From: Tillus elongatus
Lineage: Eukaryota > Arthropoda > Insecta > Coleoptera > Cleridae
Assembly: GCA_964006375.1 (NCBI GenBank)
Contig: OZ023263.1
Span: forward strand, 138,820,173-138,884,172
DNA: 64,000 nucleotides
Direction: 5' to 3'
The notes below the pieces were generated by a model. It was not told where the DNA came from. It saw only the letters and a program-made list of their open reading frames with translations, and searched no databases. Positions within the stretch are counted from its first letter, which is position 1. Each line of letters begins with the position of its first letter. This document shows positions 1 through 64,000 of the stretch, piece by piece. A program made the translations under genes and the position numbers.

Positions 1-76
1 AAATCAGTCAGAACACTATACAAAAATGCAGTATGCCACGTTAGAGTTGGATCCTTACTGACCAGGGAAATATGTT

Positions 77-709
77 TTGAACGGGGAATACGTCAATTTT
101 GCCCACTTTCTGGACCACTACTTGCTTGCAATTGAACCGCTGATGCTCTTTTGTAGGTCCAAACTATTAGGTTTCCATATTCCTCTATCCCCGCCCTTAA
201 AATTTACTGTGAGCACGTACGCGGACGACGTGTCAGTATTCATATCGCGTAGTGATGATTTCGAAAAATTTCAACAAGTTTATAACGAATATGCAGGAGA
301 ATCTGGGTCAGTTCTCAACAACACAAAATCGGCCGGTTTTTGGACAGGACTTTGGAAAACACAACAGTGTCGACCTCTAGATTTTCAGCGGACCAACCAG
401 CATGTTAAAGTGTTAGGAATAACTTTTACAGATGACTTAAAACGTGACACAGATACAGCGTGTGATGAACTACTTGCAAAATTGGATAACTCTATAGCAA
501 AGTGGAAACAAAAAGCTCGAGCACTATCAATTACTGGCAGAAAATTGATTATTAATCAAACTTTAGCACCAAAATTGTGGCACCATTTTCAGATCCTTCC
601 ATTTAGTAAAAATCATTTAGAAAAGGTACAGAAAAAACTGGTAGATTTTTTATGGACAGGAAAACACTGGACCAAATTGAAAGATCTTTGCATTTCTGTG
701 AGTGATTAG
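77..709 (+). pseudogene. LINE reverse transcriptase fragment (L1/Tx1-like)
   Basis: A 210-residue open frame carries the C-terminal half of a non-LTR reverse transcriptase. The catalytic box reads YADDVSVFI near residue 49, followed by the block with NNTKSAGF and then the thumb-like region with ALSITGRKLIINQTLAPKLW and FLWTGK, an arrangement typical of L1/Tx1-type LINEs. The upstream palm and finger motifs are missing because the element is cut by the window edge or 5' truncated. Coding sense continues after the stop at 707-709 in other frames, so the copy is dead. The clade is inferred from motif style and could be a neighbouring one. Confidence 0.75.
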
Positions 710-843
710 GAAGGGTTCATCTTTTATCAAAAATAAAAACTTTCCGAATATATACCGCAGCTAGACTTATGGACATCGCAGAATCAGAGAAATGGAAGAG
801 ACTGATCGAATACTATATATCACAGAATAACCCATAATCTCTA

Positions 844-1920
844 GTGTGGCAATGGTTTTTTGTAAAACACCGAAAAACAATCAATCAGAATATTTCATTG
901 TATGTACAATCCATATTAGAAGCCATGCAAGAATATGTCTACATCAAAGATTTTCCTAAGTCAAAAGAAGACATAGCAAGTATACCAACTGCAGACTCTC
1001 GTTTGATCCAGACATGTACTCCTCCACTGTTTAATTATCGCTGGGCAGAAAATGGATTTAAGACCGTAGGCGACTTCATGGGAAAATATGGATGGCTACC
1101 TAATAACGAAATTGAAGAAAAACTCACATCTCAGTCCTCTGTTGTATTAATGGACCTACTGCATCATTGTCAAAAGATTAAGGAATTCTTCAAAAAGCAA
1201 TATAAAAAGGAATGTCCCAACATTCCAAACCTACATGCACCCTATGTTTCTCTTCTGAGCAAGATTCACTTACAGTTTTACATAAAGGAACAAGAAAAAT
1301 ATTGCAACGGAAACTTACGTCGGGTTTTTTCAATTTAAAGGGAAAAATGCCGGGAAAGTGGATAGATGATGAAGTGATATGGCCGTCGTTTTTTCTAAAT
1401 AAATTATCGTTTGGAAACGAGGCAGAGGTGTCCTGGAGACTTGCCAAAAATCGCTTGGTTGACTGTGTTTTTCTATCAAAGTCTCAACTCAGAAACTCGA
1501 AATACTGCCCCTTTTGCCCTGATGAAGTTGGTACATCATGGCATATTATTTTGACATGCTCCAAAAGTCAACATCTATGGGAGTTTGTGAAAAATGTGCT
1601 GACGAAATTGACTGGAAGGAGGGACATAACAGTGGCTAACAACTCTGGTTTTGACAAACAAATCAAATGAGTATAATTTAGCCAATTATATTATAAATCT
1701 AGCAAAAAGTACAATATATGCAGAGATAGTATATATTTTAAAACAGGTTAAAACTGACATATCATATCTTGATGTTTTTATACATAAACTTAGAGCTAGG
1801 CTTGTGAATGAATTTTGCTGGTATCTGGGAAAGAGAAACATGTGCGCTTTTAAACGATTATGGTGTATCAAAAACCTTCTCAGCAAAATTGAGGGAAATG
1901 ATCTTCTCTTCCTGATCTAA
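844..1920 (+). pseudogene. C-terminal region of the same LINE, frameshifted
   Basis: Overlapping short frames (844-1338, 1212-1670, 1651-1920) together look like the tail of the LINE ORF2. The first has the CTPPLFNYRWAENGFKTVGDF block seen C-terminal to L1/Tx1 RTs. The second has SKYCPFCPDEVGTSWHIILTC, a C-x2-C-x8-H-x4-C cluster like the zinc-binding tail (zf-RVT). Frames change at least twice, so no intact protein is possible. The non-coding run to about 2107 is the likely 3' UTR, ending in an AAT tract. Confidence 0.65.
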
Positions 1921-2107
1921 TGAAAATGCGAAAGCATTTTTAACGGACGGGAAAAATGAACTAGAGACTCTCAATGTGATGATATAATAATGAATGAATT
2001 AATATTTTAATGTTGATATATATGTCTCTGTATATGAATATGTGTGAGAAATGTAAATGTAAATAATTTTATTTTTCTATTTATGACAAAAACAACAGTT
2101 TTAAATA

Positions 2108-2361
<254 letters not shown>

Positions 2362-2549
2362 GGTGGAAAAGGTTAAAGAAGAAATGGTTAAACTATCCGT
2401 GAAATGTTAAAACTTAGGAGGACTGTCCAGTGACTTTATAAAGAGTAGAAATATCACTATTTCAAAGACGGCGAACGCTCCAAAATATTACCACAACTGG
2501 ACTAAGTGTGGTCCTGTGGCGAAGATTGTGCTGGTAATATAGTTCAAAG

Positions 2550-5198
<2,649 letters not shown>

Positions 5199-6837
5199 AA
5201 ACCAAATTGGGAATTACCTGTATGAGGTAACTTAGGCATCGTCGAGTTACGTAATTGCTGGTAATCCTTTTTCGTTTCTGCAATCAGCGTTAGTCTACTA
5301 ATCGAATGTTTGATAAAAAATTAAATAAATACGAAGACAGTGGGCATCCTTGCCTCACATTTTCTCTCATTTTAACCTCAATTACACACTCGTTATTGTC
5401 TGATACCCTGCCTTAATTTTTACAGCTTGTCTCATTTTGTTTCATTGTAGTTTTTAAGGTATTGTGTTTGAATAATTTCAATTAATTGTTTCTTTGCTTT
5501 ATGTGTAGGATTTACCAAACTTGTAAGTTATTCTGAATTCGCTTCAGGTATTGTTAATAATTAGACTATTAATATAATGAAATATTAACTGTATTATAGA
5601 CAAGTTTTTTATATTTAAATCACTAAAAAATGAGCTATTAGCGATTTGAGTATAACGTTACTTATGGTTAGGTATATAGTTTTTGATTGCATACAATTTA
5701 TTTTAACGTTATTTGTTTAGTGTTTGTTATTTACCTTATAAGCTTTATTGCTAGATTCATACTCATATAAAAACTAACTACCCCGAATAACTTCCTGGTT
5801 CATGAGTTTTAGTTTTTAAAAATGTTAACAGCTATTTATTAAAACATTTTGATTTAGAATGGAGAATAATAGCTTTTAAAACATTTGCTTAATAGTTGTC
5901 AATTGACTTAGTGATTGATATGTATTTACCAGTGGTATGGATAGTGCAAATAATTTCATTCATCATTTACCAAGGTAATCAACTTCTTGGTAGTAGGTGG
6001 TGATTCATTTACTGTAATGCCAGCGACATTAACTGGCTTGTGAATTTCTATGCCACCTAGGAAACAATTGTTTCCTGTTCTATACATATAAACATGCATA
6101 TTACTCATGGTATCATAAATAAAAGACTGTAGACTGTATTAGAACTTCTGATTATTCTGGTTGGAAACAATTTGTTTGGTGAATAACGCGTAATCTATCT
6201 ATCAGCCTTGTGTGTGCGTGTGTGCGTGCGTTGGTGCGTGCATGCATGCGTGTGTGTGTGTGTGCTAATTTTGTTACACTCACGGACGAGTTCGTAAATC
6301 AGCTATAACGGGCATTTTTTCCCCAAAAATATACAGAAATATTTTTGAATAAGCTATATTTGATTCAGAAAGTATTAGAGTAACTAGAATGATACTTTAC
6401 ATGTAACGAGAAATGCTGCAAATAAACCTTTGTTGTGAATTTTAAGTAATTTGGTTTACAAAATTTGGAGTTTTTACCAAACTAAAAATAAAATCTGACA
6501 TGAAGCGAAACGACTTTAGTAATTAACGTCCAATGCCTGACAAAAACAGCGGATTCAGCTGCCACGCATTAATTGATACATACTACACACATAATTATAA
6601 TGTAACGATAAACAAGCATTATAAAAAACATGCGTAAAACATTGCATCAGAATTGGGATCGAGAAAGCTCGGCCACAAAAAATCCGAACACCTATTAAAT
6701 CGTTGCAAAAGTATATCCAGCTCCGGATTTCGCTACGGGGCCGAAACAGCCAATAGAAATGCTTAAAGAAAGAATTTAAGAAGAAATATGGACCTTTGGA
6801 GATAAATTCAGAGTCCAAAATGTTTCTGCACAATAAA
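5199..6837. other. AT-rich stretch without a recognisable gene
   Basis: No long frame with recognisable protein motifs was seen on either strand. There is an imperfect TG/CG-rich tract at about 6207-6264. The rest looks like ordinary AT-rich intergenic or intronic DNA. Confidence 0.5.
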
Positions 6838-7440
6838 TTATTCCAGTATAACGCCGAACGAAAAGTCGAATGTACCTACACTAAGATTGCCGTTATAGGG
6901 GGAATGAAAATAGGTATTATATAATATATACCTATTAGCCCGCGATTTTAAGGTTCCGCCCACAATACAGGGTGTCTTATTTCCGTTGTAAATGTGGTGT
7001 ATCTCAGTTATTATTGCAGATAGAAACAAACAGTTTTCGCGATACTGTGCTCGACTTTTATGAAACGGAAAGTGGCAGTGATAGAAAAGTCGCCGCCTTC
7101 TTAGTTTCGTAGATACAGGGCGCTTTTGAAAAGTTTACGATTTGGGACCCCGCTTGCATTTTCTGTATCCAACAAGATATCGAAAAAGCGAAAACGGATT
7201 CTGGTAGAACTTTTGCCGTAGAATAAAGCTGTATATTCAGATATTTTCACAAAAAAAATAATTTTCGAGAAAAATGTCAAAGTTGTGTTTTTTAAATGGG
7301 ACACCCTATATATAGATATTTTAATAGCTCTAATTAAGGCGATTCCATCGATATGAGGTTTGACATAATTATCTTTTCTGATTTCCGAAAAATTAATTAG
7401 AAACTGTTATTTTCCATAACGTGAAATGTTATAAAGAGAC
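6838..7440 (-). repeat. Interspersed repeat copy, inverted partner of 22880-23410
   Basis: This block matches the reverse complement of 22880-23410. Shared landmarks include the tract with AAGTCGCCGCCTTCTTAGTT, GGGACCCCGCTTGCATTTTC and ATAATGCAATACAACATTGC. No protein is encoded. It is probably a non-autonomous DNA transposon whose ends were not resolved. Confidence 0.7.
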
Positions 7441-8002
7441 AAACTAACAGATAATGCAATACAACATTGCTCCTTATGGAAAGAATCGGGTTACTTGTGG
7501 TTTTAAACGGAACACGCCGTGTATTTTTACTTCTTTCGATAGCAATATTCTTGGGCTTTTCTAAATTAGTTAATTTTCATAACAACGCAACAATTTGAAT
7601 AAGGATATTTCTATAATAGTATGCTTTGAGTCACCATGGAAACAAGGAAAAAAGTTATTAGCACTTGCCAAAACCTTGATAAAGACATTCCGATTGTGCT
7701 TACGCACCTTGTTATTGTTTGTAATGGTCGCAAATTAAATATTTGAAAATGTTGAATACTATGCTATGCTTGTATGTTTTATTGAGTAACACGAAAATAC
7801 CAATGAAGCATTACAACTTTATTTTAACAGGTATTGAGTATTTTTAATTTCAATTGCATTTTCTCTATTAAGTAAATTATTTGTTGTCGCAGGTATTCTG
7901 AGAGCAGACAGCCAAATAAAGTAATACTCCAAAGGCTTAAATCAAATTTAACAAACTTCGGCTCTTTTAAAAAACCTAGACCGAAAGTATATAATAAAAA
8001 AG
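7441..8002. other. Non-coding AT-rich spacer
   Basis: No gene, RNA or clear repeat end was seen between the interspersed repeat and the next H element. Confidence 0.5.
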
Positions 8003-8607
<605 letters not shown>

Positions 8608-9390
8608 AAGGATCGCCAGGATAGCGTAAATAACGTGTTGGGTAGTGTAGCTGTTGCACGTGAAACGTCTTGCAGAAGAATTGAGTCTCAAGTTGGTGTC
8701 AGCAGATCACGCGTTTCTTCTATTTTAAAAGTAGTGCATAATTTACATCCTGCAGATGTAATTTCAGTCAGTGGTATCTGCAAAAAGTTGATCAGGACCC
8801 AAATTTTGCAAGTAAAGTTATCTAGTCAGATGAAACATATGTAAGTAGTGGTGGATTAATTAATCGTAATAATACAAGACATTGGGCAAGTGAAAACTAA
8901 CATGTCACTGTTTCCCGTGAGCACGAAGGGAGATTTGGTTTTAGTTTAGCCTGCTTCATATTGAGAACTAAAATAAATATCACCATTTATCATGATAACC
9001 TTAACGCAGACCGGTATCTAAACATAATGCAAAATATATTACCGGATTTATTAGAAGATGTCCCTTTAGCCTATCGGAACCACATCTTCTTTCAACAGGA
9101 TGGTGCTCCGGCACATAATTCCCAAATAGTGAGGCGTTATTTAGATGACTTTCCCTACCGCTGCATTATGACGCACGGGCATATACGTTGGCCTGGTAGG
9201 TCGCCCGACCTATCCTCTTTTGTGGGGACAATCAAAAAAATTAATTTATCGTACTCGGCATAACACAGTTGCAGATCTGCTTGATACTACGCATCGGACA
9301 TTTTCAGAATTACAAGGACGCCAAAAAGTAATCGTGAATGCATTACACAGAATTAGGAAAGTATGTCATAAGTGTATGACAGATAAATAA
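8608..9390 (+). pseudogene. Tc1-like transposase, frameshifted
   Basis: A helix-turn-helix-like segment [12 protein letters not shown] (8695-8730) is followed by SDET near 8830 (first catalytic Asp), HWAS near 8881, IFFQQDGAPAHNS near 9089 (second Asp) and GRSPDLS near 9196-9216 (third acidic region). The C-terminus continues in another frame to a stop at 9388-9390. At least two frame changes and an internal stop make it dead. It resembles the family of the transposase at 62200-63257. The 5' end abuts the terminus of H copy 2. Confidence 0.75.
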
Positions 9391-10665
9391 AAATTTTAAC
9401 AAAATGGAAAACCGACTTCACAAAAAAATATTCTAAAACAAAAAATGCACTAAAAAGTAAAAAATAATTGCGTATTCTTCTGTCTACAACTTACAATCAA
9501 CTTATTTTTTCCACCCAATGTACAATCTATGCATTTACCACGCAAGAATGTAGGTACCCACTTAAACTTAACCTCTAACTCAACACATAACTATGACTAA
9601 CAAACAATAATCAAAACATTTATTTAGAGTTCACCTATGCAGAAAGTTTTAAATATATGTGTAGACTGTTAAAAGACAATCAAATTATTAGGATCATATA
9701 ATGTAAAATTATTGTTATTTTTGGAGTCGGTGTCAGCCAAGATGGGTTTGTAACTACTTAAACGTGAAATGTCTTACTATATAACAATTGACATACACAC
9801 TTTACACACATAGACGCAGCACGCGGCGCCGGCGAGTCGATTGCGCGCGCGCGCCCGGAAGAATGGTTGGAGGGATATAACCGAGTGAGCGAGGCAAACG
9901 CGTACGCCGGCCATACGCCAGTCACTCAAGAGATGATGAGAAGCGATAGGAGTTAGTTGATTATAAACCGATTGCGATTCTTTTTCATTCTACACCGTCT
10001 TTCGTAAGATAATTCTTTATGTTTATTGTTATAGCTACATTTTCGTATCAATGTTGCTTGATATTGTCGTATTAAATTTCATTTGTAAATAGGCTGAATT
10101 AGGTAATGGTACTTTGTCTTGAAAGAGGTATAGTCACAGCATAATATCTTATTTAAGTTCATTTGTAAATAGGTTTAATTAGGTATTGGTATATTGTCGT
10201 TCCAAGGTCTCATGATATTGTCACAGTATATTGCATAAAATTTCATTTGTAAAATAGATTACATAAGGTATTCTCGTATTATTAATGTAAGGTATATTGT
10301 ATTTCCTTGGCTGACACCGACTCCAAAAATAACAATAATTTTACATTATATGATCCTAATAATTTGATTGTCTTTTAACAGTCTACACATATATTTAAAA
10401 CTTTCTGCATAGGTGAACTCTAAATAAATGTTTTGATTATTGTTTGTTAGTCATAGTTATGTGTTGAGTTAGAGGTTAAGTTTAAGTGGGTACCTACATT
10501 CTTGCGTGGTAAATGCATAGATTGTACATTGGGTGGAAAAAATAAGTTGATTGTAAGTTGTAGACAGAAGAATACGCAATTATTTTTTACTTTTTAGTGC
10601 ATTTTTTGTTTTAGAATATTTTTTTGTGAAGTCGGTTTTCCATTTTGTTAAAATTTTTATTTATT
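9383..10665. repeat. 1.28 kb foldback with ~359-bp inverted arms
   Basis: The left arm (9383-9741) is matched almost perfectly, inverted, by 10306-10665. Both arms carry CCGACTTCACAAAAAAATAT at the outside and GGAGTCGGTGTCAGCCAAG at the inside. The 560-bp centre is locally GC/CpG rich (9816-9915, including a run of alternating CG). No transposase frame lies within it. The left arm starts at the stop codon of the Tc1-like pseudogene, and the right arm lies just upstream of a Helitron-like coding fragment. It may be a foldback/MITE element or a palindrome made by inverted duplication. Confidence 0.85.
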
Positions 10666-10717
10666 TCTTTATTTTTAGTGAATCTGAAGCTTTATATTTG
10701 TTTTAAATAGTCCCAAT

Positions 10718-11104
10718 ATGAGTAGACCTACTAAACGCGCTGCTCATATGAGAGCGCCGTTTAAATGAGACCAACGGAGAAGAGGAGAAACGCCTATCTC
10801 AAAATAGGAAATCCACCTCCAGGGCCATTTAAAAAGAGACTTGTGAAGAGCGCAAAAATAGACTTTCGAAAATGCAGGCTTACATGAAAAAAGTTTTGAA
10901 CAAGGAAAATTTCCAAAAACGTACTCAACGTCTCGGCTTGACCCACGACCGTCAATCCAATGAGACGGAAGCGCAACGTGCCCACCACCTCGACGTGATC
11001 CACAATCGTCTATCCAATGAGACGGAAGCGCAACGTGCCCACCGCCTCGGTGTGATCAACAATCATCATCAATGTAGTCGAAGTCAATTAAATACGCATT
11101 ATTA
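10718..11104 (+). pseudogene. Helitron replicase/helicase N-terminal fragment
   Basis: The ATG at 10718 reads MSRPTKRAAHMRAPF and continues with breaks into the frame 10872-11105. That frame contains a tandem motif SNETEAQRAH (two copies, about 10959-11041), with Arg/His-rich linkers. Repeated NETEAQR motifs are familiar from the N-terminal part of insect Helitron Rep/helicase proteins. The Rep and helicase domains themselves are absent: the frame runs straight into the 3'-end sequence of the Helitron family seen at 22382-22656. It is a non-functional, internally deleted element. Confidence 0.6.
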
Positions 11105-11365
11105 AGGATAACTGAAACACTATTGGTCAGATCTTGATCACATTTATATGAGACCACACGAGAAGCACCAGCTCTCAAATAAAAGAAGAATCATCAAAAT
11201 CGGTTCAACTAGAAAAAAGTTCTGAGAGAACACACAAGAACATCATCAATGTAGTCGAAGTCAATTAAATACGCATTATTAAGGACAACTCAAAAACTAG
11301 ATCAGATCCTGATCACATTTATATGGGACCACACGACAAGCACCAGCTTTCAAATAAAAAAAAAC
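11055..11365 (+). repeat. Tandem copies of a Helitron 3' region
   Basis: Two direct copies start AATCATCATCAATGTAGTCG (11059) and ACATCATCAATGTAGTCGAA (11240), about 180 bp apart. The same module occurs at 22388-22600. The second copy is cut by the H element that starts at 11366. Confidence 0.75.
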
Positions 11366-12896
<1,531 letters not shown>

Positions 12897-14387
12897 CCTC
12901 CACCGTTAGTCTTGAGCACGTCCTCGTGTTCAACTTGGGGTGATTTCTTCTTCTTTAGGAAGGGTGTCCATCTCTTTCTGGACCAAACCAATATAGTGAT
13001 GATGATGACTACTATTATAAATGTGGTAACACCTATGTGACTTGTATGTAGCATTGGATGTAGTATCTTATGTTGTGGAGCTTCTGAAAGTTGTTGCTTC
13101 AATTTTTCAGCATTTTTCAGGTGAACTGGACTGAAGCGGACTTCGTATTTTTCTTCCTTGACTGGTAATATCAGGTCTGGAATCCACGTTATGTTGCCTG
13201 ATACGTCTGTGTATATCTCATCATTTACTGTGATTTTACAGTTAGGCAATGTGCTTACGATAGCATTTTGGTGTATTGTTTTTCTGTCGATTTTATTTGG
13301 ACATTCTTCTATAACTTCGACTGATACATCTGTTGAGATGAGCACGTTGTTGTTTCGTATCTTGATGGACGTCGTGTAGCTATTGGTTACCTTTGCAGAA
13401 GGGCAACTCGAGGGTTGATTTAGTTGGCAACTTTCTTCTTGTGGTGGATTTGAACACACTATGGCTTCTGTTATTGATGGGCATCTTTCAGATGTCCATA
13501 AGTTTTGTTGGGCTATTTCCAAATAATATGAACTTGGGGGTATAAGGACTTTATGATTTTCTGGTAAGGGAATAATTTGAAAGTAGGAGCCTGGTGTAGG
13601 GTGTAAAATCGGGACCTTTAGTAAACAAATGATTGTGTCTCCTGCTGATACAACTATTAATTTAGTAAATTCAATAATTTTAAATATGTGGTTCCTGTCA
13701 AAGTTAATTAATTCATTTTTGTTATAAATTAATTCAAGATGCTGTCTTATTTGTGTTAAATCCTTCCAGGTAAATATTTCAATGTTTGTAATTTCATTAA
13801 AGCTAAGAGATATAGTTCTTTGAATAATTTTGACACTTTCTAATAAATTTTGGGCTAATGAGATTTGATATTGAATGAAACTCCTTTTTTCCATGTTCGC
13901 TAGTTCACAAAATCTGTCAGCTATCGTCTGAAGATTTTTGTTAATTATTTTTTGTTCTTCTACAAATCTTTCTGTAATTATATGTGCAAATGAATTTAGA
14001 GAGTCTAGTTGAGTCATCATTTCACCTTGATTTAAATATAAGGTGTTTAAATGTTTGTTTATTTTATCGAGATCGTCTTGATCGAGATTTCCGGTTATGG
14101 TTTTGATCAGCGACCCTGCTCCGTTTATTAACCCGCGTTTCGTTCTGGAGTGCGTTAATTTCTCAAGTTCTAGGTTAATTTTGGAAACTTGGTCATTAAG
14201 CATCTGTACATATTCCTTGTTAATAGCAGTGCCATAATTTTCGTTAATTTTTATAGTATTGTTTGTCAACACCCGATAATTATTTTCTAAAACCGATACA
14301 TTAAAATAAAAGTAGAAATTATGATAGTGATTAATTATTCTAGCTATACCTATATAATCTTTAAAGTATCCGTTAGTGATTATGGGT

Positions 14388-17300
14388 TTAACTTCTAGTT
14401 GATGGACCTGGCTGAGGGCCATCATCAGGGGGATGATGTTCCTGCAAAGAAAATGTCTTTTTCACTCTTTTTACATTTTTCAAATGGGCTGTTTTCTTTT
14501 GGGAATCAGGTAAAAGTAATTTGTTTTGATTTACTTGAACTGGATTATGATAAATTTTATATAATGGGTTAGTTTTCTTTACATAAGGTACTTTAATAGC
14601 TACTTGTTCAGTTTGTATTTGCGGTATCTCATTACGATTTTCATTTCTTTTTCTAAGAATAGTTTCTGACTTTTCTTTAGATTTTTTGTATATTTGATCG
14701 AAAAAGGGTAATATTTCTTTAAGTCTTCTATGGTTATATTCTTCATACAATGTTTTGTGGGGGTCTATAGGTTCAAGTTTGTCATAAGGGCCGTAAAGAA
14801 GGGAAAAGGGACTATGACCTGTTAATGAGTGAACTGATTGATTGTATATTAAAATACAGGTTATCATAAGATCAATAGGTTTTTCTAACGGATTCTCCAA
14901 CTTCATTGTTCTTAATTTTTCTAATATAGTTGAGTGAAGTCGTTCAACTGGGGAGTTTGAGTTTGGGTTTTGAGGAGTAGTTATGTGTAATTTTATGTTA
15001 AATAGGTCGCAGTATTCCTTAAGGGTTGCATTATCAAATTCTTTGCCAGAGTCACATACGAGGGTTGAAACGTAATTATGATGAGAGAAATAGTGTCTGA
15101 GTTTGCTTAAAATCGTCAGAGCTGTTGTATCTTTAATGTAATAAGCTTGTGCATATTTACTAAACAAGTCTATTATCGTAAGAAATTTATGGTTCTCAAA
15201 ACTGAACACATCTGCATGAATTACTTCAAAAGGTCTTTTGGCTAACAAGGGTCCGGAAAAGGGTAATTTATAGGGTCGTCGCTCATATTTGGCTTGCAGA
15301 CAAATATCACATTTGTTTATAAAATCATTTATGGATTTTTTCATGTTAGGCCAATAGTAATTTAATTTAAGCTGTTCGTAAGTTTCGTTAATGCCATTGT
15401 GGTTATTTTGGTGGTAATTTTGAATAATTTGTTTCTGTACGGTAGTTGATGTAATATTTTCGACTTGTTTATTGCATTTTATTATTTTTACTGAACTGTT
15501 AAAAAGAGCTGAGGCTACTAACATAAATAATCTCTCGATTTCTTGGGTTTCGAATAAGATACCGTATACATTAGACGGATTGATTTTTTCTTTAAGAAAG
15601 GTGTTAAGTTGTTGTAGTTCATGACCTTCTTGTAAATATATTTTGATTTGTTTATTTTTAAAAAGGTTTGTAGTTATTTCACGTTTTTCCGATCCATGAT
15701 AAATTAAAATTTGATTTTTAAAATGATTGATTGGGCCTTCCGATATAGGTAAGCAAAATACAGGATTTTCTAAAGAAGTATGTTGGGTTTGAGATTCGCT
15801 ATTATTCTGGTCAGGTTGAGGGTCGATTCCTAATTCTATAAGGTCGTTGTCGTCGAGAACTCTTAGTTCTGAAGGGTCTGCGTTGCCTAAAAGGGACACA
15901 AGATCTATATCATCTTCTACCGCATTGATTTCTGTTCTTGAAAGGGCGTCTGCTACAACGTTATCCTTTCCTTTTTTGTACTTTATTTCGTAGTCGAATT
16001 CTTCTAGTTTAAGCCTCCATTTAACTAAACGGGAATTTGGTTCTTTTATCGAAAAAAGCCAAACTAGAGGTTTATGGTCTGTTTCTATAGTAAATTTTCG
16101 TCCGAAAAGATAAGGTCTAAAATGTTTAGTGTTTTCCACTATTGATAGTAATTCCCTTTCAATAGTGCTATAATTTCGTTCAGCTGAATTAAGCGCTCTA
16201 GAGTAAAATGCGATAGGTTTATTGTCTTGAGACAATACGCCTCCTAACGCTATATTACTTGCGTCGGTTGTCAGATGAAATTCTTTATCAAAATTTGGAT
16301 ATGTTAGGACGGGTGAATTTATTATAAGTTCTTTAGCCTGCGAAAATGCATTGACGTATTCTGGATCATTAAAGTTAAGAGTAGAATCTTTCTTTAGACA
16401 TTTTGTGAGGGGATAAACAATTTTGGCAAAGTTTTTTATAAAACGCCTGTAATAGCCAACAAGTCCTAAGAAAGCCTTTATTTGTTTTTGTGTTTTCGGA
16501 ATAGGATAATTTTTTATGCATTCAATTTTGCTTGGATTTGGTTTTACGCCGTCAATTGTGATGACATGGCCTAGAAACTCAACTTCCTTCCTAAGAAACT
16601 CTGATTTATCTAGCTGTACCTTTAAGTTAACATCTTGTAATTTTTGAAATACTTGTTTAATGTGGATAAGGTGTTCCTGAAGGGATTTGGAGAATATTAC
16701 AATGTCGTCCATATAACCAAAGCAGTTTTTGTACAGAAATTCTCTAAAAACGTTATCCATTACGCGTTGGAAGGTTAAGGGCGAACTCCGGAGACCAAAG
16801 GGCATTCTAACGTACTCGTAAAGCCCATTGTTTACGCTAAAGGCTGTTTTCTCAATGCTTTCAGGGGTTAATTCGATCTGATGAAACCCTTGAGCTAAAT
16901 CGAGAGTAGTAAAGTATGTACACTTTCCTAAGTTGTCTAAGATTTCCTCTATTCTAGGTAAGGGATATTTTTCGAGTATCGTTTTTTCGTTGAGTTTCCT
17001 GTAGTCAATGACTAATCGCCATTTTTTCTTTCCAGAGGAATCTAACTTTTTTGGGACAATCCAAACGGGCGAACAAAAAGCAGAGGTAGAGGGCCTAATA
17101 ATTTTATTGTCTAATAATTTTTGAATTTCCTTCTGTATTTCAATTTTTAGGTGATATGGATACCTGTAAGATTTTACATGTATGGGATCATTATCGCGAG
17201 TTCTAATATGATGTTTAATAGCATTTGTAAATGTAAGATCCGTGTTTTCGTGATAAAAAATATTTCGATATTGATGACATAATTTAAATAGTTTTTGTTT

Positions 17301-17990
17301 TTCCTCAGAATTGAGATGGTCAGTTCTCAATTGTTGTCTCACGTCGACTTGAACTGAGTTGGGAAATTTAGGTGTTTCTTCAAAATTTTGGATGGGTTCT
17401 ACTTCAATTTGTTCTGTAAAGTTAATTTCAGCGATTTGTGACTTATTTTTTACTGTACATGGTATAGAACAAAACCCAGATATAGCTTCAGCTATGGATT
17501 CCGGTATATGAACTAATTCATTTTCCATTTCTGGAATTAAAACTGTTCCGTCTTCAATATTTACAGGTATCTGAATATGGGTAGTACAAGTTTGTGAAAA
17601 GGGTTGAAAATTTAGGGGATTTATTTCGAAATAAAAAGGTAATTCAATTTCTCTAAATTTTACTGTTCTTTTTTCATAATCTAGTTTGGTTTTTAATTTT
17701 TTAAAGTCTTCGGAACCTATAAGAGCATCAAACCTCTCATGCCATTTTATTACTCTAAATGAAAATGGAAAATTTATGCCGTATTCTTTTAACAGGGGGT
17801 ATCTGACATTATCATTTCCTTTTGTAATTTTTCCTACAGATTTTACGGAAAAGGGCTTTTTGAAAATGTACTCTGAAAAAAATTCATATGCAGGGCCCGG
17901 ATTTATTATGCTGTCTGAAGCTCCCGTGTCCAGAAGAATTTTCAAATTTAAAGATGGCAGGACCAAAAACGGTAATTTGGGTAGTGTCAT
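14388..17990 (-). CDS. pol: Errantivirus-like Pol polyprotein
   Basis: Domains in order: aspartic protease with LLDTGAS at residue 19-25; reverse transcriptase with FTTLDLAQGFHQ near 358 and YMDD near 426; RNase H with TTDAS near 572 and ETDHKPL near 635; integrase zinc finger H-x4-H...C-x2-C about 858-895; and integrase catalytic D, D, E at about 924, 977 and 1013 with 35 residues between the last two. The first Met is arbitrary because the frame is open about 60 bases further upstream, overlapping the end of gag, so expression by frameshift from gag is likely. All catalytic residues that can be checked are present. Confidence 0.93.
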   Translation of the reverse strand: MTLPKLPFLVLPSLNLKILLDTGASDSIINPGPAYEFFSEYIFKKPFSVKSVGKITKGNDNVRYPLLKEYGINFPFSFRVIKWHERFDALIGSEDFKKLKTKLDYEKRTVKFREIELPFYFEINPLNFQPFSQTCTTHIQIPVNIEDGTVLIPEMENELVHIPESIAEAISGFCSIPCTVKNKSQIAEINFTEQIEVEPIQNFEETPKFPNSVQVDVRQQLRTDHLNSEEKQKLFKLCHQYRNIFYHENTDLTFTNAIKHHIRTRDNDPIHVKSYRYPYHLKIEIQKEIQKLLDNKIIRPSTSAFCSPVWIVPKKLDSSGKKKWRLVIDYRKLNEKTILEKYPLPRIEEILDNLGKCTYFTTLDLAQGFHQIELTPESIEKTAFSVNNGLYEYVRMPFGLRSSPLTFQRVMDNVFREFLYKNCFGYMDDIVIFSKSLQEHLIHIKQVFQKLQDVNLKVQLDKSEFLRKEVEFLGHVITIDGVKPNPSKIECIKNYPIPKTQKQIKAFLGLVGYYRRFIKNFAKIVYPLTKCLKKDSTLNFNDPEYVNAFSQAKELIINSPVLTYPNFDKEFHLTTDASNIALGGVLSQDNKPIAFYSRALNSAERNYSTIERELLSIVENTKHFRPYLFGRKFTIETDHKPLVWLFSIKEPNSRLVKWRLKLEEFDYEIKYKKGKDNVVADALSRTEINAVEDDIDLVSLLGNADPSELRVLDDNDLIELGIDPQPDQNNSESQTQHTSLENPVFCLPISEGPINHFKNQILIYHGSEKREITTNLFKNKQIKIYLQEGHELQQLNTFLKEKINPSNVYGILFETQEIERLFMLVASALFNSSVKIIKCNKQVENITSTTVQKQIIQNYHQNNHNGINETYEQLKLNYYWPNMKKSINDFINKCDICLQAKYERRPYKLPFSGPLLAKRPFEVIHADVFSFENHKFLTIIDLFSKYAQAYYIKDTTALTILSKLRHYFSHHNYVSTLVCDSGKEFDNATLKEYCDLFNIKLHITTPQNPNSNSPVERLHSTILEKLRTMKLENPLEKPIDLMITCILIYNQSVHSLTGHSPFSLLYGPYDKLEPIDPHKTLYEEYNHRRLKEILPFFDQIYKKSKEKSETILRKRNENRNEIPQIQTEQVAIKVPYVKKTNPLYKIYHNPVQVNQNKLLLPDSQKKTAHLKNVKRVKKTFSLQEHHPPDDGPQPGPSTRS

Positions 17991-18004
17991 AATATTGTTT
18001 ATAT

Positions 18005-19114
18005 CTAGGGTGACAAAGGATTTTCCGAGGCTTCTTCCTGAAAATCCAGATTTTCTGGCTCATTTCCGGAATAATCATTAAAGTTTTCGTTTTCGACACA
18101 TTGCAAATAATATTCGGGTTGTAATTCGTCACATACATAATCTGTCATTTCTTGATTCGGATATTCTAAATTACATATTTCCATGGGTGTAGTTTGATCA
18201 AATTGTCGATTTTGTCTTTGTGGGGGTGCCGAAAAAAGTATTTTTTGTTCTGTTAAATACAGATGAATTTTGAGGCGGTTGATGGCGGAAAACTTGACTA
18301 TTTGTCGGAGAAATTTTATTTTGTGGTAGAGCTCTCAAATTGGATATAGGTTTACTGGGGAAATTAGGTCTTTGTCGTAAAAAGGGTGGTTGTTGAAATC
18401 TATTTACGAAATTAATATTTTGTTGAGGTAACGGTCTTTTCGGTAAAGCAATTTTTCTAAAAATGTTAGGGGTTGTTTTTGTGAAGAAGGATGTGATTTA
18501 TTTCTTAAGCTATTTATGAAATCTGCTTGTTTTATTTTGTTATCTATGCGGTGACACTCAAGTAAAGCCGTTTCTAAACTTGTTACATTTACTAGTCTTA
18601 AATGACTAAAATACGGTTCTAGTATGCCGACTTTAAATGATGTTACAGCCATTTCAGTAAAGTAATTTTTCTTATAAATTTTAATTTCGGTACCTAAATC
18701 CTGTAATTCGATATTCTCATAAAGTGCTTTCAATTTTTCTTTAATTTTGCTATGAAATTCTAAAACTGTTTGATTTTTTGTCATATAACAGGTAGTGAGG
18801 TCTGTTAACAAGAGATTTTCAGAGCGTGGGTCTGAATATTGTGCCATAAGGCCATTTTTAATGTTTTCCCATGAACTAGTTTCTAGAGATAATAAAATAT
18901 CTCGAGCATCTTGTACAATTTTTGATTTAATAAATTCGAGTATCATTCTATTGTGATGCTCAGCATTTTGTTCTGTACTCTCTTTTTTGTAATTTATAAT
19001 AAACAGTTCGCATTGTCTAATAAAATAATTTAAATGTCTACAACCTCCACTGTATTCTGGGATCATCATAGATGTCTGAGATAACAAGGAGATGTCGCCT
19101 TTATTATGTGACAT
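18005..19114 (-). pseudogene. gag: Errantivirus-like gag region, coding sense split over three frames
   Basis: The first frame (19114-18404, 236 residues) starts MSHNKGD and looks like an errantivirus capsid protein, which in this group lacks CCHC knuckles. After about 18490 the likely continuation, rich in Asn, Pro, Gln and Arg, is in a second frame. An acidic C-terminal part is in a third frame that ends at a stop at 18005-18007, just inside the upstream extension of pol. The switch lies near an A-rich run about 18470-18485, but it does not fit a classical slippery heptamer in the reading phase. Two damaging indels, or sequencing or assembly errors, are the simplest explanations. Confidence 0.75.
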
Positions 19115-19306
19115 GATGACTAAAATAGTTTATTATTTTTTGTCGAGTTAATATTTTTCAGATATCGGGTATAATTAATTTTTAAACGTTATTTCTACTT
19201 AAATCTTCAAATAAGCTGATACACAATATAAAAGTATTATTGCTAAATAGGTTTGTCTGATTTTAATTTATTAATAAAATATTAACGTAAGAATTCTTTA
19301 ATATCT

Positions 19307-19575
19307 TAAAGTATTTTGAACCAAAATGGTTTGGAAATACGTGGGATTTAACACAAATAATTTTTGAAATATTTTGAAACAAAATGTTTGAAAATACGAT
19401 AGCTATTACTAATTATTGATAAGGTATTTCGAAGCAAAAATGTTTGAAAAATACAGTAGATTTAATACTAATTATTGACAAGGTATTTCGAAGCAAAAAT
19501 GCTTGAAAATACAGTAGATTTAATACTAATTATTGACAAGGTATTTCGAAGCAAAAATGCTTGAAAATACAAGAG
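19307..19575 (-). repeat. Tandem repeats in the errantivirus 5' untranslated region
   Basis: Around five imperfect units of 54-60 bp begin near 19307, 19367, 19421, 19480 and 19538, each with AAGGTATTTCGAAGC-like and TTGAAAATAC-like parts. The last three are nearly identical. They lie between the 5' LTR and gag. In Drosophila gypsy this position holds the Su(Hw)-binding insulator; no clear Su(Hw) motif was recognised here. Confidence 0.8.
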
Positions 19576-19806
19576 ATGCAATCATAAATTCACAGTGAAA
19601 GATAAAGGAAGGTACTCACAGGATATTCATCTCCTAACAGGCCTTCTTTTGGAGTTTTTCTGGAACTTGGATTACTTTTGGTCACTTGATGTTGATACAA
19701 TGTTTGAAACTGGAGCGTTTGAAACACTGTTAATTTTTCGGTTCTTTAATGCCAAATAAATTATTGAAATAAACCGGCGATTATTATATTTAATGCCGTT
19801 TTGGCA

Positions 19807-19825
19807 TCATGTTCATGCAGCGCCA
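19807..19825 (-). promoter_or_regulatory. Primer binding site of the errantivirus-like element
   Basis: On the element strand TGGCGCTGCATGAACATGA starts with the last T of the LTR. The TGG start matches the CCA end of tRNAs, as in other errantiviruses whose PBS abuts or overlaps the LTR. The tRNA was not identified. Confidence 0.7.
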
Positions 19826-20167
19826 ATTAGGTAACACAAAACTTAAGTTTCCATAAAAATACAACTTTATTTTAAGGAAACAATACAGTGTGTTACTATT
19901 CTAATAATATTAATATAAAATGGAAGTGAACAAAGCAAGTAGATGTGAACTATATTAGTTTCAAATACCGACTGTTAACGCAACATCGTTTAGCAGTCGC
20001 AAGTAAAATATGCATACTAAGTAAAATGATTATTATACATTTTATAGTTTATTGTACTTTAAACTTAATAATTGAAACTAAGCAATGTCTGGTCAATGCC
20101 TTTCTCTATAACAGGGTCACTGTGAAATGCACTAATGTCACTTATAGAAGTTGGGTACATGGTGACG

Positions 20168-20172
<5 letters not shown>
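19825..20172 (-). repeat. 5' LTR of the errantivirus-like element
   Basis: 348 bp that reads as identical to the LTR at 12549-12896. It would hold promoter and polyadenylation signals; none was defined with certainty. Its outer edge is followed by ATAT and the remaining (TA)n of the interrupted H element. Confidence 0.93.
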
Positions 20173-22080
<1,908 letters not shown>

Positions 22081-22104
22081 AAAAAAAGCAAATAAAAGGT
22101 ATTT

Positions 22105-22176
22105 GGACTCGTCCGGGATTTGAACCTGGGAGCTCCCGCACTCTAAGCGGAAATCATACCTCTAGACCACCGAGTC
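22105..22176 (-). tRNA. tRNA-Pro-like sequence with anticodon AGA
   Basis: On the minus strand a 72-nt cloverleaf starts GACTCGGTGGTCTAGAGG (A box) and contains GGTTCAAATCC (B box), with a T-run 10-20 bp downstream as a Pol III terminator. It resembles tRNA-Pro(AGG) almost throughout. The loop reads TTAGAGT, giving AGA instead of AGG. Acceptor pair 7-66 and one T-stem pair are mismatched. It is either a decayed tRNA-Pro, a tRNA-derived SINE head, or an unusual decoder of Ser codons with a Pro body. Decay is most likely. Confidence 0.7.
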
Positions 22177-22381
22177 AGTTGCTGGAAGTTTGTTTTAACG
22201 TCGTATTCCAGCGGGCGTTGTAGTCATTTTAGTCATAATTAATGTTTAATGATTTATATAAAGATTATAATGTTTAATGATTTATATTAAGATTATAAAT
22301 TAGTATCTAGTTATTAAATTAAATACTGAAATCTCGGATAAGTTTTGTTTCCGAGGAAACACTGTTTCTTTCTCGACAGAA

Positions 22382-22656
22382 TGACTGAATCGTTGGTTGT
22401 GATGCACAATCATCATCAATGTGGGTAGTCGAAGCCAATTAAATACGCATTATTAAGGATAACTCAAAAACTACTGGTCAGATCCTGATTACATTTATAT
22501 GGGACCACACGAGAAGCACCAGCTTTCAAATAAAAAAAAAAAGAATCATCAAAATCGGTTCACCTAGAAAAAAGTTCTGAGGTAACACACATAAAAAAAA
22601 ATTAAAAAAAAATACAGGCGAATTGAGAACCTCCTCCTTTTTTGAAGTCGGTTAAA
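22382..22656 (+). mobile_element. Helitron-type 3' region
   Basis: It carries the same module as 11059-11365 (ATCATCATCAATG, CATTTATATGGGACCACACG), then AATCATCAAAATCGGTTCAC, A-runs and the end block CGAATTGAGAACCTCCTCC with GAAGTCGGTTAAAAA. Because an identical module follows the NETEAQR coding fragment at 11.0 kb, it is assigned to that Helitron family by inference. Confidence 0.6.
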
Positions 22657-22879
22657 AATGGCAATCAGTCGTCACCGTTAATATTTTTAGATCTTGATCG
22701 TTGTTTACATTTTAACAAAAAGGTAGTATTTTTTGAAATGGTATATTTTTCGTTTTTGAATTAGGTTTTTTTTTGGGTTTTACAATATTACATGAAAACT
22801 ACATTTTTTAAAAACCCAATAAAAGTCAATTTAAAATTCATATAAAACCACGGTGTTTGATTTAAATTAATAATTATAA

Positions 22880-23410
22880 AAACCCGTTTCTTTCCACAAG
22901 GAGCAATGTTGTATTGCATTATCCGTTAGTTTGTCTCTTTGTACCATTGCACGTTATGGAAAATAACAGTTTTTAATTAATTTTTCGGAAAGTAGTAATA
23001 ACTATGTCACACCTCATATCGTTGGAAACGCCTCAATAAGGGCTATTAACATAGCTAACAATATATAGGTGTCCCATATTAAAAACACAACTTTGACATT
23101 TTTCTCGAAATTTTTTTTTTTTTGAAGATATCTGAATATACAGCTTTATTTGATGGCAAAAGTTCTACCAGAATGCGTTTTCACCTTTTTGATATCTTGT
23201 TGGATACAGAAAATGCAAGCGGGGTCCCAAATCGCAAACTTTTCAAAAGCGCCCTATCTACGAAACTAAGAAGGCGGCGACTTTTCTGTCACTGTCATTT
23301 TTCGCTTCGAGCACAGTATTGCGAAAACCGTTTGTCTCTATCTTCAATAATAACTGAGATACTCCACATTTGCAACGAAAATAAAGACAGCCTGTACAGT
23401 CAACTTCCTA
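22880..23410 (+). repeat. Interspersed repeat copy, inverted partner of 6838-7440
   Basis: It is the reverse complement of 6838-7440 over about 500 bp with moderate divergence. It contains an open frame (23122-23478) with no recognised domain, mirrored by broken frames in the other copy, so coding is unlikely. Confidence 0.7.
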
Positions 23411-23480
23411 TTGGCTGCTCACATAACCCGGGGCTCGATTCACTTTCGCTAAATCGTTTGTCAACAATTACAACATAAAA

Positions 23481-23699
23481 ATGACAGATTGCAAATCCAA
23501 CGACGTTATGTATTTCATTCATAAGTATTATAAGAGTAGACACGAAACAATGAAAGAAATTGGCTCACGTCTCTATGAAAATGATTTTGAAGCGGTTTGT
23601 TTTTTTATCTTTAAACTTAAAAATAAGCCATCACCTAAGATCGAAACAGTCATGTGTTTTTCCATGGGCGAGTTACGAGGGAGGGCAATAAGTCCATGA
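23481..23699 (+). other. Short open frame of unknown nature interrupted by the mariner
   Basis: The frame starts MTDCKSNDVMYFIHKYYKSR and runs into the mariner at 23676. If the mariner and one TA are skipped, the frame stays open for about 16 further codons after 24968. No domain was recognised. It could be a chance frame or the first exon of an unknown gene. Confidence 0.25.
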
Positions 23700-24967
23700 C
23701 TTTTTAAAGGAAACAGGTTTTTTGACAGAAAATAATTTTATTTCTCAACATAGTCTCCTTTGAGCTCTATACACTTCGTCCAACGTTTCTCCATTTTTTT
23801 TATCCCTTCCAAAAATAAGATTTGTCGAGGTCCTCAAAATAGGTATTTGTTTGTGAGATGATTCCATGATCGGAGTCAAATCTCTTTCAGTCGAGACATT
23901 TCTTTAAGTTTGGAAACAAGAAATAGTCACGCGGGGCTAAATACGGAGAATAGTGGGGATGGGGGAGCAATTCGTTGCCCAATTTATGCAATTTCGCCAT
24001 GGAGACTACACATGTGTGCACCTTTGCATTGTCTTGGTGGAAAATAACCTTTTTCTTGGCCAAATGCGGTCGTTTTTTCTTCAAATCGTCATTGAATCGG
24101 TCCAATAATTTGGTATAATATTCGCCATTGATTGTTCTTCCCTTTTTGAAGTAATCAATGTGGATTATACCGCGTGCATCTGAAAAAACGGTCGCCATGA
24201 CTTTATTGGCTGAGGAACCCACCTTGGCCTTCTTCGGCGCAGATTCGCACGGAGAGACCCACTGTTTTGACTGCTGCTTGGTCTCTGGTGTGTTGTGGTG
24301 AATCAATGTTTCGTCCGCATTTACGAAACGGCAAAAAAACTCGTCCCTATTGCGGTTGAACAACGCCAAACACTCCTTGGAAGTTGTCACACGATTGTGT
24401 TTGTGGTCGAGTGAGCAAACGCGGTACCCATCTTGCGGATAGCATTCTCACACCCCAGTGATCATGCAAAATCGAAACCAATGAGCCATGTGATATGCCT
24501 ATAGCTTCCACAATCTCCCGCACTTTCAATCTCTGATCGGCCAACACAATATCGTGAATTTTTTAATTTTTTTCGGGTGTAGTAACCTCAACTGGGCGTC
24601 CAGAACGTCCAGCGTCATTTGTGCTTGTACGGCCGCAACGAAATTCAGTAAACCACTTTTTTACCATGGAAATTGATGGTGCAGAGTCCCCATGGTATTT
24701 ATCAAGCTTAGCCTTGGTTTGAGTTATGTTTCTTTTTTTCTGCAAAAAATTATGTTTGATGAGCACACGAAATTAACTTTTTTCCATTTTCGTTATAACT
24801 CAATAGGTTGCCTGCTTTCAATGGCTATCTAATACAAACTAAATGACGCGGCTTGTTCAAAATTTGACAGGAGTCAACTGATAGCTGCTTGTTGACAGGA
24901 GCAGTGTTGCCCTCCCTGTGAAGAGGCGGGAAATTAAAAAAGTCACGGACTTATTGACCCGCCCTCG
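23676..24967 (-). mobile_element. Mariner DNA transposon, full length
   Basis: 1292 bp bounded by TA on each side (23674-23675 and 24968-24969). The ends are inverted: CGAGGGAGGGCAATAAGTCC on the left against CGAGGGCGGGTCAATAAGTC on the reversed right end. The length is normal for mariner. The internal transposase is broken, so it needs help in trans. Confidence 0.9.
23887..24766 (-). pseudogene. Mariner transposase, frameshifted
   Basis: Coding sense passes through three frames (24766-24563, 24547-24347, 24390-23887). The N-terminal part has SISMVKKWFTEFRCGRTSTN and GRSGRPVE. The middle has the WVPRLLT form of the mariner WVPHEL motif. The last part has ADETLIHH (first Asp), IFHQDNAKVHT (second Asp) and HYSPYLAPRDYFLFP, where the catalytic third Asp (APRD) is kept although the usual SPD is SPY. 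At least two indels inactivate it. Confidence 0.88.
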
Positions 24968-25096
24968 TATTAGGATACAATTTAATTAGCTTTGTAATTA
25001 GCTGTTACATTTACTTTTAGGATAATATAAATTTATTTGCCTATGACAGCAAGTTGCCGTCTGTAAAAATATTACGTAAACATACAATTTTTTCGC

Positions 25097-25167
25097 GCAT
25101 TTGTGGTTCAATGGTAGTCTCATCGTCTCACACGCAGACGGCACAAGTTTGATTCCCGCCCGATGCA
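25097..25167 (+). pseudogene. tRNA-Gly-like pseudogene
   Basis: 71 nt from GCATTTGTGGTTCAATGG to TTTGATTCCCGCCCGATGCA resembles tRNA-Gly(GCC). The A and B boxes are recognisable. The anticodon stem is intact (CGTCT/AGACG), but the loop CACACGC lacks the invariant U33 and does not give GCC, and one acceptor pair is broken. A functional tRNA is unlikely. Confidence 0.65.
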
Positions 25168-26274
25168 TGTAACATTTTCTTTAGTTTCACTACGTTTGAT
25201 CCGTGGCGTATCGTTGGGGCGACAGTTTGTTGGGCCGACACATCGTAAAGTCGACACTACAATAGAACGCCGATTCGGCGGAGAATACCGATTTTTTCAG
25301 TATTTGTCTGGCCGACTGGCTCTAATATTGATCTCTGCTTCATACTTAGTTACAAAACGTAACATATAAGCGAAATTGAAATAAAAATGCCTATTTATAT
25401 GCGCGCGGGGCAATACGCACTTTTTATATGTTTTAAAGCTATTTGTGTAAAAAGATATGTTGAGTTATTAGATACAAATAAACATACTTATGGGTAATTG
25501 ATTGTTATATATGTAAATATGTATGAAACTCAATCCTGACTCACCTTAATAAAAAGGTCATTTTCTAATGAAAAAAATCGATTACTATAAGATTTTATTC
25601 CATATTTTAATGACAAAATGTGATTTAAAGTGAAGCCACATATTATTAAGCATTTATTTTTAAGAAAATTATCTTTGATGGCATCTACTTTTTCACATTT
25701 TATAATGCATAGCTGCACAATTGTTTGAAAATTTATGGTTGCGAGGGCAGAAGGTTAAGTACTTCTTTTTTATAAATGTATATGGGCAATGAAGAAAAAA
25801 TCATTGGAGATTGAATATGTGGTTATGCCTCTAAAGTTATTTGTGTAAAAAAATGGTTGAGTTAGATATAAATAGATATACTTATGGATAAATCGTTGTT
25901 TCTGAAGAAGTTATAAATAGTTGTAAGCCTGAATTACAATGTCCACACTCAAAGAAACTATGGAGAATGACAGGCAGTTCTGTTATTTTCGTAAAAAAAT
26001 CGAATATGTTTTCTTCAATTTTTTCATTAAAACAATTTGATTTAAAGAAAAACCAGATTTTCATAAACCTTCTATTTTCTTATTTTATTGCCAAATATTT
26101 TCAAAAAAGCTCGTTTTACATTATTTTTTAATGCCTTTGTTGGCGGCAAATTTATTTTTCAAAATTTATTATGTCTTTTTTCAAATAATTAACAAAATAA
26201 ACAAGGAAAAAGCTGTCGTTTATATTATTTTCTTATGCTTATTTGCTGCAAATATGTATATTTTTTTAAATTTA
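25168..26274. other. Non-coding AT-rich stretch
   Basis: No protein or RNA gene was recognised. Two weakly similar subregions (25430-25500 and 25830-25900) share AAAGCTATTTGTGTAAAAA-like and GATACAAATA-like text, hinting at an old local duplication. Confidence 0.4.
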
Positions 26275-26327
26275 CGCGACAAAGTGCGCTATGGAAGTGA
26301 GTGTTCATATAAATGATCTAAAATTTT

Positions 26328-26409
<82 letters not shown>

Positions 26410-26471
26410 AAAATTTTAGATCATTTATATGAACACTCACTTCCATAGCGCACTTTGTCGCGTCCAGACTT
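26275..26471. repeat. Palindrome of H 5' ends around (TA)n
   Basis: The sequence ACGCGACAAAGTGCGCTATG (26275 on) through TTTTGTTTTAT is exactly inverted after a (TA)n of about 70 bp, ending in CGCACTTTGTCGCGTCCAGA. Arms are about 60 bp and read as perfect. The arms are a variant of the H family 5' terminus, so this is either a minimal foldback derivative or an inverted dimer of H ends. Confidence 0.85.
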
Positions 26472-26789
26472 TTTATTATGAGTAGCAGAATGTTCGCTAC
26501 ATGATTGTACACTTATTTTCTTATGCTGGTTGCATTTTCGCGCATTCACTGTTTTTGGAATACCTAGTAATACTTTAGTTCTTTATAAACTCAGTGAGCA
26601 GTTCTCCCGACATGTAACATTTTTCAATCTGCGCGTTTTTATAATATTCATTGATAACAAATTAAATTGTCCAGTTATTAATACTAGACTGACACATAAA
26701 TAAGCTTGGTACTGAAATGGTCTAAAAAACTTTTTAAAATTTTAATTACAATTTGAGCATATATTTACTATTTTAGTTTAAGTATGTTT

Positions 26790-28075
26790 TATGCTGCCAT
26801 AACGCACTTGCTGCGGCCACATTTTTTGTTGTTATAGACAAACCTTATTAAGGCGACTTTTTTTTTTTTTTTTAAATATGCCAGAATAAATGTGTGCCTT
26901 TGTAAAGGTGTGACTATATATGCATCAAGATTATTCAAGATTCCCGCTTATTAACATTTGAAATATTCTTATAACTCTTTGCAACAAAGCAGTTGTTGTA
27001 TGTAGATTTTTTTTATACTTTTATTCACTATTTACTATTTTTTAAATAAAACTCGCTACCACAAGTAACTTGCTGCATACAAGTTTTTTACAAATATTTA
27101 CTGTTTAACAACAGGGATTTTTTATGCAAATTTATTACCATTACGCATTTGCTGCGCCCACACTTTTTTTCTTATTGCGAATCAACAAATCTTATCAAGT
27201 GCCTTTTATTAATTTTTCTCAAGTATCGGAATAAATGTGTGCTTTTCTGAAGGCTTCACTTTATATGTATCAAGATATTTGAAGATTCAAGCTGAATGGG
27301 AAGGATTTATGATTCGAAATGAATGATAAACTTTTTTAAATACTTTTATTTACTACCTATTTGATTGTCAATTTTTTTAATAAAAACTCGCTACCACAAC
27401 AAATTCGCTACCAAAAGGCACTTTATGCGTCAACACAATTTTGTAGTTGCAAATGGATAACTCTTATTAGGTGCCTTAATTTTTTTCAAATATCATAAAG
27501 GATCTGTTAGTTTGGCTATTTAGGTTTGCTTAAAATGGTCTTATAAATTCAAAACAAGGGTTCTTTTAACTTAATCATAGGTATACTATATCGACCAATA
27601 AATTAGTGTTCAGTCTAAAATTATAATTTTCAGCAGAAATTTTTATATTGTTGATATCAGTGAATTGTTATTAACAAAATTCACTTATAGACAACAACAA
27701 AACAACTTATTTTGTTGTTGGAAAAACTAGTTCGATTAGGTTGACTAAAACGAAATCATCCAGGCGATTAATAAGGAAAAATACCTGCCACGTTTATAAT
27801 TTGGCAGATACTTTCCCTTTCTAAATATTGTATTGTGGAGTAGGTAGCCTTGAACGCTCGCTTCTTTATCCACAAAGTGTTTTTAATTTCATACAAGGTA
27901 AATTTTCTAAATATGAATTCAGTTTTTTTTTTGGAAAGCTTTTGTAACTTTAATGAAATGTTTAATTTGTAAAGATATATCAAATTTAAATTTTTTAGCT
28001 TAATAGAAAATCGAGTTACGAGCATCGTGAGTTTTAATCTAGTGTACCACTATCACGCACTTGCAGCGTGCCGAA
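26790..28075 (-). repeat. Cluster of degraded H termini, minus orientation
   Basis: Variants of the inverted H terminus recur near 26797 (CCATAACGCACTTGCTGCGG), 27055, 27133 (CCATTACGCATTTGCTGCGC), 27388 and 28049 (CACGCACTTGCAGCG). Text between them is AT-rich with phrases such as AAGGTGTGACTATATATGCATC-like and its 27250 counterpart repeated. Repeated insertion or tandem duplication of one end followed by decay would explain this. Confidence 0.55.
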
Positions 28076-28299
28076 ATTTTTCTTAATTATTTCTACAGTG
28101 ACCACCAACGTGATCAGTGTGTCCCGACTTGGGGCGTATGCGATTCATATTTTCTAATATATTGTTTTTTCACACGTAGTAGCTTTGATTCAGTGGAGTA
28201 GTATAGAAAGTAAATGTCCATTCATGACATTTTGTGCCAACAGTTATAAAAATGCAGAAATGCTTGTAGTCCTAAAAAACGAATAAAGTGAACACTGTG

Positions 28300-28640
28300 T
28301 CCCTCGCACATAAGTCTGACGTGAACAACTATCGTACAATTTCCATTCTATCAGTTTTGTCCAAAGCTGTCGAAAAAGTTATCAAATACAAAATAGCTTA
28401 ACTAAGACACATCAAATTCGTCAAAACCGGTGATATTCTTACGTGCGTCAGCCATTTTTGTGCTTGCCCCTAAACAACTATGGAAATGTCAGTTTTTTTT
28501 TTATGGCTCCAGAGCGTTTAATGCGGTATGGCGTGCAGCGCTCCTCAATAAACTCCTATCGTATAGGCTGCTAACTGTTCTTATGGGTACTCAGTTTTCA
28601 AAAGATCGACCTTGCATATGGTCTTCCGTCGGATAAATTT
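28300..28640 (+). pseudogene. LINE reverse transcriptase relic
   Basis: It reads NNYRTISILSVLSKAVEKVI near 28323-28385, the RT block known as NYRPISLLS in jockey-type LINEs. After a gap, SRAFNAVWRAALLNKLLSYRL near 28505-28570 parallels SKAFDQVWHAALLNKLPAYGL of the LINE at 2668-4076. Stops and deletions separate them. Confidence 0.6.
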
Positions 28641-29249
28641 TAGACGTACCCTGGCGCTCTAGAGAAATACATTTATGATATAACCGAAGGTCATGTTTTT
28701 CATTTACCGATGACCAAACCTTAAATAGCCCATGTTGAAACTTTACAAGTTAATGTCAAAAGTAAACATGATTTGAGTACGGCTTCTTTCATCAGAATGC
28801 ATAGATTTGTTCGGGTGAGAAGCAGTGTTGCCGGGAAGCTCATTATGTTACTTTTCTTTTATTTAATACCCACGGTGCGTTTACATAGGGGCTTCTATGG
28901 CTCAAGATTGAAGATTCTAGCTTAATGGGAAATTTATTGAGCTATCGGATTTGAAATATTTTTACGAAAATTTTCTACCATAACATACTTGCCGCACCCA
29001 GACCCTTTCCAACACTTATTTACGGTTGCTGTGTCCATCATTTTTGAAAATGATAAAATATTGCAGCTTACTATGCAAGACTGACAAACAAGGCAATATC
29101 AAAATCATTTTTGGAAAAATATTTAAAAAAAATTAAATGAGATAACAATTTAAACATAAATTGAAAATCTCGGTTCGCTGCTTCGTTGCGGGGGTTATCC
29201 TTCCCCTTCTGCATGCCAGAATCAGCCTCAATGCATAAACAAGAACCAT
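28641..29249. other. Non-coding spacer with one H relic
   Basis: A weak inverted H terminus lies near 28975-29000 (CCATAACATACTTGCCGC). Otherwise nothing was recognised. Confidence 0.4.
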
Positions 29250-29445
29250 GTAAACAATAAGTGAGTAACGAACGTGTCGCCACCTAGTTCGGAACCAAGT
29301 ACTATGTTGTCACGCCCGCTCCAAATAACACAGAGTATTAAAAATAGAGACGGTATACAACTAACTAACAATTTAAAAAATTGTTAGCCCTGGCCCATTT
29401 CTACCCCAATATAGGGACAAAGTATGTAAGACTAGATGCATTCTC

Positions 29446-29509
29446 GCAACAATTAGAACCGTAGACCGGTTTCGCTCTCATTAGAGCTCTTCAGTACGGC
29501 ATACTAAGC
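29446..29509 (-). ncRNA. Type I hammerhead ribozyme (inverted monomer)
   Basis: On the minus strand the order is stem I (CCGTA with TACGG), CTGAAGA, stem II GCTCT/AGAGC with loop AATG, GAA, palindromic stem III ACCGGT, then C17. The predicted cut is between 29464 and 29463. The outer part of stem I is shortened: this copy has CTTAG where the direct copies have GCAATTAG. Confidence 0.85.
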
Positions 29510-29702
29510 AAAAATGCACCAAAAATAACACGGCTATCGTATAGCCAGTCTTAAAACAGCCAGTTTTAATACTCTGTGTTATTTGGAGCGGGCGTGACAA
29601 CATAGTACTTGGTTCCGAACTAGGTGGCGACACGTTCGCTACTCACTTAGTGTTTTAAGACTGGCTATACGATAGCCGTGTTATTTTTGGTGCATTTTTG
29701 CT

Positions 29703-29768
29703 GCAATTAGTATGCCGTACTGAAGAGCTCTAATGAGAGCGAAACCGGTCTACGGTTCTAATTGTTGC
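29703..29768 (+). ncRNA. Type I hammerhead ribozyme (direct monomer 1)
   Basis: Outer stem I GCAATTAG pairs with CTAATTGTTGC; inner stem I CCGTA pairs with TACGG. The core is CTGAAGA, stem II GCTCT-AATG-AGAGC, GAA, stem III ACCGGT and C17. All invariant core bases are present (position 7 is variable in hammerheads). The cut is predicted after 29750. Stem III has no loop, so the active form is probably a dimer, as described for short-stem-III hammerheads. Confidence 0.9.
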
Positions 29769-30009
29769 GAGAATGCATCTAGTCTTACATACTTTGTCCC
29801 TATATTGGGGTAGAAATGGGCCAGGGCTAACAATTTTTTAAATTGTTAGTTAGTTGTATACCGTCTCTATTTTTAATACTCTGTGTTATTTGGAGCGGGC
29901 GTAACAACATAGTACTTGGTTCCGAACTAGGTGGCGACACGTTCGCTACTCACTTGGTGTTTTAAGACTGGCTATACGATAGCCGTGTTATTTTTGGTGC
30001 ATTTTTGCT

Positions 30010-30075
30010 GCAATTAGTATGCCGTACTGAAGAGCTCTAATGAGAGCGAAACCGGTCTACGGTTCTAATTGTTGC
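30010..30075 (+). ncRNA. Type I hammerhead ribozyme (direct monomer 2)
   Basis: The same sequence and fold as the copy at 29703-29768. The cut is predicted after 30057, exactly 307 nt downstream of the first. A transcript spanning both would release a 307-nt RNA with ends suited to ligation into a circle. Confidence 0.9.
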
Positions 30076-30105
30076 GAGAATGCATCTAGTCTTACACGTA
30101 AACAA

Positions 30106-31515
30106 GAAAAATTCCTTTGGAGCAACCCCTAAGAAAGTTCCGGGACCTGCGGTGAATATAGAGGTTCTGCGCGTGGTAAACAGGATTTTAAGGTGGTATA
30201 GTTGCAAAATGGGATAAAGGTAGCTTAGAGAGGTCAAACTAAGCTGTTTGTTTCACACTTTCCGCTCACATTTCCTTTCTATATTCTTCTCCGCCCAGCA
30301 CCCCCATTCACTCTTGGTTCCACAACTATCTTGTGGGCTGTTTGCAAGAAATTCTTCTTGTGGTAAGCAAATTTATGAAAAGATTTTTCTCAACCCCCCA
30401 TGTGCTAATCTGCAAATTTACCGAAAATTTACTTTTTATTTACAAACGGAATGCATCTATGAAATTATAGGTGGCACGTAAGTATTTTTCCATATAAATC
30501 GCTTGATTGGTCGGTTTCAATCAACTTAATCGAACCAGTTTCTGCAAATATAATAACAAAAAAGGTTTTTTAAAACAAATTTGTAATTATCTGTGAAGCT
30601 CATTGTGTTATTTTTTAAATTTAGTATTCACGCTGCTTTTATATGTTTTACTATGTATCAGAACTGAAGATTCTAGTTTAATGGGAAATTGGGTTATCAC
30701 CATTTGAAATATTTTAATCAAAATTCGCTACCATAACGCACTCTTTTCAACACTTATTTACTATTGCTGTATCCATACTTTTTGAAAATGAAATAAATAT
30801 AAACAAAGCAACATTTTGAAATTAAAATTTTAATAATTTAACCTAAACATCTGTTTATATAATTTTAACTTGGGATGTATGTACTTTGTTATACCTACGT
30901 ATATATTATTAGTACTTACTGTATTAGTTTGAGGTAGGTATATTTCTTATTGAAATAATTTTGGTAATACTATAATCACTTTGGTAATACCTACCAGTGA
31001 ATTCTGTATAGAGTTCATTAGGTAATACATACAATATCTACAATCTACATGCAGTTTACCTATCACTTTCATATTTGTTTAATTGGATGTTACAATCATA
31101 ATATACTACTACATTTATTTGGTTAAAGTTAAGTTAAAATTCAAAGTTGGGTTATTTACTGTTTGTATTAACCTTAGAATATAGGTACCTAGTTGTTTTA
31201 TATTATAAGATCCTAATAATTAGGAATTAGCATCAGCGGAGTCGATTTCGAGGTTATGCGATGCGGAAAGCGTACACGCTTCTCTGTGACAAATAGTTAC
31301 GTGTGGTGAGATTAAACTAGGAGAGAGAGACAGGGAGAGAGAGAGAGAGAGATGGCTTTTAATTTTAAATGCCGTGAACGTGAAGAACGGGGAGATTAAT
31401 ATTTATATATAATGAAACGTCGTTCTATATTGCTTTTAAACAAATTGAATCACTTTCATTCAATTTTTTATTTATTAATATGCATATCCATGATAAAATT
31501 TAGCGCTTTTGAACG
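30106..31515. other. Non-coding stretch with an H relic and GA repeat
   Basis: A truncated inverted H terminus (CGCTACCATAACGCACTC) lies near 30725-30742. A GA-rich tract sits at about 31320-31353. No gene was recognised. Confidence 0.45.
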
Positions 31516-31650
31516 CAAACTTTGTCCGGGTATTTGGAAAGAAATGGTCCAAGGCTGACAATTTACAAAATTGTTAGTTGGTTGTACATTGCACACAGCT
31601 CTATCTATAATATTTTGTGTAAACTAGAGCTATCGTTACAACATACTACC
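31516..31650 (+). repeat. Diverged relic of the ribozyme monomer
   Basis: The order of short shared blocks matches the monomer at 29790-29920: ACTTTGTCC, AGAAATGG, ACAATTT with AAATTGTTAGTT, GTTGTA, then CAACATA and CTGGT. The part that would hold the hammerhead core is missing or unrecognisable. Confidence 0.55.
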
Positions 31651-32094
31651 TGGTCCTGCACCGAGAGGACTTCCCTGTCGTATCTCTGGCAATGTTCTCC
31701 AGGCTGACATCTTGCAATAATTTCCATTGTTTAGATTTTTATCTACGATTTATTTAAATAGGTTAGCAGTACAGATAACGTCATCTGTCTTTGTCCAACA
31801 TTGTAGATATTGCATTACAGAATCTGAAGTGATGCCGAGGATTGTTTTATTATTGATTTCGAATAACTTTATTTTCCTTTGATCAAACGACTTGAAAATT
31901 GGTACACAACCACGCCTGTCCATGTTCTTTTAAGTTGTTAAATAGTTAATTTTCGTTTAATTCGCTTAGAGAATTTGAGAGATATTGCGTTTTAAAAAAG
32001 ATTTTTAAATTTTTTTATTCAGAAAAATTGGCCGTTAACATTTGATGAACGAACTAATCCGAGCTATTATCAAAATAAGGGTAAATTTGGTCCA

Positions 32095-32350
<256 letters not shown>

Positions 32351-33034
32351 AATTTAATTAGCATGACGGAAGCGGGGAAATACTCGTGACCATCATGACA
32401 TTCTAATTAAATAAAAAAAATTCCAGTGACTTTGAAACAGGAAACCATATTTTACTGCGAATGCCAGCGGATAGGCTTTATTAAACATTTGAGCAATTCA
32501 TAGTTAGTGATACTTTTACCTGAGTTAGCTTAAAGCTAGTATCTGCAGCTATTATCGTAATACCGTTTCAATGGTCCATATAAGCACCTACCCAATGGCT
32601 GCAAACGGCGAGTGATTGTGGAGGCAGAAGGAAAAGTATAACATGGTTTTCTTTAGTCAGTTTTACTAGAGCATCTTTATGATATGTGGACTTCATGATT
32701 GTGTATATAAGCATAAGTATTGGCAAATTTTTAGTTGGTTTGCTGAAGCAGATAAAATGTTACATGCATTCAATGAACATTTCACTTGAAATCCACCCTT
32801 AACAGGTGGGTCGAACTTCAGTACCCAAATATACACTTTTAATCATTTAAAATGCACTACTGTGAAGATCATAAGCGGCGGAATTTCATTCCCAACTACA
32901 TTAATTGCACAGCATACGGGCACGAGGTAGCCTCGTTCAGCCGATGTATATTGCCTAATCTGTTATGTACCACTTTTTCATATAATGTTTGTGGGTTGCT
33001 GGATTGATTGTTGTCAGACCTGTTTCGTCCATAT
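32351..33034. other. Non-coding spacer
   Basis: No protein, RNA gene or repeat end was recognised. Confidence 0.45.
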
Positions 33035-33150
33035 TAGTGATTTTTTTAAATTCACCATTGAGTAGATCGCGACTATAAATTTCTTTAAATGAGCGCAAAC
33101 TAGGACCCCCAGAACCCATATCCGGGGTCAGTTTCAATTTTTATATGCTT
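33035..33150 (-). mobile_element. H element 3' end fragment
   Basis: Reversed, it reads CTGACCCCGGATATGGGTTC, GCGCTCATTT and a hairpin-like end. It abuts the foldback that begins near 33160. Confidence 0.7.
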
Positions 33151-33159
33151 ATATACAGT

Positions 33160-34531
<1,372 letters not shown>

Positions 34532-34599
34532 AAGTAAGGGTTTTCTATATGTGTATATATAAAAATGTTATAATGTTTTATATATTGCATCTGTTGAAT

Positions 34600-37136
34600 G
34601 TACCGGTCATCTGCTGACAACAACGTTGTCCAGCTTTTCGGCTACCTTTCTGAAAAAAACCGACCATCTGATTTCTTAATATCCTTCCTTCGAGGTCACT
34701 CTTCTTGGTGACTTCAATGTCCATAATAAGGAATGGCTAGGATCTTCCAAAACCGATCCACAAGGGAGAGCAGCGGAGGCCTTCGCAGTCAGCAATTCTT
34801 TAGCCAATATGGTTCAGCAACCTACTTACTTTCCTCGCTCAAATCCCTTGGATCTCCTTCTTACTACAAAACCTGTATGCTATAAGACATCAGGCATCGC
34901 CCCCCTTGGTCGCTCAGACCACGGCACGGTCACTGCTTCCTGCGCAATGTAACCCGAGGTCACACAGTAATTACACCCACGTGTCGTTTGGCACTACAAC
35001 TCCGCGAACTGGGACGAAATGCAGGATTACTTTTCCTCATTTCCATGGGCGTCTGTCTGCTTTTCTCATCCTGACCGCTCTGATATCTCACAAAACGTCA
35101 CCGAAATCATCCAAGCTGACAATGGAATTATTTATTCCACGTACACAGAAAAGCTCTTCAGCCACCCAAAAGCCCCGGTTCTCTAAATCCTGTGACAAGG
35201 CCAGACTTGAAAAGGTCAAAGCTCACAAAACGCTTCTACACAATCTCAGTCAAGAAAACCGTCAAGCATTTAACGACGCAAGAAACCGCTATATACGCAT
35301 TCTTTCTGAGGCAAAAAACTCGTTTAATAACCACATTAAAAACAAAGTCCTCTCAAGCTCCAACGGCAGCAAACCCTTCTGGACTCTTGCTAAATCTATT
35401 GGAAATAATTTCTGCAAGACCACGTTCCCACCTCTTGTTTCAGGGGATGAAATTGTTTCTACAGCCCTGGGCAAGGCTGTACTTTTTGCCTCGTTGTTCG
35501 CCGGCAATTCTACTCTCAATTCACCTCCAAATGTTCAACCACCAACAGTCCCCAATGTCGCGCATAAAATGACGGATATTATTTTCAAAACTAAAAAGGT
35601 ACGAAAGATGCTCTCTTCTCTTAATACGAGGAACCCTCTGGCCTTGACGAGATCCCAGCATTTGTTCTCAAAAAATGCGCACCAGAAGTTGCTCCGGTCC
35701 TGATTCGTATATTTCAGACATCTTACAATAGAGGCATATTCGCTAGTTACTGGAAAACTGCTCGAGTACAACCCGTCCCCAAAAAAGGATCCAAAGCGCT
35801 CCCTAGCAACTACAGGCCTATTTCTCTCCTTTCAGTCGTCTCTAAACGAGAGGCAGTATGGATTCCGTCAGCGCAGATCAACTGCCGACCTCCTTTCCTT
35901 TGTCACCCATTCTTGGATCAAGTCTATGGAACTACATGGTGAATCCCAGATTGTCGCTCTAGACATATCCAAAGCATTCGACCAGGTATGGCACGCAGCG
36001 CTGCTTAATAAACTTCCGGCCTATGGCCTACCACCAAAACTCTGTACCTGGACAGCAAATTTTCTCTCTAACCGGAGCATTTCTGTGGTCGTGGGTGGCC
36101 CTTCCTCTAAAATGTATCCAATTAATGCAGGAGTCTCTCAAGGTTCAGCTTAAGTCCCTACTTTGTTTCTTCTCCACATCAATGACCTCTCTAGCACATC
36201 CAACCCAGTTCACACTTACTTGAATGACAGCACCCTCCACTCAAATACACAATATTCTAAGCCTATCTCTTTAGCCCAATTAGATGAGGATCGCAGACTC
36301 ATGGAGGGCTCTGTCTCTGTAGATCTCCAAAAAATATTAGACTGGGGAAGTATAAATCTTGTACAATTCAACTCCACCAAATATGTCTTACTTTCTAACT
36401 TATAAGATATACACCAGCCCTAGACCCATCACAATGAACAACCAAGTTATTCAAAGTAATGAGTCATTTTCAGTTGTTGGCATTTCTGTGGATCGAAATA
36501 TCAATTGGCACCAACATGTCACATCAATTGCAGAAGCGGCTGCTAACAAATTAGGTTTCCTCTTCCGGGCTCGCAAATACTTTTCACCAGATAATCTCTA
36601 TACCTTATATGCTTCACAAATAAGGGAAAACCTCGAATACTGCTCTCACATCTGGGGTGCCGCTGCCGCTTCTACACTTGCTATCCTGGACTCTATTCAG
36701 AAGAGAGATATACGTCTCATCGGTGACCCTACCGTCACCCAGAGGCTGCCATCCTTTGCCCACCGACGTGCCGTTGGTGACACCTCTCTCTCCCCCCCCC
36801 CTCTCTCTCTCTTTTATAGATATCTGCACGGGCACTGCTCAGAGGAGCTTTCTTCCATACTTCCTCCACCTGCTGCCCCCAACAGATCTACCAGGGGAAC
36901 AGAGCGAATGCACCCTTATACTGTCCAGGTCACCAGACATAGAACATCTTGTTATGCCCGTTCTTTTTTCCCGAGGACTTTCAAGTTGTGGAATTCCTTG
37001 CCGGCACATGTTTTTCCTTCTTCTCCGAACCTCCAGAAGGAGTCAAGTACAGAATTGTTGCCTATTTCCTCCTTGTTGACACACACGATACGATAGTATT
37101 TAGGCTGCGAGCCCTCGTAGTGTGTTGTTGAAAAAA
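34600..37136 (+). pseudogene. Jockey/CR1-superfamily LINE with AP endonuclease, unit 1
   Basis: The endonuclease C-terminal half is visible: TLLGDFNVHN near 34700 and LGRSDHGTV near 34903-34930. A linker frame follows (34906-35703), then LDISKAFDQVWHAALLNKLPAYGLP near 35965, a changed catalytic block (THLNDSTLHS-like in place of YADD, about 36215), and thumb frames 36163-36405 and 36359-37096. About 64 bp between VVSK and RQYGFRQ are deleted relative to the LINE at 2668. A unit-specific indel breaks the frame at 35632 (GAGGAACCCTC against GAGGAAAGCCTC). It is dead. Confidence 0.85.
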
Positions 37137-37139
37137 AAT

Positions 37140-37740
37140 TGTTTGCTGTACTTTTCTATGTTACGTGTTATATTTTATTATAAATGTGTACAAATTTTAT
37201 GTAAATTAGTGTATATTGTGTTGATTGTTATCTAGTTTGTATAAATATGTGAATAAATATATGAAATTATACTCTTTTCTTTATTTTATGTGTTATTTGT
37301 TAAGTGTGTTGACAATAAAGGTACGTAACTGGTTATTTTACCCTTTTTATCGGAGAATACATTATTCGACGTTGGGTATATTAAATCTCCCACCTAAATT
37401 ATGACCTACGTCAATTAAATAAGTATGATTATTAGTATATATGTGAAAATTGGTGCCCTCTTACCATATTTATACCTTTTTTTGATGTGATGTTTATGTC
37501 TCAACTGGCTCTATCTCAGGGTCAATTGTAGGGTTCAAAGTCTTTATTGCTGTCTTACACTGTTTTCCTGTTATTTTAACGTTTCATGGGTGAAATTTAG
37601 ACACTTTTAATTCCCTTTTCAGCACAAATATACCAATAAAGAAGATAAACATTGATTTTTCATTTGAAAACAAGGACTCTACTTTATTTTAAATTAAAAA
37701 TTATCACAATTCCTAAAATCTATTAAATTTCTTACAATTT
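37140..37740. other. AT-rich spacer in unit 1
   Basis: Non-coding DNA between two LINEs with no recognised function; it is repeated at 43360-43960. Confidence 0.5.
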
Positions 37741-39627
37741 TGAGCGCGTACTGCGGGGAAGTCAATTACCTGCCTGACGCAGCCAGGCTGGTAAGGGTAC
37801 TCAAACAGGAGGTAGGCAGTAATGTAGGATCCTTAAGGAAACCGGACGGGAGCTGGACAAGCACCACTACGGGGAGAGCACATTAGCTGTGTTCTTCGAT
37901 GTGGAAGGGGCCTTTGATAAGGCAAGGACGGATACGGTTTGTAGCGCCCTACAGAAAAGGGGAACGCCGAGATCCCTAATAAGCGAGCATGCTGGAGGAC
38001 AGGAGAGTTTCGCTGACCTTGGGGGACGGGGCTGGACGTCGGGGTGACGGGCGGCTGCCCTCAGTGCAGTTGCCCTTTGCCCCGTCTATGGTGTTTGGTC
38101 ATGGACGGCCTCTTGGAGCGGCTCTCCGAGAACGGCTTCTACGCCCAGGCGTACGCTGATGATGGGCTGGTCTTAGTCACCGGAAAATTCCTCGGCGTCG
38201 TCTGTGAGTGCATGCAAGCTGCCTGTAGCATAATCGAAAGGTGGTGTGGTGAGCTGGGACTCTCCGTAAACCCGGCGAAGACGGAGATGATCCTATTTAC
38301 CAAGATGTTTGGAAAATCTGCAGCTTTAGGGCAGGAGGTCAAATATCTGGAGGCGATCCTGGACTCCAAACTAACATGGGGGTCGCAAATAGAACGGGTT
38401 GTAAGGAAGGAAGTAGCGACTCTCTAGCAGCTGCGTCGAGTGATAGGGAGGACCTGGGGACTTAATCCTCGGATCCTTCATTGGATCTACACTGCGATCG
38501 TCAGGCCGAGAATCCTCTATGGGGCGTTGGTCTGGTGGTGCGGTGTGAACCAGACTACCAGCAGGAAAGTGGCCAAAGTCCAAAGGCTGGCAATCCTGGG
38601 TATCACAGGCGCTATGAGGACGACACCCTCAGCCGCGCTAGAGGTCCTGTTGATGCTGCCACCGCTTCCCATCTGTGTCAGGAGGGAAGCGATGGCGTCG
38701 CATCTCAGAATGCGAAACGCAGGAAACTGGTGCGGAGAGGGAGCAGTAATAGGGCATGCAAGAGTCGCCAAGGAGGTGGAAAAGGAAATTCCGATTTCCG
38801 CCATAAAGATGCGGAATGCCGAGGATGATATTAGGTTGACTAGGCCATACACCCTTAGGATCCCCAGTAGGGATCAGTGGAGGGAAAATGAGGTTTAATT
38901 CCAGCCCGCAAGCCTGGTCTGTTTCACCGCCGGATCGCGACTGGAGGACCAACAATCCTCCGGGGCAGGAATATACATCGAGGGCCTGGGGTGCGCGAGA
39001 GCTATGCCCTTGGCGCATATACCACGGCATTCGAAACAGAGGTGTACGCTATCCTGTCTGTGGCCAATAGACATGATGTGAAGAGGAGCCCCGATAAACG
39101 TGTGTACATCTGTGCGGACAGCCAGGCAGTCCTCCGGGCAGTCTGCGCGGCCAAAATCAGGTCTATACTGGTTCAGGAGTGCGCTGACGCACTCAGAAGA
39201 CTAGCCAGGACAAAGGAGGTACAACTAGAGTGGGTTCCGGGACACTGTGGCGTGGCGGGGAATGAGGTCGCGAATCATCTCGCAAGGCTTTTCCCGGCGG
39301 CCTTTCTGTGGCCCGGAGCGGGCCATAGGTATAAGTAGGAAGTCGGTCTCCGTCGCCTTAGACAGGTGGACCGAGGAAGCAATGAAGAGGCACTGGGGGT
39401 CAGTTGGTGGCTCCAGGCAGGCGAGGGACTTCGTGGAGGGGCCGGACAGAGATAAAGCTGTCTGGCTACTCGGAAGGACTCGACCTACGCTTCGCCGTAT
39501 CCTTGGGGTGCTTACAGGCCACTGCGCCCTTAGAAGACACCTCACATTGATAGGCGTAGAGAGGGATCCCATTTGCCAGGAATGCGGCGAGGATGAGGAA
39601 ACGTCCTACCACTACCTGTGCGAATGC
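37741..39627 (+). pseudogene. LOA/I-group LINE with RNase H, 3' cut, unit 1
   Basis: RT palm parts: AVFFDVEGAFDKA near 37888, then MTGGCPQ..., AQAYADDGLVLVTGKF near 38150 and LGLSVNPAKTEM near 38260. A thumb-like frame follows (38440-38898). The RNase H domain has TTAFETEVYAIL near 39022, CADSQAVLRAV near 39110 and WVPGHCGVAGNEVANHLAR near 39230. The C-terminal CQECGEDEETSYHYLCEC sits at the end. Stops and frame changes occur before and after the thumb. The 3' end is lost at the duplication junction. RNase H places it in the I/LOA/R1 group; LOA is a guess. Confidence 0.82.
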
Positions 39628-40666
39628 GATATATAGCAAATTTCATTAAAAAAAAGAAGAATTATTTAATATTTAAGAAAGTGTATTTTGTGGCCCTTCC
39701 AATATAGACACCACATAAACTTTTGTATTTATAACGCGATTTCTTAACGATATCTCAAAAGATATAAAATGAAGAAGTCTATAGATACTGTGAAAATTGT
39801 TTGCTATGCAATTCGATCAGTGCCTACTAAAACTCTTTTCACGTGTTACAACTTCAAAAAAAAAGGTTTAGGGGTAGTTTTAGGGAAAAATAAGTACGCC
39901 ATAGGATTCGCCATTCTGTTACCCACCAAATTAAAAAATATATATTATGACAAAGTATGGAAAATTATAAATGCTGTGAGAGATGTTATGTTGGTTTCCT
40001 GACCAAGGCCTACGAATGCAATCTTCTATAGCAAAAATTGGAAAAAATGAGTTAACAACCTTGGTAAGAAGTTCAATAAACTTGTGTGAAATAGTTGACA
40101 ATAGTTATTTTTTCATGAAATGTGGTAGGTAACAGTTTTAAAGATTGACGAATCCAGTGGCGTACTTATTTTTTCCTAAAGCTAACCCTAAACTTTTTAA
40201 TAATTTTTGAGATTCGAAAATAGTTTTAGTAGGCCCTGATCGAATGGCATAAGAAACAATTTTCACAGGATCTATAGACTTCTTCATTTTTTATCTTTTG
40301 AGATATCTTGATAAAATCGAGTTATAAATACAAAAGTTACAGGGGTGTCTATATTAGAAGGGTCACATAAATAAACTACTCTGAAATGGTTAATAATTTC
40401 TATTTTTTTTGGTGAAATTTAGTATATATCTATTTTAAGCGATGTCAAATGTAGTGGCGTACTTATTTTGTTCCTAAAAATGACCCTAGCCCCTTTTCCT
40501 ATTTTTTGACATAGAAAAACTGCATTAGCAGATCTTGGTGAGGTAACATAGAGAACAATTTTCACAGAATTTATAGTTTTTCAATTTATATATTTTGATC
40601 TGTTGTTCTTCAAAATCGAATTATAAATACAAAAGTTATACTGGTGTTTCCATCTTAAACGGGCCA

Positions 40667-40752
<86 letters not shown>

Positions 40753-40839
40753 AAGTAAGGGTTTTCTATATGTGTATATATAAAAATGTTATAATGTTTT
40801 ATATATTGCATCTGTTGAATGTACCGGTCATCTGCTGAC

Positions 40840-43358
40840 AACAACGTTGTCCAGCTTTTCGGCTACCTTTCTGAAAAAAACCGACCATCTGATTTCTTAA
40901 TATCCTTCCTTCGAGGTCACTCTTCTTGGTGACTTCAATGTCCATAATAAGGAATGGCTAGGATCTTCCAAAACCGATCCACAAGGGAGAGCAGCGGAGG
41001 CCTTCGCAGTCAGCAATTCTTTAGCCAATATGGTTCAGCAACCTACTTACTTTCCTCGCTCAAATCCCTTGGATCTCCTTCTTACTACAAAACCTGTATG
41101 CTATAAGACATCAGGCATCGCCCCCCTTGGTCGCTCAGACCACGGCACGGTCACTGCTTCCTGCGCAATGTAACCCGAGGTCACACAGTAATTACACCCA
41201 CGTGTCGTTTGGCACTACAACTCCGCGAACTGGGACGAAATGCAGGATTACTTTTCCTCATTTCCATGGGCGTCTGTCTGCTTTTCTCATCCTGACCGCT
41301 CTGATATCTCACAAAACGTCACCGAAATCATCCAAGCTGACAATGGAATTATTTATTCCACGTACACAGAAAAGCTCTTCAGCCACCCAAAAGCCCCGGT
41401 TCTCTAAATCCTGTGACAAGGCCAGACTTGAAAAGGTCAAAGCTCACAAAACGCTTCTACACAATCTCAGTCAAGAAAACCGTCAAGCATTTAACGACGC
41501 AAGAAACCGCTATATACGCATTCTTTCTGAGGCAAAAAACTCGTTTAATAACCACATTAAAAACAAAGTCCTCTCAAGCTCCAACGGCAGCAAACCCTTC
41601 TGGACTCTTGCTAAATCTATTGGAAATAATTTCTGCAAGACCACGTTCCCACCTCTTGTTTCAGAGGATGAAATTGTTTCTACAGCCCTGGGCAAGGCTG
41701 TACTTTTTGCCTCGTTGTTCGCCGGCAATTCTACTCTCAATTCACCTCCAAATGTTCAACCACCAACAGTCCCCAATGTCGCGCATAAAATGACGGATAT
41801 TATTTTCAAAACTAAAAAGGTACGAAAGATGCTCTCTTCTCTTAATACGAGGAAAGCCTCTGGCCTTGACGAGATCCCAGCATTTGTTCTCAAAAAATGC
41901 GCACCAGAAGTTGCTCCGGTCCTGATTCGTATATTTCAGACATCTTACAATAGAGGCATATTCGCTAGTTACTGGAAAACTGCTCGAGTACAACCCGTCC
42001 CCAAAAAAGGATCCAAAGCGCTCCCTAGCAACTACAGGCCTATTTCTCTCCTTTCAGTCGTCTCTAAACGACAGGCAGTATGGATTCCGTCAGCGCAGAT
42101 CAACTGCCGACCTCCTTTCCTTTGTCACCCATTCTTGGATCAAGTCTATGGAACTACATGGTGAATCCCAGATTGTCGCTCTAGACATATCCAAAGCATT
42201 CGACCAGGTATGGCACGCAGCGCTGCTTAATAAACTTCCGGCCTATGGCCTACCACCAAAACTCTGTACCTGGACAGCAAATTTTCTCTCTAACCGGAGC
42301 ATTTCTGTGGTCGTGGGTGGCCCTTCCTCTAAAATGTATCCAATTAATGCAGGAGTCTCTCAAGGTTCAGCTTAAGTCCCTACTTTGTTTCTTCTCCACA
42401 TCAATGACCTCTCTAGCACATCCAACCCAGTTCACACTTACTTGAATGACAGCACCCTCCACTCAAATACACAATATTCTAAGCCTATCTCTTTAGCCCA
42501 ATTAGATGAGGATCGCAGACTCATGGAGGGCTCTGTCTCTGTAGATCTCCAAAAAATATTAGACTGGGGAAGTATAAATCTTGTACAATTCAACTCCACC
42601 AAATATGTCTTACTTTCTAACTTATAAGATATACACCAGCCCTAGACCCATCACAATGAACAACCAAGTTATTCAAAGTAATGAGTCATTTTCAGTTGTT
42701 GGCATTTCTGTGGATCGAAATATCAATTGGCACCAACATGTCACATCAATTGCAGAAGCGGCTGCTAACAAATTAGGTTTCCTCTTCCGGGCTCGCAAAT
42801 ACTTTTCACCAGATAATCTCTATACCTTATATGCTTCACAAATAAGGGAAAACCTCGAATACTGCTCTCACATCTGGGGTGCCGCTGCCGCTTCTACACT
42901 TGCTATCCTGGACTCTATTCAGAAGAGAGATATACGTCTCATCGGTGACCCTACCGTCACCCAGAGGCTGCCATCCTTTGCCCACCGACGTGCCGTTGGT
43001 GACACCTCTCTCTCCCCCCCTCTCTCTCTCTTTTATAGATATCTGCACGGGCACTGCTCAGAGGAGCTTTCTTCCATACTTCCTCCACCTGCTGCCCCCA
43101 ACAGATCTACCAGGGGAACAGAGCGAATGCACCCTTATACTGTCCAGGTCACCAGACATAGAACATCTTGTTATGCCCGTTCTTTTTTCCCGAGGACTTT
43201 CAAGTTGTGGAATTCCTTGCCGGCACATGTTTTTCCTTCTTCTCCGAACCTCCAGAAGGAGTCAAGTACAGAATTGTTGCCTATTTCCTCCTTGTTGACA
43301 CACACGATACGATAGTATTTAGGCTGCGAGCCCTCGTAGTGTGTTGTTGAAAAAAAAT
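40840..43358 (+). pseudogene. Jockey/CR1-superfamily LINE with AP endonuclease, unit 2
   Basis: The same element as in unit 1. Here the frame 41127-42164 remains open through RKASGLDEIPAF and NYRPISLLSVVSK before shifting at the ~64-bp deletion, so unit 2 is the less damaged copy. The RT palm continues at 42148-42375 and the thumb at 42581-43315. The catalytic YADD is again changed. It ends in a TTGTTGAAAAAAAATTG context without a long A tail. Confidence 0.85.
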
Positions 43359-43359
43359 T

Positions 43360-43960
43360 GTTTGCTGTACTTTTCTATGTTACGTGTTATATTTTATTAT
43401 AAATGTGTACAAATTTTATGTAAATTAGTGTATATTGTGTTGATTGTTATCTAGTTTGTATAAATATGTGAATAAATATATGAAATTATACTCTTTTCTT
43501 TATTTTATGTGTTATTTGTTAAGTGTGTTGACAATAAAGGTACGTAACTGGTTATTTTACCCTTTTTATCGGAGAATACATTATTCGACGTTGGGTATAT
43601 TAAATCTCCCACCTAAATTATGACCTACGTCAATTAAATAAGTATGATTATTAGTATATATGTGAAAATTGGTGCCCTCTTACCATATTTATACCTTTTT
43701 TTGATGTGATGTTTATGTCTCAACTGGCTCTATCTCAGGGTCAATTGTAGGGTTCAAAGTCTTTATTGCTGTCTTACACTGTTTTCCTGTTATTTTAACG
43801 TTTCATGGGTGAAATTTAGACACTTTTAATTCCCTTTTCAGCACAAATATACCGATAAAGAAGATAAACATTGATTTTTCATTTGAAAACAAGGACTCTA
43901 ACTTTATTTTAAATTAAAAATTATCACAATTCCTAAAATCTATTAAATTTCTTACAATTT
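43360..43960. other. AT-rich spacer in unit 2
   Basis: Matches 37140-37740 with one base substitution and a one-base indel noted (ACCGATAAAG for ACCAATAAAG; AACTTTATT for ACTTTATT). No gene. Confidence 0.5.
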
Positions 43961-46120
43961 TGAGCGCGTACTGCGGGGAAGTCAATTACCTGCCTGACGC
44001 AGCCAGGCTGGTAAGGGTACTCAAACAGGAGGTAGGCAGTAATGTAGGATCCTTAAGGAAACCGGACGGGAGCTGGACAAGCACCACTACGGGGAGAGCA
44101 CATTAGCTGTGTTCTTCGATGTGGAAGGGGCCTTTGATAAGGCAAGGACGGATACGGTTTGTAGCGCCCTACAGAAAAGGGGAACGCCGAGATCCCTAAT
44201 AAGCGAGCATGCTGGAGGACAGGAGAGTTTCGCTGACCTTGGGGGACGGGGCTGGACGTCGGGGTGACGGGCGGCTGCCCTCAGTGCAGTTGCCCTTTGC
44301 CCCGTCTATGGTGTTTGGTCATGGACGGCCTCTTGGAGCGGCTCTCCGAGAACGGCTTCTACGCCCAGGCGTACGCTGATGATGGGCTGGTCTTAGTCAC
44401 CGGAAAATTCCTCGGCGTCGTCTGTGAGTGCATGCAAGCTGCCTGTAGCATAATCGAAAGGTGGTGTGGTGAGCTGGGACTCTCCGTAAACCCGGCGAAG
44501 ACGGAGATGATCCTATTTACCAAGATGTTTGGAAAATCTGCAGCTTTAGGGCAGGAGGTCAAATATCTGGAGGCGATCCTGGACTCCAAACTAACATGGG
44601 GGTCGCAAATAGAACGGGTTGTAAGGAAGGAAGTAGCGACTCTCTAGGAGCTGCGTCGAGTGATAGGGAGGACCTGGGGACTTAATCCTCGGATCCTTCA
44701 TTGGATCTACACTGCGATCGTCAGGCCGAGAATCCTCTATGGGGCGTTGGTCTGGTGGTGCGGTGTGAACCAGACTACCAGCAGGAAAGTGGCCAAAGTC
44801 CAAAGGCTGGCAATCCTGGGTATCACAGGCGCTATGAGGACGACACCCTCAGCCGCGCTAGAGGTCCTGTTGATGCTGCCACCGCTTCCCATCTGTGTCA
44901 GGAGGGAAGCGATGGCGTCGCATCTCAGAATGCGAAACGCAGGAAACTGGTGCGGAGAGGGAGCAGTAATAGGGCATGCAAGAGTCGCCAAGGAGGTGGA
45001 AAAGGAAATTCCGATTTCCGCCATAAAGATGCGGAATGCCGAGGATGATATTAGGTTGACTAGGCCATACACCCTTAGGATCCCCAGTAGGGATCAGTGG
45101 AGGGAAAATGAGGTTTAATTCCAGCCCGCAAGCCTGGTCTGTTTCACCGCCGGATCGCGACTGGAGGACCAACAATCCTCCGGGGCAGGAATATACATCG
45201 AGGGCCTGGGGTGCGCGAGAGCTATGCCCTTGGCGCATATACCACGGCATTCGAAACAGAGGTGTACGCTATCCTGTCTGTGGCCAATAGACATGATGTG
45301 AAGAGGAGCCCCGATAAACGTGTGTACATCTGTGCGGACAGCCAGGCAGTCCTCCGGGCAGTCTGCGCGGCCAAAATCAGGTCTATACTGGTTCAGGAGT
45401 GCGCTGACGCACTCAGAAGACTAGCCAGGACAAAGGAGGTACAACTAGAGTGGGTTCCGGGACACTGTGGCGTGGCGGGGAATGAGGTCGCGAATCATCT
45501 CGCAAGGCTTTTCCCGGCGGCCTTTCTGTGGCCCGGAGCGGGCCATAGGTATAAGTAGGAAGTCGGTCTCCGTCGCCTTAGACAGGTGGACCGAGGAAGC
45601 AATGAAGAGGCACTGGGGGTCAGTTGGTGGCTCCAGGCAGGCGAGGGACTTCGTGGAGGGGCCGGACAGAGATAAAGCTGTCTGGCTACTCGGAAGGACT
45701 CGACCTACGCTTCGCCGTATCCTTGGGGTGCTTACAGGCCACTGCGCCCTTAGAAGACACCTCACATTGATAGGCGTAGAGAGGGATCCCATTTGCCAGG
45801 AATGCGGCGAGGATGAGGAAACGTCCTACCACTACCTGTGCGAATGCGAGGCTTTTGGGAGTTCGGATCGAGGACTCTGCAGAGGAATCAGGTAAGTACC
45901 GTCCCATTGAAGACCGTCACGGCCTTCATCTCGAGGTCGAGGCGGTTTGGCGACGGAAACGAGGAGTAGATCATGGTTGCTGGGGTTTGAAAAAAGGGCC
46001 CATGGTGGCCTACTTGCTTGACGTTGGCCTCCTCACCACTGCTACTACCACAATTTTTTTAACGAGTACTAAATTTGTCAATCCCCCTATTTGGCCAATA
46101 ATCAAAATTTTATAAGGGTA
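43961..46120 (+). pseudogene. LOA/I-group LINE with RNase H, unit 2, 3' complete
   Basis: RT parts at 44264-44647, thumb 44660-45118, RNase H 45211-45558 and C-terminal frame 45467-45895. Unlike unit 1, coding sense continues past the Cys/His cluster (CEAFGSSDRG) into an apparent 3' UTR ending around 46060. The 5' half (endonuclease) is missing, as in unit 1. Several frame changes make it inactive. Its GC content is clearly higher than that of the surrounding DNA. Confidence 0.82.
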
Positions 46121-48720
46121 TAATTTTTTCTTTTTTATTAAATTTTAAGTTTATTGATCAATATTTTTCTTATAGCTGCAGCACTCTTAAAATTGAAATT
46201 ACAGTTTATATCCTCATACTACAACTTGTTTTAGTCTATATGCAATCCGCCTTGTTTCTAAATGTTCGGCGGGTTGTATAAATTCACTGAATTCGTTGCT
46301 TGCTACTAATGCTCCCGTGATAGAATATTTAACTAATTCACTTTGATTTGTATAATGGATGCTGTTGTTTAATGTCAAAAATGTTTCCAATGTTTACATT
46401 AACGTATTTTTTAATCTATTTTATGCCGTTCTAGACTTAATGAAAGTGGCCCTGTCAATTTGATGTTAACTACAGAATTGTCCTTTGCTTCTAATCGTAA
46501 GTAAATTTATTTGTTATTGAAAAAACTCACTTTTATGTTGTTCTGCGACGTCCTGGCTGCTTAAATTGTTATTTTTACTTGTGTTCCTTTGGAAACTTTT
46601 ACTCGACCAATCAATTTTTATGGAGTCTTCCCCTTAGCTGCTTATTTTCCGATTTCTCGTCAAAAAGTCCCGTCGTTGTTATCATTTTTCTCTTAACAAC
46701 TCCGTTGCTATCTTTTTTTTTAAATTCCTTTTCTATCTTGATAAATTTACAATCTCATGCCTCTTTCTGTTTGTAATGACCATTGCCAGGGATAACCTAC
46801 TAGTATTTTATTTAAATTTCCATTAAGTCTAATTACAGTCAACCCTTAACCTCATAATACAAATCATGGCATTTTCTGACATTTGTTGTTCTAACCTGTA
46901 CTTATACTAATTGCATATTAAAGTCTTATTACTAAAAAAACTGTTACCTAAAGACTTCGTAAATCTATTTTATTTCATTAGTGATATCTGGTTCTGTCTT
47001 TTTATCACCTTTTCTTAGTCCTTACACTTTACACTGTTATTATTAGCACTTGGTAGTAAAGTTGGTTGTGCCAATGTTTTTTCAATTCCACATCTTTTTA
47101 CCTGTCTGTTTTATCTTTTCGGGTTTGAGTTTCACTACACATATGCCTTATACTACACATATATACACAGTTGTTTACAAATATCCACAATGACACACAA
47201 GTTTATCGGCATTGTGACTTTGATTCATGATATAATGACTTATTTGTATCATGACTTTGATTCGATTCCGTGCCTTTCTTAATGATAGTTTATATTTTAA
47301 TTTAAATTATGGTTTAATACAAAAAATGTTTCTTCTGGTTCTATTATTTCCCTGTTTATAAATTGGCCTGAGTGCACGACCTATATATTCATATATAGTT
47401 TCCACTTGTAATTGTGGTTCTACTACTCGTTACTTTTTTCTCTTTACACGCCCTGTATTAATCGATAGTCAGGTTTTTGAGTTTGTTTATTAGTGTATTT
47501 TTAGTATAAAATGTGCAAAACTACCCCTGTTCCACTATAAAACGCCTCAAATCCCCAATAACAAAATTTCAAATTGTAGAAGCTTGCCTTCTTATAATTT
47601 AAATATTTTTTTATTCATTAATTAACTTTACAAAAATAATTTTCTAATAAATGTGAACTATTTGGCTGTTTTCAAAAAAAAAAAATTGTATTTATATCTA
47701 TACCTAATTGTGTACTTCCGCTTTTAACATTTTATCTAGTTTTTCAGATATTCAAGAATTTCAAGAGAATTCCTATTTCAAAAAATCCTAGACTGAACTA
47801 TGTCTGTGATGAAATTATCCCACTCAACATCTATTTACTCGACTTGCTGTGGAAAATTCCTGCTGTCACCAGATTGTTTGTGGTCAAAGAATATTCCTGC
47901 ACGACTTCTTTCGTTATGAAAGTTTCATTTCCATTGGACATCTCTACATGGAATAATGCAGTTCCTGCTGTACTTGAGTAATAAATATACTACCGTTCGT
48001 ACTGGACTTCCTCTGATGTAGACGATTACATTTCCACAGGATTCCATCTGACGTGGACAAGACTATTGCTACAGGATTTAATTTGCTGATGATTTATCCA
48101 CACTACTACTACAGTTCTTGGTTACAGTCTACTTCCAGCTATTCAAGTGTTTAGTTTTTTAGTGCATCTATGGCCTTTTTAATCGTACAAGTGATTATAA
48201 ATTATTGTGCCTATTGTGCAACGTTTCAACCTCGTCAGTGCTCATCGTTTGTTCCTATGGCCTGTTTTTAGTGCAAGTTTGTGGTGCAAGAATGGTGAAC
48301 ACTGCATCTCTCTGGCTTCAAAATTGTATTATATATGTCATATTCGTTTGAATATTGACCAATGTAATGACCATGTCAATGTTGTATGCTGACAACGATT
48401 TGACTTTCATGTATATAAATGATCACTGTCAATGTTAATTTGCCAATAACAATTGACTTGCATGTAAATAGTGATTAGTGTCAATATTATTTGTACATAA
48501 TTATTGACTCGCATGTTGCATGCCTTGGTTTGTATGCTATATATTCACACCTGTTTGTTTCTGTCGCTTAGGGTTTCATACTTGCTTTCTTTTGTTTCCG
48601 TCATCTTCTGACCCCATATCGTACTGTGTTATTTTATTTTCTATTCTCGTGTGTCGTGTGCGTGTATCCAACCAATTTTACCAACACATGTTTATAATTA
48701 CTTCATTATTGTCTTGCCTT
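46121..48720. other. 2.6 kb AT-rich DNA with no recognised gene
   Basis: Short frames (46579-46776, 48207-48392, 48520-48798) show no known motif. Around 48360-48500 a loose repeat occurs: GTCAATGTT/GTCAATATT with TTGACT or TTGACTTGCATGTA, three times. This could be the untranslated part of a LINE or plain intronic DNA. Confidence 0.45.
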
Positions 48721-48721
48721 T

Positions 48722-50985
48722 TATTATTAATATTATTATTATTATTAATCGCCTTTATTAAATACAATAAAAAACAAGAAATACTACAAATGAATTAAAA
48801 TGCACAACTCAAGCTAACCTAAGATAAGCTGAGGTGGAACCCCATGGCGAAGTCTAGCCCTTGGCTAATCTACTCAACCATACAGTACAACGTGAGCAGG
48901 TATATGATCCATTACAATACCGTACCACCAACCACACTCACATCGCAAGCAGTAGCCTTTACAAATTAAGAATCTATTACTAGTACTACTAATATTGTTC
49001 ACATTGTTCGCATTATCTATACCACTAATATTGCTGCGAGAGCAAATAACTCTTAAACGTGTTCTTGAATGCACTGTTGGTGATACTCAAATATGCATGA
49101 GGTAACGAATTATAAAGTTCAACAGCATTATAAATAAAAGTCCTTTTAAACACAGCAGTCCGATGACGCGGAATCGTTAACCGATATGGGTACCGAATAT
49201 TGACGTCATGAACCCCACCTCTGGAGGAGAATTTTTTCTTCAGAGAAGATGGTGATGAGCGACCATTAATCACGGCCAAAACAAATTTTCCAAGATGTAG
49301 TTTTCTTCTATCAGCCATTCTTAACCAACCCAACTCCGTATAAGTATGTGACACATGATCCATACTACGCAATCCAAATATAAATCTCGAACACAAATTC
49401 TGGACTACCTGTATGCGATTCCTATCCCTCACACCAGTGCACTGTCCGTAAACCAGATCACAATAATTAAAACTAGACAGCACAAGTGTATCACAAAGGT
49501 TTTTACGTACGTGTGTATACAATATATGCCTGTTACTGTACAATACTTTCAATAAAATACAGCTCCTCTGAAGGATCCTTTTTACATGCTGCCTAAACCT
49601 AAGGTCCGTATCGAGAGTAATGCCCAAGTTCACGGCGGACCGCACAAAATCAAGACTGGTACCATCAATCATAATATTCAACATGTTCGTAGAGATCACA
49701 CACTCACATCTCTCTTGCTACCAAATATGATCACTTTCGGTTTAAGAGGATTAAGTTTCAAGCCATGCCCCCCCGAAAGGTCTCTCAACCGCAGCAGCTC
49801 GGAGTTAATGACCTCCGACGTGCGAAGAGAATCTATGCTATCAAAATCAAACTGTAGCTGTGTATCGTCAGCAAAGGCTTGAACTCTGTGTATCGTCAGC
49901 AAAGGCTTGAACTCGACAGTGCTCAAGAGACTGCAGTATGCTAGATGTATATATACCAAAAAAAGTGGAGGTCCTAAAACGGAGCCTGTGGTACACCCGA
50001 AAGAATGGTCACTCCATCAGACCATCTGCCATTAGAAAACATCAACTGCGAGCGATTATCAAGATAAGACTCGATCAGTCTATGAGAATCATTAGAGAAG
50101 CCATAATATCTTAACTTAGACAACAAGAGCCCGTGATTGATAGTATCGAACGCCTTTGAGTAGTCAAGCAGCACAATAAGAACACATACCCTTATCAACT
50201 GCAGACATTATACTTTCAACAACGTTGATGAGTGCCACAGATGTATTAAAGCCACCCCGAAAGCCACACTGTGTGTGAGGCAGTATATTGTTATCATTAA
50301 TATAGCTGTATAATTGCTTATACGGAACCTTTTCAAAGATTCTGGCAGTATACTTGACAATGCGGAGATCAGAAAAGTCACTCGGCATTGAATTTTTTGC
50401 CAGCGGTATACCAATTGAAGTCTTCCAGGGGGATGGATAATACAGCAGTTGATAATGTGAGTAACATAGATGTCAATAAATGGACTACAGTACCTTATCA
50501 TCGCCGCAGATATTTTGTCAATTCTATAAGCGTTAGATTTAATGATATTAAGAGCTTTATTAACTTCATCAAAGGTTTCCAGAACAAAATTGAACCTACT
50601 GTCAGTATTGTGAACATGGCTACCGTAATAATTAGCAAGTTCGCTACAGTCCGTTGGGTTCTGAACATATGTGCTAAAGTACCGTCCGATTTCATCCGGA
50701 TCCGACAGATGCTCAGGCAAAGCAACCCTCGGTTTTGAAGACACGCTCATATCACTCAGGCCCACGCCAGAACTGGCGAAAATCTCCCCGGACACGCAAG
50801 GAATCAAGATAGTCGCGTTTACCGCGCCTGACCATCGCCACCACGGTGTTTCTCAACCTTTTATATTTCTCCCAATCGTAACCATTCCCCGATCCCCTAA
50901 ATTCATGGAGCGCTGTATCTCTGGGTTTCATATAAAACCTAATATTATTAGAGAGCCACGGAGCTCTGGGTTTAGTCACTTTAAC
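48722..50985 (-). pseudogene. Jockey/CR1-like LINE, minus strand, 5' truncated
   Basis: Reading leftwards: TKPRAPWLSNNIR near 50975, an RT linker, YTARIFEKVPYKQLYSYI near 50350, CGFRGGFNTSVALINVV near 50265, LLDYSKAFDTINHGLLLSKLRYYGF near 50160, SGVPQ near 49990, FADDTQLQF near 49880 and a thumb frame 49699-49025 (NLGITLDTDLRFRQHV). It ends with a TAA-type repeat near 48722-48748 on the element strand. Frames change about five times. It is a different family from the LINE at 2668. Confidence 0.8.
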
Positions 50986-52255
50986 CTGTATCTAAGGAGC
51001 ATGGATGTCAAACAATTGCAATACAAAAGAGTTGAACATTTCAATCTACATGTTTTTACTTTTCCTATGTATTGGATATATGATCTTAGCAGTTTCATTG
51101 TTACCTGTTTGTTGGTCCGTTTTGTAGGGTATAATTTTACATATTTTGAGAAAACATCCGCCACGAATTTATATGCTTACTTAGCTGCCTGCTTGGTACT
51201 AACTCACTCATGAAATCGATGGCTACTATCTCTAAGCATTCGTTGGCCGTTATTGTTTTGGATATTCCCACATTATGTCGATTTTTGTGTTTGTTCATCA
51301 GGAATGATTTACAACCCCTCAAAGTTTCCTTGATCAACGTTAGGCCTCGTTTTGTTATGTAGTTTTCTCTGAATACCATCCATACATTTCGTGTCCCTAT
51401 ATGACCATTCTCTTCATGTATACTTCTACAGATTTCATTCGCTTTGACATATACTTCATATGCGTTCACTCTTTTTACAAGCACATTCTCTTTTTCTTCC
51501 GCTCCACGTTTCTCTTTTTTACTTAACATGCTCTGGTTTTTCTCAATCGTCTCTTTCGAAATTAAACCTCGCCTTTCTTTCAATACATTCATACCCGATC
51601 TGATTCGTCTAGATTCATTCACATTCTTTCCGTGATCTCTAGTCAAAGCATCTGCCACTACATTCAAACTTCCTTTCACATGCCTTATGTCATACGTATA
51701 CTCCTGCATAATCAACACCCATCTATGTATTCGATTGCTTACGAACTTATTTTTGAGGATACTGATCAAAGCATAATGGTCTGTTTCGATCGAACTTGTT
51801 CCCCAATAAATAAAATCGTAGCTTCTCCACACAAAAGACTACACTTACCAATTCCAACTCAGTCACACTATACTTTCTCTCATGCTCTTTCGGAACTCTC
51901 GACACAAAACATATTGGCACTTCCATTCCGTCTTGCATCTGTACTAATACTCCTGCTAATTTGTTGATTAATGCAGCTGTTCTTAACGTAAATTCAGATT
52001 AATACCTAGGATGGTAAACTTTCAACGAATTACAAAATTCTTCCTTTATTTTGCTGAAGGCTACCTCTTTCTCACCGTCCCAACTCCATTTTTGGTTTTT
52101 CTTTAGCACGTTTATGAGTGGATACAGTTTTTCACTCAAATATGGGACCAATCTTTTGAAATAATTGATCATACCAATGAAACCTCTGAGCGTTTTTAAA
52201 TTGGTAGGCCGTTTGAACTCCCTGATGGCCTCCACACATTGTCCGTCCATTCTTA
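50986..52255 (-). pseudogene. Ty3/Gypsy pol remnant
   Basis: Parts in order on the minus strand: RT connection (LRGFIGMINYFKRLVP, 52250-51999), RNase H start (YSVTELELVSVVFCVEKLRFYL near 51870), RNase H end (ETDHYALISILKNK; HVKGSLNVVADALTRD), integrase zinc-finger region (HEENGHIGTRN) and an integrase core start (MADVFSKYVKLYP, 51164). There are several frameshifts, no LTRs and no protease seen. It is distinct from the errantivirus-like element. Confidence 0.78.
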
Positions 52256-52309
52256 TACCCTCTTAGTCAATGACGTACCCTAAGAATACCATTTGTTAGA
52301 CCCTTTTTC

Positions 52310-52917
52310 GGATGCTTTGGCAGTAGTGGTAGCCATAGTGTTTATCGTTTAATGGTATACAATTTTTGTAGAATTTTCGTAAAAAATCAATAAAGCTCAA
52401 TACATACAAGATACGAAAAAATTGTATAAATTAATTATAGGGGGTCTTGAGCCACATCTTAAAAAAATATTTCTACAATCACATAAGCCCATAAGTCGTT
52501 GGTGATACAAACTATTATTATTATTTTTTTTTCATCGAACACGCCGTATGTTACTGCATTTTTGCATTTTCCATCGAAATATAATGCAAGTTTGTAAGAA
52601 AAGAAATTCGGGACGCAGCAAGCGCCTTATGGTAGCGAATTGTCATTAAATGCTTCATATTTGAATAGCTCAATTTGCTATTAACCTATAAGGTCCGTTG
52701 GCCAAGAAACCAGTTATTTCGGGAACATTTTAAGTTTACTTTCGGAAATTTTTATAAATTTTCAAACAATAAAGTTATATTGATGAAACATAGCACATTG
52801 TTTATACTATATAGGTTATACTGGCAACCAAATTTGATGCCTGCTTTCATAAAAAACGCATTTGCTATGAAAACATTTTTATGAAAATTCACTACCATAA
52901 CGTACTTCCTGCGTCAC
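52310..52917 (-). mobile_element. H element 5' part, minus orientation
   Basis: The module with inverted termini spans 52608-52917 (TCGGGACGCAGCAAGCGCC on the left; inverted ACCATAACGTACTTCCTGCG on the right). The body continues leftwards with the ACTGCATTTTTGCATTTTCC and GCCCATAAGTCGTTGGTGAT tracts to about 52310. The microsatellite and 3' end are missing. Confidence 0.7.
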
Positions 52918-53394
52918 ACTTTTACATATCTATGCAGGACATAGGCTGCGTTTTTTCCAAGATTCCTTATAGGCTGTTGCAGAATAGCGCGACCACAGCT
53001 TTATTAAAGCCCACTGCTCTTTTCTGTGGTGTGGCCTCTGGTGTTCGGAAAAAACTTTACTTATGCCACCCATAATGCCAGTGGGTACATTTTTGTACTG
53101 TCAAGCATTATCTGAAAATATTTCAAAATTGTACTTATGATGTAAGCACAAGCTTAAGCTTCTTTGCATAAGACATTGTATAATTAGTGTATTAGTAAGT
53201 AAATCAATAAATAAGCAATAAATAAATATTGTTTTAATTTTCTTCAGATTATGTTTTAATGTTATAGCAGTTCACATTGTCAAGTATGAAAGTTCCGCCA
53301 AGCGCTTATTTGTCTTCTGATAAAGCTAGTTGTCGAATAATCAATTAGATATTATTACATTGCGTTGCGGTAAAGCGAGTTACCTTTAGGCCAA
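52918..53394. other. Non-coding spacer
   Basis: No gene was seen. The region contains AATAAATAAGCAATAAATAA-type AT repeats near 53205-53228. Confidence 0.45.
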
Positions 53395-54790
53395 TCAAAT
53401 TAGGGTCTATTATGGGGGTATCTTGGAAATAAGCGTTGGAAAGCTAATTATTGTTTTGATCGGTTCATTTGACGTCAAATAGAAGTGTTCTAGGTTTGCA
53501 CGCTACCTAGACCTTCGCTCGAGTCAGGGGGTACAAAAAACTGCGAAATTTTCGGACGTTTTTCAGTTTTCGCCTATAGCTCCGACACAATGCGTACTAG
53601 TGAATACCTCGTCATATAAAAATTAAAGACCACTAAATTCTGCGTCGAATGAGTATTTAATTTATAAAATTCTGTCGCACACCATGGCTGAAATCGACGG
53701 TCGAAAAACGGTGGTTTTTACCAACTTTTCTGAAAAACGCATTATAGTGACTTTCGATCATCCGTCACACGGAAACGACGACTCTAAAAAGAAAAAGGTG
53801 TGGAATGAAAGTTGTAGAGCCTCAAATTCTGTGTTCAACGAGTACCATACATTTTCAATTTGGTCAAGTACAAAGCGAAAAATTTCACATTTTCCGAGAC
53901 TTGTCATATGCTGTTCAGTGCACAAGAAAGGTATCCTCGAGTTCCAACTCTACATCTTCATGAAATAACTTAAGAAGTGGTATTGTGAATTGAAATGACA
54001 ACGGGCCCTCGACTTCAAAGCACGTGTGTGTAAGAATATTGCATGATTGTGGCGTAAGAATACTTCGTATGGTTAATAAACCTGACTATTTCATATTTGT
54101 ATTAATTGTACATGCGTTTTAATGGAAAATACCACTTCTTAAGTTATTTCATGAAAATGTAGAGTTGTAACTCGAGGGTACCTTTTTTCGCCACTAAACA
54201 GCATATGACAAGCTTCGGAAAATTTGAAATTTCACGGTATGTACTTGACCAAATTCAAAATTTAAGACACTCGTTGAATACACAATTTCATGCCCTACAA
54301 CTTTAATTCCACACGTTAATTCATTTAGAATGGTCGTTTCCGTTTGAAGAACGATTGAAAGTCACTATAATTTTTCCAAAAAAAAAAAATCGTTTTTGAC
54401 CGTCGATTTTAGTCATACTTTTCGGCGGAATTAAGTAAGTAGCACCCTCATTTGACGTAGAACTTAATGCTCTTTTTTGTAATAATAAGTATTCCCTAAT
54501 GCGCACAGTTTTGGAGTTATAGGCAAAAAACTCAAAACCCCAGAAAATTTAGCGGTTTTTTTAACTTCCTGACTTGAGCAGCGGTCGAGGGACCGTGCAA
54601 ACCTATTAGTACGGGATCCGGCTGCTAAATTAGTACATTAATAATCTAGATTCTGGATTATTAATGTACTAATTTAGCAGCCGGATCTTAGACTATATGA
54701 TACTTCTATTTGACTTCACATGAACTGATTTAAACAATAATTCGTTTTCCAACACTTATTTCCATGATCGACCCCTCATTTGTCTGGCCT
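53395..54790. repeat. Large foldback with ~490-bp or longer inverted arms
   Basis: The arms at about 53490-53978 and 54107-54607 are inverted copies: TAGGTTTGCAC at one outer end and GTGCAAACCTA at the other; AACTTAAGAAGTGGTATT on the inside against AATACCACTTCTTAAGTT. Similarity extends outside (GGAAATAAGCGTTGG about 53423 against CCAACACTTATTTCC about 54760), so the true element may be about 1.4 kb with a smaller palindrome inserted in its right arm. The frames at 53684 and 54506 mirror each other and are probably not genes. Confidence 0.8.
54615..54687. repeat. Perfect 32-bp inverted repeat with 9-bp loop
   Basis: GATCCGGCTGCTAAATTAGT and the next 12 bases (54615-54646) are exactly inverted at 54656-54687. 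It lies within the right arm of the foldback at 53395-54790 and has no counterpart in the left arm, so it is a separate, later insertion. Confidence 0.9.
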
Positions 54791-56312
54791 ATAGAGCGTA
54801 CTTATGCATGTCATTTATTGTATATTCTGATTTAAGCTTCTTGTTACATTCAAAGTTTATAAATCTTACTTTTCGTTTTAAAATAACAAGTTCTTTTACA
54901 TTTACGTAAAAGATACGTACCGGTCAACAATGGTGCCTCCACATCTGAAAGCAAAATCCAACCCACGCCACAGAATACCTACGGCCTAAGTCAACTGGTC
55001 TCGCAAGGCAGTATTTAGCACTGCCTTTTTGTTGAAATATAGAAAAACTGGTTAACAGTATAACCAGAAGAACAAAAATAGAATCACAGATAATTGAATT
55101 TCGCCAATCAAACTACGAGGGAAGATTGGAAGATGAAATGAAATCTACTTAGCCATGAAAGAAACGCACTGTCGTGACAATTATTTACTGAAAGTTGCTG
55201 TAACTGTCTAATAAGTATGGATGTATCCGAGCGATAACTCAAAAATACTAAGCTGATTTCAATCAAACTTGGCAAAAATCTTGTTTGGGCGAAAACCGAG
55301 GTCGAGTTCGCTAATTAGCCTTTATGCATAAGGTTTTCCGTTGGAAAATCGGGGAAAACTTTTTGAAAACGCTATATTTTTTAAATGATTAAAGTGAGTG
55401 GAATGGGATTTTTCACATAATATATAGACCATTCAAAGATCTTCACATATATTAATTTTGAGGCGTTTCTCTCAGCACATATTTAAGTTATCCTGAATTT
55501 GAAAAACTGAAAAACTACGACACGCTCCTAAAAGTTTATTAAGGCGTTGTGTAATGTGCGTTTTCTTTGAATGTTGGAAACCTATAAAATCTGTCTAATT
55601 AATTGAAACAGCCAGAGTTGTCAGTTTCAAAATTTTATTACACAAACTTGGGAAGTTTCCCTCGTTAAGAAAATTAACAGTAATATTTATTTCTAGAATT
55701 GATTTGTTGTTCAAAAAGCTATATGGTAAAATCGGCAGCTAAAGAGTTTAAGCCTGATTTTAGGTTGTAATCCAAACAGTAACTAAATAAAAACCTTATA
55801 AGTTGAATAAAACTTTTATAATTATAACATTTTTTGTGAATTTAGTCTAGGGAGATTTATCTATAGATTTGGCATTTTGAAATGACCAACGACACGATTC
55901 TTGGTCACGTGGTCAGAAATTAAATTGCTATTGGTTTGTTTTCTTATTTGCATTCTTATAGAACAATGCCGCCGTTTGTGTAGCGTCATATGTCATATCA
56001 ATTTATTTTTATTTTAGGTTAATGAGAGTATGTTATTTTTCCATTGATAATTTTAGATTATCTGAAAAGCTTGTGAATTAAATCAATCCCCAAAACAACA
56101 AAGTTGTTTGATCATATTGCTAAATAAGTGAGTTGTCCAAGACTCTAACCTTTGAAATAAGTTATGTTGAATTCTTTCACACAGGAACAGTACGTATGCA
56201 ATCTACTGTTAAAAATTGTGTAAATATTGCAAAATGATTTAATTCTTGATTTAAAATCAAAACTTAAAAGTTAATAATGAATATATAAACCTTGGATAAA
56301 TAATAATTTCAA
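54791..56312. other. Non-coding AT-rich stretch
   Basis: No protein or RNA gene was recognised. It may be intron upstream of the exon at 56892. Confidence 0.45.
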
Positions 56313-56430
56313 GCGAACAGATATTCCACGTTGAAAAAACCGATTCTCGTGCGATCACGGAAGTTAAGCAACTTCGGGCATGGTCAGTGTCTGGATGGGT
56401 GACAGTTTGTTAACAGCGTGTGCTGTTGCC
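56313..56430 (+). rRNA. 5S rRNA-like sequence (diverged copy)
   Basis: 118 nt aligns over its full length with animal 5S rRNA: CCACGTTGAA, TTCTCGTGCGATCACGGAAG, TTAAGCAACTTCGGGCATGG and GGATGGGTGACAG. The internal Pol III promoter (A box and C box) is largely kept and six T residues follow at 56431-56436. Several stem positions differ (GTGCGATCACGG for GTCCGATCACCG), so it is probably a pseudogene or the head of a 5S-derived SINE; no SINE body was proved. Confidence 0.8.
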
Positions 56431-56489
56431 TTTTTTAGGTAGTGACATTTCTGTTTTGTTCTTATTAGCGAGTTTTTTTAAGTGGTTTT

Positions 56490-56745
56490 TATTTTTTTAA
56501 ATTCGCCAATAGAGAGGTATCGATGGTGAGGCTGCAAAATTTAAAAAAAATTAGGTTTCCGAAAAAAACATGTCGGCTCAAAAAAATTACCAAGTTATTT
56601 TCATGAAATTTGGTTGGTATGTTGCCCTCGTAAATACCTTACTGCACCAAAACTCAACTTTCTAGGTTTATAGAGAATTGAGTTATACAAACTTGAAGCA
56701 TTTAATGAAAATTCGCTACCATAACGCACTGGCTGCGTTCCGAAA
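56490..56745 (-). mobile_element. H element short derivative, minus orientation
   Basis: Reversed, it begins with the H terminus (inverse of CCATAACGCACTGGCTGCGT at 56719-56738) and ends near ATTCGCCAATAGAGAGGTAT (56501-56520), matching the end of copy 4. It has no (TA)n. Confidence 0.65.
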
Positions 56746-56891
56746 TTTTTTAATAAATATATACGGAAACTAAAAATAGAATCTGAATAGTCCAGAACTT
56801 TCTGCTTATCTCTTAAAGTTGTTTAACTAATGCCGGTATTAAAGTACATATAGAAGTGTAAAAATAGTATCAGAGTTAATTTTACTTCCAG

Positions 56892-57007
56892 GATCTGCGG
56901 ACAGCGGCATTGCGGAGCAAGCGAGCGTAAGCCCGGAAATGCGGGTACTGCAGGAAGTGCTAGACACAGAGGCCGTCTACGTATCCGATCTTAATGAGGT
57001 TATACAG
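56892..57007 (+). CDS. Internal exon of a RhoGEF (DH domain start)
   Basis: A pyrimidine-rich acceptor ending in AG (56890-56891) precedes 116 nt with one open frame after two completing bases, followed by the donor GTGAGT (57008-57013). The 38 complete codons read SADSGIAEQASVSPEMRVLQ and then EVLDTEAVYVSDLNEVIQ. The second part matches the first helix of Dbl-homology domains (the pattern V-x-E-L-x-x-T-E-x-x-Y-V-x-D-L). The protein would activate Rho-type GTPases at membranes or cytoskeleton. Intron phases are 1 upstream and 0 downstream. Flanking exons were not found, so introns are long. The exact RhoGEF is uncertain; a PLEKHG-like type is possible. Confidence 0.82.
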
Positions 57008-57177
57008 GTGAGTCGCATACCTTTTATGCATTAACATTACAATAAGTGTGTCTGGCTGAATTATCTTTCACTTTTATTTACTCCTCCTTAAATAATAATG
57101 ATGAGTCATGTTGCGTGCTTTAGCCAACATAGGAGGTAACGGAAAACAATGTTCTTTTTGCACGACTCATGTTTTAC

Positions 57178-57257
<80 letters not shown>

Positions 57258-57724
57258 GTTCTCAGAATTAGCTACCATCTTAGAAAAAAAAATCCAGGAA
57301 AACGAAAAACTTTTTTAATGAAACTACATAACCGCAACAAATTATTTTATTATAATATTATTTTATATTTATATATTTATAATATTCTCTTTCGACCATA
57401 ACTACAGATTTTAAAATCATGTGGTAGGTTCATAGTAGTCATTGTTGCTTATATTAATTCATTTTATTTTGCTTTTGCTGTATTTTTGTTCTCGTAAATG
57501 TGTTTAAACGTAAAAGCGTTTAAACACTCATTACACGTGTTCAAACATTTATTGAAAATGATTGTTACGTATTTGAATAGAAAATTTTCCGAAAAAACAT
57601 CACTGTTGAACAGTATTTGTTTACAAGAATTTTTTAAAAGTTATGCATGACTAAACAGAAAAGCACAAGGCGCGTCCTCTTCTATATAATTCTTGACAAT
57701 CTTGACAAACACCCCCCCCCCCCC
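57008..57724. other. Intron-like DNA with (TA)n and poly-C
   Basis: Contains (TA)n at about 57182-57255 and a run of 17 or more C at 57711-57728. No other gene was seen. Confidence 0.5.
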
Positions 57725-57729
57725 CCCTT

Positions 57730-58000
57730 CAGTGAATTTTTATTAAAAAACATTCACCAATAGAGAGGTATCGATGGAATTATTTTTTTCAAATGAGCGT
57801 GAACTAGGACCCTTAGAACCCATTTCCGGGGTCAGTTTCAATTTTTATAAATTCAGGAAAATTTTGTGTTTTCTTTCAAACAAAAAAAATTATCTCAGAA
57901 AATTACAAAGCTTTTTTAATGAAATTTGGTGGGTATGTTGCCTTGGGAAAGACATTACTACATTATACATAAAGACTTGGAGATTACTTCTCTGGCTTCA
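57730..58000 (-). mobile_element. H element 3' fragment, minus orientation
   Basis: It carries the hairpin end near 57732-57765 (CAGTGAATTTTTATT and AACATTCACCAATAGAGAGG) and, reversed, CTGACCCCGGAAATGGGTTC. The (TA)n array has been lost. Confidence 0.65.
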
Positions 58001-58481
58001 CTGTTGGTTTTCGTTGGTGAAGGACGTAGCCAGCGCGTAAGCTAACTGGAGCAAGTGGCTCTTACGAATACTGGAAGTTCCAGGATGTTCTTCAACGTTT
58101 CTGTGACTATAGTTTCGCTGCTTGACAGCATTCTCAGACAGATCAAACTTGAATTAGTACGAAATCATTACAACTACAAATAAAGATCTGTTGCTATGTT
58201 ATGATATGATGTTTTGATCAAAAAATTTATCAAAATGAAAATAAAAAATGAAACACAGATGACAGATGAGGCTTTCAAAATGTCTACGTAATGTATGTCA
58301 ATATTTAACATTAAAATAGAACTAGCCTATAATAACTATGATATCAGTTACCACAATAAAATAACTAAACAATAACAGTATAAAAGCAGTCTCTATACAA
58401 AGAAAATATCAACATACATCAACTCATTATCTTATTAAAACTTTTTTGAAAGAATAGTTAAATTTATTTTCTTTGACTTAT
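58001..58481. other. Non-coding stretch, probably includes PLE 3' flank
   Basis: No gene was recognised. The part next to 58482 is probably the 3' UTR of the Penelope-like element. Confidence 0.4.
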
Positions 58482-59156
58482 TTAATTAGAAGGAAGAATA
58501 TCTAAGAAAGGGGAATTCATTAAATCAGTTTGCTCGTTTAAAACAAGGTAGCTATTGTCGTGTGTGTGCTTTTTGACTTCCAAAGCTTCAAAAAAGTCTA
58601 GTTTACGCTTGTCATTATAAAAATGTAGTGGTTGTATGCGGCTATTTACTGTAGGTCTATGTTCGGTATCAATAATATGTTTTGCAAATGTAGATTTGTC
58701 AGCGTGGTTATTTCTAAATGCAGAAATATGTTCTTTGTATCGGGTGTTAAAATTTCTAGAAGTTTGACCTATGTAGATTTCGTTACAATGTGTACAAGCT
58801 AATTTATAAACTCCAGCTTTTGTCAGGAAACAAGATTTTTCTTTAGCGTTAAATAGTAAATCACGCGTCGTGTTGTAAGATTTAAAAGCTACCTTTGTAT
58901 TTGTACAGGTATTTAAAATTTTTGAAATGTTTTCTGAAATGGTTCCAAAATAAGTTATCGAAATGTATCTGTTGCCTTCTTTGTCTCTAATATTTGGATA
59001 AATTAAATTAATCGCTAATTTGTATTCTTTTCTCTCGATCATTTTATCTATTATTTTAACAGAGTAGCCATTATTAAATGCTGTTTGCTTAATTATTGAA
59101 ATTTCTTTTTCAATATTGTTTTGTGACATAGGTATTGAAAATGCACGATGTATCAT
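58482..59156 (-). pseudogene. Penelope-like element C-terminus with GIY-YIG nuclease
   Basis: The 224-residue frame begins in the RT-EN linker (SIPMSQNNIEKEISIIKQTA) and carries a GIY-YIG endonuclease: GVYKLACTHCNEIYIGQTSR near residue 115-134 (the GVY and YIG halves), then F-x-TRYKEH and a conserved Glu in LDFFEALEVKKH. The Cys-x2-Cys within the first strand (ACTHC) is typical of Penelope-like elements. The nuclease would nick target DNA for reverse transcription. It is separated from the RT frame by a one-base shift near 59235, so this copy is disrupted. Confidence 0.88.
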
Positions 59157-59485
59157 AGAATGGTAGGCTGACAGCTTTTGTGAAAAAGGGTGACATGAAT
59201 CGTATGGTATGGTTGTGTCAGTGTAAGTTGGTTTCCTATATAAAAGTCAAATAAATTATTTTCTGACATTCTAATTGTTAAGTCTAAAAAATTTATACAA
59301 CTGTTAGCTTCTTCTTCTAAAGTAAACTTAATATTTGTGTGAAAGTTATTAATAAAATTCAAAAATTCATTTAATTCTGTATGACTACCTTGAAAACATG
59401 CTAAAATATCATCTACGTATCTGTACCAAAAGACAATATTATGCGAAAGTTCTGATGTTAAAATTTGGTTTTCTAAGTTTTCCAT
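59153..59485 (-). pseudogene. Penelope-like reverse transcriptase, 3' part
   Basis: The frame has FWYRYVDDILACF near residue 20-32, the YxDD box of Penelope-like RTs, followed by FTLEEEANSCINFLDLTI. The RT fingers and most of the palm are missing upstream. The frame leaves the coding phase near 59235, where the protein sense continues in the phase of the GIY-YIG frame. Confidence 0.85.
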
Positions 59486-59869
<384 letters not shown>

Positions 59870-60147
59870 AATGTACAATAATTTTTCAAAAATAAACTTA
59901 AAATGCTTCCAAGACGACTCGTTTCCTAGTCAACGAACCTTAGGTTAATAGCAAATTGAGTTATTGAAATTTGAAGCATTTAATGAAAATTCGCTTCCAA
60001 AACGCACTAGCTGCGTCTAGATATTTTTTCTCACAAACATGCACCATATTTCGATGAAAAATGCAAAAATGCAGTAACATAAGGGATGTTCGAAAAAAAA
60101 ATTATAGGTATCACCAACCACTTTTGGGCCACCTGTGATTGTCAAAA

Positions 60148-60224
<77 letters not shown>

Positions 60225-60611
60225 AGCTCAAGACACCCTATAATTAACGTATACAATTTTCTCTTGCATCTCGTATAATAACAATTATATTGAGGTTTAC
60301 CGTAAAAATGCATACCGCTTTATATATGTAAACAGATAAAAACTGAAACTAAATCCGGAATGTATTCTAGGGAGCCTAGTTTGCACTCATTTGAAGAAAT
60401 CTTTTTCAAATTCAAAAGTCGCGGTCTCCCCACTAACGAATTTGTTGTATGAGAATTAGCCAAACATTATAGACCGTTAAACCATAAGCTTAACGAAAAT
60501 TACTGCCAAAAGCATAAGAGAAAGGGTCTATTTGAAATTAATTTTCTGGATATATTTTGGTAAAACGAAGGACAATGACGGTTGAAGCTGAAACCTAAGA
60601 GTTTGTAGTTA
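59870..60611 (+). mobile_element. H element body with (TA)n
   Basis: It contains the inverted terminus (AAAACGCACTAGCTGCGTC at 60000), the CACAAACATGCACC and CACCAACCACTT tracts, (TA)n at about 60150-60222 and a CTGAAACTAAATCCGGAATG block. It then re-enters body text (AGACCGTTAAACCATAA-like at 60471), showing at least two nested or fused H copies. Confidence 0.6.
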
Positions 60612-60875
60612 GTTCCTCCACTTGCTGTCCCCAACAGATCTACCAGGGGAACAGAGTGAATGCACCCTTTTACTGTCTAGGTCACCAGACAGATCTTGTT
60701 ATGCCCGCTCTTTTGTCCCGAGGACTTCCAAGTTGTGGAATTCCCTGCCGGCACATGTTTTTCTTCTCCGAACATCCAAACCTACAAGTCAAGAATAAAC
60801 AAGTTGCCACTTTCCTCCTTGTCGACACCCACGGTACGATAGTATTTAGGCTGTAAGCCCTCGTGGTGTGTTGTT

Positions 60876-60880
<5 letters not shown>
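60612..60880 (+). pseudogene. 3' end of the jockey-like LINE, truncated
   Basis: It matches the last 270 bp of the LINE at 2668-4076 (AACAGATCTACCAGGGG, AAGTTGTGGAATTCC, GTATTTAGGCTG). It is followed by (TA)n and then H body text (AAACACTCTTCTTGC), so it inserted into an H element as a dead-on-arrival copy. Confidence 0.85.
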
Positions 60881-61289
<409 letters not shown>

Positions 61290-63949
61290 GGTCGATGGTA
61301 GGTTAGACGTTTATGGAAAATGAAACATAGGATTAATCTGAAAATTTGGATACTGCCATAAATAGGCAACACCTGTCTTTCTAAAATATTCTCATTTTGG
61401 CGGTGTTGCCGCTTCTACTCAAAAATAGTAACATCTTTCTTATTTTTAATGGGACACCTGTATATTATTTAATTTTTAGAATTGTAATTTCTTTATGATC
61501 GTTTTTTCTTAATTTTTTCTCCTATACCTGTCTACACCGGTTTTTGAGATAATACTTATTTAATTTATTTTTTCTCTGAAAAATGGTGCCACTAAAATTT
61601 TAATTTAGCTGCTATTTGAACCCATAGAAGGCTGAAATTTCAGGCACAGTTTGCAAAAGACTGGTATTTAATAGTTACCTAAATAAATTCATTTCATGTT
61701 ATACAGGCCGGTTTAAAATTGATGACCTGACACACAAAAAGGCCAAAACTTTATTATTTCAAATAGGACACATGTATATTATTTAAAATTCTGAAAGGCA
61801 ATTAAATTTCCTCCAAATTGATGTACCATAGCGGTATACCTAACTTATCATGTTTTCGAAATAATCGCAATAATTTATGAAAAACACATTTTGTTCACAT
61901 AATTTGTATTAGTTAGTCATGCAACGCCATCTGATTTGACAATTGTTTAATTGTTTACTGTGTTTGATAGACGCCGAAGTTATAATATTCATTTGATCAT
62001 ACGATGGAGCGAAATAATTACTCAAATGAAGTTTTGATGACACTATTTTTTGTTCATGTACAATGTGGCAAAATTGTAGTAAGAACATGTAAGAAATTCA
62101 ATTAAATGTACCATGAATTGCAACCAATGAACGAAAGAAAGGTTATGCGAATACAAGATAATTTTTCAATTTATTTTTATTATTAGATTCTAAAAATTGT
62201 ACAATAAATTCTCAAAATATCCCCCATTGACTTCTAAGCACTTCAAAAGCAGGCGATGTACACCATCAGTTGTCGCTTTATGTATTTCATTAGCATCTAG
62301 TTGGTTGATGCAATTGGTCACACGTTGACGTAGCTCCTCTTCAGTGTTCACCGGTGTCTGGTATACCTTCTGTTTTAAAGTACCCCAAAGGTAGAACTCG
62401 AGAGGTGTGAGGTCGGGGGACTTTGCAGGCCAATCCTATGGGCCCAAACGCTTAAACCAGTGGTTATCAAATATCTGAACCAGCTCACGTGTTACATCTT
62501 GTGTGCAATGTGCGGGTGCTCCATCCAACTGGAACCAAGAAGTACGGAAATCTTCTAATGTAAAAATTTCCAAAAAATTTGATACTGCTGTCCTCAGAAT
62601 GTGGAGGTATTCATTGCTATTTAATGGCTGATCGTCAATGAAAAATCTTATTTGGTTGTCTCTTAATAGGCAAAAAACATTAAAACTAAATTTTTCTTGA
62701 AAGCACCTCTGCTTGACCATGCGTGAATTTTGATCGGCCCAAAAATGTAGATTCCTTCTATTGATAATGCCTTCTCTCGAAAACTTGGCTTCGTTTGTTC
62801 ATATTATTTTTCTCAAAAATTTAGGATTCTCTTGAATACGTATTAGGAGTATCTCACAATGTTGAATGCGACGTTGGTAATCATCTGGTTTCAGGTATTG
62901 AAGTCTTATAAATTTAAAATGATGCATGTTATGATTGGCCAGAATCTTTTGCACGCCTAAATCATATGCTGCACTTTGGATGGAAGTTTGTGGATATGCG
63001 TCTAAATAGGCTAAAACGTTCACTATATTTTCTTTATTGGACGTTCCAGGCCTTGGCAAACTTCGAATTGCCCTAAGTTTTGAACCATAATTGACAAAAT
63101 TATCCTGTATTCGCATAAACTTTCTTTCGTTCATTGGTTGCAATTCAGGATACGTGTCATTGAATTTCCTACATGTTTTTGATACAATTTTGTCACATTG
63201 TCCATGAAGAATAAATAGTGTCATCAAAACTTTATTTGAGTAATTATTTCGCTCCATCTTAACTTGTTTTCAAATAAATATTGTAGAAAATAACAAATGA
63301 ATCTTAAAACTTCTGCATCTGTCAAACACAGTAAACAATTAGGCAATTGTCAAATCACCTGGCGTTCCATGACCAACTAATACAAATTATGTGAAGATCA
63401 TGTGTTTTTTTAGTAATTATTGCGATTATTTCGAAAACTTGACGAGCTATGTATACCACTATGCCACATCAATTTGGAGGAAATTTAATTGCCTTTCAGA
63501 ATTTTAACTAATATACAGGTATCCTGTTCGAAAAACTAAAGTTTTGGCCGTTTTTGTGTCACGTTAAAACCATCAACGTATATAACATGAAATGAATTTA
63601 TTTAGGTAACTATTAAATAGCAGGTATTTTCCAAACTATGTCCAAAATTTCAGCCTTCTATGGTTTCAAAGCAGCTAAATTAAGAATTTGGTGGTACCAT
63701 TTTTCTGAGAAAAAAACAATTAAATAAGTATTATCTAGAAAACCGGTGTAGATAGGTATAGGAAGCTATTAAGAAAAAATGATAATAAGAAATTACAATT
63801 CTAAAAATAAAATAATATACAGGTGTCCCATTAAAAATAAACGTTGTTACTACTTTTGAGTAGAAGCGGTAACACCTCCAAAATGAAACTATTTTAGAAA
63901 GACAGGTCCTATGTCCCGTTTTCCATAAACGTCTAACCTACCATCGACC
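61290..63949. mobile_element. Tc1-like element with an inverted partial copy of itself
   Basis: About 880 bp at the left (61290-62170) is the inverse of 63090-63949. The left arm starts GGTCGATGGTAGGTTAGACG and the right arm ends in its reverse. Both arms contain the start of the transposase (ATGGAGCGAAATAATTACTC at 62004 and inverted at 63257), and the left copy stops after about 50 codons. Arms are visibly diverged, so the arrangement is not very recent. Confidence 0.8.
62200..63257 (-). pseudogene. Tc1-like transposase
   Basis: The frame 63257-62799 gives the N-terminus (MERNNYSNKVLMTLF) with a helix-turn-helix region (TSIQSAAYDLGVQKILANHN). Coding sense passes through a break around 62760-62800 into frame 62720-62436, with QLDGAPAHCT (second catalytic Asp), and then via another shift into KSPDLTPLEFYLWG near 62380-62425 (third acidic region). 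The tail ends near 62200. It is related to the pseudogene at 8608-9390. Two frame breaks suggest inactivity. Confidence 0.78.
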
Positions 63950-64000
63950 GGGTATATGAACATATGAAAATTGAAACATGCCCCCAGTGTGTGTGCGTGC
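63950..64000 (+). other. Edge fragment resembling H flank
   Basis: CATATGAAAATTGAAACATG followed by a TG-rich start at the window edge is like the sequence next to (TA)n in H copies. It is too short to assign firmly. Confidence 0.35.

Follow-up and report, generated by a model that had tools for sequence, protein, structure and literature searches.

A retrozyme-like insertion with one inverted hammerhead unit in the beetle Tillus elongatus

Animal retrozymes encode no enzymes, and the machinery that moves them is an open question. Autonomous Penelope-like elements are described as a strong candidate mobilizer because both kinds of element have a type I hammerhead and a tandem arrangement and are found together (PMC7229834). 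The same source describes amphibian repeats whose hammerheads have a weak, palindromic helix III and act as dimers, and dimeric constructs of the axolotl HHR_Amex1 ribozyme cut better. Palindromic ribozymes of Aedes and Nematostella did not cleave in the assays reported in PMC3088659. Bdelloid rotifer Penelope insertions include an inverted pseudo-LTR beside direct ones, with duplications of 9, 10, or 8 bp; among inverted arrangements, head-to-head is called the commonest, and a foreign gene is carried in one such case (PMC3846280). Other rotifer copies described there have direct units only or lack a duplication. The rotifer authors attribute the inverted units to an antisense template on which self-priming took place, and not to two-strand priming (PMC3846280). 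A purified Penelope-like protein from an anole cleaves each of the two target strands and extends them, beginning at an internal site of the RNA that lies downstream of the hammerhead cut (PMC11167929). Ribozyme mutants inserted normally in that system, and its main substrate was the unprocessed RNA (PMC11167929). Here, we describe an 840-bp block in a 64,000-nucleotide stretch of the Tillus elongatus genome (the window). Judged by its parts, the block is likely a retrozyme, that is, an element of an already known type.

Anatomy of the insertion

The block (29258–30097) consists of three copies of a 307-bp unit, one on the minus strand followed by a plus-strand, head-to-tail run of 1.74 units. 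It has the following features.

29250–29257: left flanking direct repeat, GTAAACAA, a putative target-site duplication with the same 8 nt at both ends
29258–29558, minus strand: inverted unit of 301 nt, from unit position 92 round to 90 (306 of 307 positions), with a 5-nt deletion
29559–29563: junction filler GCCAG that joins the inverted and direct parts; CCAG replaces the CTAT of the other two units
29564–30096, plus strand: direct part of 533 nt (1.74 units), starting at unit position 5 and ending at position 230 of the following turn
29827–29849, plus strand: internal hairpin CTAACAATTTTTTAAATTGTTAG, a version of which is retained in a diverged unit at 31516
30098–30105: right flanking direct repeat, GTAAACAA, preceded by one extra base, C at 30097

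An initial sequence-only reading had placed three hammerhead ribozymes in an array of ~307-bp monomers at 29258–30097, which is exactly the interval between the two 8-nt flanking repeats. The three ribozymes and the 307-nt spacing of the two direct copies hold. The array is not all tandem, since one unit is inverted and 1.74 are direct. The direct copies overlap by 226 nt at the 307-nt spacing and are 99% identical, differing at 2 of 226 positions. The inverted and first direct copies can be compared over 306 unit positions and are separated by one substitution and the 5-nt deletion. Two further differences between them are filler bases (CCAG differs at 2 of 4 bases from the CTAT of the second direct unit and the inverted unit), and at these the inverted copy agrees with the second direct copy. 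Such near-identity would look like the outcome expected of one template whose copies were inserted together and have been little altered since.

The presence of GTAAACAA at both ends makes the block look like one insertion. The frequency of such a repeat by chance was estimated from random pairs of 22-nt stretches of the window, 136 of 20,000 of which shared at least 8 nt; the tested flanks were 23 nt. The 8-bp duplication is thus unlikely to be chance, yet some doubt remains. The 64-kb window yielded no independent empty site, and the array is absent from the 33 rows that Tandem Repeats Finder gave for it. The GC content is 41% for the unit and 42% for the insertion. The longest stop-free run in the insertion is 53 codons, and it has no open reading frame of at least 110 amino acids. 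A search for Pol III promoter boxes found no plus-strand A box, and every B box candidate had at least three mismatches. Neither poly(A) nor a simple-repeat tail is present at the right end of the insertion.

The insertion lies between two stretches, at ~28825–29090 and 30590–30800, that look alike by eye and may be copies of one older repeat. Both contain GAAGATTCTAG and TTAATGGGAAATT.

Hammerhead cores and predicted folds

Each copy of the unit carries one hammerhead, and the two direct copies delimit a candidate circular RNA.

29442–29512, minus strand: hammerhead ribozyme of the inverted copy, HH9 score 25.8 bits, outer stem I 5 nt shorter, C17 at 29464
29702–29772, plus strand: hammerhead ribozyme 1, type I, HH9 score 30.4 bits, descriptor match, predicted cut after C17 at 29750
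30009–30079, plus strand: hammerhead ribozyme 2, type I, HH9 score 30.4 bits, descriptor match, predicted cut after C17 at 30057
29751–30057, plus strand: predicted 307-nt excised unit (candidate circular RNA), the distance between both predicted cuts

A full hammerhead core had been claimed for every monomer, and a strict type I descriptor, composed after the motif was seen, matches all three copies. Applied to both strands of the window, it matched only at 29720 (plus), 30027 (plus), and 29494 (minus), and it had 0 matches in 60 simulated 64-kb sequences with matched base-neighbor frequencies. The three matches are copies of one sequence and therefore count as one event. With the looser pattern CTGANGA plus GAAA there were 4 matches (1.81 expected), a number reached in 12 of 100 shuffles, and the loose core by itself is therefore not significant. 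The fourth loose match, at 30664, was ruled out by the full descriptor. Stem I (CCGTA/TACGG plus CAATTAG/CTAATTG), stem II (GCTCT/AGAGC), and stem III (ACCGGT) were confirmed as originally given. The plus-strand copies keep an intact core, C17, a stem I of 5 + 7 bp around an internal loop, and a stem II of 5 bp, and the predicted cuts after 29750 and 30057 lie 307 nt apart, as had been proposed.

HH9 is an Rfam family of amniote-type hammerheads. A search of the whole window with this model returned 30.4, 30.4, and 25.8 bits (E 0.0014, 0.0014, and 0.04), all below the HH9 gathering score of 52; the E value of the inverted copy was 0.00071 when a small region was searched. At gathering scores, Rfam listed only 5S rRNA and tRNA in the window and no hammerhead. 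A sub-threshold covariance score is the result that the sequence-only reading had named as refuting it, and formally this is the result obtained (30.4 and 25.8 bits versus 52). HH9 is one narrow hammerhead family, so the score alone was not taken as a refutation, though it speaks against the claim. An Rfam MIR821 match at 29500–29709 (55.2 bits versus a gathering score of 249) reflects the inverted repeat and is no microRNA. The ribozyme and hairpin patterns had 0 matches in prokaryote and viral contig collections, both of which are without animal genomes, making this result uninformative for animals. A start codon in stem-loop II at 29733 opens a 26-codon frame (29733–29810) that spans the ribozyme cut; it is similar to the start codons of Penelope pseudo-LTRs but may be chance.

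Stem III, ACCGGU, is loopless and a perfect, self-complementary palindrome, and two ribozymes therefore probably pair together. The lone ribozyme is predicted to adopt an alternative structure (−22.7 versus −10.7 kcal/mol). In the lone ribozyme, the predicted probability of the A15.1–U16.1 pair is 4e-7, and stem III hardly ever forms. The minimum-energy fold of the dimer contains no double hammerhead either. The earlier idea of dimers thus agrees with the misformed stem III of the lone fold and with the self-complementary ACCGGU, but not with the minimum-energy fold of the dimer. Dimer action is a founded suggestion whose one foundation is the palindrome. The predicted 307-nt circle has a folding energy of −103.7 kcal/mol with 71% of its bases paired; 100 mononucleotide shuffles, a weak control, average −71.0 kcal/mol and 63% (z −6.8). 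The ribozyme core is mispaired in this predicted circle. A read-through transcript is predicted to form a hairpin with 256-nt arms that buries the first plus-strand ribozyme.

Origin of the insertion and its neighborhood

The inverted unit head to head with direct ones, the 8-bp duplication, and the 3' end past the cut together resemble a published layout of Penelope-like insertions. The right end of the insertion lies 39 nt beyond the ribozyme cut, which argues that the template was not a ribozyme-cut linear monomer but a circle or an uncut multimer. Running from position 92 round to 90, the inverted part comes within one base of a full turn of the unit, a closeness with a chance of ~1% under uniform length by our own estimate for a feature that was looked for afterwards. 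Unit positions 92–96 match the target beside the left junction and position 91 mismatches, giving agreement at 5 of 6 target bases. In the literature searched, retrozymes were not found mentioned together with a head-to-head arrangement; some papers do mention retrozymes along with target site duplications and inversion, and the layout is therefore not claimed as unpublished.

Two further features of the window, and a motif beside one of them, bear on origin. The inverted unit, the 8-bp duplication, the Penelope-like remnant, and the diverged unit, which the initial reading left uninterpreted, are the most informative about how the element moved.

31516–31654, plus strand: diverged partial relative of the unit, 73% identity, from unit position 229 (E 3.5e-17), ribozyme unrecognizable
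58482–59518, minus strand: decayed Penelope-like element with an RT fragment and a GIY-YIG endonuclease in shifted frames, outside the insertion and 28 kb away
~58145–58100, minus strand: hammerhead-like motif beside the remnant, downstream of its ORF, found by eye; its stem II position holds a start codon (58131)

The diverged unit starts at position 229, adjoining the boundary where the direct array ends (230). The possibility that it is a complete monomer with a decayed hammerhead was rejected. A local alignment spanned the unit, but its second half was matched by 332 of 500 shuffles, and because this half is no better than shuffles only the first half was retained. Rfam found no hammerhead in 30100–34000 at E values up to 5. 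The Penelope-like remnant matches RVT_1 (E 9.2e-5) and GIY-YIG (E 4.3e-4), both below the curated cut-offs. Its endonuclease part has three homologues among 127 candidates, and two of the three exceed the GIY-YIG cut-off. No common sequence was found between the 307-nt unit and the remnant. In the motif beside the remnant, C17 is the 27th base from the start codon, which is near the 26 bp of the anole element (PMC11167929). The core of this motif is off consensus and Rfam found no hammerhead in 56000–62500 at E values up to 5, so the motif is weak.

The window also contains a Gypsy-type RT/RNase H/integrase ORF of 1223 amino acids (12866–18059, minus strand). A 531-amino acid ORF in the same interval and on the same strand, which we take to resemble insect errantivirus envelope proteins, has no Pfam match at E values up to 0.01. 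A LINE-type ORF segment occurs twice, at 34804–39636 and 41025–45895, ~6.2 kb apart; the listed translations are nearly identical, and the pair represents either a recent duplication or an assembly duplication. A mariner-type transposase remnant lies at 23887–24447 on the minus strand (Pfam Transposase_1, E 4.9e-21). A 5S rRNA-like sequence at 56313–56431 (Rfam 50.5 bits, above the gathering score) is possibly a pseudogene or part of a SINE, and a possible exon of a RhoGEF-type host gene was noted by eye at ~56890–57010 on the plus strand.

We put at roughly two in three the probability that the block is a single metazoan non-LTR retrozyme insertion whose RNA was cut as a dimer and circularized and was most likely inserted by a Penelope-type RT/endonuclease. 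The anatomy, the flanking duplication, the near-identity of the copies, and the fit to the published retrozyme description and Penelope layout are observed; we infer cleavage, dimer action, circularization, and the inserting machinery. The layout and the nearby remnant, and not shared sequence, suggest the link to Penelope machinery. Self-cleavage after C17 is predicted for transcripts of the direct units, with two ribozymes pairing ACCGGU with ACCGGU and cutting as a dimer. A host ligase would then close the unit into a circle that would become the template for reverse transcription. A Penelope-type RT/endonuclease would nick both target strands with an 8-nt stagger. One nicked strand would prime the direct part from unit position 230, and the other would prime the inverted part from position 90. 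A tentative extension, possible but with the odds against it, is that the block preserves a snapshot of Penelope machinery at work on a circular retrozyme template; the inverted part would then be a copy that was primed from the top strand of the target, ran one turn, and stopped at its own start. The broken state of the remnant and its lack of sequence in common with the unit, the sub-threshold HH9 scores, and the predicted misfolding of the lone ribozyme and the circle weigh against a Penelope-inserted retrozyme. The failure of the Aedes and Nematostella ribozymes to cleave (PMC3088659), the rotifer account by self-priming (PMC3846280), the read-through hairpin, and the lack of an independent empty site in the window count against it too. 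The anole system disagrees with this reading in four respects, namely start sites that are alike on both strands, a start site without homology to the cut DNA, normal insertion of ribozyme mutants, and unprocessed RNA as the main substrate (PMC11167929).

The inverted part could have other sources within a retrozyme origin. LINE-type twin priming, with a LINE and not a Penelope-like element as the mover, yields copies that are truncated and inverted and come with duplications of the target (PMC2837659); further RT fragments lie in the window, and 5 of 6 target bases by the left junction match the unit. We consider it unlikely: the right end carries neither a poly(A) nor a simple-repeat tail, the inverted part equals one unit within a base, and one inverted unit with direct units is a published Penelope layout (PMC3846280). 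An improbable explanation in our estimate is self-priming, in which the cDNA folded back and copied itself; the machinery may then still be of the Penelope type, without two-strand priming. The published cases are palindromic at the inverted junction, whereas a 5-nt filler separates unit positions 92 and 5 here, although self-priming is the rotifer paper's own account of head-to-head inverted repeats (PMC3846280) and the inverted part does mirror the direct part about one center.

The remaining explanations concern what the units are. It is quite unlikely that they are solo pseudo-LTRs, derived from a Penelope-like element whose ORF is missing, and represent no separate retrozyme family. The layout and duplication are as in the rotifer Penelope insertions; in one rotifer element, 12 codons at the start of the ORF lie within the pseudo-LTR, or 22 if the tail is included (PMC3846280). 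The start codon in stem-loop II (29733, and 30040 in the second copy) opens a 26-codon frame, with the array ending 57 nt past the first base of this codon. However, an ATG within 14 nt is unremarkable (~1 in 6 by our own estimate), the unit has no similarity to the Penelope remnant of the window, and the minimal hammerheads of Penelope (PMC7761336) differ from the one here with its long stem I and internal loop. A fragment of satellite DNA with an embedded hammerhead, moved by DNA recombination and not by retrotransposition, would explain the head-to-tail repeats, and insect satellite hammerheads are known (PMC2837043). With just ~2.7 units, an 8-bp duplication at the bounds, one unit inverted, and filler at the joint, this origin is very unlikely. 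The idea that the hammerheads are dead relics at a locus that makes nothing is compatible with any of the other readings. Each of the three copies retains the core positions that the descriptor demands, which makes this idea doubtful; the predicted misfolding, the low Rfam score, and the inverted unit, which is likely to trap or silence transcripts, speak for it.

A retrozyme in a Penelope-like layout would provide a structural signature countable in any genome, and would so make the question of the mobilizing machinery directly testable. If the same layout were found genome-wide, the machinery that moves animal retrozymes would be identified and the circle itself would be shown to be the template.

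Comparison with known systems

The proposed retrozyme was compared with the Penelope systems that its layout resembles. Penelope-like elements carry an RT and GIY-YIG ORF, whereas 29258–30097 has none. According to PMC7761336, Penelope hammerheads are minimal and lack helix III or loop contacts. The ribozyme here differs in its long stem I, internal loop, and 5-bp stem II, although its stem III is loopless. The start sites in the anole system are alike on both strands (PMC11167929), and the corresponding sites here would be unit positions 230 and 90. The anole start site is non-homologous to the cut DNA (PMC11167929), whereas 5 of 6 bases match at one start here.

Metazoan non-LTR retrozymes, as described in PMC7229834, are a close match. 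They have a type I hammerhead in each unit, as does the block, although its hammerheads fall below the HH9 gathering score. Their tandem units span 150–450 bp with a GC content below 50% (PMC7229834), and the unit here is 307 bp in 1.74 direct units with a GC content of 41%. They are non-autonomous and encode no enzyme (PMC7229834), and the insertion likewise lacks coding capacity. Their target duplications, when present, exceed 4 bp (PMC7229834), compared with the 8 bp of GTAAACAA. They are present in many genomic copies; in the window, the further copy is the diverged partial unit at 31516. Their predicted circles are highly paired, as is the 307-nt candidate circle; most, but not all, of them leave the hammerhead free (PMC7229834), and the predicted circle here does not. 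The unit that lies inverted and head to head here is a difference; the words inverted and orientation are absent from the main text of PMC7229834, and the likeness to these elements is by description and not by sequence. The initial view of the block as retrozyme-like thus stands for the tested sequence features, which fit, and is weakened by the sub-threshold HH9 scores and by the core that misfolds in the predicted circle.

Stem III has several described counterparts. In the axolotl HHR_Amex1 repeats, helix III is very weak, with a single closing pair and a tetraloop that is palindromic (PMC7229834), and the stem III here is comparable. The axolotl units are 330 bp and account for ~60,000 motifs (PMC7229834); the unit here is 307 bp. 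The repeat-type hammerheads of Aedes and Nematostella have a palindromic stem III/loop III that is proposed to dimerize (PMC3088659), resembling the stem III here. The proposed Aedes dimer stem is 10 bp (PMC3088659) versus 6 bp in this unit, and the two are likened by description and not by sequence.

The pDo500 satellite DNA of Dolichopoda crickets is, like the block, an insect tandem repeat with a hammerhead, for which single and double forms have been proposed (PMC2837043). Its repeats are ~500 bp and make up ~5% of one genome (PMC2837043), compared with ~2.7 units of 307 bp here. Satellites of the pDo500 type form long head-to-tail arrays, a feature that the 1.74 direct units do not share. 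The proposed double form of pDo500 keeps stem III within one strand (PMC2837043), whereas in the dimer proposed here stem III would join two.
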